64,000 bases of DNA from Roseateles oligotrophus (GTDB lineage: Bacteria; Pseudomonadota; Gammaproteobacteria; Burkholderiales; Burkholderiaceae_C), in assembly GCF_025717515.1 (NCBI RefSeq), contig NZ_JAJIRN010000003.1, positions 496,001 through 560,000 of the forward strand. The letters run 5' to 3'. This document shows, in pieces, positions 1 through 64,000 of the stretch (positions within the stretch are counted from its first letter, which is position 1; each line of letters opens with the position of its first letter). Both the position numbers and the translations under genes were made by a program. The notes beneath the pieces are model-generated. The model saw only the letters and a program-made list of their open reading frames with translations. It had not been told where the DNA came from and did no database searches.

Positions 1-20
1 CTATTTGCCGTTTTGGAACG

Positions 21-887
21 TTAACGCGGAAAGGTATCGAAGGTACCCGAGAATTGGATCAGACCGTTGTTCAAGCTCTGATACCAGGTGCCTGAGTTGG
101 GCGTCTTGAAGGTGTAGACCATGGTGTAGGGCCAGCTGAAGAAGTCGCTGGTCTGAATGGCTTCCTCCACGGCGGTGTTGGCCGACAAGCGTTTGTAGCT
201 GAACGTACCCTTGGAGTTGAGATTGCCCGGCCCGAAACCTTGCAGGTTCATCGTGCCGTCAAGCGCGTAGGTCTGCAGCACCAGTCCGGCGGTCGGGTAG
301 ACGCCCGGCGGCAGTTGCGGGGCGAGCGCGGACTTGATGATCAGCGCCACATGCAAGCCGGCGTTGGTGCTGGGTGCCAGCATTTGCTCGGCGCTTGGCT
401 GGCTGGGTGCGCTGGTGAAATGGCCGCTGAGTACCTGTTGGCCGCTGCTCAGGGTTTGCACCCAGGTGCCGCTCTTTGCGGATTCGAAGGTGTAGCGGGT
501 GGTGGAATGCAGTTGGCCCCCGACCTCGATCGAGCGGTCCTCCAGGATGTTGGCGCCCCGAAACCCGAGTTGATAAGTGCCGCTGGCGACACGGTGGCCC
601 GCGCCGCCCGCACCTTGCGAGGTCCATTGCCCGCGTGGGAGATAGCGTTTGACGATCACACCTTGATTGGGCACGCCGGCGGCGCCGGCTGGCGAGACGG
701 TCTCGATTTGAAGATTCAGGTCCAGTCCGACCAAGCCCGGCCGGGCCTGGGTCTCCGGCGGCGCCCATGCCTCATGGGCGCTCACCGAAGCGCTGCCAAA
801 CATGGCGCTGAAGGCGAACAGGCCCAGGGCAAGGGCGGCGCCCAAACTGCGCCGAGGCATAGAAGAGGGGGATTTGAGGGATTTCAT
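21..887 (-). CDS. Exported protein with two internal repeats, function unknown
   Basis: I do not recognise the family. The 288-residue product begins with a basic segment, a hydrophobic stretch and an Ala-rich cleavage site just before HEAW, so export by Sec is predicted. The mature part is beta-rich and contains two related blocks: YTFESAKSGTWVQTL near residue 132 and YTFKTPNSGTWYQSL near residue 258, each followed by a Gly turn and SGxF. This suggests an ancient internal duplication. I chose the ATG at 887 because it places the signal peptide at the N-terminus; an in-frame ATG at 923 adds 12 residues and neither has a clear Shine-Dalgarno sequence. The gene stands alone, divergent from the MOSC gene. 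Confidence 0.75.
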   Translation of the reverse strand: MKSLKSPSSMPRRSLGAALALGLFAFSAMFGSASVSAHEAWAPPETQARPGLVGLDLNLQIETVSPAGAAGVPNQGVIVKRYLPRGQWTSQGAGGAGHRVASGTYQLGFRGANILEDRSIEVGGQLHSTTRYTFESAKSGTWVQTLSSGQQVLSGHFTSAPSQPSAEQMLAPSTNAGLHVALIIKSALAPQLPPGVYPTAGLVLQTYALDGTMNLQGFGPGNLNSKGTFSYKRLSANTAVEEAIQTSDFFSWPYTMVYTFKTPNSGTWYQSLNNGLIQFSGTFDTFPR

Positions 888-1105
888 ATTGATGTGGCTG
901 CTGATGAAAGGGCCGAGCGACATTGCTCATGGCTTGCCCGCGAATCGATACAAGCTGCATCGCGGGAAGACGCCGTCATCTTGCCCAGCGCCCTGTGTGG
1001 CGCTGTGTGTCTCGACCGAAGATGACAGATTCGGCGCTGAAATCCCCACCCGATGGGGCGTGCAGCAAAATGCCTGACCTTCACCAATGAGCTGAGTCTG
1101 TTTCC

Positions 1106-1648
1106 ATGAACCCTTCCGTCGTGGCCGTCCATCAAAGCACGCAACATGAATTCAGCAAGACAAGTGGCGAGCGCATCAGGCTGCTGCTCGGGCAAGGCGT
1201 CGAGGGCGACGCGCATTGCGGCGTCACGGTCAAGCACCGCTCGCGCGTGGCGGTGGACCCGACCCAGCCCAATCTGCGCCAGGTGCATTTGCTGCAGGCC
1301 GAGCTGTTTGACGAGCTGGCCGCGCGTGGCTTGATGGTCGCGCCGGGGCAGATGGGCGAGAACATCACGACCCGGCGCATCGATCTGCTGAGCCTGCCGC
1401 AGGGCACCAAGCTGATGATCGGGGCCGAGGCGGTCGTCGAGTTGACCGGCTTGCGCAACCCTTGTGGGCAGATCGAGAACTTTCTGCCCGGCCTTTTGGC
1501 CGCCGTGCTGGACCGTGGCCCCGAGGGTCAGTTGATCCGCAAGGCCGGCGTGATGGGTGTCGTGCTGGCGGGTGGCGAGGTCAAGCCCAGGGATCAAATC
1601 CGCATCGAGTTGCCGCAGGGCGAACAGCGGCCGCTTGAGCGAGTTTGA
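1106..1648 (+). CDS. MOSC domain-containing protein
   Basis: A 180-residue single-domain MOSC protein. MOSC domains are related to the C-terminal part of molybdenum cofactor sulfurases and are thought to carry sulfur on a conserved cysteine. Visible family features are GVEGDAHCG near residue 31, RQVHLLQAELFDEL near 60, the PGQMGENITT loop near 80, and the conserved Cys in GLRNPCGQIE near residue 118. The length is typical of the small stand-alone YiiM-like members. The substrate is not predictable. It converges on psuG with only ten bases between the stop codons. Confidence 0.9.
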   Translation: MNPSVVAVHQSTQHEFSKTSGERIRLLLGQGVEGDAHCGVTVKHRSRVAVDPTQPNLRQVHLLQAELFDELAARGLMVAPGQMGENITTRRIDLLSLPQGTKLMIGAEAVVELTGLRNPCGQIENFLPGLLAAVLDRGPEGQLIRKAGVMGVVLAGGEVKPRDQIRIELPQGEQRPLERV

Positions 1649-1669
1649 AAAAACGGTCTTAGCAGACCT
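1649..1669 (-). terminator. Weak rho-independent terminator after psuG
   Basis: Read on the minus strand, GGTCT-GCTA-AGACC forms a five-base-pair stem directly followed by G and six T residues. It overlaps the last codons of psuG and lies between the convergent MOSC and psuG stop codons. The stem is short, so efficiency is uncertain. Confidence 0.4.
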
Positions 1670-2582
1670 TGTTCAAGGCCAGGGCTAATCGCGCACCGGC
1701 CTTGGCATTGTTTTTTACCAGCGCGATATTCGTCGCCAGGCTGCGGCCCAAGGTCAGCGCCTTGATGCGGGCCAGCAAGAAGGGGGTGACCGCCTTGCCT
1801 TGCACGCCTTGTTCGGCCGCTTCCTGCAAGGCCTGATGGGTGATGCGCTCAATCTCCTCGCGCGGCATCGCCTCGTCAGTCGGCACCGGGTTGCTGATCA
1901 CCACGCCGCCGGCCAGCCCCAAGGCCCATTTGGTTTGCAAAAAGGCCGCCTGCTCTGCGGCCGAGTCGATGCGGAAGTCGGCCTTGAAGCCGCTGTCCGG
2001 CGTGTAGAAGGCTGCGAAGTTGGCCTGGCCTATGCTGAGCACCGGCACGCCATGGGTCTCCAGATATTCCAAGGTCAGGCCAATGTCCAAGATCGACTTG
2101 GCGCCGGCGCAGACCACTGCCACCGAGCTTTGCGCCAACTCCTGCAGGTCGGCCGAAATGTCGAAGCTGGTTTCGGCGCCCCGGTGCACACCGCCGATGC
2201 CGCCGGTGACGAAAACGCGGATGCCGGCCAGCGCCGCGCAAATCATCGTCGCGGCGACGGTGGTGGCGCCGATCTTGCCGCTGCTCAGCACAAAGGGGAG
2301 ATCACGGCGGCTGACCTTCATCGCGTCGGGCGACTGGCCCAGCAACTCCAGTTCCTCGTCGGACAGGCCGACGCGGATCTTGCCGCCCAGCACCGCGATG
2401 GTGGCCGGCACGGCGCCGCCGGCGCGGATGAGGGCCTCGACCTCGCGCGCGGTCTGCACATTCTGCGGGTAAGGCATGCCGTGCGAAATGATGGTGCTTT
2501 CCAGCGCCACGATGGGCAGGCCGGCGGCACGCGCGGCGGCCACTTCGGCGGAGAAACTCAGGAATTCGGAGGCGTTCTTCAT
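1659..2582 (-). CDS. psuG: Pseudouridine-5'-phosphate glycosidase
   Basis: A 307-residue enzyme of the PsuG/indigoidine-A family. It splits pseudouridine 5'-phosphate into uracil and ribose 5-phosphate by breaking the C-C glycosidic bond, and acts in the cytoplasm. Family blocks visible are ALESTIISHGMPYPQN near the N-terminus, FVTGGIGGVHRGAETSFDIS in the middle and VVCAGAKSILDIGLTLEYLE, which carries the Lys expected to form the ribose Schiff base. I start at the ATG at 2582, which overlaps the psuK stop as ATGA, rather than at an upstream in-frame codon that would lie inside psuK. The coupling to psuK makes a two-gene pseudouridine catabolic operon. Confidence 0.95.
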   Translation of the reverse strand: MKNASEFLSFSAEVAAARAAGLPIVALESTIISHGMPYPQNVQTAREVEALIRAGGAVPATIAVLGGKIRVGLSDEELELLGQSPDAMKVSRRDLPFVLSSGKIGATTVAATMICAALAGIRVFVTGGIGGVHRGAETSFDISADLQELAQSSVAVVCAGAKSILDIGLTLEYLETHGVPVLSIGQANFAAFYTPDSGFKADFRIDSAAEQAAFLQTKWALGLAGGVVISNPVPTDEAMPREEIERITHQALQEAAEQGVQGKAVTPFLLARIKALTLGRSLATNIALVKNNAKAGARLALALNKVC

Positions 2583-3664
2583 GGGGATAGCAGCGCAGGG
2601 CTGAGTTCGGGCGAGACGGTGTGTTCGGATTGCAAGGTCAGTCGGGCCAAGCTCATACCCAGTCGGCATGCGGCAGCCAAGTCATCGGGCGCTTGGCTCA
2701 AGCCCGCGCAGACTCCGGCGGCAAACGCGTCACCGGCGCCGGTCACGTCGACCACCTTGGCGCGCTTGGGTTTGAGGGACTTCAGCGCCTCGCCGACCGC
2801 GCCAAAGCAAAGCGCATCTGCGCCCTGCGTGACGATCAAGCGCTGCAGACCACGCGCGCTGAGGCGCTGGTGAGCCAGAGCCAGGTCGGCATCGTTCTCG
2901 ATGGGCATGCCGGCGCAGGCCGAGAGCTCATCGCGGTTCAGCATCAGCAGGCTCAAGCCGTGCAGATCGGTGGGCAGGCGGGCCATCTTCGGCGCTGACA
3001 CCGCCACCGCGACCAAGGGCGCGCTGCCCTCGGCTTGCGCCTCCAGCAGCAGTTGTTGAATGCTGTCGGCGGGCAGGTTGAGGTCGATCAGCAGCAGGCC
3101 GGCCTGCGCGCGCTGCGCCGCGCATTGACGCAAAAAGTCCGGCGTCATGCGCTCGCACAAGTCCATCTGCGCCAGACCCAAGGCCAGGCTGCCGTCCGGG
3201 TTGAGCACCGCGGTGTAGCTGCCCGTCGGGGCGTCGGCGGCGATCAGGCTGGCGCTGCTGTCCACACCCAGCTGCTTGGCCTGCGCCAACAGTGAGCGCC
3301 CGGCTGCGTCCTCACCAAAGGCGCTCAGCAGATGCACGGGCAGGCCCAGGCGGGCCAGGTTTTCGGCTACATTGCGCGCCACGCCGCCGGGGCTTTCGCT
3401 TGAGACTGCCGGGTTGGAGTTGCTCATTTGCAGGGCGGCCAGGCCGCGCAGCTTGCGGTCGATATTGCTGCCGCCTAGGCAGACGATAGGTCGGCGCTGC
3501 GGCAAGACATAGGCGCGGCCGAGGATGCGCCGCTCGCGCGTCAGCGCCGCGACATGGCCGGCGATGGCCGAGCGTGACAGGCCGAGCTGCTCGGCCAGAT
3601 CTTGCTGGCTGATGAAGGGGTTGTGCTGAATCAGACCCAGCAACTGCTCTTTTTTGGAGTCCAT
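2579..3664 (-). CDS. psuK: Pseudouridine kinase with N-terminal winged-helix domain
   Basis: A 361-residue PfkB-family sugar kinase predicted to phosphorylate pseudouridine to the substrate of PsuG. Residues 1-55 form a helix-turn-helix of the LexA/AsnC-like type (QQDLAEQLGLSRSAIAGHV). The kinase domain follows, with a Gly-rich start (VCLGGSNIDRKL) and the C-terminal PfkB signature DVTGAGDAFAAG, whose Asp is the catalytic base. PsuK proteins with such a DNA-binding head are known, so this is a family feature rather than a new fusion. The start is the ATG at 3664; a TTG at 3682 is further upstream. The stop overlaps the psuG start. A large palindrome lies immediately upstream and could be the target of the HTH domain. 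Confidence 0.93.
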   Translation of the reverse strand: MDSKKEQLLGLIQHNPFISQQDLAEQLGLSRSAIAGHVAALTRERRILGRAYVLPQRRPIVCLGGSNIDRKLRGLAALQMSNSNPAVSSESPGGVARNVAENLARLGLPVHLLSAFGEDAAGRSLLAQAKQLGVDSSASLIAADAPTGSYTAVLNPDGSLALGLAQMDLCERMTPDFLRQCAAQRAQAGLLLIDLNLPADSIQQLLLEAQAEGSAPLVAVAVSAPKMARLPTDLHGLSLLMLNRDELSACAGMPIENDADLALAHQRLSARGLQRLIVTQGADALCFGAVGEALKSLKPKRAKVVDVTGAGDAFAAGVCAGLSQAPDDLAAACRLGMSLARLTLQSEHTVSPELSPALLSP

Positions 3665-3718
3665 CGGCGCATCATATAACAAGTGTCCTTTGTAGTAGAC
3701 ACTTGTCTATGCGCCGAT
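3663..3718. promoter_or_regulatory. Nested palindrome filling the DUF2059-psuK gap
   Basis: Two perfect inverted repeats are nested. The outer arms are ATCGGCGCAT (3663-3672) and ATGCGCCGAT (3709-3718). The inner arms are ACAAGTGTC (3679-3687) and GACACTTGT (3698-3706), with a ten-base centre. Together they occupy almost the whole space between the stop of the DUF2059 gene (3719) and the start of psuK (3664). A TATATGAT-like -10 element on the minus strand lies between the arms and the psuK ATG. It may be an operator for the PsuK HTH domain, an RNA hairpin ending the upstream operon, or both. Confidence 0.6.
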
Positions 3719-4273
3719 TCAAGGCGCGATGGATGCAGCGCGCAACTTCAGACCGACCGCCTGCGTCATCGTTTGCAGTTTGGGGTTGATCGCAGCGCCG
3801 CTGTCTTCGGCAACCTTTTCGCCCAGCGTGCGCTCAAGTTCCGGCGCCAGCTTCTCGAACTTCTTCTTCACCGGCGACTCCAGCAGCGCAATGATCTGGC
3901 GCAACTCCTCGTCGTTGAATTGCTGCAGCAGCAAGGGGCTCAGCGTTGGCTTGAGCAGGCGCTGCGCGCTCTGGCGCGCCAAGGGCGTGGCCTCATCGAC
4001 ATAGGTCTGCACATCGCTGCTGATGTCCTTGAGCGTGCGGTCGCGCTTCTCGGCGCTGACGCGGCCCTGCAGCGCGATGCGGGCTTGCTCCATCGCGCTG
4101 GCGGCTGGCCGCTGCACCATCACCACCGCCACATCGTCGACATGCCAAAGCGTCAATAGCTTGTCGACCAGCGCTTGGCGGGCGTCGGCGGCTTGTGCTT
4201 GGGCAGCGCCGCACAGCAGGCTGGCGCTCAAGATGAGGGCTGCGAGGCGAGTAATCTTGTAGAGAGTTTTCAT
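3719..4273 (-). CDS. DUF2059 domain-containing exported protein
   Basis: A 184-residue protein with a clear Sec signal peptide (hydrophobic residues 9-22, cleavage near AQAQA). The C-terminal half matches what I know of DUF2059: an alpha-helical region with LLQQFNDEELRQIIALLESP followed by KKKFEKLAPEL. Proteins of this family are periplasmic and uncharacterised. It is the last gene of the minus-strand envelope operon, 24 bases after the FadL-like gene, and may or may not share its function. Confidence 0.85.
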   Translation of the reverse strand: MKTLYKITRLAALILSASLLCGAAQAQAADARQALVDKLLTLWHVDDVAVVMVQRPAASAMEQARIALQGRVSAEKRDRTLKDISSDVQTYVDEATPLARQSAQRLLKPTLSPLLLQQFNDEELRQIIALLESPVKKKFEKLAPELERTLGEKVAEDSGAAINPKLQTMTQAVGLKLRAASIAP

Positions 4274-4297
4274 TGGGAATCAAGAGGCAAGAGCTGC

Positions 4298-5920
4298 TTA
4301 AAAATCATGCGACATGGCCACGCCCGCATAGCGGATGCGGATGCCGCCGTTGATGTCCAAGCCGGCATAGGGGTTGTAGATCACGTTGAAAAAGTTATTG
4401 CAATTGAGGTTGCAACTGGTGTTGGCCGGCAGGTCGAACTTGCCATGCGCATAGCTGGCGGTGACGTCGAAACGAGTGCCGCCCTTGGTGGTGTAGCCCA
4501 AGCCCAGGCTTTGGACGACCAGGTCGGGCATAGGCGCGATCAGGTCCATCGCCGAGCGCGGCACCGAGCTTTTGCGCGGCTCGTAGCCGGCGCGCACATG
4601 GATGCTTTGGCCAACGCTCAGGTCCATGCCATAGCCAAAATGAACCGGGCTTTTGTAGCCGCGCGGAATGATCAGCCTGCTGGCGTCGGCCTGGCCGAAC
4701 AGGCGCGCCATTTGCAGCAGCGCGATTTGCTGGTCGAACTGGAAGGTCATCTTGTCCCAGCGCTTCCAGTTGGTCCAGTTGGCGTCGATATTGAATTGCA
4801 AAAAGGACAGCGGCTTGATCTTGATGCCGATCTGCGCATGCTCGGGGAAGGGCAGCACCAGCGTCACATTGCCGCTTTGCACCTCGGGGATGGAGGTCGG
4901 CATGCCGAAGGTGGCGGCCATGATGGGGCCTTGCAGGCTGGCATACATGCCTTCGACGAATTTGCGCAGCATCGGCTCGGCGCTGAAGCTGAAGCGCCCC
5001 GTCATCGCGGTGTTGGAACCGAACTGATAGCTGGCGCCAAAAGCGAACCAATCCTTGGGCTCCCAGAGCATGCCGATATTGAGCGTCGGGTCGACCGGCG
5101 CGGTCAGCTCGAAGTCCATATTGCCGGCCTTGCCGAAGGGGCGCACGCGGCCCTCCTTGCCGCCGCCGCACAGGCCAAAGGCCAAGGCGTCGAGCGGGTT
5201 GCCGTTGTCGCCGCACCAGGCATCTTGCAGCTTTCCAATGGTGCCGAGTAACTCGTTAGGCATGCGCATATCGGTATTCAGCGCAAAGCCCTGATGCGCG
5301 ATCGGCACGCCCAGGCCGAAGCTCAGGGTGTCGCTGAACTTGTAGGCCGCCGTGGGTGATAGATAGACCAGGCGCTGAATCACCACCTTGCGGCCGTCAA
5401 AGCGGGCCGGGTCATTGGGGTCCTTGGTACGGTCAATGCCCACCGCCATCGGCACATAGGAGGCGGTGCCGAAGGTCCATTTGGAGTCGGCCGCGTGAAA
5501 AGCCATGCCCAGGCCGGCGCCGATCGCCGTGGGCATCGGTGGCTTGATGGGGCCATAGATCGGAATGAAGATCGAGCTGCGAACGTTGTCGCCGGTGCGC
5601 GTGTTGTTGAGCGGGTCTTCCTTGAAACCGCCGATGTCAAAGCCTTCCGGCTGATGAAAGCTGGCATAGGGCTTGATGCTGGCGCCGAAGACGGCATCTT
5701 GCTTGCGGTCCTGCTTTATCCGCGTCAGGCCGGCCGGGTTGAAGTGAATGGAATCAATGCCCGGCGGATCGGCCACCACCGCATTGCCCAGCGACATCGC
5801 AACGACGCTGGCGCCGAGGTTGTCGGTCAAGGCGGCCAGGCCCGGCTTGGCGAGCAGCAAGCCCAAGACGAGCGCGAACAGTTTGCTGGGCCGACAAAGG
5901 CCCACCCTAACGCTAATCAT
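4298..5920 (-). CDS. OmpP1/FadL-family outer membrane beta-barrel
   Basis: A 540-residue outer-membrane protein of the FadL/TodX type, a family of 14-strand barrels that let hydrophobic substrates through a hatch plugged by the N-terminus. The signal peptide (residues about 12-30) is followed by LTDNLGASVVAMSLGNAVVA and DPPGIDSIHFNPAGLTRI. These match the N-terminal hatch with the diagnostic small-x-NPA-G motif. It is longer than E. coli FadL (about 446 residues), with extra material in the 100-260 region. It follows the other barrel gene by seven bases and is presumably cotranscribed with the C39 peptidase and leader-motif proteins. The substrate is unknown. Confidence 0.9.
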   Translation of the reverse strand: MISVRVGLCRPSKLFALVLGLLLAKPGLAALTDNLGASVVAMSLGNAVVADPPGIDSIHFNPAGLTRIKQDRKQDAVFGASIKPYASFHQPEGFDIGGFKEDPLNNTRTGDNVRSSIFIPIYGPIKPPMPTAIGAGLGMAFHAADSKWTFGTASYVPMAVGIDRTKDPNDPARFDGRKVVIQRLVYLSPTAAYKFSDTLSFGLGVPIAHQGFALNTDMRMPNELLGTIGKLQDAWCGDNGNPLDALAFGLCGGGKEGRVRPFGKAGNMDFELTAPVDPTLNIGMLWEPKDWFAFGASYQFGSNTAMTGRFSFSAEPMLRKFVEGMYASLQGPIMAATFGMPTSIPEVQSGNVTLVLPFPEHAQIGIKIKPLSFLQFNIDANWTNWKRWDKMTFQFDQQIALLQMARLFGQADASRLIIPRGYKSPVHFGYGMDLSVGQSIHVRAGYEPRKSSVPRSAMDLIAPMPDLVVQSLGLGYTTKGGTRFDVTASYAHGKFDLPANTSCNLNCNNFFNVIYNPYAGLDINGGIRIRYAGVAMSHDF

Positions 5921-5927
5921 GATCGGC

Positions 5928-6941
5928 TCAGAAGTTCAGCGGGATATTGCAACCCAGCGTGAAGGCCGGCGCATCCGGCCCCAGGCCGACGCCGACCGAC
6001 ACATTGACGGTGGTCTGCGGCGTGGCGCGCACGCCGAGGCCAAAGCTCAAGAGCCCCGAGGTCTGGGTGGAGGTCTGGCTGGTCTTGCCATCGGCCAGGA
6101 TCAACTTGGTCTTAGCCGAGATGGTTTCCTGGAAGGACACCGTGGTCGAGACCTTGTAGGACAGCGCATAGGCAAAACCCATGCCGAAACCGAAGCTGGC
6201 ACCCGGATTGACACCGGTCAGCGTGGCGTTGTCGTTCAACTTTTGGCTCAGATGGCGCACCGGTGCACCCAGCGTCAACGAGATCGAGCCGAACAAGGCC
6301 ACCGGGTCCATCACCTTGGACGTGTTGGCGCCCAGGGTCAGCGCGGTGAAGCCCGAGCCGGTGCTCAGGCCCTGGCCGGCCGTCACCTTGAAGGGGCTGC
6401 GTCCGGTCGGCAGGCGCAGCGATGTGGAGGTGGTGAAGGAGGGCATGTCGCGGCTCAGCGACATCGGCTGCCAGCGCAGGCCCAGGCCGATATCGCCAAA
6501 GCCATTGCTCATGCCGGAGTAGGTCTCCGATTCGGAGAATTTGCTGACCAGGGGTACGACGACATTGGCCGTCATGTTGTCGCGCAGGCCATAGTCGGCC
6601 GAGAAGCTGTTGGTGACGCTGTGCGAGCGGGTGTTCTGGATGTTGAACAGCGTCAGCGTCGAATCGGCGAACTTGGCGTTGATCTGTTGCGTGCCGATAT
6701 AGGCGTAGCCGAAATCGTAGGTCAGGGCCATCTTGCCCTTGCGGATCAGTGAATATTGCTTGTCTTGCGCGCTCAGCGCGGCCTTGAGGATGGCGGTTTG
6801 GTCGCTGTCGCTGTCTTGTTTGGCCAAGGCCTCGCGGGCGGCGTCTTTGCTGGGGTCGGCGGCAGCCTTAACGGTACTTTGGGCTTGGGCGGAAGCGGCT
6901 ATCAGCAGGGCGGTGGAGAGGAGGATCTGCAGGGATTTCAT
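5928..6941 (-). CDS. Predicted outer-membrane beta-barrel transporter-like protein
   Basis: A 337-residue exported protein with a signal peptide ending near ASAQA, a helical linker (residues 25-65) rich in Lys, Asp and Ala, and then alternating amphipathic strands ending in a C-terminal Phe (NIPLNF). That is typical of BamA-assembled barrels. Strands such as KMALTYDFGYAYIG and LGLRWQPMSLS resemble the loosely defined phenol-degradation MetA-type transporter family. Two bases separate it from the C39 peptidase gene, and seven bases from the FadL-like gene. I infer a channel or assembly platform for the exported small proteins of the operon; there is no direct evidence of cargo. Confidence 0.75.
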   Translation of the reverse strand: MKSLQILLSTALLIAASAQAQSTVKAAADPSKDAAREALAKQDSDSDQTAILKAALSAQDKQYSLIRKGKMALTYDFGYAYIGTQQINAKFADSTLTLFNIQNTRSHSVTNSFSADYGLRDNMTANVVVPLVSKFSESETYSGMSNGFGDIGLGLRWQPMSLSRDMPSFTTSTSLRLPTGRSPFKVTAGQGLSTGSGFTALTLGANTSKVMDPVALFGSISLTLGAPVRHLSQKLNDNATLTGVNPGASFGFGMGFAYALSYKVSTTVSFQETISAKTKLILADGKTSQTSTQTSGLLSFGLGVRATPQTTVNVSVGVGLGPDAPAFTLGCNIPLNF

Positions 6942-6943
6942 GG

Positions 6944-7711
6944 TCAGCGTCGGAGATTGAAAATGCCAAAGTTGGCTTGGACGGCGTTGCGCAAGGCTTC
7001 GCTGTTGTCCGGCAGGGGAAGGTTGGCGTGGCGGCGCACCAGGTCGTCATCGATGACGCCCAGTTCTTCGTCGCCAATCGCCAGCAGGGAAAGGGTTTTC
7101 TGGCCCTGGCTTTTGCCCGGTGTCAGCAGGAATAGCGTGTTACGGTCCCAGAGTTCCTCGAACTCCTGGGTCGAGAAGACGATGTGACCCATCGCCGGGT
7201 CGGCCAAAAAAACCCGGCCGTCGCGGATGCCGCGAAACACCACAAAATGTTTGAAACCGGCATAGTCGATCGGCAGAATAGCCGGCTGCGTCAGCTCGGC
7301 CAGATCCTTCATCGAGGCGCGAAAGCCCGCACCCTCGGCGCCCAGGCTGACCACATAGCGCTTCATGTCCAAGAGCGAGAAGCCGCGCCGTTCGATGATC
7401 TTGTCGCGCTCGCCGAAGGCCAGCATGCCCTCCATCGCCTGCTGCTCGTTGACTCGGATGCCGAGGTAGTTGTTGATGACGGTCACCAGCGCGGCCGAGC
7501 CGCAGCTGTAGTCATAGGCCTGGTGGACGATGTTGCGGAACTTGATTTCCGACAGCGGTTCCATGCGCACCGACAGCGGTGCCACGCCGCCGCCGACCTG
7601 CCCCAGCGGCAGCTCGTACTGGTTCTCCGGCATGTCCTGAAACGGATGCTGGGTATTCACCGTCGCACCGCCAATCAAGGCCGCGACCGCGCCGAGCAAG
7701 ATCATCCACAT
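6944..7711 (-). CDS. C39-family cysteine peptidase, membrane-anchored or periplasmic
   Basis: A 255-residue protein with a short N-terminal hydrophobic segment (residues 3-18) that is a signal peptide or anchor. A papain-like C39 domain follows: Gln64 and Cys70 in HQAYDYSCGSAAL, His155 in GFKHFVVFRG and Asp171 in FLADPAMG, the complete expected catalytic set. C39 peptidases are best known as the N-terminal domains of ABC exporters that remove double-glycine leaders. Here the domain stands alone with no ABC transporter. The likely substrates are the five exported neighbours, which share a leader-like motif (see findings). This is inference. Confidence 0.88.
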   Translation of the reverse strand: MWMILLGAVAALIGGATVNTQHPFQDMPENQYELPLGQVGGGVAPLSVRMEPLSEIKFRNIVHQAYDYSCGSAALVTVINNYLGIRVNEQQAMEGMLAFGERDKIIERRGFSLLDMKRYVVSLGAEGAGFRASMKDLAELTQPAILPIDYAGFKHFVVFRGIRDGRVFLADPAMGHIVFSTQEFEELWDRNTLFLLTPGKSQGQKTLSLLAIGDEELGVIDDDLVRRHANLPLPDNSEALRNAVQANFGIFNLRR

Positions 7712-7736
7712 AATTCAACGCTCCGAATCTTCATAT

Positions 7737-8204
7737 TTACTTGGCCCAGAGCAAGACCTGACCCTGCATCTGCACGCTGCCGTTGAGCTGAATCTGGCCC
7801 AGGCTGGCCGCTATCGGCGCCAGCGGATCGCTCTGCACGCCGATGGCCTTGACGCCAAAATCCTTGAAGCCCAGAAAGGTCGGCAGCGTCAGCTGAATCA
7901 CGTCGCCGACCTCGGCCGGCCCGCTCACGGCCTGCACCGTCAGACCGAGTAAGTCCAGCGTGCCGCTGAGCTTGTGCAGCAGCAAATAGCTTTTGTTGCC
8001 GCCGACCTGGAAGCCGAGGCTGACGCGGTTCTCGGAACTCGCGCCGGTGTTGAGTTCCAGGTGCGCGTTCAAGACAATCCCGCCGCGCCCCGTCACGCCG
8101 CCCAGCTCCTCGTCGGACAAGGCGTTGGCGGCCTGAACCAGCTGCGGCAGCAGGCAAGCGGCCAGCAGAGCGAGGGCGAGGGCAATGGTGCGACAGCGTT
8201 GCAT
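7737..8204 (-). CDS. Small exported protein with leader-like motif (fifth of five)
   Basis: A 155-residue protein with a strong signal peptide (residues 7-25, cleavage after VQA). Just after the predicted cleavage site comes ALSDEELGGVTGRGG, the same D-x-x-L-x-x-V-x-G pattern found in the four genes upstream. The remainder is predicted beta-rich (LNAHLELNTGA, VSLGFQVGG) and ends in QMQGQVLLWAK, similar to the DLQGSKxWxWA ends of the first two proteins. The start is three bases from the stop of the preceding gene. No function can be assigned. Confidence 0.75.
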   Translation of the reverse strand: MQRCRTIALALALLAACLLPQLVQAANALSDEELGGVTGRGGIVLNAHLELNTGASSENRVSLGFQVGGNKSYLLLHKLSGTLDLLGLTVQAVSGPAEVGDVIQLTLPTFLGFKDFGVKAIGVQSDPLAPIAASLGQIQLNGSVQMQGQVLLWAK

Positions 8205-8207
8205 GGC

Positions 8208-9107
8208 TCAGGGTCCCGTCTTCAACCGCACATCGAGGTACTGGATCTGCATGCTGCCGATGCGGCTGCTGCCCAGGTCGAGATTGGGGCCGAGCTCGCT
8301 TTTGAAGGCGATGTTGTCGACAAGCAAGCTGCCGGCAGGCGCCTGTCCTTGGCTCGGCCAGGCCAAATTCAGATGCAAAAAGCCACCGGTCTCGGGCGTG
8401 CTGATGGCGTTGAGCAGCAGCGGCTGGCGGTCCAGATCGGCGACGCGCCAGAGGCTGCTGCCGAGTTGGCCCTCGGCCGTTGCCGCCGCCAGGTGAATGC
8501 CGCTCAGGCTGAATTGCTCGGCCTTGTCGGCACGTCCACGCGGGCGCAGCAACAGGGCGCCGACATCCAGGCGCAGGCCCAGGCCGAAGGCAATGCCCTG
8601 CTCGTTCGGGTCGGCGCTGGGCGCCAGGCTCAGCGTGCCGCCATAGCTGCGCAGGTCTTGTAGCAGCAGCGCGCCGGCCTTGAATTCCGGGGCCGTGCTG
8701 TTGCGCTTGTCGATCAGGCTCAGGTCGGCGGCAAACTGCCAGCTCAGACGGCTATTGAGATTCGACGGCTCGCTCAAGACCACGCGGTCCGGCATGCCGG
8801 CCGGCCCCTTGATCAGGCTCAGCTGATAGGGGTCGGAGAAAGTGGCGGTGAGATCGTCCGAGCGTGACAGCGCAAAGTTGGACAAACTCAGGCCGGAGCC
8901 ATCCGCCGCGCCCAGCCGCAGGGTCAGCGGGCCCTCGAGCGCGAAGCCGCGCAGATTGAAGGCGAAGCCATCGCGACCTTGGACGCGGGCCAGATCTTCG
9001 TCTGAAATCGGCGTTAGCGCCGAGGCGACGGAGACGAATGCAAGCCCAGCAAGCACCAACAGAGCCCGCATGGCTCTGATGTATGTAAGGCTGTTGGGGC
9101 GCTGCAT
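8208..9107 (-). CDS. Exported protein with leader-like motif (fourth of five)
   Basis: A 299-residue exported protein. An internal ATG at 9071 gives a more conventional signal peptide (MRALLVLAGLAFVSVASA); the ATG at 9107 lies five bases after the preceding stop, so either may be used. The mature N-terminus carries LTPISDEDLARVQGRDG, the motif shared by all five exported proteins. The rest is beta-rich, with many short strands ending in LQYLDVRLKTG. It shows no recognised domain. The motif, the exported state and the operon position argue that it is a component, not a stray gene. Confidence 0.75.
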   Translation of the reverse strand: MQRPNSLTYIRAMRALLVLAGLAFVSVASALTPISDEDLARVQGRDGFAFNLRGFALEGPLTLRLGAADGSGLSLSNFALSRSDDLTATFSDPYQLSLIKGPAGMPDRVVLSEPSNLNSRLSWQFAADLSLIDKRNSTAPEFKAGALLLQDLRSYGGTLSLAPSADPNEQGIAFGLGLRLDVGALLLRPRGRADKAEQFSLSGIHLAAATAEGQLGSSLWRVADLDRQPLLLNAISTPETGGFLHLNLAWPSQGQAPAGSLLVDNIAFKSELGPNLDLGSSRIGSMQIQYLDVRLKTGP

Positions 9108-9112
9108 GGTCT

Positions 9113-9946
9113 TCAGCCGCCGCCGGGTTTGGTCAATAGCGGTGGCAGGACAGGCGGCAGGTTAGGCGGTAGGACTGCATTCAGATTGCCGGCGCTGAGT
9201 TTGTCGCGCCAGTTCATCCAGATGCCCGCTTGGGCGATATCCGGCGCGGCCATGCCGGCCACCGCCGCCGGGAATTGCACCGCGCTTCTCAGCACTGACA
9301 GGAATAGATCGCGGCTCGGCCCGGCCGCGTCGCCCGCTTGCAGGCTGCCGATCTGCGCCAGGCTGAAGGGGCAGGCGCCGGCGCCGCAATTGCCGCCGTC
9401 CCAGCGCTTGCCGCCCAGCGGGTCTTGGCGCGAGTCGAGCACGGAGGCGCTTTGGCCATCGGCAATCGCGAGCGAGCCGCTGATGTTTTTGGCACTCAGG
9501 CCGAAGGCGCCGCTGACGCCTTCAAAGCCCAGGCGCATGCCGACGATCTCGCGCTGACTGGCGTTGCCCGCTTGGGCATAGACCAGTTCGAAATAGGGGT
9601 TGCTCAGCGCCACGGTGCGCTGCGCGTCAATCAAATCGCTGCGGCCAAATTGCAGCCTGGTGATGTCGATATCGGCGCCGCTGCCATTGCGCGCTGCATA
9701 GTTGTATTCACCCAGGCGCAGATTGGAGAAATTGGCGCTCAGCTTCAGGTCAGCATTCAGCGTGATGCGCGAAAAGTCCAAGCCGTTCAGGCTCACATTG
9801 CTGATGGCGACCATCGCCTGACCCCAGACGCCGGCCAACTCGGCGTCCGGCAGCGGTGCCATCTGGCTTTGTTCGGCCCGCACGGCGCTGCCGCTGAACA
9901 AGGCCAGCAGGAGCACGCTCAAGCAAGCAATTATTCGAGCCATCAT
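9113..9946 (-). CDS. Exported protein with divergent leader-like motif (third of five)
   Basis: A 277-residue exported protein. The start chosen is the ATG at 9946, which overlaps the preceding stop as TGATG; another ATG follows at 9943, and an upstream one at 9964 would lie inside the preceding gene. After the signal peptide (cleavage near AVRA) comes MAPLPDAELAGVWGQAM, which keeps D-x-x-L-x-x-V-x-G-Q but lacks the second Gly of its relatives. A Cys-containing stretch NCGAGACPFSLA in the middle might form a disulfide in the periplasm. No known domain is recognised. Confidence 0.75.
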   Translation of the reverse strand: MMARIIACLSVLLLALFSGSAVRAEQSQMAPLPDAELAGVWGQAMVAISNVSLNGLDFSRITLNADLKLSANFSNLRLGEYNYAARNGSGADIDITRLQFGRSDLIDAQRTVALSNPYFELVYAQAGNASQREIVGMRLGFEGVSGAFGLSAKNISGSLAIADGQSASVLDSRQDPLGGKRWDGGNCGAGACPFSLAQIGSLQAGDAAGPSRDLFLSVLRSAVQFPAAVAGMAAPDIAQAGIWMNWRDKLSAGNLNAVLPPNLPPVLPPLLTKPGGG

Positions 9947-10482
9947 CAGCGCGCCCACATCCATATTTTCGAGCCCTGCAGATCGATATTGGTGAAGGCA
10001 AAGCTGCCGAAGGCCGCGCTGCTATTGCCCATGGTCACCGAGCCCACGCTCAGGCTCGGGCTCAGTCTGTGGTCAAGCCCGGCATTGGGCAGCGCGAACT
10101 GAATCACATCGCTATGGCCGTCGTAAGTGCCGGTACTCAGCAGGCGGCCGATGCCGGCCGCGCCGTCGGCGCCGTAAGCGGCCATCGAGTTGCTCATCGC
10201 CGTGCCGAAGCTGGCCGAGTTCAGCAGGTCGACCGTCATCACGAACATGCCGCGCAGCGTGATGTTGTTGAAGGAGATGCTGCCGCCATCGGGGTTGGCC
10301 GCGCTCCTTGTGCTGTAGCTGAATGAACCGATCTTGATGTCCAGGTCGGCCGCCAGCGTGACGCCGTCGCGGCCATGCACCTCGGCCAGATCCGCGTCGT
10401 CCATGCTGCTCATGGCGCGCGCCGCACTGCTCAGCAAGAGCAGCGCGAATGCGAGCAGCATCGGCAGATGGAAGCGGTTCAT
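9946..10482 (-). CDS. DUF6160/FilA-like exported protein (second of five)
   Basis: A 178-residue exported protein closely related to the first gene of the operon. Both share the signal peptide, the MSSMDDADLAEVHGRDG motif, DLDIKIGSFSYS, ISFNNITLRGMFVMTVDLLN and the C-terminal block DLQGSKIWMWAR. From memory this resembles proteins annotated DUF6160 or FilA in Acinetobacter and Pseudomonas, where a pilus-like role has been proposed. I cannot confirm that here. It lies 99 bases after its paralogue, across a terminator-like hairpin. Confidence 0.8.
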   Translation of the reverse strand: MNRFHLPMLLAFALLLLSSAARAMSSMDDADLAEVHGRDGVTLAADLDIKIGSFSYSTRSAANPDGGSISFNNITLRGMFVMTVDLLNSASFGTAMSNSMAAYGADGAAGIGRLLSTGTYDGHSDVIQFALPNAGLDHRLSPSLSVGSVTMGNSSAAFGSFAFTNIDLQGSKIWMWAR

Positions 10483-10514
10483 GTGAATGGGGTGTTAGGT
10501 CAATTTGCTGCGGA

Positions 10515-10549
10515 GAAAAATTCGGCCCGGCAAAGGGCGCCGGGCCGAG
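10515..10549 (-). terminator. Terminator-like hairpin inside the envelope operon
   Basis: Inverted repeat TCGGCCCGG (10522-10530) and CCGGGCCGA (10540-10548) with a nine-base loop. Read on the minus strand it is followed at once by A-A-T-T-T-T-T-C, which makes a credible rho-independent terminator. It lies after the first leader-motif gene and before the second, so it probably lowers expression of the downstream genes relative to the first. Confidence 0.65.
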
Positions 10550-10581
10550 ACTTGCTCTCAAGGGTTCAAATCAAGCTTGGC

Positions 10582-11217
10582 TCAATGTGCCCAGATCCAG
10601 AACTTGGAACCTTGCAGGTCCATGTTGTTGATGGCCACGCTGCCGAAGGACTTGTTGCCCACGCTATTGCCCAGGGTGATGCCGGCAACCGTGATGCTTG
10701 GGCTCAACTTGGAGTCCATCTTGGCGTTGGGGAAGGCGAACTGCACGACGTCGCTGGCCGCGTCATAGATGGCTGCGCCGGTCGCTGCGCCAAAGGTGTC
10801 AAAGGTTGCCGAAGTCAGCTTGCCCAGTTGGCCCGCGACGGCTGCGCCGCCGGCGGTAGGTGTGACCGGCAAGCCAGCAGCCAAGGCCTTGCCGATGTCG
10901 GCGTCGGCTTGTGTGTAGCCCAGGTGCGCACCGATGGAGTCGGCCACATTGCTGACGAAGGCGCTCTTGTTCAGGATGTCCAGGGTCATCACGAACATGC
11001 CCTTGATGCCGATGTTGTTGAAGGAGACCGAACCGCCGTTGGTGTCGGTGTCGGTGTACTTGAACGAACCGATATTGATGTTCAGGTCACCGGCGATCGA
11101 GACACCGTCCTGGCCGCTGACTTGCGCCAGCGCGCCGTCGTCAATGGCGGTCATCGCGGAAGCCGACAGGGAAGCGGCGAGCAGGGCAGCGACGGCGGAA
11201 AGTTTGAATGCGTTCAT
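10582..11217 (-). CDS. DUF6160/FilA-like exported protein (first of five)
   Basis: A 211-residue exported protein. The start at 11217 is supported by GGAGA eight bases upstream and gives a textbook signal peptide ending ASLSASA; upstream in-frame codons do not. The mature N-terminus is [17 protein letters not shown]. Then come [37 protein letters not shown] and an Ala/Gly-rich central helix. The C-terminus is [12 protein letters not shown], nearly the same as in its neighbour. Placement before a terminator suggests it is the most abundant product, as expected for a structural subunit. The family recalls DUF6160/FilA; the function is unproven. Confidence 0.85.
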
Positions 11218-11516
11218 TTGAATATCTCCAGAATTGACTAGTTGATTGATTGAATGAATAAAAGGAACTTTTCGAAACAGGCTCTTGCACGCGCCGCCTG
11301 TGGTCTCTTTCACAGGTTTCGCCCTTTGCAGCGCGGGTGCTTGTGGGCTCCTTGGCTGCGCCGAGTTGTCAGCGGCGTGAACGAATGATGCGGATTAGTT
11401 GGCAAAAACAAGTGACTTTGCGAGCCATGCTCTTGGCCTTGCATGCCCTCCGTTCGGTGGGGAGTGGAAACCTTGTCAGGGTTTCTATGCTGTCTCAATG
11501 AGAAGTTATGCATCGG
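11218..11516 (-). promoter_or_regulatory. Upstream region of the envelope operon, with inverted repeat
   Basis: The 299 bases between the AraC-type gene and the first exported protein gene must hold the operon promoter. A perfect inverted repeat CCTGTG (11297-11302) and CACAGG (11311-11316) with an eight-base spacer is the most obvious protein-binding candidate, about 80 bases before the start codon. The stretch just upstream of the Shine-Dalgarno sequence is AT-rich. I cannot place the -35 and -10 elements with confidence. Confidence 0.35.
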
Positions 11517-12590
11517 TCAGGCAGCGCTGCGCAGGCGGCTCGGCGAATGCCCGAACCAGCGCTTGCACGCTCTGTAGAAATTACTCGGATCGGCAAAGCC
11601 CAGCGCAAAGCTCATCTCGGTCGGAGAGATGCCGCCGCGGCTCAAATAGCGTGCCGCCAGCTCGCGCCGGGTCTCGTCCAGCAGCTTGTTGAAGCTGGTG
11701 CTTTCCTCCAGCAGGCGGCGCTGCAGCGTGCGCTCGCTCATGTGCAATTGCGCGGCGATGGTCTCGCGCTTGGGGTCGCCCTTGGACAGTTCCTGGGTCA
11801 GCAATTGCCGCACCCGTACCTGGATGCTGCCGCCGCGTTGCACCATTGCTTGGCTCGCGCTGCGCTCGCACAGCGCCGCCACGCTGGCGTTGGCGGTGGG
11901 GATAGCGGTGCGCAGATCGGCGCTGTCAAAAACGATAGCGAAATGCTCGGCATTGAATTCGAGCTCGCAGCCGAAGACCTCAATCCAGCGCTCAAGCTCC
12001 AGCGGCGCGGCAAAGGGGTAGCAGACCTTGAGCGGCCGCACCCGCCGGGCGGTGGCCCAGTTGAGCGACTGCAAGAGCACGTTGGCGATGAAGTCATAGC
12101 GCTGCAGCGGTGTCGGCCTCAGCCCTTTGAGTATGTCCACGCGCAGCCGGCTTTGACCATCTTCCTGGTCCAGTTCCATGCAGACCGCCGGCGACAACAG
12201 CGCCGAGAAGCGCAAGATGTATTGCAGGGCATCGCCCAGGTCATGCGCGGCCAGCACCAGATGCGCCAGCAGGCCCAGTGCCACCAACGGATGGGCCGGC
12301 ACGCTCAGGCCAATCGCGGCATCGCCGGTGCGTGCGGCGGCCAACTCCCAGGCGCCGCTATAGGCATCCGACAAAACCCTCGGGTCGGGCTCGGCAGGGT
12401 CGAGGCCTTGTTGGTCGAGCAGGCTTTGCAAACACAGGCCGCGCCCGGCCATCGCCTGCGCCATCGCCTTGTGCCAGCTGTTGGTGAGGCCTGCCGCGCC
12501 GGCGGGCTTGTGCTCCGGTGGGCGTGGCGCGGCCGCTGCTGTCGCATCTTGGCGCCGCAACAAGGGGGCGAGCTGGCTGGCGTTGTACAT
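11517..12590 (-). CDS. AraC-family transcriptional regulator with arabinose-binding-like N-terminal domain
   Basis: A 357-residue regulator. Residues about 50-230 fit the AraC_N type sensory domain seen in OruR/ArgR-like regulators (GAWELAAARTGDAAIGLSVP, HLVLAAHDLGDALQYILRFS). The C-terminal 100 residues form the double helix-turn-helix: RETIAAQLHMSERTLQRRL followed by ISPTEMSFALGFADPSNFYRACKRWFGHSPS. It lies directly upstream of the envelope operon in the same orientation, so it may control it, but the 299-base gap argues for separate promoters. The effector is unknown. Confidence 0.93.
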   Translation of the reverse strand: MYNASQLAPLLRRQDATAAAAPRPPEHKPAGAAGLTNSWHKAMAQAMAGRGLCLQSLLDQQGLDPAEPDPRVLSDAYSGAWELAAARTGDAAIGLSVPAHPLVALGLLAHLVLAAHDLGDALQYILRFSALLSPAVCMELDQEDGQSRLRVDILKGLRPTPLQRYDFIANVLLQSLNWATARRVRPLKVCYPFAAPLELERWIEVFGCELEFNAEHFAIVFDSADLRTAIPTANASVAALCERSASQAMVQRGGSIQVRVRQLLTQELSKGDPKRETIAAQLHMSERTLQRRLLEESTSFNKLLDETRRELAARYLSRGGISPTEMSFALGFADPSNFYRACKRWFGHSPSRLRSAA

Positions 12591-12818
12591 GGTTGACGGG
12601 GGCTTCAGTGGACCGAGCCCGCACTCTAGGGGGCGGCTCCCGCCTTGTCGCCGTCCATCCGTCTAGGTAGGGGGCTATCCCAAGGGATAGTGCTAGCTGA
12701 CCGAAGGGATAGGTGGGCGTTTTTGCAGGGTCAGGTTCTGCGGGTTTGTACTTGCGGCTTCGGCGCGACAATGCCCAGCTTCCCGCCTCGCGCCCGACAC
12801 CCCTATTTCTCATTGCCC

Positions 12819-14120
12819 ATGCACACCCTTGCCCAACTACGCTCCGGCGAACTCGCGGGCATCAGCCGACTCGATCTGTCTTGCGGCCTGACCGAGTTGC
12901 CGCCCGAAGTCTTTGCCCTAGCCGATAGCCTGGAGGTGCTCAATCTGTCCGGCAATGCGCTCAGCAGCCTGCCCGATGATTTGCCGCGTTTGCACAAGCT
13001 CAAGGTGCTGTTTTGTTCGGAGAACCGCTTCACCGAATTGCCCGTGGTGGTCGGCGCCTGCGCGTCCTTGAGCATGGTCGGCTTCAAGTCCAATCAGCTG
13101 ACGAAGCTGCCCGCCGCCGCCTTGCCGGCCCAGCTGCGTTGGTTGATCCTGACCGACAACCAATTGACCGAACTCCCGGCCGAGCTGGGCGAGCGGCCGC
13201 ATCTGCAAAAGCTGGCCTTGGCCGGCAATCGCCTGCGCGAGTTGCCGGACTCGATGGCGCAATGCCGGCGCTTAAGCCTGCTGCGCATGTCGGCCAATCG
13301 CTTCCAGCAGATTCCGCCCTGGCTGCTTGAGCTGCCTCACCTGGCCTGGCTGGCCGTCGGCGGCAACCCCTGGGGTGCGCAGCGCGAGTCACGCGTGCTG
13401 GAGCAATCAAATCTGCCCGATCTTGATTGGGCGGCGCTGCAGATGGGCGAGCTGCTGGGGCAGGGCGCGTCCGGCGTGATCCATGCTGCGCATTGGCCTA
13501 GCGGTCCGGCAGATCAACGCGGGCTGGCCGTCAAGGTCTTCAAGGGCGAGGTCACCAGTGATGGTTGGCCGCACAGCGAATGGGCGGCCAGTCTGGCGGC
13601 CGGCCTGCATCCGCATCTGATCTCGGCCAGCGCCCGCCTGGTCGCTCATCCACAGGGTGCCGAGGGCCTGGTGATGCCGCGCATTGGGGGCGAGTTCAGC
13701 ACGCTGGCCGGCCCGCCCAGCCTGAGTTCCTGCACCCGCGATGTCTACCCGGCCGCGACGCAGATGGGCGCCGAGGTCTTGCAGCGCATGGCGCGCGGCG
13801 TCGTCGATGCCGCAAGCCACTTGCACCGCCAAGGCATCTCGCATGGCGACCTCTATGCCCACAACCTGCTGTGGAACGGCCGGGGTGAGGTCCATCTGGG
13901 TGACTTCGGCGCCGCCAGCCTGCTACCCGACCATCTAGGCGTGCCCGCGCGGCAGGCGTTCGAGCGGCTCGAAGTGCTGGCCTTCGGGCATCTGCTGGAA
14001 GAATGGCTGAGCCGCTGCCCGGATGCACCGCCCGCCTTGCAGCAACTGCAAGCGGCTTGCGTGAGTGCTGAGCCGGGGGCGCGGCCGCTGTTTGCGGAAG
14101 TGGCGGCGGCGCTCAGCTGA
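12819..14120 (+). CDS. Leucine-rich-repeat protein kinase
   Basis: A 433-residue fusion. Residues 15-180 hold about seven leucine-rich repeats (LDLSCGLTELPPEVF, LNLSGNALSSLPDDL, LALAGNRLRELPDSM). Residues 208-430 are a eukaryotic-like kinase: Gly loop LGQGASGV at 213-220, Lys239 in LAVKVFK, catalytic HGDLYAHNLLW with Asp344, and DFG at 362-364. HGD replaces the common HRD, as in many bacterial small kinases. No signal peptide or membrane segment is seen, so it is cytoplasmic. It starts at the ATG at 12819; an upstream in-frame codon at 12645 would add low-complexity sequence. The partner is unknown. It is convergent with the LuxR-type gene, overlapping by eight bases. Confidence 0.88.
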   Translation: MHTLAQLRSGELAGISRLDLSCGLTELPPEVFALADSLEVLNLSGNALSSLPDDLPRLHKLKVLFCSENRFTELPVVVGACASLSMVGFKSNQLTKLPAAALPAQLRWLILTDNQLTELPAELGERPHLQKLALAGNRLRELPDSMAQCRRLSLLRMSANRFQQIPPWLLELPHLAWLAVGGNPWGAQRESRVLEQSNLPDLDWAALQMGELLGQGASGVIHAAHWPSGPADQRGLAVKVFKGEVTSDGWPHSEWAASLAAGLHPHLISASARLVAHPQGAEGLVMPRIGGEFSTLAGPPSLSSCTRDVYPAATQMGAEVLQRMARGVVDAASHLHRQGISHGDLYAHNLLWNGRGEVHLGDFGAASLLPDHLGVPARQAFERLEVLAFGHLLEEWLSRCPDAPPALQQLQAACVSAEPGARPLFAEVAAALS

Positions 14121-16800
14121 CCCAGCCGCGCTCGCGTGCGATGAACACCGCATGCGTGCGGTTGCGCGCATCCAGCTTGTGGTTGACATTGCGCAGATGG
14201 AACTTCACCGTCGGCTCGGAGATTTGCAAGCTGTTGGCGATCTGCTTGTTCGGCATGCCCGCCGACAAGCATTGCAGGATCTGCAGCTCGCGCGGTGACA
14301 GCCCGCATTCGCTGCGGTTGACCGGCGCGGCGCTGGCGAGCAAGGCTGCCGGCACCGTGGGCTCGGCATCAAGCTGCGCCGGCGGCTGCTCATGAGCTGG
14401 CCCCAGCACATGGGCCAACACGGCCAGCAGGCGCGGCGTGGCGCCGCTGCGCAGCGCCTCCAGCATCGCGATCAGCTGCGGGCCTTCCTCCAGATAGCTG
14501 GCGCGCAGGCCCAGCTCGGCCTCGCTCAAGAGCAGTTCGCTGAGCAGGCGCAGCGCTTCGCTTTCGCGGCCAAGCCGCTGCAAGGCCTGCGCTTGAAGCA
14601 GGCCTAACTTGAGTTGGCGACGGCGTCGACCCAGGTTTTTGGCCTTCACGCGTTTGACCGAACAAGCCTCCAGCACCTGTTCAGCGCGGCCTTCGCGCAG
14701 GCCCAGGCGCAGGCCGGCCAAGGCCTGGTCCTCCACATCATTGATCGGCGTCATGCGGTCGGCGGCAAAATCCCAGGCCGCGGGCAACAGGCTCAGCCGC
14801 TCCGGCGCCATCGGGTGGCCATGATCGAATTGATGCAGCACCTGGTATTGCTGCTCCAGCCGCATCGGCGCCACGATGCGCGCCAGCCCCAGCGAGCGAC
14901 CCAGCTCGATGCCGGCATGGATCAACGCTGCGGCTTCCGCATATTGGCCGGCCCGGCAGAGCGCGCGCGACAAGATCCGGTGCGTGATCACGATGGCGTC
15001 CAGAAACACCAGCTCGCCCGACAGGTCCAGGTATTCGCGCGCCAGGCTCTCGGCCCGTTCGAACTCGCCCAGCTCGTACAGCGCACCGGCCAGGTAAACG
15101 CCTACGTAAGCGCTGCTGGCGCTGTGGCGGCCGCTGATGCGGCTCAGCTCGGCCAGAGCCGGCTCCAGCCTTGCCACCACTTCCAGCGCGCGGCCCTGGG
15201 CCAGCAAGGTGTAGGTGCTGATGCCGTAACTGAAGGTGGTGCCGTAGACACTGCCAATGCGTTTGAACAGCGTCAAGCCACGGTCCGAGCTCTCCAAGGC
15301 CGCATCAAAGCGGTGTGAACAGAGGTCGACATAGGCATGAATGCTGCGGAAGGTCGCTTCGCTCAGGCCGCTCAGGGTCAGGTCTTGATATTGTTTGAGC
15401 GCCAGCTCGCACTCGGCCAGCCGGTCCATCAAGACCAGGGACAAAGGCCCCAGCATCCGGTACTCGGCCATGCTTTGCACGCTGGGCTCTTGCTTGAGCT
15501 GCTCGGCCAGCTGCCCGGCCAGGCTGTACTGATAGCTGAAGATATGGATCCAGCACAGCGCCACGCGCAAGGTCGGGTGGCGCTTGAGGTCGGGCTCGGG
15601 CATTTGCCCCAGCCAATGCCGGCAACTGCTGATATGGCCGCGCGCCAGCGCCTGCCAGATATGGTTGACCAAGATGGCGCAGGCTTGCTCATGGTTGCCG
15701 GCGCTCAACGCATGTTCGATCGCCGCATCGGGGTCGCCCGCTTGCAAGAACCAGTCGGCCGCGCGCTGATGCAGATCGGCCAGCCAATCGGGATAGTCTT
15801 CGCGCAGCTTGCGTTGTAGAAATTCGGCAAACAGCGGGTGGTAGCGGAACTCGGTGCCGGCCGCGCCCATGCGCAGCACGAACAGGCTCTGCGCCTCCAA
15901 CTGGCGCAAGAGCGTGGCCGCATTGGCGATTTGGCCGACTGCATTGCAGATGCCGGGGCCCAATTGCTTGACGAAGCTGGTGCGCAGCAAAAAGTTCTTG
16001 ATCTCTTCGGACTGATCCCAGAACACCTCTTCATACAGATAACGGCCAATGTCGGCGGTCTGCTCGCAGAAGTTCTCGATGAAACCGGGTTTGTCGCCGC
16101 GCCCCTTGAGCGCCAGCGCGGCCAGTTGCAGGCCGGCCGGCCAGCCCTCGGTCGCGTGCAAGAGTCGGCGCACGCTGGCCGCGTCGAGCTGCAATTGATG
16201 GCGTTGGTTCAGGAATAGCTCGGCCTGCTCGAAGTCAAAACTCAGCTCCGCCATGCCGATCTGCAAGAGCCGGCCCTGCGCCTTGAGCTTGTACAAACGC
16301 AGCAGCGGTGCGTTGCGGGCGGTGATGAAGAGCTTGCAATGCGGCGGCAGCCGCTCGATCAGGCGCTGCATCAGGTCGACCGCGCGGGCCTCGCGCAGAT
16401 GATCAAAGTCGTCCAGAAAAATCGCGGTCGGCTGCTGGATGGCGGCAACGGCGTCCAGCATGTCCTGGCCCAGGCGCGAGCCGGTGTAGCGGGCGTCCAT
16501 CAAATTCGGTGCGGGCTCTCCCCGCCGGTCATCCGCATGGCTGTTGCTGGGGAGGGCGGTTTGCAGCAAGGCACAAAGCCGCTCGACATGGTTGTCATCG
16601 GCGCTCAGCTGCAACCAGGCGGTCGCAAAACCCTTGGCCCGCAGGCGCTCATGCAGGCACAGCATGGCGGTCGTCTTGCCGAAGCCGGCCGGTGCAATCG
16701 CCAGCACCAAGGACACCTCGGCGCATTCCTCCAGCCAAGCGCCGAGGTTGGGGTTGTCGACCAGATGGCGACTGAGTTGGGGAGCGACGAGTGTGGACAT
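14113..16800 (-). CDS. MalT-like LuxR-family ATP-binding transcriptional regulator
   Basis: An 895-residue regulator of the LAL/MalT class. Walker A is APAGFGKTTAM at residues 36-46, and a Walker-B-like TAIFLDDFDHL follows near residue 110. A long helical TPR-like middle comes next. The C-terminal LuxR helix-turn-helix is LSPRELQILQCLSAGMPNKQ followed by SLQISEPTVKFHLRNVNHKL. Such proteins are signal-transducing ATPases that oligomerise on inducer binding. The start is the ATG at 16800; an upstream in-frame codon at 16869 adds a Pro-rich, unlikely extension. No adjacent metabolic gene hints at the inducer. Its 3' end overlaps the 3' end of the LRR kinase gene. Confidence 0.92.
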   Translation of the reverse strand: MSTLVAPQLSRHLVDNPNLGAWLEECAEVSLVLAIAPAGFGKTTAMLCLHERLRAKGFATAWLQLSADDNHVERLCALLQTALPSNSHADDRRGEPAPNLMDARYTGSRLGQDMLDAVAAIQQPTAIFLDDFDHLREARAVDLMQRLIERLPPHCKLFITARNAPLLRLYKLKAQGRLLQIGMAELSFDFEQAELFLNQRHQLQLDAASVRRLLHATEGWPAGLQLAALALKGRGDKPGFIENFCEQTADIGRYLYEEVFWDQSEEIKNFLLRTSFVKQLGPGICNAVGQIANAATLLRQLEAQSLFVLRMGAAGTEFRYHPLFAEFLQRKLREDYPDWLADLHQRAADWFLQAGDPDAAIEHALSAGNHEQACAILVNHIWQALARGHISSCRHWLGQMPEPDLKRHPTLRVALCWIHIFSYQYSLAGQLAEQLKQEPSVQSMAEYRMLGPLSLVLMDRLAECELALKQYQDLTLSGLSEATFRSIHAYVDLCSHRFDAALESSDRGLTLFKRIGSVYGTTFSYGISTYTLLAQGRALEVVARLEPALAELSRISGRHSASSAYVGVYLAGALYELGEFERAESLAREYLDLSGELVFLDAIVITHRILSRALCRAGQYAEAAALIHAGIELGRSLGLARIVAPMRLEQQYQVLHQFDHGHPMAPERLSLLPAAWDFAADRMTPINDVEDQALAGLRLGLREGRAEQVLEACSVKRVKAKNLGRRRRQLKLGLLQAQALQRLGRESEALRLLSELLLSEAELGLRASYLEEGPQLIAMLEALRSGATPRLLAVLAHVLGPAHEQPPAQLDAEPTVPAALLASAAPVNRSECGLSPRELQILQCLSAGMPNKQIANSLQISEPTVKFHLRNVNHKLDARNRTHAVFIARERGWVS

Positions 16801-16972
16801 GGGAGCGGGCTGAGGATTGTCCGGTGTTGAAGAAAGAATGAAGGAGGGGTGGGTCTGGGGCGGCGCCAAGCGTAGCCGAACTTGGGCTGGTCGTTACTGC
16901 GTGAAAGTCCCGAGACTAGGTACTCGCGCGGTTGGAATCAGCGGCCATTGGGCGCTGAGCGAACAATGCTGT

Positions 16973-17722
16973 TCAAGCCTTGGTGCGCTGCCCTGCCAGC
17001 TCGCCCAAGCGCTGATGCGCGGCGCTGTCCCAGGCGATCGGCCATTGGTTTTTGGCCTGCAAATAATGGTGGGTGAAGACGTCCAGATAAGTCTCCAGCG
17101 TTTGCGCGGCCAGTTCTTCGCCGGCCAGGCTCAGGCACAGCGAGGCGACCTCGCTGGTGCAGAAATGGTCATCGCGGCGCGAGCGGCGCAGCTTGTATTG
17201 CGAGATCTGCGCCAGCTCCAGGCTGAGCACCGGCAGTTGGTCCAGATAAGGGCTTTTGCGGAACATCTTGCGCGCCTCGCTCCAGGTGCCGTCCAGCAAG
17301 ATGAAGAGCGGGCGCTTGGCGGTCTGCGTTTCACCAGCGTCCCACAAGGGCACGCTGCGCACCACCCGCTCGGGCGCGACGAACTCGCCCGGGAACACCA
17401 CGTAAGCCTGCCACTGCGGGTCTTTCAAAAGTTCCAGCAGCGCCGGGTCGGTCTCGGTGCGGGCCCAGCCGAAGGCAAAGGTGTCGGCCACCATATCGGC
17501 AATCAACCAGCCGGTGTTGCTGGGCTTGAGCGGTTCGACATCGGCCATCAAGAGGCAGACGCCCGCGCGCGTCGGCACCGAGGGGCGCAGGCTGCACATG
17601 CAGTGGGTCAAGGCCAAGCGACAGCCTTCGCAACGATCGCGTTTGAAGCCGCCACGGGCGAGAAAAGGTTTGCTGCTGCGGGCCAAACGGGCGGCGCGCA
17701 AAAGGGAGACGGCGTGGGGCAT
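16973..17722 (-). CDS. DTW domain protein, probable tRNA-uridine aminocarboxypropyltransferase
   Basis: A 249-residue protein of the DTW family, members of which (E. coli TapT/YfiP) transfer the 3-amino-3-carboxypropyl group of S-adenosylmethionine to uridine 47 of tRNA. Features seen: a Cys-rich zinc-like cluster (CEGCRLALTHCMC) near residue 31, PSNTGWLIADM near 67 and the signature LLDGTWSEARKM near 142, which corresponds to the D-T/G-x-W motif. The cytoplasmic location fits the absence of a signal peptide. The gene stands alone. Confidence 0.85.
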   Translation of the reverse strand: MPHAVSLLRAARLARSSKPFLARGGFKRDRCEGCRLALTHCMCSLRPSVPTRAGVCLLMADVEPLKPSNTGWLIADMVADTFAFGWARTETDPALLELLKDPQWQAYVVFPGEFVAPERVVRSVPLWDAGETQTAKRPLFILLDGTWSEARKMFRKSPYLDQLPVLSLELAQISQYKLRRSRRDDHFCTSEVASLCLSLAGEELAAQTLETYLDVFTHHYLQAKNQWPIAWDSAAHQRLGELAGQRTKA

Positions 17723-18249
17723 GGGAAAGCTAAAGGGGCGCGCGACTGCGCAAGCGGATGCGCCGGCAGTGTCGCATCCTTATGGGCTCCTTTTTTGCAA
17801 TCACCCTCCGCCAATGATAGCCAGCGAAGCGGCCATGCGACCTTGGCCGGCTGCTCGCCGCTTGCTTGAGCAGGCTTCATGGCAGCGGGTTCGCTCTGGA
17901 GCCTCAAGCGAATACGCCGCTTGAGTTGAACCGAGCATGACGGCGGAGCAAACCGCGATCTAGTGCGACGCTGCCTTTCGGCTCGCGCGCCGCCGCGAAA
18001 CTATGATCATCGGCATGAAGCCTGTGCAACGAGGGGAAGACAGCTCGCCCATGGGAATCCAAGGAGAGGTGCTCCTGACGCCGGCTCGCAGGCCCTGTTT
18101 GACCGAGCTGGGCGCTGCTCAACTTGCCCGCTCGGCACGGTCAATGAGGCGATGTGGAATATTTTTTCGCGCCGTCTCTTGCACGCTTTTGCGCCGAGCC
18201 TGGAGTGCAGTGGTGCGAAGCAACTCGGCTTTATTGATGGAGGCAGGCA
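17723..18249. other. Gene-poor stretch
   Basis: No convincing gene is seen in these 527 bases. Open frames here show no recognisable motif and irregular codon use. The bases immediately before the SGNH hydrolase start contain GGAGGCAGG, a good ribosome-binding site for that gene. The rest appears to be non-coding or decayed sequence. Confidence 0.4.
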
Positions 18250-19074
18250 ATGAACATAACCTTGATTCGCAGCGTTCTCGCTGTGGCGGTCGCCGTACTC
18301 GCGAGCCAGGCGCTGCCTGGCGCAGCCATCGCGCGCGACTTCGCCTCGACAAAGCCTACGGCCCGTGTCGAGTATTGGCAGCAGCGCCAGGCCGCCATCG
18401 CGGCTCAAACCGCTGACACCGCGAGCCTGCGCGCCGTGAAGCTCGTGTTTGTAGGTGACTCCATCACCGATTTCTGGCTCCTCGGCGACGACCCGTGGAT
18501 TCCGGGGCGTATGCACGGTCGCCGCATCTGGGATGAATCCTTCGGCGGCGCGCGACCGCAAAACCTTGCGCTGAATATCGGTATCTCGGGCGACCGCTCC
18601 GAGCACCTGCTGTTCCGAATCTTGCCAAAGGCGCAGGGTGGGCTTGGCCAACTGGACGCCGCCGAGTTGGCGCCCGAGTTCTTCGTGCTGATGGTGGGCA
18701 TCAACAACTCCTATGCGCCCGAGTCGCCGGTCGCCGACAGCGTGTTCGACGGCGTGCTGGCGGTGATGCGGTCGCTGCACGCGCGCAAGCCTGGCACGAA
18801 GCTCTTGCTGCAATCGATCCTGCCCACGTCGGAGCCCGCCAGGGACGATACGGTCGTGAGGCCCGTGAACGCGCGGCTGGCAGCGCTGGCGAAGAGCCCG
18901 GAGTTTGCGGGCTTCACCACCTGGCTCGATCTGTATCCGGCCTTCGTCGACGCCCAAGGAAAGCAGGACGCGCAGCTCTTTGTTGATGGTCTGCACCCGA
19001 GCGAAGCCGGCTACCGTATTTGGCGCGACAGGCTGCTGCCGGTCCTGGCGTCTGTCCGCGCTTCCGCGCGCTAA
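18250..19074 (+). CDS. SGNH/GDSL-family hydrolase, exported
   Basis: A 274-residue exported esterase-like enzyme with a signal peptide cleaved near AAIARD. All SGNH blocks are present: Ser in VFVGDSITDFW, Gly in LNIGISGDRSEHLL, Asn in VLMVGINNSY and the Asp-His pair in VDGLHPSEAGYRIW. The order resembles platelet-activating-factor acetylhydrolase-like and acetylxylan/rhamnogalacturonan esterase-type enzymes, so a carbohydrate or lipid ester is a plausible substrate. GGAGG lies about nine bases before the ATG. The flanking non-coding stretches on both sides could indicate an inserted gene. Confidence 0.88.
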   Translation: MNITLIRSVLAVAVAVLASQALPGAAIARDFASTKPTARVEYWQQRQAAIAAQTADTASLRAVKLVFVGDSITDFWLLGDDPWIPGRMHGRRIWDESFGGARPQNLALNIGISGDRSEHLLFRILPKAQGGLGQLDAAELAPEFFVLMVGINNSYAPESPVADSVFDGVLAVMRSLHARKPGTKLLLQSILPTSEPARDDTVVRPVNARLAALAKSPEFAGFTTWLDLYPAFVDAQGKQDAQLFVDGLHPSEAGYRIWRDRLLPVLASVRASAR

Positions 19075-19289
19075 CCGGCGAAGGAGAATCCGGTTCGTTT
19101 GCCGGCCGACACCGTGCCTGGCGCCAGGTTCACGCTCCGGAAAACAGAGCTGTCAGCGGCTCACTGGACGACGCGGTGGCTGCGATGACCGCTGTCGAGG
19201 GCGAAACAGCCATCCAGGCGCCGGACCGTCGGTCTGAACGTCAACGCGGCGTGAATGCCTGCACCTTTTAACTCGAGGGGAGGAGCGCG

Positions 19290-20312
19290 TCATTCGACAG
19301 CCGCAGACTCGTTCTCTGTGTGCCGGTCAGGCTCCGTGGTGCGGAGGATTTCGTTCAGAACGGAAGTGGCGTAATTCCCGGCGGGCAAAGAGAAGCTGAG
19401 CACCAGTTGATCGGCTTGCGGCCATTCCCATGACATGTCCACCGGGCTCGCCACCAGGGAACGGCGCGCCTGATCCAGACCGGCGTGTTCCATGCCGTCG
19501 CACAAGATCGCGTGACGTTCGGCCACACCCATTTCCAGGGCCTGCGCTTGCTCGGTGGTGATCACGCGGCCCCGTCCCCAGAGCGGCCCGGTGGGCCGGC
19601 CCGCCTCGTCCATCACGTCACCGGGCAGGGTCTTGCCCCAGAGGCCCTGCTGAATTCGCAGCGCCAGCACTTCATTGAAGACGAAGGAGCGCACCGCCGA
19701 CAGGTAGATGCCCTTCTTCTTCGGGTGGCGCACGCGGATTTCGCGCGCCAGCATGGCCCGGCCCTGTTCCACGTTGCCGCCGTCATGGCCGAAACGCTGG
19801 GCGCCGAAGTAGTTGGGCGCGCCCTGTGACGCCACGGCCTTCAGGTTGGCCTCAATGGCGGCGATGGCATCGGGGTCGCCGGTCACGCCGCGTAGCACGA
19901 TGCGGAATCGGTTGCCCTGCAGATCACCGGGGCGCAGCTTTTTCACGTGGCGAGTCTGACTCAGTACCTTGAATTCCGGGTGCTGAAGCTGGGTCAGGTC
20001 GGGCGTCTCGCCTTTGGGTAAATAGATGCTGAACCACTGGCGGGTGATGGCGTAGCGGTCCTTGAGGCCGGCATAGCCTACATCCCATTCCTGCACGCCG
20101 GCTGCCGCGGCCAGTTGCTGGGCGACGAAGGCGGTGTTGGCGCCGTTCTTTTCGATGTCCAGCCAGATATGTTCGCCCGCACCGGAGGGTGGCTGCAGCG
20201 GCAGTTCGGTCACGCTGAAATCCTCGTTGAGGACTTTCAGGGTGGCGCTGGCTCCGCTGGCGGGATAGACGTTGGGCCACTGCGGCAAGGTCTTGTATTG
20301 AGCGTCGGTCAT
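19290..20312 (-). CDS. truD: tRNA pseudouridine(13) synthase TruD
   Basis: A 340-residue TruD, which isomerises uridine 13 of tRNA-Glu to pseudouridine. The catalytic Asp85 lies in GYAGLKDRYAITRQWFS. Other family blocks are PNYFGAQRFGHDGGN, KKKGIYLSAVRSFVFNEVLA and PLWGRGRV. The length is typical. The gene is separate from psuKG, so the shared pseudouridine theme may be coincidental. Confidence 0.95.
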   Translation of the reverse strand: MTDAQYKTLPQWPNVYPASGASATLKVLNEDFSVTELPLQPPSGAGEHIWLDIEKNGANTAFVAQQLAAAAGVQEWDVGYAGLKDRYAITRQWFSIYLPKGETPDLTQLQHPEFKVLSQTRHVKKLRPGDLQGNRFRIVLRGVTGDPDAIAAIEANLKAVASQGAPNYFGAQRFGHDGGNVEQGRAMLAREIRVRHPKKKGIYLSAVRSFVFNEVLALRIQQGLWGKTLPGDVMDEAGRPTGPLWGRGRVITTEQAQALEMGVAERHAILCDGMEHAGLDQARRSLVASPVDMSWEWPQADQLVLSFSLPAGNYATSVLNEILRTTEPDRHTENESAAVE

Positions 20313-20593
20313 GAATGGTCTGATGGCAGCAAGTGTAGAGAGGGACTGGCGGTCTAGTCGGCCAGGGGCAGTCCAGACCGTGATTCTCTCCCTACCCGCA
20401 TGCCTTGACGAGCGTCAACAGATGTGGCTTCAATGGGAACAGTTGCGCGCCAGGCAACCGCCGAGTGGCGGATGTATGGGGCGGGCCGACGAACTGGTCA
20501 AGGACACCAAGTCCGTCTGCTCTTCCTTGCTTGATGACTTGATTTGCAGTCGATATTGCGCTCGGTCTTGCGCTGCTCTGCACCTGGCTCGTC

Positions 20594-20974
20594 TTAACGC
20601 GCCTTGCCTTGCGCGATAGCTTGGTTCGAATATCGGTCAGGGAACTGTTCCTTGAGCTTCTGACCCGACACGCCGTTGCCGACCACGTCGCCGCTGCGGA
20701 TCGCGTCGTCAAGTTCGGCCCGCACCTGCTCGCGTGTCTTGGCTTGAGCGATAGGCTGCTTCGGGTAGCGGTTGGGGTACAGCTCGTTGAGCTTCTGACC
20801 GGTCAAGCCGTTGCCGACGATGTCGCCGGTGCGGATGGCTTCGGCCAGTTCGGCGCGCACTTGCTCGCGGGTACGGGGGCTGTTGTTCTCGGCCAAGTCG
20901 TCAGCCGCAAACACGGCGCCAGTGGTGAGGGAGGCTAGGGCAAGTGCGATGGCGCTGAGGAAACTGCGGTTCAT
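20594..20974 (-). CDS. DUF4148-type small exported protein with duplicated motif
   Basis: A 126-residue exported protein. The start at 20974 has AAGGAT nearby upstream and gives a signal peptide ending VFAAD. The mature part is almost only two copies of a 43-residue unit: REQVRAELAEAIRTGDIVGN and REQVRAELDDAIRSGDVVGN, each continuing with G-x-S/T-G-Q-K-L-x-E and a Tyr-rich PxRY end. This fits the DUF4148 family of small periplasmic proteins common in Burkholderiales; the function is unknown. It is divergent from the LysR regulator, which could control it. Confidence 0.8.
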   Translation of the reverse strand: MNRSFLSAIALALASLTTGAVFAADDLAENNSPRTREQVRAELAEAIRTGDIVGNGLTGQKLNELYPNRYPKQPIAQAKTREQVRAELDDAIRSGDVVGNGVSGQKLKEQFPDRYSNQAIAQGKAR

Positions 20975-21162
20975 GATGGGATCCTTCTTCAACAGGTGGT
21001 AGATGAAGCTGCTAGGCACTCGACAACGTCTGTGTTCTGCGCCGCTTCGATGGACTGAACTTTAAAATTTCCACCAACGAAGAAAAATAGCCTGCGCAGA
21101 CATGCATCGTTGCTGAAACTGCAACAATCAGACCTTGCGATGACACAAGAAAAAGGCGCGTC

Positions 21163-22071
21163 ATGGATCGGTTGCTGTCGATGCGGGTGTTTCAGCGTGT
21201 GGTTGACGAAGGTGGTTTTGCGGCCGCAGCGCGACTGCTGGATCTGTCGGCATCCGTGGTCACAAGGCTGGTGGCCGATCTGGAGACCCACCTGGGAACA
21301 AGGCTGCTGCAGCGCAGCACTCGGCGCCTTGCGTTGACCGAAGCCGGTCAGGTCTACTTGAGTCGCGTCCGCCACATCTTGCAAGACATCGACGAGGCCG
21401 ACACCGCGGCGAGCCTGCAAACGCAGCAACTGGAGGGCGTGTTGCGCGTGCACGCAGCACCGACTCTGGCCAGTCATATCGTGGCACCCCTGATGCCGGG
21501 CTTTCGGCAGCTCTACCCCAAGATCGCCGTGGATCTGCTGGTGGACGGCAGCCCCAACCCACCCGTCGAGGACTACGACATCACCTTGCTGGCCACCCAC
21601 GTGCCGTTTGATGCCCATGTGATTGCACGCAAGGTGATGGAGTCGGAGGCCATCTTCGTAGCCTCGCCGGCGTACTTGCAGCAAAGGGGCAGCCCCCTGG
21701 TGCCGCAGGAACTGATGGCGCACGAGAGCATGCGACTGCGCTTTGCCGAAGAGCGTTCACGCACCTGGCGCCTGTGGCGGCAGGGCGATGAAAGCACGGC
21801 CGTGGAGGTGGCCGTGCAGCCCATGCTGTGGGTCAACCATAGCGACACCTTGCTGCGCGCCGCACTGGACGGCGCAGGCATCATCTCGGTCGCGCTGGCC
21901 CTGGTGGCGCCGCACCTGATGCGCGGCGAGCTGGTGCATGTGCTCAAGGGCTGGGTGTCCGGCCAAATGACGGTTTATGCGGCCATGCCCAGCCGCAAGT
22001 TCCTGCCGCAACGTACGCGCGTGTTTCTGGACTATCTGGTGCAACGCAGCCGTGTAGCTGGGGTCATGTAG
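21163..22071 (+). CDS. LysR-family transcriptional regulator
   Basis: A 302-residue LysR regulator. The N-terminal winged helix is FQRVVDEGGFAAAARLLDLS followed by TRLVADLETHLGTRLLQRST, and the effector-binding type-2 periplasmic fold runs from about residue 90. The typical length and the divergent DUF4148 gene 188 bases away are consistent with a classic divergent regulator-target pair, though the target is not proven. Confidence 0.94.
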   Translation: MDRLLSMRVFQRVVDEGGFAAAARLLDLSASVVTRLVADLETHLGTRLLQRSTRRLALTEAGQVYLSRVRHILQDIDEADTAASLQTQQLEGVLRVHAAPTLASHIVAPLMPGFRQLYPKIAVDLLVDGSPNPPVEDYDITLLATHVPFDAHVIARKVMESEAIFVASPAYLQQRGSPLVPQELMAHESMRLRFAEERSRTWRLWRQGDESTAVEVAVQPMLWVNHSDTLLRAALDGAGIISVALALVAPHLMRGELVHVLKGWVSGQMTVYAAMPSRKFLPQRTRVFLDYLVQRSRVAGVM

Positions 22072-22213
22072 CCGAGGATCGAGGTCGGGGCGCACATCGC
22101 TGAGCGCTCCGACCTGGGGTGTTTGACAGCAAACCATGTGTCAGGGCACGGATGAATTCTTGTGTGCGCTAAACCGGCCGCCGCGATCTTGTCCATGCGC
22201 TCGCTGATGGCTC

Positions 22214-22423
22214 TTAATCTTTGAGATCTACCCCAAGTTCATTCAGCTTCTTGGCATACGAATCCCTGCGCTTCGCAGCTTTTTCCGCTGTTTCTACGGC
22301 CGCCTGAATGGCCTTGGGGCCTTTTTGGGACAACGATTTGATTAATGCGAACTTATGGGCCGCTTCTGCCTCCGCCCTGCGGAATGTGGCAATGAGTTCG
22401 GCATGGGCAGCGAATTGATTCAC
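22214..22423 (-). CDS. Possible small protein, coiled-coil-like
   Basis: A 69-residue reading frame starting at a GTG (22423) with GAGGT four bases upstream. The product is highly helical and charged: ELIATFRRAEAEAAHKFALI, then a QKGPKAIQAAVETAEKAAKR helix and a KKLNELGVDLKD end. Composition is convincing for protein, unlike the Pro/Ser-rich frame further upstream that reads into it. It may be a genuine small gene or the surviving C-terminus of a larger one. No family is recognised. Confidence 0.4.
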   Translation of the reverse strand: MNQFAAHAELIATFRRAEAEAAHKFALIKSLSQKGPKAIQAAVETAEKAAKRRDSYAKKLNELGVDLKD

Positions 22424-22946
22424 AGAGACCTCATTGTTCAATGCACTATTTTCTGCGCTTTCTTGAGCCAAAAACCGCTGGGGACGAGGCCATGCATAAA
22501 TGGAGGATGACCGTCTCACCGAGAGAGGCAAGCGGCCACCACAACTGCTGGGCGGGGCTCTGCTGATGCTGCATGCGGCTGCCCCTACGGTTGTTCGAAA
22601 GACTGGGGTCTTGAATCTCAAGTGCGCCCCAGATTTTGACGCTCCTGTTGTCTCAAAGTTGGCGCCGTTTCGGGCGCCCTTCTTCGGTTTACTCTGCGCA
22701 TCTGAGTGACAGGAACCATGGCCTGCAGGCCGCCGTTGGTCAAAACGGTCGGCGAACTGAACGTCAGCGATGCGCCGCTTGTTCGAACTCTCGGCCTGGT
22801 GCATACCAGGGCATTTCGGGGGAGGGCTGACTGCAAGGCAGATCAGTGCCCATTGCGGGTATTCACGCTGACTGAGTGAATTTGGAGGGTGATATGGTCG
22901 CCGGTTTCGCCTCCCTGCTGTTTGCGCCAAGCGGACGCCCACACCC
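22424..22946. other. Gene-poor stretch with degenerate repeat
   Basis: No gene supported. It contains CTCTGCGCATCTGAGTGACA (22692-22711) leading into a perfect 12-base palindrome GGCCTGCAGGCC (22720-22731). The first part is repeated in diverged form at 24389. The final bases carry the promoter and ribosome-binding region of the MFS gene. Confidence 0.4.
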
Positions 22947-24197
22947 ATGAACACATCCGTACATCTGCTGCCCACCGAGCAGAAAGTTCCGCATCCGGCT
23001 TATTTCATGTTCCTGATCGCGCCCTTCGGGGCGAGCAGTGGCTTTACCGGGGTGTGCGTGGCCTATCTGCTGGTGCAGGCCCATGTCAGCGCCGAACTGA
23101 TTGCCACCATGCTCGCCTTGCACTACATCCCCCAGACCTGGAAGTTCCTGTGGGCGCCGGTGATCGACCTGACGCTGACGCGCAAGCGCTGGTTTGCAAT
23201 CGGCATGGTCTGCCTCTTGCTCAGCATGCTGGCGCTGGGCCTGCAACCGTTGAGCAGCGAGGCCATGCCGCGCATCATCGCGCTGGTGGTGACCCTCAGC
23301 GCCGCCTCCACCGTGGTAGGCATGGCGGTGGACTGTCTGATGGCCCACCAAACGCCCGAGCATGCCAAGGGCCGCGTGGCCGGCTGGTTCCAGGCCGGCA
23401 ATCTGGGCGGCAACGGCCTGGGTGGTGGCCTGGCCTTGTGGCTGATCCATTCCGGCGGCCTGAGCGTACCCGCCGGTACGGCCGTGCTGGCCTTGGTCTG
23501 CACCTTGTGCTGCCTGCCCATCTTCTGGTTGCGCGAGGATCTCTCGCAGGCCATCGTCGGCAGCGTGCGGGAGCGCCTGCGCGAGACCGGGCGCGACCTC
23601 TGGAGCGTGGTGCGTTCGCGCCGTGGCGCCTTGGCCATGCTGGTGGTGTTTCTGCCGATGGGCACCGGCGCGATGAGCAATATGTATTCAATCTTCGCCG
23701 ATAAATGGGGCGCCAGCGCCGATACCGTGGCCCTGGTCACCGGCACCATGAGCGGCCTGCTTTCGGCTGCCGGCTGCCTGCTCGGCGGCTATCTGTGCGA
23801 CCGCATGAACCGCCAGCTGGCCTATTGCCTGCTGGGCCTGGGCACCGCCGGCATCAGTGTGGCGATGGCGCTGGCACCACAGACCGAGACCCAGTTCATC
23901 GTCTGGACCAGCCTCTACGCCTTCGCCAACGGCCTGTGCTACGCCGCCTTCTCGGCCGTCACGCTGGAGGCCATCGGCAAGGGCGCCGCTGCCACCAAGT
24001 ACAACCTGATGGCCTCGCTGTCCAACACGCCGATCGGCTGGTCGACTGCGGTGTACGGCTACATCTTCAGCAAGTACGGCAGCCAGGCCACCTTGCTGAC
24101 CGAGATAGCCATGACCGTGCCGGCCATGCTGCTCTTCCTCGCTCTGCTGGGCTGGAGCCGGCGCAGTGATCGGCGCCGCAGCCTGCAGGCCGCCTGA
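22947..24197 (+). CDS. MFS transporter, AmpG/PAT-like
   Basis: A 416-residue permease with about 12 hydrophobic segments and no cleaved signal. Its layout and motifs (YIPQTWKFLWAPVIDLTLTR near residue 66, a charged loop between helices 6 and 7) fit the peptide-acetyl-CoA/AmpG type of major facilitator. The substrate is not predictable; related proteins move muropeptides or siderophores. It stands alone between two gene-poor stretches. A second permease of the same broad type is in the nag cluster (43200-44516). Confidence 0.85.
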   Translation: MNTSVHLLPTEQKVPHPAYFMFLIAPFGASSGFTGVCVAYLLVQAHVSAELIATMLALHYIPQTWKFLWAPVIDLTLTRKRWFAIGMVCLLLSMLALGLQPLSSEAMPRIIALVVTLSAASTVVGMAVDCLMAHQTPEHAKGRVAGWFQAGNLGGNGLGGGLALWLIHSGGLSVPAGTAVLALVCTLCCLPIFWLREDLSQAIVGSVRERLRETGRDLWSVVRSRRGALAMLVVFLPMGTGAMSNMYSIFADKWGASADTVALVTGTMSGLLSAAGCLLGGYLCDRMNRQLAYCLLGLGTAGISVAMALAPQTETQFIVWTSLYAFANGLCYAAFSAVTLEAIGKGAAATKYNLMASLSNTPIGWSTAVYGYIFSKYGSQATLLTEIAMTVPAMLLFLALLGWSRRSDRRRSLQAA

Positions 24198-24610
24198 GGG
24201 ATATGGTGCAGCAGCCAGCGGGCGCCTCAAGACCCCTCCGCCCCGTCTCTGTCACGGGGGCTGCCCCGGATGCGCGTTCAGGCTGGGATCGCGATCGGCC
24301 TCTCGACTGCCAATGACAACAGCCGCTGCATCGTTGAGGTAGAGGTCGGCACTTTGGGTGCCCTCAATGGGCGCCTTGTTGCCGCCTGCTCTGCATATCT
24401 GAATGACGGGAACTGGCCGGTATGGAAAGCATTCCATACCGCCCACGAGCCGGGTCTTTCACTGAGCGAACCGCTTTGAACGCACCGTTCGTCCAGGGCG
24501 CTTGTAGTTGAATCCGCGTACGCCTGGCCGTGCACTCGTGCAAGGTGCGGCGGTCCTTCTCTAAAATCCCCTATTTTCAGCTGCATGAGCGCAGGCGTCG
24601 GCTTCACCGA
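24198..24610. other. Gene-poor stretch with hairpin and degenerate repeat
   Basis: No gene supported. It holds a diverged copy (24389-24418) of the repeat at 22692 and, directly after it, a perfect hairpin GGTATGGAA (24419-24427) and TTCCATACC (24432-24440) with a four-base loop. There is no T-run after the hairpin, so it is not an obvious terminator. Confidence 0.45.
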
Positions 24611-25309
24611 ATGCAACCTATTTCCAAGCCCATACCGCCTTTCTCGCCATCCCCGCCATTCCCGCCCGAGTCGCTGTCTCGCTTGCTGCGGCAATGGAGC
24701 ATGGCGCCAGGCTCCCCGACGCCGGCTGCTGCACGGCTGGGGGCCTGGTTCGGGTGGGCGGATGCCATCGAAATCTCCCAAGTTTTGGCCACGCCCCCTG
24801 GGAGAGCTGCATCTGAGGCTGCTCGAACCGAGTCCACATATTGGGCGAGCACCGAGCTGGAGCGGCTCCAGGCCGAATTGGCGTCAAGCTTCAATCACAC
24901 CGAGCTGGCATGCGAGTCCGAATCCATATCCGATGGCGCATCGCTCACGGAGCTGCTTGTTCCCTATTTGCAGCATTTCACTCAGCAGCAGCGCGTGATC
25001 GAAAGTCGCACCTCCGCGTTCCGAATGCGTCTGCGAGCCAGCCTTGCGCGCGCCTCCGACGAACTCGCAAGGCTGGCTCAGTTGGACGACTACATCGAGC
25101 GCGCGATGGCGTCGCCCCAATTGCGCGCCATGGCTGGGCTTTCCGCCTTGCTGGAGACGCGAGCACGCAAGCACTACGCCGTCGATCCGCTGCGCTGGCG
25201 CGCCCGCCTCTGCTCAGACCTGCAGCGATTGCTGCGGGCCGAGCTGGACCAAAAACTTCAACCCGTGCTGGGCCTCATTGAGGCCTTGAGCACCCACATT
25301 CCCCCATGA
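24611..25309 (+). CDS. DUF3348-like protein, first gene of motor-like operon
   Basis: A 232-residue cytoplasmic protein that I assign from memory to DUF3348, a Burkholderiales family of unknown function. It has a Pro-rich N-terminus, a region RLGAWFGWADAIEISQVLAT near residue 42, and a long helical C-terminal half (QQQRVIESRTSAFRMRLRAS, LRWRARLCSDLQRLLRAELD). The ATG at 24611 is preferred to an upstream GTG; neither has a strong ribosome-binding site. Its TGA overlaps the ATG of the next gene (ATGA), so it is translationally coupled to the ZorA-like protein and probably works with it. Confidence 0.78.
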   Translation: MQPISKPIPPFSPSPPFPPESLSRLLRQWSMAPGSPTPAAARLGAWFGWADAIEISQVLATPPGRAASEAARTESTYWASTELERLQAELASSFNHTELACESESISDGASLTELLVPYLQHFTQQQRVIESRTSAFRMRLRASLARASDELARLAQLDDYIERAMASPQLRAMAGLSALLETRARKHYAVDPLRWRARLCSDLQRLLRAELDQKLQPVLGLIEALSTHIPP

Positions 25310-27612
25310 ACCGATCTCTCAACGCCCTCTACCCCATCGCCATGGCTGCCGGTCTGGCCGGCATAGCCGGCGCCGGCTTGGCCGCCTCAAGGAACCACCC
25401 CGTCGCAATGGCCATGGCGGGGCTGATTGCTGTTTTCTTTGCCATCGGCGCGTGGGAGCTGGCGACCTTTCGCCGCGACAGCCGAGGTTTGGCAGCGGCC
25501 ACAGAGAGTGAGGTGCCCGACGATTGGATAGCCTCTGTGCCCCCAGCTTTGCGCGGCGCTGTGCAGATGCGTCTGGATGGCCAGCGCGTCGGCCTCCCAG
25601 GCTTGGCATTGGCGCCGGCGCTTGCAGGCTTGCTGGTGCTGCTGGGCATGCTCGGCACCTTCATTGGCCTGGTCATCACCTTGAGCAGCACGGCCAGCGC
25701 ACTGGGCGCCTCCGCTGACCTGGCCGCTTTGCGTTCAGCGCTGGGTGCCCCGATCCAGGGCCTTGGCCTGGCCTTCAGTGCCAGCGTGGCTGGCGTCGCC
25801 GGCTCGGCCATGTTGGGTCTGATGGTGGCCCTCGCTCGCAGGGAGCGCGCGGCCGCTGGCGCGCTGCTGGATGGCGCAATTTTGGGGCGGCTGCGCCCTA
25901 TGACGTCTGCACATCGGCGGGAGCTCGAGCAGCAAGCTATTGCTTCGGCTGCGATCGAGCGCGACAAGGCAAAGCAGCTTGAGATGGTCGCCCAGCTTCA
26001 ACAGTTCACCGAGCGCATTGCTGAACAACTTGCTGCGCAGAACAGCCAATTCCACGGCGAAACCAGCAAAGCCTATGCCGCCTTGGCCAGCAATGTCGAC
26101 GCCACCTTGCGCAACAGCCTTGCGCAAGCCGCGCGGGAGGCAGGCGCTGCCATTCAACCCGCCGCAACGGCGGCGATGGCGGCAATAGCACGCGAAGCTG
26201 CAGCCCTGCATGAGCGCGTCGGAAACACAGTAACCGATCAACTGAGCGCAGTCAGCAGCCGCTTCGAGGCGGGGGCCGAGCGCATCGCACATCAACATGG
26301 AGAAGCCGCGCAGGCGCAATCCGCAGCGCTGCGCCAGCAGCGAGAGCTGGCGCTGCAGCTGCTGGAAGATGCCGGCGCGGCCTCGCAGCGCGCGATGGAA
26401 CTCCAGGGGCAGCGTTGGGCCTCGGATTCGCAAGCGACGCTCACGGCGCTGGACAATATGGCCACCCGCCAGCAAGCCGCGCAGGCTGATGCAGATCAAG
26501 CACGCTGGGCCTCGCTGCAAGATCAGCTCGGCGCGCTCGCCGGGCAACAAGCCTCAGCACGAGAGCTTGTTGCGCAAACCGCCCAGCGGTTCGCCGAGCA
26601 GACGCAGGCCTTGCTGGACCGGGTCTCGGATGGCCATACCCGTCAACTCGCCTTGCTGGCCGAGCGCGACGCTCAGCGCCGCACCGAGGCCTTGGCCGAT
26701 GCGACTGCCATCAGCCAACAGCGCGAAGGCGTCGAGCGGCTGCTGGCCCTGCAGCGCGAGGAAGCCTTGCAACTGCAGCGCGACAGCGCAAGCCGCGTGC
26801 AGCAGGCCTTGACCGAGATCACCGGCTTATGTGCCGAGCAGACGCAGGCCGGCGTCAGCGGCCTGGCCGATGCATTCACGCGTTTGCAGGCCAGCCAGCG
26901 AACCCATGACGCGCAGCAGCTTGCGGCATGGCGCGCTGAGCTGGCCTCGATTGGAGCCACGCAGTTGCAGCAGCAGCAAGTACTGGCCGATGACCTATTG
27001 GCGAACACGCGCAGCTTGGTGACACAGGCCGAGGCCACTTCTCAACGGACGCTGGCCGAGGCCGGCGCAGTGCTGCAAGCCGCTGGTGCAGCGCCACGCG
27101 CTGCCGTAGAGGTCGTCGTCGCACTGCGCGAGCAGCTCGCCCAAAGTCAGGCCCAGGACCGCGCGGCTCTGCTTGAGCGGTCCGAACTGATGGGGACGGT
27201 ATCGACGTTGCTCGCCTCGCTGCAGCAAGCCGCGGGCGAGCAGCGCGCCGCGATTGATTCGCTGGTGGATAGATCGGCCATTCAGATCGAGGCCTTGGGT
27301 CAGCGCTTCACGACGCTTGCCGAGGCCTCGGGTCAGGCCCTTGCCGATGCGGCCACAAATCTGGCGGCCAGCGCTGCCGACGTCGCCAGCGTGGGCGAAG
27401 GCTTCGGCGAGGCGATTGAGCAATTCCAGGGCGCTAACGCCCAACTCGTGCAGCACCTGGCTGCGCTGGAGGAGCGCATGTCGGCATCGATCACGCGCAG
27501 CGATGACCAACTGGGCTACTACGTGGCCCAGGCGCGCGAAGTCATCGACCTCTGCCTGGGCTCGCAGAAGCAAATCCTGGATGCGCTGCAAGGCGCCGCG
27601 GCCCATGGATGA
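25306..27612 (+). CDS. DUF802 protein: MotA/TolQ/ZorA-like stator subunit with giant tail
   Basis: A 768-residue protein. Four hydrophobic segments are visible: residues about 8-27, 33-53, 100-127 and 150-177. The third and fourth (LLGMLGTFIGLVITL and QGLGLAFSASVAGVAGSAML) match the pore-forming helices of MotA/TolQ/ExbB-type proton channels and most resemble ZorA. Residues 180-768 are a long, Ala/Gln/Glu-rich, heptad-like coiled-coil tail with repeated EQTQA segments and no further membrane span. ZorA has such an intracellular tail. DUF802 is my recollection of the family name. It is coupled to DUF3348 by ATGA and overlaps the OmpA-like gene by eight bases. Confidence 0.82.
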   Translation: MNRSLNALYPIAMAAGLAGIAGAGLAASRNHPVAMAMAGLIAVFFAIGAWELATFRRDSRGLAAATESEVPDDWIASVPPALRGAVQMRLDGQRVGLPGLALAPALAGLLVLLGMLGTFIGLVITLSSTASALGASADLAALRSALGAPIQGLGLAFSASVAGVAGSAMLGLMVALARRERAAAGALLDGAILGRLRPMTSAHRRELEQQAIASAAIERDKAKQLEMVAQLQQFTERIAEQLAAQNSQFHGETSKAYAALASNVDATLRNSLAQAAREAGAAIQPAATAAMAAIAREAAALHERVGNTVTDQLSAVSSRFEAGAERIAHQHGEAAQAQSAALRQQRELALQLLEDAGAASQRAMELQGQRWASDSQATLTALDNMATRQQAAQADADQARWASLQDQLGALAGQQASARELVAQTAQRFAEQTQALLDRVSDGHTRQLALLAERDAQRRTEALADATAISQQREGVERLLALQREEALQLQRDSASRVQQALTEITGLCAEQTQAGVSGLADAFTRLQASQRTHDAQQLAAWRAELASIGATQLQQQQVLADDLLANTRSLVTQAEATSQRTLAEAGAVLQAAGAAPRAAVEVVVALREQLAQSQAQDRAALLERSELMGTVSTLLASLQQAAGEQRAAIDSLVDRSAIQIEALGQRFTTLAEASGQALADAATNLAASAADVASVGEGFGEAIEQFQGANAQLVQHLAALEERMSASITRSDDQLGYYVAQAREVIDLCLGSQKQILDALQGAAAHG

Positions 27613-28264
27613 GCAACTGGAGATCGAGCATGAAAGCACTGCCGCTCCCGCTTGGGCGGCTTTTGGCGACTTGATGGCCGGTGTGCTGGGCGCGTTCGTG
27701 CTGGTGCTTGCCGCGGCCCTGGTTGGGCAGCTGGATCTCGCCACCCGATTGCAAGCCGAAGTGCAGCAGCGCATGGCCGAGCAAAGTCGCCGGGAAGCGC
27801 TGGAGCGCGCCTTGGCCGGGCCGCTTGCGGACGGCCGTATCACGCTGGTGGAAGGTCGAATCGGCATCAACAGTGCGGTGCTTTTTGCGACGGGTTCGGA
27901 CCAACTGCTCGCCGAGGGCCGTGCGCTGCTAGGTGCCTTGGCAACGCCGCTGCGCACCTACCTCGCGCAGCGCGATGAGATCCTGATGGTCAGCGGTTTC
28001 ACCGATGACCGGGGCGTCGTGGCGGGCATGCAGTTCGCCGACAACTGGGATCTGTCTGCCAGGCGGGCGCTCAACGTGACGCGGGCCTTGTTGGCGGACG
28101 GTCTTCCACCCGATGCGGTTTTTTCTGCCGCATTCGGCTCACAGCAACCGGTTGCGCCCAACGACACGGCGGCCGGGCGTGCGCTCAATCGTCGCGTAGA
28201 AATCGCCCCAACACCGCGGCCACGGAGAGCAGCTGCACCGGCCGTGTCTGCGTCTGCACCGTGA
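27605..28264 (+). CDS. OmpA/MotB/ZorB-like stator subunit
   Basis: A 219-residue protein with one transmembrane helix (residues 19-41) preceded by an acidic cytoplasmic tail. The helix starts WAAFGDLMAGVLGAFVLVL; Asp22 sits where MotB, TolR and ZorB carry their proton-binding Asp. After a coiled-coil linker, residues 85-205 form an OmpA-type peptidoglycan-binding domain (FATGSDQLLAEGRALL, SGFTDDRG, NWDLSARRALNVTRALL, NRRVEI). The start at 27605 overlaps the DUF802 gene and its stop overlaps the next start as GTGA. This is a complete MotB-type architecture. Confidence 0.88.
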   Translation: MDEQLEIEHESTAAPAWAAFGDLMAGVLGAFVLVLAAALVGQLDLATRLQAEVQQRMAEQSRREALERALAGPLADGRITLVEGRIGINSAVLFATGSDQLLAEGRALLGALATPLRTYLAQRDEILMVSGFTDDRGVVAGMQFADNWDLSARRALNVTRALLADGLPPDAVFSAAFGSQQPVAPNDTAAGRALNRRVEIAPTPRPRRAAAPAVSASAP

Positions 28265-28794
28265 GCCTCATCGAGGATCCTGTCAATTGGGTCGCTGCGC
28301 AGCGAGCAGACCCGGTGCGCCGGCGCATGCTGCACGCACTCGCCCTGCGTGCGGCAGCCCAGCCTCAAGGCGCGCTGCGAGACAAGCTGATTGTGGCAAT
28401 ACGGCAGCGCGCGTCGAGAGCGCCGTTGGTGCATCAGAAGCAGCACTATCCTGCGCTCGGCAATCCCTTGGCCGAATTGCTCGCCTTGCTGGAGTTTGAT
28501 GCGAGCCCAGAGTTGCGCCAAGTGCGCATCCACGAAAACACCTGGCGCGAGCTGCGCGTCGCACGAAGCATTGCCGACCTCCATGCGCCGGTCGCCGGGC
28601 ATCTGGGGCCACTCAATGGCCAGGCCTTGGCGACGCGCGTGCTCCAGCAAATTCAGCTGCTGGCGCCGGACTATTTGCACAGGCTGCTCGCGCAGATGGA
28701 CGCGATCGCCGCCTTGGAGCTGATGCAGGCTGCAGGTGAGGCCGAAAAACCCGCGCGAACAGCGAAGAAGAAGGCGCCTGAACGGCGTCGGTGA
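28261..28794 (+). CDS. DUF2894-like protein, last gene of motor-like operon
   Basis: A 177-residue cytoplasmic protein starting at a GTG that overlaps the previous stop. I assign it from memory to DUF2894. It is helical and basic, with RRMLHALALRAAAQPQGALR near residue 20, a conserved-looking block LAELLALLEFD and a Lys/Arg-rich tail (ARTAKKKAPERRR). Its consistent companionship with DUF802, OmpA and DUF3348 suggests an accessory or regulatory role at the cytoplasmic end of the motor; no biochemical function is known to me. Confidence 0.78.
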   Translation: MSLIEDPVNWVAAQRADPVRRRMLHALALRAAAQPQGALRDKLIVAIRQRASRAPLVHQKQHYPALGNPLAELLALLEFDASPELRQVRIHENTWRELRVARSIADLHAPVAGHLGPLNGQALATRVLQQIQLLAPDYLHRLLAQMDAIAALELMQAAGEAEKPARTAKKKAPERRR

Positions 28795-28796
28795 CA

Positions 28797-28876
28797 TCCG
28801 ACCTCTATTCCTTTCGGTAGGTCAGAATGGGGGTCAATTTTTCCGACCTCTATTCCATGTTTCCGAACTCTATTCC
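28797..28876. repeat. Three 15-base direct repeats at the gph start
   Basis: TCCGACCTCTATTCC occurs at 28797-28811 and 28842-28856, and with one change (TCCGAACTCTATTCC) at 28862-28876. The first copy begins two bases after the DUF2894 stop codon. The third lies inside the predicted gph coding sequence. Confidence 0.85.
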
Positions 28877-29534
28877 GTCGCACCAAACCGCCCCGCAAGC
28901 CTTCATCATCGACCTTGACGGAACCATGGTGGACACCCTGGGCGACTTTGTGGCGGTGCTTGAGCGGGTGCTGAGTGAGCTTGGCTTGCCGACGGTGGAC
29001 CGTGCATTTGTCGAGTTGACCGTGGGGCGCGGCAGCGAGCATTTGATCCGCACATGCCTGGCTCAAGTTGGCGGGGACGCCGGCTTGTACGAGCGCGCCT
29101 GGGCTTTGTACCAGCAGCAGTACCGGGCCTTGAATGGTCAGTTTGCCGAGGTCTACCCCGGTGTGCGCGAGGGTTTGGAGCGGCTACGCGGCTTGGGTCT
29201 GCCGATGGCCTGCTTGACCAATAAGCCCGCGGCTTTTGCGCGCGAATTGCTGGCGCTCAAGGGGCTGGCCGGGTTCTTCGACAAGGTCTTCGGCGGTGAC
29301 GATTTCGAGCGCAAGAAGCCGGACCCATTGCCGCTGCTGATGACCTGCGAGGCCCTCGGTGTGGCGCCGGCGCGGACCTGGATGATTGGCGATTCCAGCA
29401 ACGATGCGCAGGCGGCGCATGCGGCCGGTTGCTCCGTTGTATTGGTCAGTTATGGTTATAACCACGGCGAGCCGATCCGCAATGTACCGGCCCAGCAATA
29501 TGTGGACAGGCTGGACCAGATCAGCCTGAATTAA
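28827..29534 (+). CDS. gph: Phosphoglycolate phosphatase (HAD family)
   Basis: A 235-residue HAD hydrolase. Motif I is FIIDLDGTMVDT (nucleophile Asp), motif II is ACLTNKP, and motif III/IV are Lys in ERKKPDP and MIGDSSNDAQAA. Placement just before trpE is common for gph in betaproteobacteria. It converts 2-phosphoglycolate to glycolate. The start is uncertain: ATG 28827 or ATG 28857, both within the direct-repeat array, which seems to have replaced the native leader; the HAD domain begins about 25 codons after the first. Confidence 0.9.
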   Translation: MGVNFSDLYSMFPNSIPSHQTAPQAFIIDLDGTMVDTLGDFVAVLERVLSELGLPTVDRAFVELTVGRGSEHLIRTCLAQVGGDAGLYERAWALYQQQYRALNGQFAEVYPGVREGLERLRGLGLPMACLTNKPAAFARELLALKGLAGFFDKVFGGDDFERKKPDPLPLLMTCEALGVAPARTWMIGDSSNDAQAAHAAGCSVVLVSYGYNHGEPIRNVPAQQYVDRLDQISLN

Positions 29535-30136
29535 GACCGCCCGCGGCGCTCTTTGACGATGCCCAACAAGGCGTCTTTGAGTTGATCATCGGCCGGCGAT
29601 TTGCCCAGCCAGATGCGCAGCAGTGCCGAATAGAACTCGGGTTCCTTGATCGGCGCACCCTGTGGCTTGCCGTTCAAGAGCACGACCGAGCCGGTGCCGG
29701 GGATGAAGTCGATGGAGAAATGCTCCCCGGCCGTCAGGCTTTTTCGGCTGGAGAAGATTTCGGCCACGCGCAGCACGCCGTTGATCGCCTTGCTGAACTC
29801 CTCGCGCGACGCGTTCTGTTCTATGCCCTTGGTGAAGAGGCGGCCGAGTTCATTGCCGTCAACTTCCCTCAGCATCACGATATGCAGTCGCTTCGGCCCG
29901 GCGGCGCTCAGCACCGCCTCGGTCGTATTGGCCTTGGCACTCAAGTAGAGCCCGGCCGTGTAGACCTGGAACACGGCCTTGTAGCGAGTGCCGGCACCGT
30001 TCAGTTGCAGCGCTTGGTCGGCGAGCTTGAATGTCTGCTCATATTTGACGCCGGAGACCTCGACCGTTTGTGCCTGAGCGGTCAAGGGCTGCTGCAGACA
30101 TAGCGCCAGCACCGCTGCAAAAAAGAATTCACGCAT
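29531..30136 (-). CDS. Chalcone-isomerase-like exported protein
   Basis: A 201-residue protein with a signal peptide (cleavage near AQAQT) and a chalcone-isomerase-like fold: VSGVKYEQTFKLADQALQLN, FQVYTAGLYLSAKA, KRLHIVMLREV and the C-terminal FYSALLRIWLGKSPAD. Bacterial members of this family are periplasmic, mostly uncharacterised and lack flavonoid-pathway context. It converges on gph with a four-base overlap. Confidence 0.85.
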   Translation of the reverse strand: MREFFFAAVLALCLQQPLTAQAQTVEVSGVKYEQTFKLADQALQLNGAGTRYKAVFQVYTAGLYLSAKANTTEAVLSAAGPKRLHIVMLREVDGNELGRLFTKGIEQNASREEFSKAINGVLRVAEIFSSRKSLTAGEHFSIDFIPGTGSVVLLNGKPQGAPIKEPEFYSALLRIWLGKSPADDQLKDALLGIVKERRGRS

Positions 30137-30454
30137 TGACTCGCTCCGTTTATTGAGTTCGATCGCGCCCGTGCATCAAGCCACGTGCCAGCGAAGTATG
30201 CAACCAAGCCGGGTCCGCTGTCTGCGCAAGACGTCACATGGGGCTGATACACTGAATTCATCATGTTCATCACGCGCAACTTCATCAAAGGGTCTCACGA
30301 CCGGGGAGCCTGGCCCTGGCGCCGCCCGCCCGCTGCTCGTTTGATGACGCTTGAGCTCCGCCGGTGATCGCTCTGTAGAGCCCGGACTGCCCAAGCGCCC
30401 TGTTTCTGAGGCGCGCCCAATATGAGCGGCGCCCACCTGCAAGGGTTTGACTTG
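30137..30454. promoter_or_regulatory. Divergent promoter region and trpE leader
   Basis: The 318 bases between the chalcone-isomerase-like gene and trpE. TACACT at 30248-30253 is a possible -10 for trpE. A short frame with two Trp codons follows (separate entry). Complementary segments GCGCC (30395-30399), GGCGC (30410-30414) and GCGCC (30428-30432) could form alternative hairpins just before the trpE ribosome-binding site AAGGG (30441-30445). No T-run is seen, so an intrinsic attenuator is not established. Confidence 0.4.
30263..30367 (+). CDS. Candidate trp leader peptide
   Basis: A 34-codon frame, starting ATG-TTC-ATC, whose codons 17-19 read Trp-Pro-Trp. It lies in the trpE leader, where attenuation-type leader peptides with Trp codons would be expected. 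There is no good ribosome-binding site before its ATG and no clear terminator after it, so chance is a real alternative. Confidence 0.25.
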   Translation: MFITRNFIKGSHDRGAWPWRRPPAARLMTLELRR

Positions 30455-31954
30455 ATGATTACCGAACTTGAATTCAAAAGCCTGGCCGCACTGGGCTATA
30501 ACCGCATTCCCTTGATCAGCGAGGCCTTCGCCGATCTGGAAACCCCGCTCTCTCTCTACCTGAAGCTCTGCTCGGGCGCCGGCGCCTATGGCGGCCAAGG
30601 TGGGCGCAACAGCTTTTTGCTGGAGTCTGTCGTCGGCGGCGAGCGTTTCGGGCGCTACTCCTATATCGGCCTGCCGGCCCGCACCGTGCTGAAGAGCCAC
30701 GGGCAACTCACCGAAGTGATTCGCGACGGCCAAGTGGTCGAGAGCCACAGCGGCAACCCGCTCGACTTCATCGACGCCTACCAGCAGCGTTTCAAGGTCG
30801 CGCTGCGGCCCGGCATGCCGCGCTTTTGCGGTGGCCTGGCCGGCTATTTTGGCTATGACGCGGTGCGTTATATCGAGCCCAAGCTCGCTAAAACGGAGAT
30901 GGCCGGCGGCATCGATACGCCCGATGTGATGCTGGTGCAATGCGAGGAGTTGGCGGTCATCGACAACCTCAGCGGCAAGCTCTATTTGATCGTGTATGCC
31001 GACCCGAGCCAGCCCGAGGCCTTCTTCAAGGCGCAAAAGCGCCTGACGGAACTGCGCGACAAACTGGCCTACAGCGTCTCGGCGCCGCTGGTCAAACGCG
31101 GCCAGGCGCACCCGGTCGAGCGCGAATTCGCCAAGGCCGACTATCTGAGCGCGGTCTTGCGGGCCAAGGAATACATCGCCGCCGGCGACATGATGCAGGT
31201 GCAGATTGGCCAGCGCCTGCGCAAGCGTTACACCGAATCGCCACTGAGTCTGTACCGGGCGCTGCGCTCGCTGAACCCCAGCCCATACATGTATTTCTAC
31301 GATATGGGCGACTTCCAGATCGTCGGCGCCTCGCCGGAAATTCTGGTCCGTCAGGAGCATTCGGCCGAGGGCGACAAGGTCACCATCCGCCCCTTGGCCG
31401 GCACGCGCCCGCGCGGCGGTACGCCCGAGCAAGACCTGGCCCTTGAGCGCGAGTTGAGGGCCGACCCCAAGGAGTTGGCCGAGCACCTGATGCTGATCGA
31501 CCTGGCCCGCAATGACATCGGCCGCATCGTCAAGACCGGCTCGGTCAAGGTGACGGATGCTTTTGTGGTCGAGCGCTATTCGCATGTGATGCATCTGGTC
31601 AGCAATGTCGAAGGGCTCCTGAAAGATGGCATGAGCAATCTGGATGTGTTCCGCGCCACCTTTCCCGCAGGCACGCTGAGCGGCGCGCCGAAGATCCGCG
31701 CGATGCAGATCATCGATGAGCTGGAGCCGGTCAAGCGTGGCATCTATGGCGGCGCGGTCGGTTGCCTGAGCTTTGCCGGCGATATGGATCTGGCCATCGC
31801 CATCCGCACCGGCATCATCAAGGACGAGACGCTTTATGTGCAGGCGGCAGCCGGCGTGGTGGCCGATTCGGTGCCCGAGTTGGAATGGGCCGAAACGGAG
31901 GCGAAGGCCAGAGCCTTGATCCGCGCGGCTGAACTGGTTGAGGAAGGGTTCTGA
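30455..31954 (+). CDS. trpE: Anthranilate synthase component I
   Basis: A 499-residue TrpE, which makes anthranilate from chorismate using ammonia supplied by TrpG. The start at ATG 30455 is supported by AAGGG upstream and gives the usual betaproteobacterial N-terminus ([20 protein letters not shown]); an upstream ATG at 30422 is less likely. Chorismate-binding motifs are clear: [52 protein letters not shown] and [20 protein letters not shown]. The gene is two bases from trpG. Confidence 0.97.
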
Positions 31955-31956
31955 TC

Positions 31957-32541
31957 ATGTTGCTGATGATTGACAACTACGACAGCTTCACCTTCAATTT
32001 GGTGCAGTATTTTGGGGAGCTGGGCGCCGAGGTGCGCGTGGCCCGTAACGACGAGATCACGCTGGCCGAGATCGAGGCGATGAAGCCCGATCATCTGGTG
32101 CTGTCGCCCGGCCCATGCTCGCCGGCCGAGGCCGGCATCTGCGTCGGTGCGATCCAGCACTTCATGGGCAAGCTGCCGATTCTGGGTGTCTGCCTGGGTC
32201 ACCAAAGCATGGGTGCGGCGCTGGGTGGCAAGATCATCCGCGCGCAGCGCCAGATGCATGGCAAGGCCAGCACGATCACGACCGATCAAAAGGGCGTGTT
32301 CAAGGGCCTGCCCAAAGATTTCAGCGTCATCCGCTATCACTCGCTGGTGATCGAGGAGGCTTCAATGCCCGAGGTGCTGGAGATCACTGCGCGCAGCGAA
32401 GACGGCGAGATCATGGGCGTGCGCCACCGCGATCTGGCCGGCACGGCAACGCCGCTGGAAGGCGTGCAATTCCACCCGGAATCTATCCTCAGCGAGCATG
32501 GCCATGCGATGCTGAAGAATTTTCTGACCTTGGCTCTGTAG
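31957..32541 (+). CDS. trpG: Anthranilate synthase component II, glutamine amidotransferase
   Basis: A 194-residue class-I glutamine amidotransferase. Cys nucleophile in [10 protein letters not shown], and His-Glu in [10 protein letters not shown] complete the triad. The N-terminus [19 protein letters not shown] is typical. It feeds ammonia to TrpE and may also serve p-aminobenzoate synthesis, as in other bacteria with a single subunit; that dual role is not shown here. Confidence 0.97.
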
Positions 32542-32550
32542 GCGCAGGCC

Positions 32551-33573
32551 ATGAGAGTTGTTGACTTCCGCAGCGACACGGTGACCCAGCCGACGCCGGC
32601 GATGCGTGCGGCGATGGCGGCCGCCCCGCTGGGCGACGATGTGTTCGGGGACGATCCCAGCGTCAATGCCTTGCAGCTCGCGCTGGCCGAGCGCCTGGGC
32701 TTCGGGGCGACGCTGTTCATGCCGACCGGCACGCAAAGCAATTTGTGCGCGCTGCTGGCGCATTGCCAGCGTGGCGACGAGTACATCGTCGGCCAGTTCG
32801 CCCATACCTATCGCTGGGAGGGTGGCGGCGCGGCGGTCTTGGGCTCGATCCAGCCGCAGCCGCTGAATCATCAGCCCGATGGCAGCCTGTCGCTGGCCGA
32901 GGTCGAGGCCCATATCAAGCCCGACGATGTGCACTTCGCTCGCACGAGGCTGCTGACGCTGGAGAACACCATCGGCGGCAAGGTGCTGCCCCTGTCGTAT
33001 TTGGCCGATGCCTCGGCCTTGGCCTTGAAGCATGGGCTGGCGCGCCATCTGGACGGCGCCCGCCTGTTCAATGCGGCGGTGGCGGCCGGTGGCGACCCCT
33101 ATGTCGCGGCCCGCGAGATAACGCAGCATTTCGACAGCGTCTCGGTCTGCTTCTCCAAAGGGCTGGGCGCCCCGGTCGGCTCGGTCTTGTGCGGCTCGGC
33201 CGCCTTTATCCATCAAGCCAAGCGTTGGCGCAAGATGCTGGGCGGCGGTATGCGCCAGGCCGGTTTGCTGGCGGCGGCTGCACATTACGCGCTTGACCAT
33301 CAGGTGGCGCGTTTGGCTGACGACCATGTGTTGGCAAAGCGTCTGGCGGCTGGACTGCAAGGCTTGGCCGGCGTGACGGTCGAGGCGCCGCAGACCAATA
33401 TCGTGTTTATTGATGTGGCTGGCCCCAAGGCGGCCGGCGTGCTCGACCATTTGAAATCGCGCGGCGTCTTGGCGACCGGCCTCTACAAGCTGCGCTTTGT
33501 CACTCACCTGGATGTGGATGCGGCCGCTGTGGATCAAACCATCGCCGCCATGCGCGAATATTTCGCTGGATAA
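32551..33573 (+). CDS. ltaE: Low-specificity L-threonine aldolase
   Basis: A 340-residue PLP enzyme that splits L-threonine and L-allo-threonine to glycine and acetaldehyde. Start motif VDFRSDTVTQPTPAMRAAM, substrate/PLP segments DDVFGDDPSVNALQ, HLDGARLFNA, and the PLP Lys in VSVCFSKGLGAPVG. It lies between trpG and trpD, 9 bases after trpG and 27 before trpD, so it is almost certainly cotranscribed with the trp genes. A role linking glycine/serine supply to tryptophan synthesis is possible but speculative. Confidence 0.95.
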   Translation: MRVVDFRSDTVTQPTPAMRAAMAAAPLGDDVFGDDPSVNALQLALAERLGFGATLFMPTGTQSNLCALLAHCQRGDEYIVGQFAHTYRWEGGGAAVLGSIQPQPLNHQPDGSLSLAEVEAHIKPDDVHFARTRLLTLENTIGGKVLPLSYLADASALALKHGLARHLDGARLFNAAVAAGGDPYVAAREITQHFDSVSVCFSKGLGAPVGSVLCGSAAFIHQAKRWRKMLGGGMRQAGLLAAAAHYALDHQVARLADDHVLAKRLAAGLQGLAGVTVEAPQTNIVFIDVAGPKAAGVLDHLKSRGVLATGLYKLRFVTHLDVDAAAVDQTIAAMREYFAG

Positions 33574-33600
33574 GCAGAACAAATAGGACAGGACTTCAAG

Positions 33601-34641
33601 ATGCCATTTACCGACCAAGAAGCGCTGACCCGCGTGATCGAGCACCGCGAAATTTTCCACGACGAAATGCTGACACTGATGCGCCGCATCATGGCCGGTG
33701 AGATGTCGCCGGTGATGGCGGCGGCCTTGCTGACCGGCTTGCGCGTCAAGAAGGAAACCATTGGCGAGATCACCGCCGCCGCGCAGGTGATGCGCGAGTT
33801 GTCGACCAAGGTGCCCTTGGTGACGTCGGCCCACCCTCATCTGGTCGATGTGGTCGGCACCGGCGGTGACGGTGCTCACACCTTCAATATCTCGACCTGC
33901 TCGATGTTTGTGGCGGCAGCCGCCGGCGCGCAAGTCGCCAAGCATGGCAACCGCAGCGTCTCCAGCAAGACCGGCAGCGCCGATGTCTTGGAGGCGCTGG
34001 GCGCCAACATCATGCTGACGCCGGCGCAGGTGGCGGCCTCGGTCGCGCAGACCGGCATCGGTTTCATGTTCGCCCCCAACCACCATCCGGCGATGAAGAA
34101 TATCGCGCCGGTGCGGCGTGAACTGGGTGTGCGCACCATCTTTAACATCCTCGGTCCACTGACCAATCCGGCCGGCGCGACCAACATCCTGATGGGTGTG
34201 TTCCACCCCGATCTGGTCGGCATTCAGGTGCGCGTGATGCAGCGCCTCGGTGCCGAACATGCGCTGGTGGTCTACGGCAAGGACGGTATGGACGAGATCT
34301 CGCTGGGCGCTACCACCTTGGTCGGCGAGTTGAAGAACGGTGAAGTGCGCGAGTACGAAATTCACCCGGAGGATTTCGGCATGGCGATGGCCTCGAACCG
34401 AACGCTGAAGGTGGACGGGCCAGAGGCCTCGCGGCTGATGTTGATAGCCGCCTTGAACAATGAAGAGGGCGCGGCGCGTGACATCGTGATCCTGAATGCG
34501 GGGGCAACGCTGTATGCCGCCAATGTGGCCGACTCGATCGCAAGCGGCATCGAGTTAGCGCGGTCGGCGATTGCCTCGGGTGCGGCGCGTGCCAAGCTGG
34601 ATCAGTTTGTCGGCGCCACGCAAACCTTGAGCCGAGCCTGA
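33601..34641 (+). CDS. trpD: Anthranilate phosphoribosyltransferase
   Basis: A 346-residue TrpD that joins anthranilate to PRPP. Key motifs: [17 protein letters not shown] (PRPP binding), [40 protein letters not shown] and [12 protein letters not shown]. The length is standard. It is separated from trpC by one base. Confidence 0.97.
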
Positions 34642-34642
34642 T

Positions 34643-35431
34643 ATGTCCGACATCCTGCGCCGCATCGTTGCGGTCAAACATGAAGAGCTTGTATTGGCGC
34701 GCAAGCAGCGCTCGCTGGCCAGCCAGCGCGAAGAGGCCGAGGCTCGGCATGATCAACGCGGTTTTGCCGCCGCGCTGCGCGCCAAAGTGGCGGCGGGCAC
34801 AAGTGCGGTGATCGCCGAGATCAAGAAGGCCTCGCCCAGCAAGGGTGTGCTGCGCGCCGACTTTGCGCCTGCCGCTATTGCCGAGAGTTATGCCAAGCAT
34901 GGCGCGGCTTGCCTGAGTGTGCTGACCGATGAACAGTTCTTCCAGGGCTCGGTGGCTTACCTGCAACAGGCGCGCGCCGCTTGCGACTTGCCGGTCTTGC
35001 GCAAGGACTTCATGGTTGACGAATACCAGGTCTTCGAGGCCGGGGCGATGGGCGCCGATTGCATCTTGCTGATCGCTGCCTGCCTGGACGACGCGCAGAT
35101 GGCCGACCTCGAAGCGGTGGCCTTAAGCCTCAAACTCGACGTGCTGGTGGAAGTGCATGACGGCGCGGAGTTGGAGCGGGCCTTGCGCTTGCGGACGCCC
35201 TTGGTTGGCATCAACAACCGCAATCTGCGCACCTTTGACGTGACGCTGGACACCACGCTGGGCTTGCTCGACCGGGTGCCGCCCGATCGTTTGCTGGTCA
35301 CCGAATCGGGCATTCTGGGCGCGAACGACGTGATGAAGATGCGGGCGGCAAACGTCCACGCCTTCTTGGTCGGCGAGGCTTTCATGCGGGCCCCGGATCC
35401 AGGCGCGGCACTGGCGGCCGTGTTTGCCTGA
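34643..35431 (+). CDS. trpC: Indole-3-glycerol-phosphate synthase
   Basis: A 262-residue single-function TrpC with TIM-barrel motifs: [17 protein letters not shown] (catalytic Lys), [40 protein letters not shown] and LVTESGI. It is not fused to TrpF. The gene is coupled to trpD by a one-base gap and is followed by udg after one base. Confidence 0.97.
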
Positions 35432-35432
35432 G

Positions 35433-36113
35433 ATGGATTTCTCCGAGCTTGACGGGGGCTGGCGGCCGGTCGTCGAGGCTTGGGCGCAGAGCCCCGTCGG
35501 CCGCCAATTGCTCGACTTCCTGTCGCAACGCGCCGCCGCCGGTGCCGCCATCTACCCGCCCGAGCCGCTGCGGGCCCTGTGCCTAACGCCGCTTTCACAG
35601 ACCCGCGTGGTGATCCTGGGGCAGGATCCTTATCACGGGGGCGGCCAAGCCGAAGGGTTGGCGTTTTCGGTACCGGAGGGCGTCAAAGCGCCGCCCAGTC
35701 TGCGCAATATCTTCAAGGAGCTGCAGCGCGATTTGGGCCAGCAGCCGCCGATGTCGGCCAGCCTCTTGCCTTGGACTCAACGCGGCGTGCTCTTGTTGAA
35801 CACGGCCTTGACCGTGGAAGACGGTGCGCCGGCCAGCCATGCAAAACAGGGCTGGGAGGCTTTGACCGACGAGTTGATCCTTGCGGCCGCGGCCGATGCG
35901 GCGCCCAAGGTCTTCATGCTCTGGGGTGCGCATGCGCAGGCCAAGGCAGGCTTGATCGCCGCTGCCGGCCCGCAGCATTTGATCTTGCAGGCAAATCACC
36001 CCTCGCCCTTGTCGGCGCTGCGTCCGCCTGCGCCCTTCATCGGCTGTGGGCATTTTTCGCAGGCGGCGGATTGGCTGGCCGCGCGAGGTCGGGCGATCAG
36101 CTGGGCCTTGTGA
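35433..36113 (+). CDS. ung: Uracil-DNA glycosylase, family 1
   Basis: A 226-residue UDG that removes uracil from DNA. The water-activating loop is VVILGQDPYHGGGQAEGLAF (Asp and Tyr seen), the uracil-binding Asn lies in LLLNTALTVE, and the Leu-intercalation loop is NHPSPLSALR. The ATG at 35433 is used; an in-frame TTG lies three codons upstream, overlapping trpC. It is likely transcribed with trpC. Confidence 0.95.
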   Translation: MDFSELDGGWRPVVEAWAQSPVGRQLLDFLSQRAAAGAAIYPPEPLRALCLTPLSQTRVVILGQDPYHGGGQAEGLAFSVPEGVKAPPSLRNIFKELQRDLGQQPPMSASLLPWTQRGVLLLNTALTVEDGAPASHAKQGWEALTDELILAAAADAAPKVFMLWGAHAQAKAGLIAAAGPQHLILQANHPSPLSALRPPAPFIGCGHFSQAADWLAARGRAISWAL

Positions 36114-37625
36114 TCAGGCGAAATCCGCAGCGCCAGCGCTAAGCACCAGCTCGAACAATCGCGCCAGATGGCTGGCCTGCATTTGGTCTTGGCTTGTCCA
36201 GTTTCGTTTTTCCTGGCATTGCGCCAGCCATAAAACGGCGATCGGCTCACCTTTGACGTGGAGCGCTAACTCGATACGCGAGCGCATGCCTTCGGCGGCG
36301 TCGGCCAGGCTCTCAAGCTCGACCTTGCAGGGGTGATTGCTCAGCGTGGTCAGCACCTGAGGCTTGGTCAAACCAGCCAACCAGTCCAGGTATTGCGTTT
36401 GAGCCGGGCGACGCAGACTAGGGAAATTTGCGCCAAGCGTTTTGGCCTTGTCGTCAATCCACCAGAACTGGACCCGGTCCAGCCCCATGATTTGCTGAGC
36501 GCCCTTGCATAAATGCTCCAGTTCGGCCAATAAATCGGCCTTGCTTTGAATCCGCCAATGCCGGTTGGACAGGCTCAGCAGTTGTTCGTCGGCGGCCTGT
36601 TTGGCCGGGTTATACAGATTCGGAAAACCGGGGCGCGTCGTGCTGCTGAGGCGCTCGATCTCGGCCTGCAGATTCAAATGCTGCCAGAGATGCGGTATGG
36701 CCAATTCCTTGTCGCCTTGCTGGTCGAGCAACTTGGCGAGCAGCAAATGTGCCTGGCTTTGCTGAGGGCGCGAATGAATCCGGTTGGCCAGCAGCAGCCC
36801 ATGCTCGGTGCTGCGGATGGCGCCGATACGGTCGCCGCGCGCCAAGGCAATGTCCGTCCAGGTGCGGCTGGCGGCGGCTTCCAGCCAACTGTGCCCCAGT
36901 TTGGCGGCGATGCTGAGGGCCAGGCGGCAATCGACCGTCGCCCAGTCGAGGCGGCCGCGCGCGAGTGCCGCGCGGGCCAAGTGCCAATGCGCCTCGGCCT
37001 CGTATTCGCGATGTTTGCCGCGCCGCGCCGCCGCCAAACCATGGCTGAAGTGCCGCTCGGCGTCGTCGAGTTGATGGGTTTCAAAATGCCCGACGCCGAT
37101 ATTCAGGGCAAGTTTGGCGGCCAAATAGCTGTCGTCGGCGGCTCCGAGCAATTGCGCGGCTTCGCCGTGTACCTCGCGGCCACGCGCCCAAGCGCCAAAG
37201 GCGTAATGAATTTGGCCCAGGCCGATGCGTGCGGCGGCGCCTGCGCGAGCGTCACCGGCTCTTGCCGCCAACTCGGCGGACTGATTCCAATGCTCGGCGG
37301 CTTCGAAATATTCGCCCTGCTGATAGGCGACGCGGCCCATCGTCTCATGCAGTCGCGCCGCTTGCAGCGGGTAGGCGTCGGGATCCAACTCGCCCTGCGT
37401 CTCGGCCAGCGCCGCGGCCGCCTCCAAGGCGCGGCCGCGATGTTCGAGCAAATAGAAGCGCGCATAAAGTGCGTCGCTTGCCGCAGCGTAGCGGCCGGCG
37501 GCCTTGGCCGAATGCTCGAGTGCGGCCAGACGCAGCAGCGCACTATTGGGATGACGCTGGGCCAGCGCTGAGATGCGCTTCAAAACATCGATGAGAACGG
37601 CGTCGGCTTCGGTCACGGCTGGCAT
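36114..37625 (-). CDS. TPR-repeat protein with GAF-like C-terminus
   Basis: A 503-residue cytoplasmic protein. Residues about 20-330 are made of helical TPR-like pairs (AYQQGEYFEAAEHWNQSAEL, ALNIGVGHFETHQLDDAERH). The C-terminal 160 residues (HLCKGAQQIMGLDRVQFWWI, ELALHVKGEPIAVLWLAQCQ) look like a GAF sensory domain without an attached output domain. ATG at 37625 is preferred to the GTG at 37631. The gene abuts the ung stop codon on the opposite strand. It may be a protein-protein scaffold or sensor; no function assigned. Confidence 0.7.
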   Translation of the reverse strand: MPAVTEADAVLIDVLKRISALAQRHPNSALLRLAALEHSAKAAGRYAAASDALYARFYLLEHRGRALEAAAALAETQGELDPDAYPLQAARLHETMGRVAYQQGEYFEAAEHWNQSAELAARAGDARAGAAARIGLGQIHYAFGAWARGREVHGEAAQLLGAADDSYLAAKLALNIGVGHFETHQLDDAERHFSHGLAAARRGKHREYEAEAHWHLARAALARGRLDWATVDCRLALSIAAKLGHSWLEAAASRTWTDIALARGDRIGAIRSTEHGLLLANRIHSRPQQSQAHLLLAKLLDQQGDKELAIPHLWQHLNLQAEIERLSSTTRPGFPNLYNPAKQAADEQLLSLSNRHWRIQSKADLLAELEHLCKGAQQIMGLDRVQFWWIDDKAKTLGANFPSLRRPAQTQYLDWLAGLTKPQVLTTLSNHPCKVELESLADAAEGMRSRIELALHVKGEPIAVLWLAQCQEKRNWTSQDQMQASHLARLFELVLSAGAADFA

Positions 37626-37808
37626 GGTCACGGTTTGGGGCTGGGACTAGGTTCTGGGCGGCTTGGCCGGCACGGTGCTGCGCAAAAACCGCAAGGATAG
37701 CCGCTGTGCTGTGCGAGCGAGTCAAATCGTTGCAATGTCGGCACTTGGCCGAAGCTGATAGAGACCAATTTTCGCTCTCGGCTCTCTCTGTACCCTAAGG
37801 TAAACACC

Positions 37809-37856
37809 AATGCCAGTTTGATTGACTGGCATTATTTTTGGTATTAGACTGGTATC
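37809..37856 (+). promoter_or_regulatory. nag promoter and operator array
   Basis: A perfect inverted repeat AATGCCAGT (37809-37817) and ACTGGCATT (37825-37833) is followed by a further copy of the half-site, ACTGGTATC (37848-37856), four bases before the nagK ATG. TTGATT (37818-37823) and the extended -10 TGGTATTAG (core TATTAG at 37842-37847) fit a promoter with 18-base spacing overlapping the palindrome. Repression by the GntR-type NagR encoded next door is the simplest reading. The transcript would have a very short or no leader. Confidence 0.65.
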
Positions 37857-37859
37857 GCT

Positions 37860-38792
37860 ATGACGCCCATACCCGACTCTCCTCACTCTCATCTTGTTGT
37901 CCAAGCGGATGGCGCTGCACGCTTCTTGATTGGCGTGGACGGTGGCGGCACCGGCACAAGGGTCCGATTGGCCGATTTGCAGGGCCGGATCCTGGGTCAG
38001 GGTGATGCCGGACCTTCTGCTTTGGGGCAAGGGTCCGAGCAGGCTTGGCGCCATATTCAACAGGCGGTAGAGGCTGCAGCGGCGCAGGCGGGCTTGACCG
38101 GCTTGGCGCCCATTGACTGTGCCATCGGCCTTGGCCTGTCAGGCGCAGGCGTGCCGAGTCAGGCGGCCGAATTTTTGGCGCGTCAGCCTGGCTATGCCTT
38201 GCTGGCATTGGATAACGATGGCTTTACCACCGTTTTGGGCGCGCATGCCGGCCAACCCGGTGCGGTAGTGGCCTCGGGCACCGGTTCGGTCGGCGAGGTC
38301 TTGCGCCGTGATGGCTCGCGCGGCATGGCCGGCGGCTGGGGTTGGATTGCCGGCGACGAAGGTAGCGGTGCCTGGTTGGGCTTGAAAGCAATGCGCCATG
38401 CTTGCCAGGCGATGGATGGCCGGGTGCCGGCCGGCAGCTTGGCCCGAGCGGTTTGGGCGGTGGCGGGTGTGCATACCGAGGCGATGCTCGCCTGGGGCGC
38501 CGTGGCCGGTCAGCATGCCTACGCGAGCCTGGCGCCACTGGTATTTGATTGTGCGGACAATGACGCCATCGCAGCGGGGTTTTTGACCGAGGCGGTGTTC
38601 GAGTTGGAGAAATTGGCTGCGGCCTTGGACCCCGACGCAAGTTTGCCTTTGGCCTTGTGCGGCAGTATTGCCTTGCGCTTGGCCCCCAATTTCTCCGGCG
38701 CCTTGCGCGCCCGCTGCGTATCGCCCCAGGGGGACTCGGCCGATGGCGGTCTGCACCTGGTGCGCGGCGCACTTCAACGCAGAGAGAGCTGA
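37860..38792 (+). CDS. nagK: N-acetylglucosamine kinase, BadF/BcrA ATPase family
   Basis: A 310-residue ASKHA-fold kinase. Phosphate-1 motif FLIGVDGGGTGTRVRLAD near residue 22, LALDNDG and GAVVASGTGSVGEV in the middle, GGWGWIAGDEGSGAWLGLKA as the conserved sugar-binding block of GlcNAc kinases. It would convert cytoplasmic GlcNAc released by NagZ to GlcNAc-6-phosphate. It is the first gene of the nag operon, five bases before nagR, and its promoter carries the palindromic operator. Confidence 0.88.
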   Translation: MTPIPDSPHSHLVVQADGAARFLIGVDGGGTGTRVRLADLQGRILGQGDAGPSALGQGSEQAWRHIQQAVEAAAAQAGLTGLAPIDCAIGLGLSGAGVPSQAAEFLARQPGYALLALDNDGFTTVLGAHAGQPGAVVASGTGSVGEVLRRDGSRGMAGGWGWIAGDEGSGAWLGLKAMRHACQAMDGRVPAGSLARAVWAVAGVHTEAMLAWGAVAGQHAYASLAPLVFDCADNDAIAAGFLTEAVFELEKLAAALDPDASLPLALCGSIALRLAPNFSGALRARCVSPQGDSADGGLHLVRGALQRRES

Positions 38793-38797
38793 ACAAC

Positions 38798-39529
38798 ATG
38801 GCCTTCCAATTCAAAGCCGATCCGGATGCGGCGTCGCCGCTGTATATGCAGTTGGCGCATAAGCTGGCGCAGGCAATTCGCCAGGGCGAGTACCACGCCG
38901 ATGAGGCGTTGCCGTCCGAGCGGGTGTTGTCGGAGTCGCTTGAGCTGTCGCGTGTGACGGCGCGCAAAGCGATCGATCGCTTGGTCGAGCAAGGTTTGAT
39001 CATCCGCAAGCGCGGTTCGGGTAATTACATCGCGCCCAAGTTGGAGCAGCCGCTGTCGCGCCTGACGAGCTTCTCCGAAGAGCTGCATCAGCGCGGCTTC
39101 AAGCCGAGTTCACGCTGGTTGGCGCGCGGCTTCACGCCGGCGGCACCGGATGAGCAACTCAGCCTGGGGCTGGGTACCGGCGAGCGGGTGGCGCGCCTGG
39201 AGCGCTTGCGCTTGGCCGATGCGGTGGTGATGAATTACGAAGTGACGGTGATGCCGGAGGCCGTGCTGCCCGATCCGATGGCGGTGCAGGCCTCGCTCTA
39301 TGAGCATTTGGCGACCTTGGGTGTGGCGCCGGTGCGGGCGCTGCAGCATATCCGCGCCATCAATGCTGACACCAAGTTGGCCGGCCTGCTGGAAGTGCCG
39401 GTCGGTCAGGCGGTGCTGTTCATCACGCGGGTGGGCTATCTGGAGTCCGGTTTGGCCGTCGAGCTGACCCATTCCTACTGCCGCAGCGACTACTACGATT
39501 TTGTCGCCGAGATGCGACGCGAGGGGTAA
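38798..39529 (+). CDS. nagR: GntR/HutC-family regulator NagR-like
   Basis: A 243-residue regulator with an N-terminal winged helix (SPLYMQLAHKLAQAIRQGEY; LPSERVLSESLELSRVTARK; AIDRLVEQGLIIRKRGSGNY) and a C-terminal UTRA ligand-binding domain (LTSFSEELHQRGFKPSSRWL to VELTHSYCRSDYYDFVAEMR). In this context the ligand is likely GlcNAc-6-P or GlcN-6-P and the operator the palindrome upstream of nagK. The ATG at 38798 lies five bases after nagK. Specific assignment as NagR rests on neighbourhood. Confidence 0.88.
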   Translation: MAFQFKADPDAASPLYMQLAHKLAQAIRQGEYHADEALPSERVLSESLELSRVTARKAIDRLVEQGLIIRKRGSGNYIAPKLEQPLSRLTSFSEELHQRGFKPSSRWLARGFTPAAPDEQLSLGLGTGERVARLERLRLADAVVMNYEVTVMPEAVLPDPMAVQASLYEHLATLGVAPVRALQHIRAINADTKLAGLLEVPVGQAVLFITRVGYLESGLAVELTHSYCRSDYYDFVAEMRREG

Positions 39530-39531
39530 TT

Positions 39532-40656
39532 TTGGCTCAGCTTATTGACGGCTATGTGCTGACGCCGCAGGGTTTCTTGCGCGGTTTTGTAGAGATCAGT
39601 GATGGCCGTATCACCCGCATCGAGGGCGAGGCGGTCACCGAGAGCCAGGTGCGGCACGACAAGCTGGAGTTGCCCATCGTGCTGCCCGGTTTCATCGATG
39701 TGCATGTGCATGGCGGTGGCGGCCATGACACCATGGAAGGCGGCGATGCCGCGCTGCAGATGTCGCGTCTGCATGTGAGGCATGGCACGACGGCGATGTT
39801 GGCCACCACCATGACCGCGCCGCTGGCCGAGATCGAAATGGCGCTGGCCGCGCTTGGGCCCGTGTGCCGCGAGCGCGCGCCTAACGCCGCCCGTGTTTTG
39901 GGTGTGCATCTCGAAGGCCCTTACATCAATCCCGGCAAATTGGGCGCGCAGCCCGACTTCGCCAAGCCGGCCAGCATGGCCGAAATTCAGGCCTTGAACG
40001 CGCTGGCACCGATCAAGCTGATCACCTTGGCGCCCGAAATGGCCGGCACGCTGGACTTGATCGGCGAGCTGCGCGCGGCCGGCTTCCAGGTGCAGATCGG
40101 CCACACGGCCGGCACCTATGAAGACGGCGTGGCCGCCATCAACAAAGGCGCCGGCGGCTTCACCCATTTGTTCAATGCGATGACAGGCCTGCATCACCGC
40201 GAGCCCGGCATGGTCGGCGCCGCACTGGCGCATGCCCGGTATGCCGAGATCATCCCCGACCTGCTGCATGTGCATCCGGGTGCGATTCGGGTCGCGATGC
40301 GCTCGATTCCGTGCACCTTTTGCGTGACCGATTCGACCGCCGCCGCCGGCATGCCCGATGGTGACTACAAGCTCGGCAGCCACACCGTCACCAAATGCAT
40401 GGGCGGTGTGCGTCTGCCCGACGGCACGCTGGCCGGCAGCACGCTGACGATGGACCAGGCGCTGCGCAATCTGGTCTGGCTGGGGCTGGAGATAGCAGAC
40501 GCGTCCAAACGCGTCTCGACCTACGCGGCCGAATACATGGGTTTGAGTGATCGCGGCCAATTGGTCGTCGGCGCTTGGGCAGATTTAGTGGTGATGGACC
40601 GTGAATTGCAGTTGCAGCGCGTGGTCGTTGAAGGAGAAGAAATTGACCTCGTTTGA
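39532..40656 (+). CDS. nagA: N-acetylglucosamine-6-phosphate deacetylase
   Basis: A 374-residue amidohydrolase that removes acetate from GlcNAc-6-P. Metal and substrate motifs: PGFIDVHVHGGGGHDTMEGG, GVHLEGPYINPGKLGAQ, IGHTAGTY, GFTHLFNAM and VTDSTAAAGMPDG with the catalytic Asp. The start is a TTG at 39532 with GAGGGG just upstream, overlapping the nagR stop region. No ATG lies nearby in frame. The end overlaps the start of nagB-II. Confidence 0.95.
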   Translation: MAQLIDGYVLTPQGFLRGFVEISDGRITRIEGEAVTESQVRHDKLELPIVLPGFIDVHVHGGGGHDTMEGGDAALQMSRLHVRHGTTAMLATTMTAPLAEIEMALAALGPVCRERAPNAARVLGVHLEGPYINPGKLGAQPDFAKPASMAEIQALNALAPIKLITLAPEMAGTLDLIGELRAAGFQVQIGHTAGTYEDGVAAINKGAGGFTHLFNAMTGLHHREPGMVGAALAHARYAEIIPDLLHVHPGAIRVAMRSIPCTFCVTDSTAAAGMPDGDYKLGSHTVTKCMGGVRLPDGTLAGSTLTMDQALRNLVWLGLEIADASKRVSTYAAEYMGLSDRGQLVVGAWADLVVMDRELQLQRVVVEGEEIDLV

Positions 40657-41698
40657 AAACACGTCCGACAGCAAATACGCATCCAAGATGCAAGAAGAAG
40701 CGCTCAACGCGCCGGTCGCCGTGGCCCGCCAGTTGGCGCAGGACCATAACGCCTATGCCGAGCTGGGTCAGGCCCTGCGCGAGCAGCCGCCGACCACCTT
40801 GCTGACCGTCGCGCGCGGCAGTTCCGACCACGCCGCTCACTACATGGCCTATCTGATGATGGCGCGCATGGGCCGCTTGGTGACCTCCTTGCCGATGTCC
40901 TTGGTGACGCTGTATCAAAGCAAGATCGTCTGCGACGGTCTGGTGTCCTTGGCGTTTTCGCAATCGGGCCAAAGCCCCGATCTGGTCGCGCCGACCAAGT
41001 TCTTCCGCGCCGGTGGCGCCCGCACGGTGGCCTTCGTCAATGCCGAGACCTCGCCGTTGGCGGATGCCGCGCAATTTGTCTTCCCGCTGCGCTCCGGCCC
41101 AGAGCTGAGCGTGGCCGCGACCAAGAGCTATATCTGCCAGTTGGTCGCGGGCGCCCGCGTCGTTGCCGCCTGGAGTGGTGATGAAGACCTGCAGGCCGCG
41201 TTGGAGCAATTGCCGGCCGCCTTGGAGCAGGCCGCGCAACAGCGCTGGGATGTCGCCGTTGAAGTGCTGAAGGACGCCGACAAGCTATTCGTCATCGGCC
41301 GCGGCACCGGCCTGCCAATCGCGATGGAAGCGGCGCTGAAGTTCAAGGAAACCTGCGGCATTCAGGCAGAAGCGTTCTCCGGTGCGGAGGTCAAGCATGG
41401 TCCGATGGCGCTGGTCGAAGAAGGCTACCCGATGCTGGTGTTCGCACCGCGCGGCCCGGCCCAGGCCGGCCTGCTGGCGCTGGCCGAAGAAATGCGCGGC
41501 CGTGGTGCCCGTGTTTTGCTGGCTGCACCGGCCGGCACACCCGGTGCCGAGCTAACGCTGAGCTGCACCGGCAACGAAGATCTCGACCCGATCGCGGTGG
41601 TGCAGAGCTTCTACCCGATGGTCGAAGCCTTGGCGCGTGCGCGCGGCCGCAACCCGGATTCGCCGCCACACCTGGCCAAAGTCACCAAGACCAACTGA
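40643..41698 (+). CDS. Glucosamine-6-phosphate deaminase, SIS-domain type (NagB-II)
   Basis: A 351-residue protein with two SIS domains and no glutaminase domain, resembling the isomerase half of GlmS. In nag clusters such proteins act as NagB-II, converting GlcN-6-P to fructose-6-P and ammonia. Motifs: TVARGSSDHAAHYMAYLM, LAFSQSGQSPDL, AATKSYICQL, VIGRGTGLPIAMEAALKFKE. The start is a TTG at 40643 with GGAGAAG seven bases upstream, inside nagA (14-base overlap); the first in-frame ATG (40688) lacks a ribosome-binding site. This replaces classical NagB, which is absent here. Confidence 0.9.
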   Translation: MTSFENTSDSKYASKMQEEALNAPVAVARQLAQDHNAYAELGQALREQPPTTLLTVARGSSDHAAHYMAYLMMARMGRLVTSLPMSLVTLYQSKIVCDGLVSLAFSQSGQSPDLVAPTKFFRAGGARTVAFVNAETSPLADAAQFVFPLRSGPELSVAATKSYICQLVAGARVVAAWSGDEDLQAALEQLPAALEQAAQQRWDVAVEVLKDADKLFVIGRGTGLPIAMEAALKFKETCGIQAEAFSGAEVKHGPMALVEEGYPMLVFAPRGPAQAGLLALAEEMRGRGARVLLAAPAGTPGAELTLSCTGNEDLDPIAVVQSFYPMVEALARARGRNPDSPPHLAKVTKTN

Positions 41699-41709
41699 TT
41701 GCTGCTTCC

Positions 41710-43185
41710 ATGACTGCTTTCCACCCCGGCCAACTCGTGATGGTCGACATCCAGGGCAAGTCCCTGGACGCCGCCACCGCCGCCTTTTTGCGTGAGAACC
41801 AAGTTCGTGCTGTCTGCCTGTTCCGCAAGAACCTCGGCACCGAGGCAGAGGTGCGCCAACTGACGCGTGATCTGCGCGCGGTGATGGGCCCGACCGCCTT
41901 GATCGGCCTCGACCAGGAGGGCGGCTCGGTGGTGCGTGCCACCTTCCTGCCGCAAGCACCGTCGGCGATGGCGCTGGGCGCGGCCGATGCCGAGGGTTTG
42001 GCCGAGAACGTCGGCGCGGCGGTCGCTCGCGGCTTGGCCAGCATTGGCGTGAACTGGAACTTTGCGCCGGTACTGGACATCAATAACAACCCGGCCAATC
42101 CGGTCATCGCCGAGCGCAGCTTCTCCGAAGATGCCGATGACGTCACGCGTTTGGCCGGTGCCTGGATGCGCGGCTCGCTGAAAGAAGGCGTGGCCTGCTG
42201 CGTCAAGCATTTCCCAGGGCATGGCGACACGCATGTCGACTCGCATCTGGCTTTGCCGACGGTGGACAAGAGCCGCGCCGAGCTGGATGCGCTGGAGTTG
42301 CGTCCCTTCAAGGCCTTGCGTGACGAAGCGCCGGCGGTGATGACGGCCCACATCGTCTACCCGCAGATCGACCCCGATCATCCCGCCACGCTATCGACCA
42401 AGATTTTGCGCGACATCCTGCGCATCGAGTGGGGCTACGACGGTGTCGTGATCACCGATGCGCTGATGATGAAGGCAATCTTCGAGCGCTATGGCTACGC
42501 CCGTGCGGCGGTGATGGCGATTCAGGCCGGCGCCGACATGATCCTGGCCCAGGGCGATCTGGAAGAGCAGGGCAAGTCGATCCAAGCGCTGGTGGATGCC
42601 TTTGCCAGCGGTGAGCTGACGGCCGAGCAGGGCCGCATCGCCTGCGCTCGTTTGGATAAGCTGGCCGCCGCCTACCCGGTGCGCCATGATGACTACGCCG
42701 GCGCGCCGCGCGAGGCCGATGATGTCCTGATGCGCAAGGCATGGGCAGCCGGTTTGACGGCGCTGCGCGGCGCCAAGCCGCCGGCTCTGGACGCGGCCTT
42801 GCGCGTGTTCGTGCAGCCCGAGGTGCCGACCGATGGGGTCTCGGAAGCGGGGCCGCTGGGCGCGCAAATCGTCGAGCTGTTTGCGGCTTTCCCGAATGCG
42901 CAGATTCAATATGTCGACGATATCCTGGCGCTGGACTGGGCTCAGGTGCCGCAGGATGGTCGCCTCAATATCGTCGCTTCGACGCATCGCATGCGCTATG
43001 CCTCGAATGCAAAGGCTTGGCAGCCGGACCTGCATTTGGTCTTGTGGAATCCCTTCCAGGCGCATGACGTGCCGGCCCCAACCGTTGTGACCTGGGGTTA
43101 TGCCGATGGCGCCTTGGCGGGCTTGAAAGCATGGTTGGAAGGGCGCTCCAGCGCCACCGCGACTTCGCCCGTGAATTTGGACTGA
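41710..43185 (+). CDS. nagZ: Beta-N-acetylhexosaminidase, GH3 (NagZ-like), extended
   Basis: A 491-residue GH3 enzyme. The NagZ signature KHFPGHGDTHVDSH is at 166-179 (His-Asp acid/base dyad) and the nucleophile Asp250 lies in DGVVITDALMM. No signal peptide, so it is cytoplasmic like NagZ, and would release GlcNAc from imported chito-oligomers or from GlcNAc-anhydro-MurNAc. It is about 150 residues longer than E. coli NagZ; the extra C-terminal domain (VFVQPEVPTDGVSEAGPLGA onward) resembles the alpha/beta sandwich found in two-domain GH3 enzymes. Confidence 0.92.
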   Translation: MTAFHPGQLVMVDIQGKSLDAATAAFLRENQVRAVCLFRKNLGTEAEVRQLTRDLRAVMGPTALIGLDQEGGSVVRATFLPQAPSAMALGAADAEGLAENVGAAVARGLASIGVNWNFAPVLDINNNPANPVIAERSFSEDADDVTRLAGAWMRGSLKEGVACCVKHFPGHGDTHVDSHLALPTVDKSRAELDALELRPFKALRDEAPAVMTAHIVYPQIDPDHPATLSTKILRDILRIEWGYDGVVITDALMMKAIFERYGYARAAVMAIQAGADMILAQGDLEEQGKSIQALVDAFASGELTAEQGRIACARLDKLAAAYPVRHDDYAGAPREADDVLMRKAWAAGLTALRGAKPPALDAALRVFVQPEVPTDGVSEAGPLGAQIVELFAAFPNAQIQYVDDILALDWAQVPQDGRLNIVASTHRMRYASNAKAWQPDLHLVLWNPFQAHDVPAPTVVTWGYADGALAGLKAWLEGRSSATATSPVNLD

Positions 43186-43199
43186 CCCGGAACCCCCTC

Positions 43200-44516
43200 A
43201 TGAGCTCATCCACTTTGACCGCCAAGACCGCCCTCAACCCAGCCGCAGCCAAGGCGCGCAACCCGTCAACTTGGGTGCTCAGCCTGTACTTCCTGCAAGG
43301 CCTGCCTTTCTTCATGGTCAATGTGGTGGCCGGGCTGATGTTGAAGAGCCTGGGCGTCTCGAATGAGGACATCACGCGTTGGACCGGCTTGCTGGGTCTG
43401 GCCTGGGTGTTCAAGCCGCTGTGGAGCCCGCTCTTGGAATTGGCGCCGAGCAAGAAGTGGATGGTGATCGCATTTCAGGCCACCGGCGCCGTCGCGCTGG
43501 GCCTGATCGCTTTGTCGCTCAATCTGCCTAATTTCTTTGTTATGTGCATCGCGATGCTGGCGGTGGCCTCGATTGCCTCGGCCTCGCATGACATCGTCTG
43601 CGACGGGCTTTACATCGCTACCTTGAACGGCAAGCAGCGCGCCGTCTGGGCCGGCTGGCTCGGCACCTGCTTCAATGGCTCAAAGCTGTTTGCGATGGGC
43701 GGGCTGGTGATTCTGGCCGGCCATCTGGAAAAGAGCGCCGGTCCGGTGGTCGCTTGGGCGACCGTCTTCGCCATCGCGGCTCTGACCATGGCCGTGCTGG
43801 CCGGATACCATGTCTGGGCGCTGCCGGACACCCGCAAAAGCGTCGAGATGGGCTCGACTGAAGTGTCCGGCGCCCTGGGCGACGTGATCCGCAGCTTCTT
43901 CCAGTTGAAGGGCGTGTGGACGGCGATTGCCTTCATCTTGCTGTTCCGCGCCGGCGAGTCGCAGGTGCAGGCAATGGGCCCCTTGTTCATGAAGGACGCC
44001 CGAGAGTTGGGTGGCCTGGGTATGGCGACCACCGATGTGGGCCTGTCCTACGGTACGGCCGGCACGCTGGCCTTCTTGGCCGGCAGCATCGCCTCCGGCT
44101 ATTTCACCGCTTGGTTGGGCCTGCGCCGGGCGATGCTGTGGTTGCTGCTGGCGATGAATCTGCCCAATCTGGCCTTCTATTTGCTGGCGCTGTTCCAACC
44201 GACCGATCTGTGGGCGATCTCGCTGGCCGTAAGCCTGGAGACCTTTGGTTATGGCTTTGGCTTTGTCGCGGTGATTCTGTTCATGATGCAGTTCGTCGCC
44301 AAGAGCAAATACCAGACCGCGCATTACGCGATCGCCACTGGCTTCATGGCGCTGGGCTATGTGATTTTCAAATCCATCAGCGGCGACATCCAGAAGATGA
44401 TCGGCTACCAGCACTTCTTCCTCTGGGTGCTGCTGTCTGCCGTGCCGGTGTTCCTGATGATGCGCATCTTGCCGATCCGGGACGAGGAAGAGTCTGACGG
44501 CGCGTCGGCAGCATGA
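43200..44516 (+). CDS. MFS permease, AmpG-like, in nag operon
   Basis: A 438-residue permease with about 12 membrane segments. The N-terminal block WVLSLYFLQGLPFFMVNVVA and SASHDIVCDGLYIATLNGKQ are typical of the AmpG/PAT group, in which AmpG imports GlcNAc-anhydro-MurNAc peptides. In this operon it is the only inner-membrane transporter, so it probably imports GlcNAc, chitobiose or muropeptides. The start ATG at 43200 lies 15 bases after nagZ; an in-frame codon at 43131 lies inside nagZ. The end overlaps the next start as ATGA. Confidence 0.88.
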   Translation: MSSSTLTAKTALNPAAAKARNPSTWVLSLYFLQGLPFFMVNVVAGLMLKSLGVSNEDITRWTGLLGLAWVFKPLWSPLLELAPSKKWMVIAFQATGAVALGLIALSLNLPNFFVMCIAMLAVASIASASHDIVCDGLYIATLNGKQRAVWAGWLGTCFNGSKLFAMGGLVILAGHLEKSAGPVVAWATVFAIAALTMAVLAGYHVWALPDTRKSVEMGSTEVSGALGDVIRSFFQLKGVWTAIAFILLFRAGESQVQAMGPLFMKDARELGGLGMATTDVGLSYGTAGTLAFLAGSIASGYFTAWLGLRRAMLWLLLAMNLPNLAFYLLALFQPTDLWAISLAVSLETFGYGFGFVAVILFMMQFVAKSKYQTAHYAIATGFMALGYVIFKSISGDIQKMIGYQHFFLWVLLSAVPVFLMMRILPIRDEEESDGASAA

Positions 44517-45415
44517 AGGCCTTGTTCCTCGCTGCTGCCGCCTTGCTCACGTCGACCTTGGCAGCCGCGGCCTCGGCCGAGCGCTTCTTTGATGACTTCA
44601 GTTACGCCGACACCGCCGCCTTGTCGGCCAAGGGTTGGACGGCGCGTAGCAAGGCCGGCCACCCCGGTGTAGAGGGCGCGGCTTGGAGCGCAGCTCAATT
44701 CAGTCTGCTTGATGATCCGCTCAGCAAAGGCAATCGGCTCTTGAGGCTAAGCGCCAGCACCGACGGCAGCGGCGCCGGCACGACGCAGGCTCAGTTGTGC
44801 CACGCTCGCAAGTATCTAGAGGGCACTTATGCCGCCCGCATCCGCTTCAGCGACCAACCGGTGGCCGGCGTCGACGGCGATCCGGTGATTCAGACCTTTT
44901 ATGCGGTGACGCCACTCAAGCATGATTTCGACCCCGAATTCAGCGAGATGGACTGGGAGTATTTGCCCAATGGCGGATGGGGCAGCGAGAAGACGCGGCT
45001 TTACGGCATCGCCTGGCAGACCGTGCAACTCAATCCTTGGCAGGCACATAACCAGCAGCACGAAGAGTTCGGTAGCCTGGATGGCTGGCATCAGCTGATG
45101 ATGCAGGTTAGCGAAGGCAAGGTGAAGCTCTTCCTCGATGGCCGGCAAATCGCCACGCACGGTGGGCGTACCTATCCGGTGTCGCCGATGTCGATCAACT
45201 TCAACCTCTGGTTCTCGCCAGGTGGCTTGTTGGCCAAGACCGAGCAGCCGCGCCGTTATGAGCAGGATGTCGACTGGGTCTTCCACGCCCGCAACGAGGT
45301 CTTGAGCCCGGCTCAGGTGAATGCCGAGGTCGCCAAGTTCAGGGCAGCAGGTCTCACTCAGACCGACAGCGTGCCCGCCGCCAACCCGGCCTTGAGCAGT
45401 CTTTGCGATTTTTGA
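44513..45415 (+). CDS. GH16-like exported glycoside hydrolase
   Basis: A 300-residue exported protein (signal peptide cleaved near AAASAE) with a concanavalin-like beta-sandwich. EFSEMDWEYLP contains the GH16 active-site pattern E-x-D-x-E. Other strands (SINFNLWFSPGG, QDVDWVFHARNEVL) also fit. The target glycan is unknown; GH16 usually cuts beta-1,3/1,4 glucans, agarose or keratan-type chains. Its translational coupling to the permease suggests that the polysaccharide is connected to the GlcNAc pathway. Confidence 0.8.
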   Translation: MKALFLAAAALLTSTLAAAASAERFFDDFSYADTAALSAKGWTARSKAGHPGVEGAAWSAAQFSLLDDPLSKGNRLLRLSASTDGSGAGTTQAQLCHARKYLEGTYAARIRFSDQPVAGVDGDPVIQTFYAVTPLKHDFDPEFSEMDWEYLPNGGWGSEKTRLYGIAWQTVQLNPWQAHNQQHEEFGSLDGWHQLMMQVSEGKVKLFLDGRQIATHGGRTYPVSPMSINFNLWFSPGGLLAKTEQPRRYEQDVDWVFHARNEVLSPAQVNAEVAKFRAAGLTQTDSVPAANPALSSLCDF

Positions 45416-45437
45416 GTCGCCGTTAAAGAACTTCAAG

Positions 45438-46505
45438 ATGAGCGTCAACAAGAGATTCGCGTCGGTTGACGCGCTGCGCGGCCTGACGGTCGCGGCCATG
45501 CTGCTGGTCAACAATCCCGGCAGCTGGAGCTTCGTCTACGCGCCGCTGGAGCATTCCGAGTGGCACGGTTGGACGCCGACCGATCTGATTTTCCCCTTCT
45601 TCTTGTTCATCGTCGGGGTCTCGATCGCGCTGGCCTTTGGTGCGCGGATTGAGTCCGGCGCGCCGACCGCCGCGATGGCTCGAACCGTTATCAAACGGGC
45701 CTGCCGCATCATCGTGCTGGGCTTGGTCTTGCATGGCTTGGCTTGGTGGTTGATGCATAAACCCGAGTTCCGCATCCCCGGCGTATTGCAGCGCATCGGC
45801 CTGTGTTTTGCTTTCGTGGGTCTCGTATCCATCTACCTTCGACCGCGCGCCCAGTGGCTGTTGTTGGCGGCGCTTTTGATCGGGTATGCCTGCCTGCTGA
45901 CCTGGGGCGGGTCGCTTGAAAAAGTTGGCAATATTGCGTCGCGCTGGGATGGCGTGCTGTTTGGCCGTTTCGGCTACGAGTGGGTTGCGGCCACCGGCGT
46001 CGGTCACGATCCTGAGGGCTTGGTCAGCACGCTGGGCGCTTTGTCGACCGCCTTGCTGGGCTTGTTGGCGGGCCAACTACTGCGCCGGGACCAGATCTTC
46101 AATTTGATCGCATTGGGTTTGGGCTGCGCGATGCTGGGCATGGTCTGGGCCGAATGGTTGCCACTGAATAAACAGTTATGGACCTCGAGCTTTGTGCTCT
46201 GGACCGGCGGCCTTGGCGCCTTGGCCTTGGGGCTGGCGCATCAATTGATCGACAAGGCCGGCTGGCCAGCCGTTGGGCGCAGCTTTGGTGTCAATGCCAT
46301 CGCGGCCTATGCGGGCGCCTGGATGTGCACGGTGGTGCTGGAAGGCTTTGGCTTGATGAAGCCGCTGTACGCTGGCGCCTTTGGCTGGCTCGAGCCGATG
46401 GTCGGGCCGTTCGGCCAGTCCTTGGCGTTTGCGCTTGCGTTTGTGGGTGTGTGGGCCTTGATCGTGCGGGTGCTGGAGCGGCGCGGCATATCTATCAAGG
46501 TGTAA
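45438..46505 (+). CDS. NagX-like membrane acyltransferase (DUF5009/HGSNAT family)
   Basis: A 355-residue membrane protein with about ten hydrophobic segments. RFASVDALRGLTVAAMLLVN and GWTPTDLIFPFFLFIVGVSI are characteristic of the bacterial relatives of heparan-alpha-glucosaminide N-acetyltransferase, called NagX in several nag regulons. It may acetylate glucosamine or a glucosamine-containing sugar across the membrane, feeding deacetylated oligomers back to the GlcNAc route. Role inferred from family and context. Confidence 0.85.
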   Translation: MSVNKRFASVDALRGLTVAAMLLVNNPGSWSFVYAPLEHSEWHGWTPTDLIFPFFLFIVGVSIALAFGARIESGAPTAAMARTVIKRACRIIVLGLVLHGLAWWLMHKPEFRIPGVLQRIGLCFAFVGLVSIYLRPRAQWLLLAALLIGYACLLTWGGSLEKVGNIASRWDGVLFGRFGYEWVAATGVGHDPEGLVSTLGALSTALLGLLAGQLLRRDQIFNLIALGLGCAMLGMVWAEWLPLNKQLWTSSFVLWTGGLGALALGLAHQLIDKAGWPAVGRSFGVNAIAAYAGAWMCTVVLEGFGLMKPLYAGAFGWLEPMVGPFGQSLAFALAFVGVWALIVRVLERRGISIKV

Positions 46506-46514
46506 GCTCAAATC

Positions 46515-47531
46515 ATGAAGCCCATGCTCGAGCGTGATCGCGTTACGCGGGAAATATTCGAACAAGAGATCGTGCCCGCCTATCAACCGGTGGTGATGCG
46601 CGGCTTGGTCGGGCAATGGCCGCTGGTGACCCAAGGTCGTGCGGGGCTGGAGCCCTGCTTGCAGTACTTGATGAGCTTTGACCAGGGCGAGGCCGTGGAC
46701 GCCGTGCTGGCCAAGCCGGGGCCCACGCGCGCCTTCAGCTATAAGCCGGAACTGGATGGTTTCAACTTCATGTACGACAAGCGCCCCTATGCCGCCTTGT
46801 TTGAACAGCTTTGGCGCTACAGCCATTTCGCCGAGCCGCCCAGCTTGGCGGCGCAAAGTGCGCTGGTGTCAGAGGCCTTGCCCGGCCTTGAACGGGTCAA
46901 TGCCTGCCCGCTGCTAGCGGCCGATGTTACGCCGCGCATCTGGATTGGCAACCGTGCCACGGTGCCTGCGCATTTCGACGACTCCCACAATATTGCCTGC
47001 GTCGCAGCAGGACGGCGCCGTTTCACTTTGCTGCCGCCGCAATGTGCACCGCTGCTTTATCTGGGGCCACCGGACTATGCGCCGACGCCCGCGCCCATGT
47101 CGGTGGTGCCCGATTTGCTGACGGCCGACAGGGAGCGCTTTCCCTTGCTGGCTGAGGCCTTGGAGCATGCCGCGGTGGCCGAGTTGGAGCCGGGCGACGC
47201 GCTCTACATCCCGCCCTTGTGGTTCCATCAGGTTGAGGCGCTGGCGCCGCATCTGAATATTCTGATGAACTACTGGTGGCGGCCCGAGCCCGCACCGCAG
47301 CGCAAGGATGACTTGCACATCGCCGCCATGCGCTTGGCAATGCTTGCATTTCGCCATCTGCCTGAGCCTGAGCGCGAAGGCTGGCGCGCCATGCTGGCGC
47401 ATTATGTGTTTGGGGCGAGGGATGAGGCGCTTGCGCATATTCCCGCAGGCCAGCGGCATATGTTCGGCGAAGTGGATGCGGCCTTCGATGCGGCGATCCG
47501 CAGAGATATCGCTGACCGCATGAATTCCTGA
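46515..47531 (+). CDS. Cupin-8/JmjC-like protein, first paralogue
   Basis: A 338-residue protein of the cupin-8 (JmjC-like) group. Putative iron ligands are the H-x-D in VPAHFDDSHNIACVAAGRRR and the His in GDALYIPPLWFHQVEAL. The N-terminus (QPVVMRGLVGQWPLVTQGRA) is typical of these 2-oxoglutarate-dependent-dioxygenase-like proteins, some of which hydroxylate proteins. It has no signal peptide. It is nine bases after the nagX-like gene and 17 before a paralogue. Pairing with a halogenase and TonB receptors recurs in other bacteria from what I remember; the substrate is unknown. Confidence 0.85.
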   Translation: MKPMLERDRVTREIFEQEIVPAYQPVVMRGLVGQWPLVTQGRAGLEPCLQYLMSFDQGEAVDAVLAKPGPTRAFSYKPELDGFNFMYDKRPYAALFEQLWRYSHFAEPPSLAAQSALVSEALPGLERVNACPLLAADVTPRIWIGNRATVPAHFDDSHNIACVAAGRRRFTLLPPQCAPLLYLGPPDYAPTPAPMSVVPDLLTADRERFPLLAEALEHAAVAELEPGDALYIPPLWFHQVEALAPHLNILMNYWWRPEPAPQRKDDLHIAAMRLAMLAFRHLPEPEREGWRAMLAHYVFGARDEALAHIPAGQRHMFGEVDAAFDAAIRRDIADRMNS

Positions 47532-47548
47532 ATTCAGCATGGAGACCT

Positions 47549-48499
47549 ATGAAGCCGGTTGAGAGTTGCGTGGCGGCCGATGAGCCGGAGCTTAAGCGAC
47601 GCCTTGAGCAATCTGCTCAGCCGCTGTTGCTCAGGGGGCTGGTCCGGCACTGGCCTGCAGTACATGCCGGCCGTGAAACGGCTCTGGGTATTTGTGACTA
47701 TCTGCGCCGGTTTGATCAGGGGACTGAGGTCATCGCCACCAAGACGCGAGCTTCGGCACGCGGTGTGATGGGTTTTAACGAAGCCCTGACCGACTTTGAT
47801 TTCGTCAAGGCGCGCATGGGCTTGGCCGAGTTCATGGCGCATCTGCAGGCCTATTTGCCTGTTGAGGGCGTGCCGTCCATTGCCGCGCAATGCGCCAAGG
47901 TGAGCGAAGTCATCCCTGGCTTCTTGGCCGAAAACTCCCTGAACGCATTGCCGGGCGTGATTCCAAACTTTTGGCTGGGCAATGCGCTGACGGTGCCGGT
48001 GCATCATGACCATCCCTACAACATCGCTTGCGTAGTGGCGGGGCGGCGCCGCTTTACGCTTTTTGCGCCCGAGCAGGTGGGCAATCTCTACATGGGCCCG
48101 CTTGAGTTCACGCCGTCGGGCGCGCCGATCTCGGTCGTGCATCCGAATCAACCCGACCTTGAGCGGTATCCGCGCTACCGTGAGGCCTTGGCTTGCGCCC
48201 AGATCGCCGAGATGGAGCCGGGCGACGCGCTCTACATCCCGCCATTGTGGTTCCATCAGGTCGAGGCCTTGGAGAAAGTGAACCTGCTGATCAACTACTG
48301 GTGGCCGGTGATGGGAGAGCCCGAACTGCCAAGCCCGGTAGCCAGCCTGCTCCAAGCCATCAAGGTGTTGAATGCAATTCCCGCCCATCAGCGCGATGCC
48401 TGGGCGGCCATGTTCGAGCACTATGTGGTGCAGCGAAAGCAAGATCCTGCGGCGCACATACCCGCTCAGATGCAGGGAGTTTTGGCGCGGCGGTCGTGA
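47549..48499 (+). CDS. Cupin-8/JmjC-like protein, second paralogue
   Basis: A 316-residue paralogue of the preceding gene. It keeps H-x-D in VPVHHDHPYNIACVVAGRRR and the distal His in GDALYIPPLWFHQVEALEKV, and the N-terminal PLLLRGLVRHWPAVHAGRET. Identity between the two is concentrated in the cupin core, with different outer loops, suggesting different partners. It ends 29 bases from the convergent halogenase gene. Confidence 0.85.
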   Translation: MKPVESCVAADEPELKRRLEQSAQPLLLRGLVRHWPAVHAGRETALGICDYLRRFDQGTEVIATKTRASARGVMGFNEALTDFDFVKARMGLAEFMAHLQAYLPVEGVPSIAAQCAKVSEVIPGFLAENSLNALPGVIPNFWLGNALTVPVHHDHPYNIACVVAGRRRFTLFAPEQVGNLYMGPLEFTPSGAPISVVHPNQPDLERYPRYREALACAQIAEMEPGDALYIPPLWFHQVEALEKVNLLINYWWPVMGEPELPSPVASLLQAIKVLNAIPAHQRDAWAAMFEHYVVQRKQDPAAHIPAQMQGVLARRS

Positions 48500-48528
48500 A
48501 CGGCCGCACATAGGCCCCAGACAGGCCG

Positions 48529-50139
48529 CTACCAGAGATAAAGCTGCAGGGTCTGGTCACCGGCGCGGGGTGGAATATTGGCAAGCAGTTCGCGGTGGTC
48601 GGGGAAGTTCAGGGCGCTGCGCGCCACGAAGTCATCCACCGTGTTCAGGCGATGGCGTGCTTGATGGGCGGTCGGCGGTTGTAAGTCATCCCCTTCTGGA
48701 AAAATGCCCATGCCTGCCAGCAGCGCATACCAAGAAACGATCGGATAGCCCTGCCCGAAGCGGCCCGCTTTGAGAACGGGCGCCAGTGGCTTGCGCGACA
48801 TCCAGGTCATCAGCACCTGTTGCAGCGAGGCCGACAAATTCATGTTCTCGGCGTTGGCGCGCCAGTAATCGGTGTCGGTGCGCGAATTGGTTTTGTAGTG
48901 CGCCACGATGTAGTCGCGGGTGTTCTCGAAGCGCACCCGCATGGCTTCGTTGAACTGGTCCTGAGCGGCTTGGCTGATGTCGCCCTGCTCCAACGCATCC
49001 ACCAGCATGCCCGCCGTGCGTTGCACAAACAACAGCGCCGTGGCCTCCAGCGGTTCAATGAAGCCTTGTGACAAGCCCACAGCCACGCAATTGCGATTCC
49101 ATTGCTTGGCCATGCGGCCGACACGCATCTTCAGGTGCCGGGCCGGGAGGTCGGAATCCAGCGCGCCGATGTGTTTGCGCAACTCGGTCTCGGCCTGGTC
49201 CGCCGAGCAATGCGCGCTGCTGTACACATAGCCGTTGCCGCAGCGATTGGTGAGCGGAATCTTCCAGGCCCAACCGTGACGCAATGCGGTGGAAACGGTT
49301 TGTGATTCGATGACGCCTTCGTGCGGCGTAGGCATGGCTATCGCCGCGTCGTTGAAGAGGTTTTCGGCGTAGGAGATGAACGGGGTCTGCAGTGCTTTGC
49401 CGATCAGCAAGGAGGCAAAGCCGCTGCAGTCGACGAAGAAGTCGGCCTCCAGGGAGCTTCCGTCACCGAGTTGCAGGCGATCGATATCGCCCCGCTCATT
49501 CAGCATCACTTCGGTGACATGGCCTTGCAGATGGCAAACGCCGCGCTCCACGGTCTTGCGGCCTAAAAATGCCCCGAGCAAAGTGGCGTCGAAGTGATAG
49601 CCGTACCAAACGTCAAAGGGAAAGCTGTGTTGCGCGCGCGGACCACGGCCCTGGCGGGCCAGTGCGGCGGCGACGAAAAAGCGGTCGGGGTGGGCGTGGA
49701 CGTCCGCGCCGTCCAGCCGCGCATGGACGTTGTCCACGAATTGATGCATGGTCATGTTGTCCAGCATCGAGGCGAAGGGGTGGAAGTAGCGCTCGAAACC
49801 CGGTTTGGTGGACCAGTTCTGAAAGGTGATGCCACTCTTGTAGGTGGCGTTGCAGGCCGGCATCCATTCCGACTCTTCGATGCCCAAGCCATCGAAGAAG
49901 CCGCGCAGCCAGGGCGTCGAGCCTTCGCCCACGCCGATGATGCCAACCTGCGGTGACTCCACCACTGTCACCTTGAGCCGAGGACCGTAGGCCGTGGTCG
50001 CCAGCATCAGCGCCGTCATCCAGCCCGCCGTGCCGCCCCCCACCACGCAAACATGTCGCACGGGTGGCGGTGCGTCGGTGGATTCGCCAAGTGAGCGGGC
50101 GGCAATGTGTTGATTGAAGACGGTGGCGGTGTCGTTCAT
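48529..50139 (-). CDS. Flavin-dependent tryptophan-halogenase-like protein
   Basis: A 536-residue FAD-binding protein of the PrnA/RebH family. The dinucleotide site is HVCVVGGGTAGWM (residues 29-41). Lys101 in NATYKSGITFQNW corresponds to the lysine that reacts with hypochlorous acid, and the halogenase motif W-x-W-x-I-P is intact as GWAWKIPL. The ATG at 50139 is chosen because the alternative GTG at 50178 lies inside a terminator hairpin. Members near TonB receptors and nag or xylan genes form a separate subgroup with no known substrate; actual tryptophan halogenation is unproven. Confidence 0.88.
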   Translation of the reverse strand: MNDTATVFNQHIAARSLGESTDAPPPVRHVCVVGGGTAGWMTALMLATTAYGPRLKVTVVESPQVGIIGVGEGSTPWLRGFFDGLGIEESEWMPACNATYKSGITFQNWSTKPGFERYFHPFASMLDNMTMHQFVDNVHARLDGADVHAHPDRFFVAAALARQGRGPRAQHSFPFDVWYGYHFDATLLGAFLGRKTVERGVCHLQGHVTEVMLNERGDIDRLQLGDGSSLEADFFVDCSGFASLLIGKALQTPFISYAENLFNDAAIAMPTPHEGVIESQTVSTALRHGWAWKIPLTNRCGNGYVYSSAHCSADQAETELRKHIGALDSDLPARHLKMRVGRMAKQWNRNCVAVGLSQGFIEPLEATALLFVQRTAGMLVDALEQGDISQAAQDQFNEAMRVRFENTRDYIVAHYKTNSRTDTDYWRANAENMNLSASLQQVLMTWMSRKPLAPVLKAGRFGQGYPIVSWYALLAGMGIFPEGDDLQPPTAHQARHRLNTVDDFVARSALNFPDHRELLANIPPRAGDQTLQLYLW

Positions 50140-50154
50140 GAGGGCTTCGCAAGG

Positions 50155-50192
50155 TAAAAAGGGGAACGTGTTTGACACGTCCCCCTTTGATT
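50155..50192 (-). terminator. Rho-independent terminator after first TonB receptor
   Basis: On the minus strand AAAGGGGGACGTG and CACGTTCCCCTTTTT pair around a short TCAAA loop and end in a T-run. It follows the receptor gene at 50247 and precedes the halogenase, which would therefore be expressed by read-through or from its own promoter. Confidence 0.75.
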
Positions 50193-50204
50193 ATGGTCAC
50201 ATTG

Positions 50205-50238
50205 GGCGCTACTGGAACCCGAGGGCCCTGGTAGCGCC
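50205..50238. repeat. Inverted repeat after first TonB receptor
   Basis: GGCGCTAC (50205-50212) and GTAGCGCC (50231-50238) form a perfect hairpin stem just before the terminator. It may stabilise the receptor mRNA 3' end. Confidence 0.6.
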
Positions 50239-50246
50239 GTCTGACA

Positions 50247-53069
50247 TCAATACTTGATGCGCGCGGTCAGATAGAACTGACGGCCGTTCTTGTAGATGGC
50301 GCGGGGCTGGGACTCGAAATCACCGTAGTACTTCAGCGTAGGATCATTCAGATTCTGCGCGTCAAGGCTGACAGCGAAGTGCTCATTGATCTTGTAGCCC
50401 AGCGATGCGGACAAGACACCACCGCCCATCTGGTAGTACTTGGTGCCACGGTCGCGGCCCAAGTAGTTATCCGACGAGTAGCCGTAGGTCAAGCGTGCCG
50501 AGAAGTTGTCGTTCTCGAAGAAACCACCTACGTTGGCAGTGTGCTTGACCGAACCACGCAGATCGGCACCATCAATATCGTGAGAGTCTGCAAAGGTGTA
50601 GTTGGCATTGACGCCGAAGTTGCCTGCAACTGGCATTTCAAACGCGAACTCCAAGCCCGTGACGCTGGCCTTCTTGTTGATCTGAGTGGTCAGATCGAAA
50701 GGAGCCGTGATCATGGTGTTGCCAGGCTTGCCAGGCTGTCCACCGGCAGGGGTGAGGTCGGTCGTGAGGTTCGCGCGCTTCACACCATCGATGATGTAGC
50801 TATCAAGTGCCATGTGGAAGGCACCCATCGAAACGAAGGCGCGCGGCGCGAAGTACCACTCGATGTTGGCGTCAAAGTTGGTCGAGCGAACTGGATCCAG
50901 ATCCGGATTGCCAGTGGAACCGGTGCCCACTGCTTTACCGGTTGGGTCGCTGTACACGCCCGTGAGTTGAGCGCTTGACAGCGCGGTGTAATCAGGGCGA
51001 GTCATCGTCTTCGACAGCGCCATGCGCGCAACCACCTTAGGCGTCACGTCGATGCGGATGCTTGCGCTGGGCAGAGCGTCCGTATAGCTGCGCTCTTGGA
51101 AAGTCTGGTAGTAGCCCGACGGATCCGTCCAAGCTGGGCCAACGGCTGCAAAAGCGGACGCGGCATAGCCTGGCTTTGTCTTGTCACTGGTGGGAACCCA
51201 AACCAAGGACGAGGTCTTGGTATTGACAAGCCGCAGGCCAACGTTGCCGCTCCAGCCTTCGCCTTCCAAGTTACCCATCAAATAGCCGGACTTCACGTTT
51301 TCCTCCACCGAGTACTCGTGCAGAGCCATGCGGCGGGCGATAGGGCGAGCAGCGTTGATCTTGTTATATGCGGCCAGAGCCTCTGGTGATGCATACTTGA
51401 TATCGGTCGGGAAGCCGCTGCCCAAGCCGCTACCGAAATTGCTCGGATAGGACCCAGTGTAGTCGCCGTCCTTCAGGCCAATAGGCAGACCATTCGCGCC
51501 CGACACAGGGGCGCCCCAGTTTGGACCTTGACCGATGATGGGGCCGTCCGTGAATCGCTTGTGGTTCGCGCCGCGCACGCCGAACTTCAGGCCGCGGAGC
51601 ATGCCCATGTCGAGGGAGTATTCCGCATCGACCTGACCCCAGGTTTCCTTGTCTTGAACGACAACGTTTTGGTCGCCAAAGATCCAGTCCAACTGATAAG
51701 GTACACCAGCATCAGGGGAGGCAGCCTTCTTGATGTTGAAGGAAGGAGCCGTACCGCCGCCGTGCAGCGCGAAGCCACCCGAGGTCGCATGGATGTCGCC
51801 TTCAAACACGTCTTGGGTAATGGTCTTGCCCTTGCCCGTAGATGTGCCTGCGTTGCCCGAGAATTTCAGTGCGTCGTTGACCTTCCAGGAGCCTTCCAGG
51901 TTGATGAAACCGGTTTCGGCCGAGGCCTTGCGCGAAATCATGTCGTACACGCCAAAGACGGTGGGCTTCGCGAACGTGTAGTCGGCGCTGGTCAGGATGT
52001 TGGTCTTGGGGTCAACCGTGACGTTGCTGATCGCCGATGGCGAGCGGCTCAACGCCCATTGGTTTGACAGCATGTAATTGCGGTTGTAATTGTCCGCTTC
52101 CATCTTGGATTGGAAGCCGGTCAGCGACAGGTCGATGTCCTTGGTAGGCTTGAACTGGGCGCTCACCAAGCCACCCGTGCGCACGCGTTCCTGCGTGAAG
52201 TAGGCCGAACCCATCAGATTGGGGAATAACACACCTTCCAAGCTCGGGTTTAGAGCCACGGCATCCGCATGCGACGCTTTGGTGATGGGCGTCAGGGACA
52301 TCTGACCATCATGTGCGAAAGTCTCGACACCATCGCGACGCAGCGTACGCTTTTCGTTGAACGCTTGCACCAAGATGCCGAAGGTCTTGGATTCGTTCTT
52401 GTAGTTGAAAAGGGCGCTCAGTTGCGGGTCTGACTTCTTGGGCAGGTCAGCATAGACTGCGCCCACACTGGCTTCGAAGGTCAGCGCTTTGGCGAAGTCC
52501 AGCGGTTTGCGGGTGATGATGTTGATCGAACCGGCTGTACCGCCTTCGGTATCAGAAGCTTGCGCGTTCTTGTGCACTTCAACGCGGCTCACCAATTCGG
52601 AGGGGAGCAGCGAATAGCTGACGCTGCGGCCGACGCCGGCGCCGGTCTGCTCCAGCACGAACCAGTCGCCATTGGCGACGGCATGGCTGTCCAGCATGGT
52701 CTGGGTCAGGCTAGGGTTGGTACCGCGCAGGCCGACACGGTCACGCTCGTCAAAACCACCCGAGCCGCCCGATGGGCTGTTCAGGATGGTCACGCCAGGC
52801 ACACGAGCCAGCGAGTCGGCTACGTTTTTGTCGGGCATCTTGCCGATGTCTTCGGCGGAGATGACGTCGATGTGGGTGTCAGCATTGCGCTTGACGCTCA
52901 GCGACTTCTCTTGCGATGCGCGAATACCGGTGACGACAACCTGCTCAAGCTGGTTGGTGTCTTCTTTCTTGACGGGCTTTTGTTCAGCCTGTTGCGCGTT
53001 CGCTGCGAATGCGACGCTCAAAAGTGTCAGCGTTACCGCTGCAGCGATAGGGCTCTGTTTGACCTTCAT
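50247..53069 (-). CDS. TonB-dependent receptor, Xanthomonas/Caulobacter type (first)
   Basis: A 940-residue outer-membrane receptor. Signal peptide (residues 1-25, cleaved near ANAQ), then a Gln/Lys-rich stretch with VVVTGIRASQEKSLSVKRNA. The plug has VISAEDIGKMPDKNVADSLA and RVPGVTI, followed by GLRGTNPSLTQTMLDSHAVA. A 22-strand barrel follows and ends in LTARIKY. This subtype is usually linked to carbohydrate uptake. With its neighbour it is the probable entry route for GlcNAc-containing oligomers; which ligand each takes is unknown. It forms a separate transcription unit with its own promoter and terminator. Confidence 0.93.
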   Translation of the reverse strand: MKVKQSPIAAAVTLTLLSVAFAANAQQAEQKPVKKEDTNQLEQVVVTGIRASQEKSLSVKRNADTHIDVISAEDIGKMPDKNVADSLARVPGVTILNSPSGGSGGFDERDRVGLRGTNPSLTQTMLDSHAVANGDWFVLEQTGAGVGRSVSYSLLPSELVSRVEVHKNAQASDTEGGTAGSINIITRKPLDFAKALTFEASVGAVYADLPKKSDPQLSALFNYKNESKTFGILVQAFNEKRTLRRDGVETFAHDGQMSLTPITKASHADAVALNPSLEGVLFPNLMGSAYFTQERVRTGGLVSAQFKPTKDIDLSLTGFQSKMEADNYNRNYMLSNQWALSRSPSAISNVTVDPKTNILTSADYTFAKPTVFGVYDMISRKASAETGFINLEGSWKVNDALKFSGNAGTSTGKGKTITQDVFEGDIHATSGGFALHGGGTAPSFNIKKAASPDAGVPYQLDWIFGDQNVVVQDKETWGQVDAEYSLDMGMLRGLKFGVRGANHKRFTDGPIIGQGPNWGAPVSGANGLPIGLKDGDYTGSYPSNFGSGLGSGFPTDIKYASPEALAAYNKINAARPIARRMALHEYSVEENVKSGYLMGNLEGEGWSGNVGLRLVNTKTSSLVWVPTSDKTKPGYAASAFAAVGPAWTDPSGYYQTFQERSYTDALPSASIRIDVTPKVVARMALSKTMTRPDYTALSSAQLTGVYSDPTGKAVGTGSTGNPDLDPVRSTNFDANIEWYFAPRAFVSMGAFHMALDSYIIDGVKRANLTTDLTPAGGQPGKPGNTMITAPFDLTTQINKKASVTGLEFAFEMPVAGNFGVNANYTFADSHDIDGADLRGSVKHTANVGGFFENDNFSARLTYGYSSDNYLGRDRGTKYYQMGGGVLSASLGYKINEHFAVSLDAQNLNDPTLKYYGDFESQPRAIYKNGRQFYLTARIKY

Positions 53070-53833
53070 TTCTTTTCCTTAATTTGGCCAAGAGACTTTT
53101 ATAACTCGGCCTGTTTCCACTTGGTACCTAAGCCCGGTCAGCCTGTTTGGAGGACTGCGAAGAGCTTGACACCGCTAAAGACATACGAATGCAACCAATG
53201 CCATGCCACTATACGGCGACGTAGTGCCACTTTGCTACCACTTTTATGTCCGTGTTTTCCCTGTTGTGGCGGCGTTGCCACCAAAATTTTCGATCCTATT
53301 TGAAAGGACTGACCGCCTTCGACCCGGCTTCTATTTGCCCGGTGCGGGTTCGCGAAACTCAAGGACAGGAGACCATGCCTTTGCCCGCGAGCGCCCTGTT
53401 CATGCGGTGTGGCCGGCTTTCATGGCAGGGTAAATACTGCTCCGCACCTTGTGATTTTGAATGTGTGAGGTTGCGGAAAGTGCAGCGCTGAGGCTGAGTT
53501 GTGTCAAACATGCGACGGCTGTCCGCGCCGCGTTCTACTTCTTGAATCTAATTGCGGGGCTTGTGTTGGGTAGTCGATTGGTATGCTCTGGAGGGTTTCA
53601 GGTGGTATTGACCCTAGAGAGGCCTGGCGACGCGCCGACCCAAAAAGATATGGCCCTTATCCGGCGCGGTGGGATTGCGTTTGCTGACTCGATCATCCTG
53701 TGCCAGTCAAACGAGGTGCCCGGGAAGCATCTGCCGCCCCTGATCAAGCTGCTCTTGTGCGCCGCCCCTACGGGCTGTGACGCTCTAGCCGGTCCGACCG
53801 GAAAGAGTAGTTGCAGCACCGGGCTAAAAAAAA
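53070..53833. promoter_or_regulatory. Promoter region of first TonB receptor, repeated upstream of the second
   Basis: The segment 53075-53290 aligns without gaps to 56615-56830 (offset 3540). In 53221-53280 only four of 60 bases differ. It contains TGCCACT at 53204 and 53225, TACCACT at 53236 and a GTGGC/GCCAC inverted repeat at 53266-53281. On the minus strand a TATAGT -10 lies at 53213-53208. From about 53291 to the terminator at 53834 I see no gene. Confidence 0.7.
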
Positions 53834-53861
53834 GGGCAGTAGGAACGAATTCCTACTGCCC
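53826..53861 (-). terminator. Strong rho-independent terminator after second TonB receptor
   Basis: A perfect 12-base-pair stem (GGGCAGTAGGAA at 53834-53845 and TTCCTACTGCCC at 53850-53861) with a four-base loop that reads TTCG on the transcribed strand, followed by eight T residues. It lies 27 bases after the receptor stop codon. Confidence 0.93.
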
Positions 53862-53887
53862 CTGTCAGGGAGTTTCTAAACTAGGCT

Positions 53888-56608
53888 TTAGTACTTCGCG
53901 CGCAAGGTCAGGTAGTACTGAGCGCCGTTGTCGTAGAAGGATTGAGGCTGCTTGTTGTTGGCGCCGTCATACTTGTACGACTTCAGGATCGGCTTGTTGA
54001 TGTCCTTGGCGTCAAACGTCAACGCCAGATTGGGTGTGAAGTCATAGCCCAACGATGCCATCCAAGTGCCCGACGTATCTTGATAGATCGCGTCGGCTCG
54101 GCTTAGGCCGTTCAGGAAAGCAGAGCGGCGGTTGTAGGCGACTCGAGCATTGAAGCCATAGGCTTCGTAGTAGCCGCCGATGTTGAACGAATTCTTCGAA
54201 TTGCCCAGCATGTCGCAAGCTTGATCCTTGCCCTTGGCTTGTTCGGCCTTGCAACCATCGCTAGTTTCCTTGCCGTCCGCATAGGTGTAGTTCGAGTTGA
54301 AGCCAAAGCCAGCACCAATCGGCATGTCGATATTCAACTCGATGCCGTTAACAGAGGCCGTCGTGTTCTTGGCGGCTGTCAATGTGTACTCTTCAAGCTT
54401 GCCGGTCTGAGTGTTCAGGAAGGTGCCCTTGAAGGTTCCGAGCGACACATAGGACTTCAAGTCCATGTGGAACAGGGCTGCCGAAACCATTGCCTTTGGA
54501 GCGAAATACCATTCGGCGCCGACGTCAAAGTTATTCGACAGAATCGGCTTCAGGTTTGGATTTCCGCCGGTACCTGTATGCGTCAAATTGTCCAGGGAAA
54601 GGCTGCCAAGCTGCCCGAAATCTGGGCGGGACATCGTTCTGGCCAGCGATGAGCGCAGGACGATGTCACGACCGAGGTCGGCGCGCACGGAGGCGCTAGG
54701 CAGGTATTCGGTATTGGTGTTCGAGACGGTCGAGGCGGCGTAAGTCGTCTTGTCAGCTTGCAGCAGATTACGAGTGACGTCCGTCTTTGAGTGCACGGCG
54801 CGCAAGCCCATATTCGCTGTCACGTTGCCGAAAACCATGTCGGTCATGACATAGGCAGCGGAGACAGGCTCTTTAACTTTGTAGTACGAATCGTTGAGCA
54901 AGGCGCCGGGAGTCTGGTACTTGGCGCTCCAGGCGGCCAGCGTTCCCTTGTCCATCTGTGCGTAGTCAATCGATGGCAAACCAAGGCCCGAGCCGTAGTT
55001 GCTCGGATACAGCTGGCCGCCCCATGGCAAAGTGCCTGGCACCCGGCCAGCGGCTGCTGTATTGAGTCCGTATTGCGTCAGTTCACGTGTGTGCTCGGTG
55101 TAGCGGGCGCCAAATTTGAGCCGCTCGAACATGCCTTCACCCAAATTCAGCATGCCATCGGCTTGGCCGTAGTGCTCGGTGTCCTTAGATGTGGTGTTCG
55201 AGCCCCATGGATCCAACTGGACAAGGCCTGCGTCGCCATCGGGTCCAACGGTCCACTTGCCCGAATTGGCAACCTTGACGACAACAGGGTTGCCGCTGCC
55301 GCTGCTCTTGTAATCGACAGAAGCTGGCTGAGCCCAGATTTCCATGCCAATGTCTTTTGGAGTCAAGCCTTTGCCGGTGGTGGTGCCGAGCTTGGTGCTG
55401 ACGCTGAAGGCATCGCTGATCTTGAACTTGCCGTCAAAGTTGAGGTACTGGGATTCTGATGATGCGCCCGGACGATAGATGGTGTCGGTTGCTGAAGGCG
55501 CGCAAGTTGCACCTGCATCACAAGTGGTGGCAGCAGGAATAGTGATCGCTGAGATGTTGCCGCCGCCAGCGGTGATGCCGGTAGGAATCACTCCGCTCGG
55601 TGAATTGACGATTGGCTTGTGCAGCGTCGTGATGAAGTTGCGGTTGATATTGTCGGCCTTCAGCTTGGACGTGAAGCCGGACAACTCAAGGTCAACGCCG
55701 GCAGTTGGTCGGAATTGAACAGTCAGCAATCCACCTTCGCGCTTACGCTCTTGTTCGAACAGGGCGGCGCCGGTCATCAAGCTCATGACCTGGCCCTTCA
55801 ATTCGGGGTGCGCTGCGATCGCTAGGTCGTTGTGACCCCACAGTGAGTCGATCGAACCGTGCCAGAAGAACTCTTGGCCATCACGGCGAATGGTGCGCTT
55901 TTCACTGAAAACTTGAGCCATGACGCCGATTGTCTTGGCCTCGTTCTTCCAGTTAATCGCAGCACTCAGTTGAGGGTCATACTTCTCAGACAACGTGGAG
56001 TAGACCCCGCCAATTGAAGCCAGCGCTTCAAATTGCTTCTTGGCATTCAAAGGGGAGCGAGTCTTGATGTCGACCGAGCCTGCAACACCGCCTTCAACCG
56101 TATCGGCGCGGGAAGTCTTGGAGACTTCAACGCGGTCAATCATTTGCGAAGGCAGAAGCGAGTAGCTGACGCTACGGCCAGAAGCAGCTTGGTTCAGGAT
56201 GAACCAGTCGCCAGTACCAACGACGTGCCCGTTGATCAGGGTGTTGGTCAAGCTTGGTGGGGTGCCGCGCATGCTTACGCGGTCGTTTTCGCCGAATCCG
56301 CCTTCATTGCCGCCGGCGGTGATTGTGTTCACGCCTGGCAGGCGTTGTAGGGAGTCGGCTACGTTCTTGTCGGGCATCTTGCCCACGTCTTCGGCGGTGA
56401 TCACTTCCATGATGCCCTCGCCGTTGCGCTTGGCATTGATGGAGGACTCGCGGGCCGAGCGGATACCGGTAACCACCACTTGCTCAAGCTGGGTGCTGTC
56501 TTGCTTTGCTGCTGGCTTTGTTTCAGCCTGCTGCGCTTGCGCTGCCAATGTAACGCTCAGCAGCGTCATCGTGACGGCTGCTGCGATAGGGCTCAGTTTG
56601 ACCTTCAT
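53888..56608 (-). CDS. TonB-dependent receptor, Xanthomonas/Caulobacter type (second)
   Basis: A 906-residue paralogue of the first receptor. The signal peptide and N-terminus (MKVKLSPIAAAVTMTLLSVT) are almost the same. The plug contains VVVTGIRSARESSINAKRNG, DVGKMPDKNVADSLQRLPGV and the barrel ends LTLRAKY. Cys pairs CDAGATC and CKAEQAKGKDQAC in surface-loop regions are absent from the first receptor. Shared promoters suggest co-regulation and recent duplication of the upstream region; divergence of the barrels suggests different ligands. Confidence 0.93.
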   Translation of the reverse strand: MKVKLSPIAAAVTMTLLSVTLAAQAQQAETKPAAKQDSTQLEQVVVTGIRSARESSINAKRNGEGIMEVITAEDVGKMPDKNVADSLQRLPGVNTITAGGNEGGFGENDRVSMRGTPPSLTNTLINGHVVGTGDWFILNQAASGRSVSYSLLPSQMIDRVEVSKTSRADTVEGGVAGSVDIKTRSPLNAKKQFEALASIGGVYSTLSEKYDPQLSAAINWKNEAKTIGVMAQVFSEKRTIRRDGQEFFWHGSIDSLWGHNDLAIAAHPELKGQVMSLMTGAALFEQERKREGGLLTVQFRPTAGVDLELSGFTSKLKADNINRNFITTLHKPIVNSPSGVIPTGITAGGGNISAITIPAATTCDAGATCAPSATDTIYRPGASSESQYLNFDGKFKISDAFSVSTKLGTTTGKGLTPKDIGMEIWAQPASVDYKSSGSGNPVVVKVANSGKWTVGPDGDAGLVQLDPWGSNTTSKDTEHYGQADGMLNLGEGMFERLKFGARYTEHTRELTQYGLNTAAAGRVPGTLPWGGQLYPSNYGSGLGLPSIDYAQMDKGTLAAWSAKYQTPGALLNDSYYKVKEPVSAAYVMTDMVFGNVTANMGLRAVHSKTDVTRNLLQADKTTYAASTVSNTNTEYLPSASVRADLGRDIVLRSSLARTMSRPDFGQLGSLSLDNLTHTGTGGNPNLKPILSNNFDVGAEWYFAPKAMVSAALFHMDLKSYVSLGTFKGTFLNTQTGKLEEYTLTAAKNTTASVNGIELNIDMPIGAGFGFNSNYTYADGKETSDGCKAEQAKGKDQACDMLGNSKNSFNIGGYYEAYGFNARVAYNRRSAFLNGLSRADAIYQDTSGTWMASLGYDFTPNLALTFDAKDINKPILKSYKYDGANNKQPQSFYDNGAQYYLTLRAKY

Positions 56609-57222
56609 TACTTATCCTCAATGTAGACAGGAGCAATTTAATGGCTCGGTCCGGTTTCAATTAGCACCCGCGCTCCGGAAGTCCGAATTGAGGACTAGGA
56701 AGGGCTTGATGCCGCCAAAGACAGATGAATACAACCAATCTCATGCCACTATACGGTCCGGTAGTGCCACTTTGCTACCACTTTTGTGTCCGTGTTTTCC
56801 CTGCTGTGGCGGCGCCGCCACCGAATTCTTTGGCGGGACTTGGTGCTTGTGGGTTCGTTTGGATTCGATTGCGGTGATTGCAATCTAGGAGTGCGCTGGA
56901 GGCGCCCCGTTGCGGTGTTCTCGCCCTGTTTGTCTGGCTTGGAGGGGTTTGGTGCTCGGGTAGCTGCTGTTCTGCAACGATAGCCTTGTGACGTGTGGCG
57001 GGGTCAAGCCGGGTTTGCTGCGAAGAACTTGTAGTAAGGATGCGACGGGATCCGTTGTGATCTTCTAGTCGTTTGGTCTGGGTGCGTGTTTGCGGCGGGT
57101 GTTGAACTGGTATGCCAAGCCCCGCTGAAGGTGGTATGCGGTCTGGTGGTAAGTGGCGGGCATCTTGGGGGTGAGTTTTTGCGATTCAAAGCCCTCTTTG
57201 CTTTGTAATTGAAGAAATCCCT
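56609..57222. promoter_or_regulatory. Promoter region of second TonB receptor and gene-poor stretch
   Basis: It carries the second copy of the receptor promoter: TGCCACT at 56744 and 56765, TACCACT at 56776, the minus-strand TATAGT at 56753-56748 and the perfect 16-base palindrome GTGGCGGCGCCGCCAC at 56806-56821. From about 56830 to the tRNA promoter nothing gene-like is seen. Confidence 0.7.
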
Positions 57223-57250
57223 TTGCGCGCTGAAAATGCTGTGCTATAGT
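57223..57250 (+). promoter_or_regulatory. Promoter of the tRNA-tuf operon
   Basis: TTGCGC (57223-57228) and TATAGT (57245-57250) with a 16-base spacer, followed by a GC-rich discriminator (TGCGGGC) typical of stringently controlled stable-RNA promoters, 14 bases before tRNA-Tyr. Confidence 0.75.
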
Positions 57251-57264
57251 TGCGGGCTTGCCTC

Positions 57265-57350
57265 GGAGGGGTGGCCGAGTGGTTAAAGGCAGCAGACTGT
57301 AAATCTGCCCGCTAACGCGTACGCTGGTTCGAATCCAGCCTCCTCCACCA
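57265..57350 (+). tRNA. tRNA-Tyr (GTA)
   Basis: An 86-base tRNA with a long variable arm. Acceptor GGAGGGG pairs with CTCCTCC before ACCA, the anticodon loop reads CTGTAAA and the T-loop is GGTTCGAATCC. CCA is encoded. Confidence 0.97.
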
Positions 57351-57444
57351 AGGCAAACGCTTTTCTTGATTCGAGTCGCTGGCTGGTCCGGCGACTCGAT
57401 CCCGGGAGGGCGAGTGAAAGTAAGAAGTAAGGCAAGGCTCCCGG

Positions 57445-57518
57445 GCGGGAGTAGTTCAATGGTAGAACTCCAGCCTTCCAAGCTGATCACGCGGGTTCGA
57501 TTCCCGTCTCCCGCTCCA
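57445..57518 (+). tRNA. tRNA-Gly (TCC)
   Basis: A 74-base tRNA: acceptor GCGGGAG pairs with CTCCCGC, anticodon loop CTTCCAA, T-loop GGTTCGATTCC, encoded CCA after a T discriminator. Confidence 0.97.
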
Positions 57519-57602
57519 GTGCTGTTGGTGTCGGTCTTTATTGTTTGTAAGTCGTCGATACTGGTTTGCGGTTTTGAGTAAAGTCTCCAAACCTGTGTCG
57601 AT

Positions 57603-57677
<75 letters not shown>

Positions 57678-57727
57678 CCTCTTTTTTCTTCTTCTAGTCT
57701 GTACTGATACTCTTTCGGAGCGCAGAA

Positions 57728-58918
57728 ATGGCAAAAAGCAAATTTGAACGTACCAAGCCACACGTCAATGTGGGCACGATCGGTCACGTTGACCATGGTA
57801 AGACCACGCTGACGGCGGCTATCGCAACCGTGCTGGCAGCTAAGTTCGGCGGCGAGGCCAAGGCCTATGACCAGATCGACGCGGCACCGGAAGAAAAGGC
57901 TCGTGGTATCACGATCAACACGGCTCACGTTGAGTATGAGACGGCTGGCCGTCACTACGCACACGTGGACTGCCCAGGCCACGCCGACTATGTGAAGAAC
58001 ATGATCACCGGCGCGGCTCAGATGGACGGCGCGATTCTGGTTTGCTCGGCCGCTGACGGTCCGATGCCACAGACTCGCGAGCACATCTTGCTGGCTCGTC
58101 AGGTTGGTGTGAAGTACATCATCGTCTTCCTGAACAAGTGCGACATGGTGGACGACGCCGAGTTGCTGGAGCTGGTCGAAATGGAAGTGCGCGAGCTCTT
58201 GTCCAAGTATGACTTCCCTGGCGATGACACACCGATCATCAAAGGTTCGGCCAAGCTGGCGCTGGAAGGCGACAAGGGTCCATTGGGCGAGCAGGCGATT
58301 TTCGCGCTGGCCGATGCACTGGACAGCTACATCCCTCAGCCTGAGCGTGCCATGGACGGCGCCTTCTTGCTGCCGGTTGAAGACGTGTTCTCGATCTCGG
58401 GTCGCGGCACCGTGGTGACCGGCCGTATCGAGCGCGGTATCGTCAAGGTCGGCGAAGAAATTGAAATCGTTGGTATCCGTGATGTCCAAAAGACAACCGT
58501 GACCGGCGTGGAAATGTTCCGCAAGCTGCTGGACCAAGGTCAAGCCGGTGACAACGTCGGCATCTTGCTGCGCGGCACCAAGCGTGAAGACGTCGAGCGC
58601 GGCCAAGTGCTGAGCAAGCCAGGTTCGATCAAGCCACACACCCACTTCACGGCTGAGGTGTATGTCTTGTCTAAGGAAGAGGGCGGCCGCCACACGCCGT
58701 TCTTCAACAACTATCGTCCACAGTTCTACTTCCGTACGACTGACGTGACCGGTGCTGTTGAATTGCCGAAGGACAAGGAAATGGTTATGCCTGGCGACAA
58801 CGTCGGCATGACGATCAAGCTGATCGCTCCGATCGCGATGGAAACAGGTCTGCGCTTCGCGATTCGCGAAGGTGGCCGTACCGTTGGTTCGGGCGTGGTT
58901 GCTACGATCATCGCTTAA
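57728..58918 (+). CDS. tuf: Elongation factor Tu
   Basis: A 396-residue EF-Tu delivering aminoacyl-tRNA to the ribosome. G1 GHVDHGKT, G2 with [14 protein letters not shown]3 [12 protein letters not shown] and G4 NKCDM are all present, followed by the two beta-barrel domains. The order tRNA-Tyr/Gly/Thr-tuf-tRNA-Trp-secE is the classic tufB arrangement. Confidence 0.98.
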
Positions 58919-58932
58919 ACTATCAGCGCCAT

Positions 58933-59008
58933 AGGGGCGTAGCTCAATTGGCAGAGCGTCGGTCTCCAAAACCGAAGGTTGAAGGTTCGAAACCCTCCGC
59001 CCCTGCCA
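58933..59008 (+). tRNA. tRNA-Trp (CCA)
   Basis: A 76-base tRNA: acceptor AGGGGCG pairs with CGCCCCT, anticodon loop CTCCAAA, T-loop GGTTCGAAACC, encoded GCCA. It lies between tuf and secE. Confidence 0.97.
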
Positions 59009-59053
59009 ACTTCCGCTGATCACGGTAGTTGGTTTACTGGTTCTAGGCAATCG

Positions 59054-59082
59054 GCCCGCGGGAGTTATTCCCGGCGGGCTTT
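59054..59082 (+). terminator. Probable terminator or processing hairpin after tRNA-Trp
   Basis: GCCCGCGGGA and TCCCGGCGGGC form a ten-base-pair stem with one bulge around GTTAT, followed by TTTGCT. It may partly separate the tuf/tRNA unit from secE-nusG. Confidence 0.55.
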
Positions 59083-59159
59083 GCTGCTGGTGGGTATCGC
59101 CGAACAAGTGTTTGAAATATCGAATGTCCGCACTCAGTGCGTGGCATGGAAGTGAATCA

Positions 59160-59543
59160 ATGTCCAATTCTCAAGTCGAAACGGTAACAACCAGCGCTGA
59201 TAAGGCCAAGTTGGTCGGTGCGGTGCTGTTGCTGACGGCTGCCCTCGTGGCCTATTACTCCTTGTCCAAGCAGGGGCCTATCGTTCAATGGGCGGCGCTG
59301 TTGGTGCTGCTGGCTGGTGCGGTGGGTGCGTTTTTTACTTCCGAGTCGGGCAAAGCCTTGATCGCTTATGGGCGCGACTCGACGCGCGAGGTGCGCAAGG
59401 TGGTTTGGCCGACGCACAAAGAGGCGCGCCAAATGACCGGTTATGTTTTCGCCTTTGTGGTGATCATGGCGCTGTTCCTTTGGTTGACCGATAAAACGCT
59501 GGAATGGGTCTTGTACGACTTGGTGCTGGGTTGGAAGCGTTAA
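59160..59543 (+). CDS. secE: Preprotein translocase subunit SecE
   Basis: A 127-residue SecE with three hydrophobic segments, as in the enterobacterial type, and the conserved cytoplasmic motif REVRKVVWPTHKEARQMT before the essential last helix. The start ATG at 59160 fits the family; upstream in-frame codons add an unrelated extension. It is 53 bases from nusG. Confidence 0.95.
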   Translation: MSNSQVETVTTSADKAKLVGAVLLLTAALVAYYSLSKQGPIVQWAALLVLLAGAVGAFFTSESGKALIAYGRDSTREVRKVVWPTHKEARQMTGYVFAFVVIMALFLWLTDKTLEWVLYDLVLGWKR

Positions 59544-59596
59544 GCAAGCACCGACCTGACGTTTACTGAGCGTTGAAATAGCGTTGAAGGATTGCA

Positions 59597-60181
59597 ATGA
59601 CTGAAGAACTAGGCAACGCCGCGGTCGAGGCCGTGGTGCCGACCGGACTCCCCAAGCGCTGGTATGTGGTGCACGCCTATTCGGGCATGGAAAAGGCGGT
59701 TGAGCGCAATTTGCGTGAGCGCATTGACCGTGCCGGCATGCAAGACAAGTTTGGCCGCATCCTGGTGCCGACCGAAGAAGTCGTTGAGTTGAAGAACGGC
59801 AAAAAGGCCGTCACCGAGCGCCGTTTTTTCCCTGGCTATGTGCTGGTTGAGATGGCGATGGAGGATGACACCTGGCATTTGGTCAAACACACCTCCAAGG
59901 TGACCGGTTTTGTGGGTGGCGCGAAGAACCGTCCGGCTCCAATTTCCGAGGCTGAGGTACAGAAGATCGTCAATCAGATGCAAGAAGGCATCGAGAAGCC
60001 ACGGCCAAAGGTCGAGTGGATGGTTGGCGAAATCGTGCGCGTCAAGGAAGGCCCGTTCACGGACTTCAACGGCGCCATCGAAGGTGTCAATTACGACAAG
60101 TCCAAGGTCAGCGTGTCCGTCACCATCTTCGGCCGCGCTACGCCGGTCGAGTTGGACTTCGCGCAGGTCGAGAAGGTTTAA
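59597..60181 (+). CDS. nusG: Transcription termination/antitermination factor NusG
   Basis: A 194-residue NusG with an NGN domain ([30 protein letters not shown]) that binds RNA polymerase, and a C-terminal KOW domain ([20 protein letters not shown]). It is standard in length and placed after secE. Confidence 0.98.
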
Positions 60182-60356
60182 GTTTAAGAGCTGGACAGGG
60201 CTCGCTGGGTGTGTAAGTGCCCGGCAATCTGTCCGTAATCAGTTCACAACGAGATGTGAACAAGAGGAGCAAGGGTATGCGGCGTCAAGCTGCTAGCCCC
60301 TTGCGCTAGCACTCAGGGGTTGCGGCTCAGCCGCCGCGACTCTGTTAGGAGAATCT
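60182..60356 (+). promoter_or_regulatory. rplK leader with hairpins
   Basis: The 175 bases before rplK contain a perfect hairpin GTTCACA (60242-60248)/TGTGAAC (60255-60261), two GCTAGC copies (60292, 60305), and GCGGC/GCCGC (60322-60334), then TTAGGAG as ribosome-binding site. In other bacteria L1 represses the rplK-rplA mRNA through its leader; which element is used here is not determined. Confidence 0.5.
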
Positions 60357-60788
60357 ATGGCTAAGAAAATTGTCGGCTTTATCAAGCTGCAAGTAGCGGC
60401 AGGCAAGGCGAATCCATCGCCGCCGGTCGGTCCCGCGCTGGGTCAGCGTGGCCTGAACATCATGGAATTCTGCAAGGCGTTCAACGCCCAGACGCAGGGT
60501 CATGAGCCAGGCATGAAGCTGCCGGTGGTGATTACCGCCTTCGCAGACAAGAGCTTCACTTTCGTGATCAAGTCGCCTCCAGCGACTGCCCTGATCAAGA
60601 AGTTGGCCAAGCTGGACAAGGGTTCGGCCAAGCCGCACCTGGAAAAGGTCGGCAAGCTGACCCGCGCCCAGTTGGAAGAGATCGCCAAGATCAAGACCAA
60701 GGACCTGACTGCAGCCGATTTGGATGCAGCAGTTCGTACGATTGCTGGTTCGGCTCGCTCGATGGGCGTGCTGGTTGAGGGAGTCTGA
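60357..60788 (+). CDS. rplK: 50S ribosomal protein L11
   Basis: A 143-residue L11 with the N-terminal [20 protein letters not shown] segment involved in the GTPase-associated region and a C-terminal 23S rRNA-binding domain ([24 protein letters not shown] end). Two bases from rplA, preceded by TTAGGAG. Confidence 0.98.
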
Positions 60789-60789
60789 T

Positions 60790-61497
60790 ATGGCCAAGCT
60801 TACAAAACGCCAAAAGGCGAATCTGGGCAAGGTCGAGACGACCAAGCTGTACTCGCTGACCGAAGCCTTGACCCTGGTCAAGAGTCTGGCCGTTGCCAAG
60901 TTCGACGAATCCATCGACGTGGCTGTTCAGCTGGGCGTGGACTCGAAGAAATCTGACCAAGTCGTTCGCGGCGCGGTCGTGATGCCACACGGCATCGGCA
61001 AGACCAAGCGCGTGGCCGTGTTCGCTCAAGGCGCCAAGGCTGAAGAAGCCAAGGCAGCCGGTGCAGACATCGTCGGCATGGAAGACTTGGCCGAGCGCAT
61101 CAAGGCTGGTGACATGCCTTTCGATGTGGTCATCGCCTCGCCAGACACGATGCGTATCGTCGGCACCTTGGGTCAGATCTTGGGCCCACGCGGCCTGATG
61201 CCTAACCCTAAGGTCGGCACCGTGACGCCCGACGTCGCGACCGCTGTCAAGAACGCCAAGGCTGGTCAGGTCCAGTTCCGCGTTGACAAGGGCGGCATCA
61301 TTCACGGCACTTTGGGTCGTCGTTCGTTCGACACCGATAAGCTGGAAGGCAACTTGCGTGCGCTGATCGAGGCTTTGAACAAGTCCAAGCCAGCCACCAG
61401 CAAGGGTGTTTACCTGCGCAAGGTCGCTGTGTCTTCCACCATGGGCGTTGGCGCCCGCGTGGATGTGGCCAGCATCAACGCTCAGGCTTCCGCCTAA
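60790..61497 (+). CDS. rplA: 50S ribosomal protein L1
   Basis: A 235-residue L1 starting [12 protein letters not shown] at ATG 60790. Motifs [20 protein letters not shown] and [17 protein letters not shown] are diagnostic. It binds the L1 stalk of 23S rRNA and in other bacteria represses its own operon. Confidence 0.98.
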
Positions 61498-61815
61498 AAA
61501 AGCGAACGAAATTGTGCGGCGCGAGTCTGGCGCTGTGCCGAAGAATTGGTGGGGCGAATTGGGCGCAAGCCTGGTTCGCGTCATCCAAGACCGCTGGTGC
61601 GAGTACCTTCGGGTACTTGCTTAATGGACAACGGAGCCGAGAGCCTTGATAGCTTGGAGCCTTGTTTGAAGCCAGCGCAGATGGCGGTCCCGCTGTAAAG
61701 GATTTGTCGCTCGACTCGTCAAGAGTGGTGCGATGGGTTTCTGGACAGAAGGTCGCTGAACCCGGGTGTGTCTGGAGCCGCAAGGCAAAGGGCACGTAAT
61801 TGTGAGGAGTAGACC
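61498..61815 (+). promoter_or_regulatory. rplJ leader region (L10 autoregulation type)
   Basis: The 318 bases between rplA and rplJ hold no gene but several hairpins. The clearest is GCGAGTACC (61599-61607) and GGTACTTGC (61612-61620) around a TTCG loop closed by C-G, an extra-stable tetraloop. In other bacteria L10 with L7/L12 binds such a leader to repress rplJL. A ribosome-binding site AGGAG precedes the TTG start. Confidence 0.6.
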
Positions 61816-62364
61816 TTGAGTCTCAATCGCAACGAGAAAGCAGCCGTCGTTACGGATGTGGCAGCCCAAGCGGCAAAGTCGCAGACCTTGGCGTTGGCCG
61901 AATACCGTGGCCTCACCGTTGATCACCTGAACAAGCTGCGCATCGAAGCGCGTGCTAAGGGTGTGTATCTTCACGTGCTGAAGAACACTCTGGCGCGTCG
62001 TGCCGTTGCCGGTACTCAGTTCGAGTGCATCGCGGAGAGCATGGTCGGTCCGCTGATCTATGGCTTTTCTGAAGACGCTGTCGCTGCCGCGAAGGTCATC
62101 GCTGACTTCGCTAAAACCAACGACAAACTGGTCATTAAAGGCGGCGCCTACGGTGGCAAGGCTCTGGATGTCAACGCCGTCAAGGCATTGGCTTCAGTCC
62201 CAAGCAAGGAAGTTTTGCTGGCCCAACTGTTGGGTCTGATGCAGTCGCCTGTGTCGCGTTTCGCACGCGTACTGGCTGCCGTGTCGGAGCAACGTGGTGC
62301 CGGCGCAGCTCCTGCTGCCGCCGAAGCTACGGAAGTTGCAGCAGAAGCTGCACCTGCCGCCTGA
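61816..62364 (+). CDS. rplJ: 50S ribosomal protein L10
   Basis: A 182-residue L10 that anchors L7/L12 to the stalk. The N-terminus [20 protein letters not shown] and the block [20 protein letters not shown] are typical; the C-terminal Ala/Glu-rich tail binds L7/L12 dimers. Translation starts at a TTG (61816), common for rplJ in this group, with GAGGAG upstream. Confidence 0.97.
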
Positions 62365-62410
62365 ACGATCTGCTGATAAAGCAACCATTAACTGAATCTA
62401 GGAGCCACAA

Positions 62411-62785
62411 ATGGCATTCGATAAAGACGCATTCATCTCCGCCCTGGACGCAATGACCGTTCTGGAACTCAATGACCTGGTCAAGGCCATTGAAGAAAAG
62501 TTTGGCGTGTCCGCTGCCGCTATGGCCGGCCCAGCTGCAGGTGGCGGTGCCGCTGCTGCTGTTGCTGAAGAGCAGACCGAGTTCAACGTGATCCTGACCG
62601 ATTGCGGCGCACAGAAGGTTTCCGTGATTAAGGCTGTTCGCGAAATCACTGGCCTGGGTCTGAAGGAAGCTAAAGACCTGGTCGACGGCGCTCCTAAGGC
62701 TGTCAAGGAAGGCGTGTCCAAGGCTGACGCTGAAGCTGCCAAGAAGAAGCTTGAAGACGCCGGCGCTAAGGTCGACGTCAAGTAA
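62411..62785 (+). CDS. rplL: 50S ribosomal protein L7/L12
   Basis: A 124-residue L7/L12 with an N-terminal dimerisation domain ([20 protein letters not shown]), an Ala-rich hinge and the C-terminal factor-binding domain (KTEFNVIL-like strand, [20 protein letters not shown]). Preceded by TAGGAG. Confidence 0.98.
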
Positions 62786-62795
62786 TTGGCATAAG

Positions 62796-62821
62796 TTGAA
62801 GTCGCCGCCTGGCGGCTTCAA
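62796..62821 (+). terminator. Hairpin after rplL
   Basis: TTGAAGTCGCC and GGCGGCTTCAA pair around GCCT with one G-T pair. There is no T-run, so it may be a processing or stability element rather than a terminator. Confidence 0.45.
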
Positions 62822-62915
62822 TCATGTCAAAAGGCCTCATTGCTTGGGTCTGCCCAGAGAGATGTTCCACCTGACGAGGGCTGGGAATAGATCAATTGGC
62901 AGTCACTTGCAGGGC

Positions 62916-62949
62916 TTAAAAGGGGTGGCCTGACGGCCTCCCCTTTTAA
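62916..62949 (+). terminator. Attenuator-like hairpin between rplL and rpoB
   Basis: TTAAAAGGGG-T-GGCC, loop TGAC, GGCC-T-CCCCTTTTAA: 14 paired bases with one T-T mismatch, ending in TTTTAA. A partial terminator at this position is well known in E. coli, where it lowers rpoBC relative to ribosomal genes. Confidence 0.75.
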
Positions 62950-63206
62950 CGTTTGAGGGTTATTACGGTTGAGATTAGTTGAAAGACTCGTGCGGTGTAT
63001 GATGCGCGGTTCTTTCAAGTGTTCTCTGATCCGACTGCAGAGAACCGGTTTGGTCGGGCTTTGGTGCAATGCCGAAGTTGTCCGCCAGCGGTTGGTAGTG
63101 GCCAATCACCAAGCGTCGAGCCGTCCGTTCGGGATGGAGTTCGAGAAGCCAGTCGCCGACGAAGCCCGTCCCACGGCCAGGGGTGGGCTCTCGACACGGA
63201 GTGTTT
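62950..63206 (+). promoter_or_regulatory. rpoB upstream region
   Basis: 257 bases between the attenuator-like hairpin and rpoB without a supported gene. It may contain an additional rpoB promoter or RNA processing sites; I cannot place one with confidence. Confidence 0.35.
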
Positions 63207-64000
63207 ATGGCGCAAGCAACCCCCTATAGCTTTACCGAGCGCAAGCGAATTCGCAAGAGCTTCGGCAAGCGTGAGAGCGTTCTCAACGTTCCTTATTTGC
63301 TCACCATGCAGAAAGAGGCTTATGTAGCCTTCCTGCAAAAGGATGTGCCCCCTGCCAAACGCAAGCCCGAGGGCCTGCAGGCAGCTTTCCTTTCCGCGTT
63401 CCCGATTGTTTCGCACAACGGTTTCGTGGAGATGAAATTCCTCGAATTCAACATCGCCAAACCGCCGTTCGACACTCGCGAGTGCCAGCAGCGTGGTTTG
63501 ACCTATGCGGCCGCCGTTCGTGCGCGTCTGCAGATGATCATCTATGACCGTGAGTCGCCCCAGGCGAAGACCGTCAAGGAGATCAAGGAGCAAGAGGTCT
63601 ATATGGGCGAAGTTCCGCTCATGACCGATTACGGCTCCTTCATCGTCAATGGCACCGAGCGTGTCATCGTCTCCCAGTTGCATCGCTCACCCGGCGTGTT
63701 CTTCGAGCACGACAAGGGCAAGACACATTCCAGCGGCAAGCTGCTGTTCTCGGCGCGAATCATTCCTTACCGCGGTTCGTGGTTGGACTTTGAATTCGAC
63801 GCCAAGGACATCTTGTTCTTCCGCGTTGACCGTCGCCGCAAGATGCCCGTCACGATTCTGCTGAAGGCCATTGGCCTGAACCCCGAGCAGATCCTGGCGC
63901 ATTTCTTTGTCTTCGACAATTTCCGTCTGATGGACGCCGGTGCACAAATGGAGTTTGTAGCCGACCGTCTGAAGGGCGAGGTTGCGCGATTCGACATCAC
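63207..64000 (+). CDS. rpoB: DNA-directed RNA polymerase beta subunit (partial)
   Basis: The first 264 codons of rpoB, cut by the window end. The start [20 protein letters not shown] at ATG 63207 is preceded by ACGGAG. Recognisable parts are the beta protrusion/lobe segments: [40 protein letters not shown] and [20 protein letters not shown]. No frameshift is seen up to the edge. Confidence 0.98.

Follow-up and report, generated by a model that had tools for sequence, protein, structure and literature searches.

Zorya types I and II reportedly go back to Doron 2018. According to the accessible text of a structural study of these two types, they need the motor Asp, the binding of peptidoglycan and the tail of ZorA; the type II effector ZorE is a nickase recruited by ZorAB, and Zorya is concluded to recruit nuclease complexes (PMC11890865). 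Type III was defined in 2021 as DUF3348 and DUF2894 together with ZorAB, according to the part of that paper available (Payne et al., 2021; PMC8565338). The same part reports that a type III system of Stenotrophomonas nitritireducens, placed in E. coli, lowered the plating of at least one phage and protected liquid cultures from PVP-SE1 at an MOI below 0.1 (PMC8565338). Type III otherwise seems little studied, and the literature, in its accessible portions, offers its mechanism as a proposal. Here we describe such a system in a stretch of 64,000 nucleotides from Roseateles oligotrophus (contig NZ_JAJIRN010000003.1), called the window throughout.

A chromosomal Zorya type III operon

The operon comprises four ORFs, all on the + strand, at 24611-28794 (Table 1). 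Neighboring genes overlap by 4, 8 and 4 nt, in agreement with the start-stop coupling described in the initial annotation. PADLOC models assign all four proteins to Zorya type III: ZorA to ZorA3 (PDLC00647, 6.7e-172, residues 1-765), ZorB to ZorB3 (PDLC00651, 1.4e-91), and the flanking proteins to PDLC00658 (1e-42) and PDLC00652 (3.7e-23). Pfam identifies the latter two as DUF3348 (PF11828, 2.6e-28) and DUF2894 (PF11445, 1.6e-14), as had been proposed. In the naming of Payne et al. DUF3348 is ZorF and DUF2894 is ZorG, going by the available text (PMC8565338); PADLOC-DB naming differs, with DUF3348 as ZorG3 and DUF2894 as ZorF3.

The surrounding genes are LysR, MFS, gph and trp genes. The PADLOC scan of eight neighbors gave weak regulator and hydrolase matches but no ZorC, ZorD or ZorE, and the Pfam scan of 10 neighbors gave no helicase or nuclease, three genes being without a match. 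The locus thus combines ZorA3, ZorB3 with an OmpA domain and DUF3348/DUF2894 flanks, without zorC, zorD or zorE; the ZorC plus ZorD, or ZorE, that would mark type I or II is missing. The ZorA-ZorB plan and the absence of ZorC/D/E had both been read correctly from the sequence. The suggestion that the system might be undescribed had to be given up, as it is ruled out by the PADLOC match of all four genes together with the published definition, as far as the paper is available (PMC8565338). We therefore assign the operon to Zorya type III, carried on the chromosome and of a subtype already described.

Identity with flagellar MotAB was rejected: the window's ZorA has no MotA_ExbB match in Pfam, and ZorB scores under the curated cut-offs of the named MotB models. 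ZorB passes the model PRK09040 (297 bits vs. a cut-off of 194), which is labeled 'hypothetical protein'. Flagellar, Tol and Ton genes are absent among the 10 neighbors scanned with Pfam.

The ATG at 24611 and the TAAAAT box upstream are common to all five aligned leaders (the window and four congeners). Since a sigma-70 consensus scan of the leader gave no promoter-like site at the box, the promoter there is a candidate. The right junction was placed by comparing the congeners' unit ends and gph leaders.

Table 1. Features of the type III operon and its borders (window positions)
Feature	Positions	Strand	Description
TAAAAT box, operon leader	24562..24567	+	candidate -10 element; invariant, 5/5 leaders
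DUF3348 gene	24611..25309	+	232 aa, predicted helical bundle; PF11828, PDLC00658, AlphaFold2
ZorA gene, type III	25306..27612	+	768 aa, with a head in the membrane, a shaft and a conserved tip; PDLC00647
ZorA pore helices	25621..25833	+	residues 106-176, with T118 and S160
ZorA shaft	25993..27225	+	residues 230-640, 11/3-residue hydrophobic repeat
ZorA conserved tip	27496..27573	+	residues 731-756; conservation in 74 ZorA
ZorB gene, type III	27605..28264	+	219 aa, single membrane helix and OmpA-type peptidoglycan-binding domain
ZorB Asp22 codon	27668..27670	+	
DUF2894 gene	28261..28794	+	177 aa, GTG start, basic C-terminal end
Right junction, inserted unit vs. gph leader	28797..28800	.	TCCG common to both sides

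The ZorA-ZorB motor

The initial annotation had given the ZorA-like protein paired pore helices and a tail of about 590 residues, and had placed Asp22 at the start of the only membrane helix of a ZorB with an OmpA domain. All of these features were found (OmpA, PF00691, 2.2e-17). Asp22, whose conservation the annotation had named as a check, is invariant in 81/81 sequences (29/29, read by eye, in an earlier blastp pass). Among solved chains, the ZorA head profile matched the type I ZorA chain 8vvn_C (1.1e-6), the sole match below E 0.1. T118 and S160 align to the Thr/Ser of this chain and are invariant in 74/74 ZorA, a set that leaves out seven of 80 loci (six without DUF3348, plus L174 with a short ZorA frame). 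By this alignment, the two residues would make up the Ser/Thr ring that faces the ZorB Asp in Zorya.

The ZorA shaft shows a periodicity peak at 3.65-3.70 residues, which for large hydrophobic residues reaches 10-12 times the shuffled control; the control was flat. Such an 11/3-residue periodicity points to the long helical tail typical of Zorya. ZorA length varies from 595 to 1045 aa in the family. Stepping of tail length by 7 or 11 residues was rejected (33 and 30 of 293 pairs vs. 42 and 27 expected by chance).

Conservation rises again at the far end of the tail. The mean frequency of the commonest residue among the 74 ZorA is 0.91 in the tip (0.95 for residues 731-749), vs. 0.87 and 0.86 in the pore helices and 0.64 in the shaft; the tip is thus more conserved than the pore helices. 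The tip motif is present in all 24 ZorA aligned, and the tip profile has no match in 8vvn_C. The label DUF802, initially given to the window's ZorA, was dropped, as Pfam finds no family in it at E<=1. It is retained for relatives: DUF802 (PF05650) is a 53-residue unit found in the tail of five of six relatives scanned, the sixth (Paucibacter L099) being without it, like the window's ZorA.

The partner proteins

Both partners are all-helical in prediction (AlphaFold2; pLDDT 90.0 and pTM 0.83 for DUF3348, 80.7 and 0.43 for DUF2894), and the Pfam and PADLOC scans name no nuclease domain in either. The last 25 residues of DUF2894 carry a net charge of +4 here, with a median of +5 in 80 relatives and at least +4 in 69 of them, a hint of nucleic acid contact. 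The two partners evolve fastest within the unit: in comparisons with four congeners, dN/dS is 0.23-0.42 for DUF3348 and 0.25-0.31 for DUF2894, vs. 0.04-0.09 for ZorB.

Distribution, descent and mobility

The four genes occur in identical order at 74 of 80 named loci, and this arrangement is therefore not due to chance. Of the other six, five are interrupted by contig ends and one (L100) is a truncated copy. Because the named set was cut to the best 80 out of 493 relatives, it is biased to near kin. A blastp pass made earlier, at lower sensitivity, found all four genes in 24 of the 29 loci examined, among them the window; DUF3348 went unfound in L059, L081 and L090, and DUF2894 in L087 and L089.

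A ZorA match is present in eight of 18 genomes of the window's genus and in 93 of 299 of a family sample, the latter count possibly erring up or down since three candidates were scored per genome and weak matches (E to 2e-4) were counted. The unit lies at differing sites in close relatives, in a comparison whose core-gene control was restricted to the window's own genus. This patchy occurrence and variable location fit defence better than housekeeping, but the tree does not settle the matter in its favor. Units do decay, as seen from a truncated second copy in the congener G001. The tree of ZorA head and ZorB, a quick search with 24 of 69 inner branches starred, largely tracks host genera (26 changes for 23 genus labels) and puts Xanthomonadales on one side of a single branch (99, starred). 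A tree that follows hosts in this way is not what one would expect of a defence cassette that moves freely. Type III should not simply be taken for a mobile-island gene: it is patchy and site-variable, yet its descent largely follows its hosts.

Searches of viral contigs gave no relative of the unit and those of phages no near-full-length match; the plasmid records with a match (27) are all at least 366 kb. Transposon-like carriage was rejected after comparing 3.5 kb of upstream and downstream flank at 71 loci, where the sole long direct repeat was a pair of dienelactone hydrolase genes, 81% identical, in L099, besides short matches in L123 (41 bases) and L165 (37 bases). The repeat TCCGACCTCTATTCC adjoins gph, and we take it to belong to that gene. 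It was rejected as a mobile end of the unit: its 23-base pattern, with up to three mismatches, occurs at two places genome-wide, both at the window spot, and similar repeats are seen by eye in the gph leaders of G009, G001 and G007 (none in G008, G013, G010 and G005). A defence island also looks less likely, with at most three members for any PADLOC family among the matches listed (25 of 57 families). This check covered 104 of 110 possible immediate neighbors of 55 loci; 18 same-site loci were dropped, proteins over 900 aa were left out and genes were called by a simple codon-composition rule. The neighbors' Pfam families, among the matches listed, are mostly metabolic or regulatory.

Proposed mechanism and alternatives

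Our preferred reading, to which we give a probability of about 0.72, is that the operon is an anti-phage Zorya type III system in which the tail tip of an ion-driven ZorAB motor docks DUF3348 and DUF2894. By homology, five ZorA around two ZorB would form the inner-membrane motor, with ZorB Asp22 acting against the Thr118/Ser160 ring of ZorA. Infection would disturb the envelope, upon which the OmpA domain of ZorB would grip peptidoglycan. The five tails would bundle into a long right-handed shaft, its length differing between species, and motor action would pass through the shaft to a tip complex acting on or near incoming DNA. From conservation we infer that the two partners dock at the nearly invariant tip; action of the tip complex on DNA, and with it the mode of phage arrest, is likewise what we infer. 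The 5:2 assembly, peptidoglycan binding, the need for the tail and recruitment of a nicking effector (type II) are carried over by analogy from published work on types I and II.

Support comes from the present analysis through membership (4/4 by PADLOC), the ion site (Asp22 81/81, T118/S160 74/74), the shaft repeat, the conserved tip, gene linkage (order 74/80), the fast change of the partners, patchy presence and variable site. It also comes from the available accounts of E. coli defended by the S. nitritireducens system (PMC8565338) and of types I/II, which need motor Asp, peptidoglycan binding and tail and recruit ZorE (PMC11890865). The host-following tree and the 206 of 299 family-sample genomes without a ZorA match weaken it.

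The absence of a named nuclease domain from the two all-helical partners also suits a system that leaves DNA untouched, where ZorAB is a gated channel de-energizing the infected cell and DUF3348/DUF2894 sense or regulate the gate. In its accessible part, Payne et al. cite an older suggestion that ZorAB serves abortive infection as a proton channel, and themselves propose that ZorF and ZorG regulate ZorAB, replacing ZorC/D/E (PMC8565338). We regard such an ion leak as possible but rather unlikely: a leak does not call for conservation of a tip so distant from the membrane (about 88 nm, by our estimate, if the tail were a single straight helix), the basic end of DUF2894 hints at nucleic acid contact, and types I/II are concluded to recruit nuclease complexes, with ZorE a nickase, in the text available (PMC11890865).

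The host-following tree, the viral, phage and plasmid searches and the metabolic or regulatory neighbors would suit an envelope motor with a housekeeping role, sensing or remodeling the wall in Burkholderiales and Xanthomonadales, phage defence in E. coli being an overexpression side effect. In Ralstonia solanacearum the system is called highly conserved, with presence in at least 90% of the species' genomes, in the portion of the source available (PMC13064858). However, the lack of a match in 10 of 18 genus genomes and in most of the family sample, the differing sites in close relatives, the fast-changing partners and the protection of E. coli by a related system (PMC8565338, available part) make this reading unlikely. 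That the window operon is a decayed or silent copy retained by chance, a notion to which the truncated copy in G001 lends some color, is very improbable: each of the four frames is open, none of the 16 comparisons (four genes in four congeners) gives a dN/dS above 0.42, and the ion-site and tip residues are intact.

Returning to the preferred reading, a nearly invariant tip at the far end of the tail could explain how the motor communicates with its two partners, and such a tip with two linked partner families leaves few residues and contacts to test. We add a fuller version as speculation that we doubt will hold in all its parts: type III would be a Zorya without its own nuclease, whose tail of species-specific length has a fixed tip holding two helical adaptors, one of them basic-ended; the adaptors would either clamp incoming phage DNA by mechanical means or pass it to a host enzyme, and the unit would be exchanged mainly within genera via recombination in chromosomal flanks, not by phages or plasmids.

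Comparison with known systems

The stators MotAB, TolQR and ExbBD share with ZorAB the ion-driven motor plan and the B-subunit Asp at the head of the helix, and MotB, like the window's ZorB, has an OmpA domain. Zorya types I and II have in common with the window locus the ZorA/ZorB motor core, the ZorB Asp, a peptidoglycan-binding domain and a long ZorA tail. They have ZorC, ZorD or ZorE, whereas the window locus has DUF3348 and DUF2894 instead, and the ZorA1/ZorA2 models cover only part of its ZorA3, residues 89-317 at most. With type III, the window locus shares all four genes and domain make-up, and is a member; it differs in that its ZorA, like that of one Paucibacter relative, is without the DUF802 match seen in five other relatives. 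In the part available, the description by Payne et al. (2021; PMC8565338) does not mention conservation of the tip, a repeat in the shaft or variability of site.

Identity of the operon

The four-gene operon of the window clearly adds a new member to a defence type already described. All four proteins are called Zorya type III in PADLOC-DB, a type defined by zor motor genes with DUF3348 and DUF2894 on their flanks (Payne et al., 2021; PMC8565338), so the initial annotation's suggestion of an undescribed system is superseded. Its anatomy of the locus holds: the genes overlap, by 4, 8 and 4 nt between successive frames, and the pore helices, ZorA tail and ZorB Asp22 that it quoted are all found in the window proteins. 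Pfam agrees on the DUF3348, OmpA and DUF2894 domains and returns no DUF802 match for the ZorA protein, to which that label had been given. DUF802 is a 53-residue unit inside the ZorA tail, with two to five matched stretches in five of six relatives scanned. The letters ZorF and ZorG are swapped between sources: in PADLOC-DB 2.0.0 (models PDLC00652-00658) DUF3348 is 'ZorG3' and DUF2894 'ZorF3', and the text of PMC8565338 has the opposite.

Features of the window around the Zorya type III unit
Feature	Position	Strand	Description
LuxR-type regulator gene	14113-16869
Variable interval	16870-28796		LuxR-type regulator gene to gph
Repeated element	22717-22865		between LysR and MFS genes
Extent of the unit	about 24440-24546 to 28800
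DUF3348 gene	24611-25309	+	open frame
ZorA gene	25306-27612	+	open frame
ZorB gene	27605-28264	+	open frame
DUF2894 gene	28261-28794	+	open frame
Triple repeat	28797-28876		TCCGACCTCTATTCC x3 (one with mismatch), immediately 5' of gph

Motor, tail and partner proteins

Conservation of Asp22 had been set beforehand as one test on which the motor reading could fail; the residue is invariant in 81/81 ZorB proteins (80 named loci and the window). The same holds in this set, the best 80 of 493 relatives plus the window, for Trp17, Phe20, Gly21, Leu23 and Met24. In another set of 29 ZorB proteins Gly21 is replaced by Ala at three loci (L087, L088 and L091), and Asp22 is present in all 29. ZorA T118 and S160 are invariant in 74/74. 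With a profile of the ZorA head, built from the window and 28 of the 80 loci (29 heads in all), a single solved chain falls below E 0.1, namely 8vvn_C, the ZorA of Shewanella type I (1.1e-6), in whose alignment Thr and Ser stand opposite these two residues.

The ZorA tail was examined for periodicity in 74 proteins, from residue 210 up to the last 140 residues. Large hydrophobic residues recur with a period of 3.65-3.70 residues (11/3), at a power of 10-12 vs about 1 in shuffled tails; the peak is 4-5 once Ala and Cys are included. An 11/3 repeat is indicative of a right-handed coiled coil. The mid-tail is variable in length (30-81% gaps in alignment blocks of 385-512), and whole proteins range from 595 to 1045 aa. 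The tip of the tail (residues 731-756) is more uniform than the pore: at 731-749 the commonest residue has a mean frequency of 0.95, against 0.87 and 0.86 in the pore helices and 0.64 in the shaft (residues 230-640; 74 ZorA). The tip motif RSD[DE]QL[GA]YYVAQA[RK]E is found in 24/24 aligned proteins (23 loci and the window), and across the 74 its positions are 96-100% one letter, lower at the two-letter alternations. A profile of the ZorA end gave no solved chain of note (best E 0.024).

The fold predicted for DUF3348 is a long bundle of helices (pLDDT 90.0, pTM 0.83); for DUF2894, helices are predicted whose packing is uncertain (pLDDT 80.7, pTM 0.43). The C-terminal stretch of DUF2894 is basic, with a median charge of +5 over 25 residues (at least +4 in 69/80; range -2 to +8). 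In comparisons of the window with four congeners, DUF3348 has a dN/dS of 0.23-0.42 and DUF2894 one of 0.25-0.31, above ZorA (0.16-0.19), ZorB (0.04-0.09) and the controls gph (0.08; two congeners) and trpE (0.05-0.14; three congeners), so within the unit it is the partners that change fast. In congener G009 the DUF3348 gene holds an element of ~80 bases (locus L060, about 8130-8216), its frame still open and longer (259 aa); the element recurs in G000, G001 and G007.

Distribution

The best 80 of 493 relatives, taken from the ZorB alignment, come from Paucibacter, Roseateles, Pelomonas, Rubrivivax, Variovorax, Cupriavidus, Ralstonia, Paraburkholderia, Dyella, Luteimonas, Stenotrophomonas, Xanthomonas and others, and 74 of these 80 loci have all four genes in the same order. 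In a phylum sample, 19/398 genomes have a full-length ZorB3 match of at least 303 bits, all 19 inside the window's class; the next match, at 94 bits, is at the level of other OmpA-type domains. DUF3348 is present in 8/369 genomes of a class sample and in none of 14 control genomes. ZorA matches occur in 93/299 genomes and 53/141 genera of a family sample, and in 8/18 genomes of the window's genus, six at 71-100% identity and two at about 40%. None of 36 candidate stretches in viral contigs was confirmed as a relative, and none of eight phage records with partial matches spans 80% of ZorB. The 27 plasmid records with a match are each at least 366 kb (20 predicted non-mobilizable, 7 mobilizable).

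Site and descent

The order gph, chalcone isomerase-like gene, trpE, trpG, trpD is kept in all 11 congener loci fetched around gph, and the unit is absent from the 20 kb around gph in every one of them. The exception is G007, fetched apart, where gph lies about 29 kb from trpE and the unit adjoins it in opposite orientation. There (contig C173; locus L058 and beyond) both gph and the unit fall outside the block matching window 36-46.5 kb; either gph moved from trpE, or the draft assembly, in 360 contigs, is in error at this place. All five congeners compared are collinear with the window at about 1.2-12.7 kb and at 36-46.5 kb, G008 and G013 showing gaps; this does not hold at 46.5-54 kb. Unit and gph are on separate contigs in G009, G008 and G013.

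The distance from the LuxR-type regulator gene to gph is about 1.1 kb in G008, 4.8 in G013, 11-12 in the window and 43 kb in G009, which makes this interval variable, though not the only one of its kind. The ten ORFs scanned there in G009 include one bSEFIR defence gene, a urease accessory gene and a molybdopterin enzyme, among others. Repeats resembling TCCGACCTCTATTCC are found in the gph leaders of G009, G001 and G007, and the element between LysR and MFS has many copies in the same three genomes. The flanks of 73 named loci (from the best 80 of 493) fall into 54 site clusters. Both flanks are common to 41/216 within-genus pairs (26 in Stenotrophomonas, 9 in Roseateles-Pelomonas-Paucibacter), and one flank only to 51 more.

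Divergence of the unit was compared with that of its surroundings. In long matches to G007, G009 and G001 the unit is 89-90% identical, and the flanks 80-87%; its dS to G007 and G009 is 0.23-0.33, where gph gives 1.06-1.08 and trpE of G009 0.40. These values favour exchange among the nearest relatives. G008 is neutral (unit 82%, flanks mostly 75-79%; dS 0.44-0.64 vs 0.57 for trpE), and G013 speaks against exchange (72%, flanks mostly 74-81%; 1.16-1.52 vs 0.67). Free mobility of the unit is disfavoured because the tree of ZorA head plus ZorB, a quick search over 72 rows, follows its hosts: Xanthomonadales, assigned by genus name, stand on one side of a single branch, and the 23 genus labels need 26 changes where 22 is the minimum possible. 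Rubrivivax, Rhizobacter, one Roseateles MAG and Cupriavidus basilensis depart from this pattern. Taken together, exchange among the nearest relatives, varied sites and a genus-following tree suggest that the unit moves in the chromosome and within genera, and seldom between genera.

G001 has a truncated second copy (contig C43; L100 9364-11181, L059 8617-10494) consisting of the last part of ZorA, ZorB and DUF2894, its right end adjoining a truD-like gene; the other copy is split between contigs C18 and C9. In Paucibacter sp. Y2R2-4 (L099) dienelactone hydrolase genes (5673-6563, 11296-12195) lie on both sides of the unit in the same orientation, 81% identical across 899 bases of DNA, possibly a trace of its entry via homologous recombination.

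Comparison with known Zorya systems

Payne et al. (2021; PMC8565338) counted 6,401 pairs and proposed that the two partners are regulators. As described there, the type III system of Stenotrophomonas nitritireducens in E. coli lowered plating of at least one phage and protected liquid cultures from PVP-SE1 at MOI below 0.1. The available text of the literature on DUF802, the DUF names of the partners and Zorya type III offers no tested mechanism for the type. Its mechanism is one that we infer, and the ZorA tip may be a docking site of type III. The tip, and the contrast between site and descent, are possibly new to specialists. The ZorAB structures of types I and II, published in 2025, are of 5:2 motors that need the Asp of ZorB, binding to peptidoglycan and the tail of ZorA (PMC11890865, where type III figures in the introduction and under distribution). 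In type II, ZorAB recruits ZorE, a nickase (PMC11890865).
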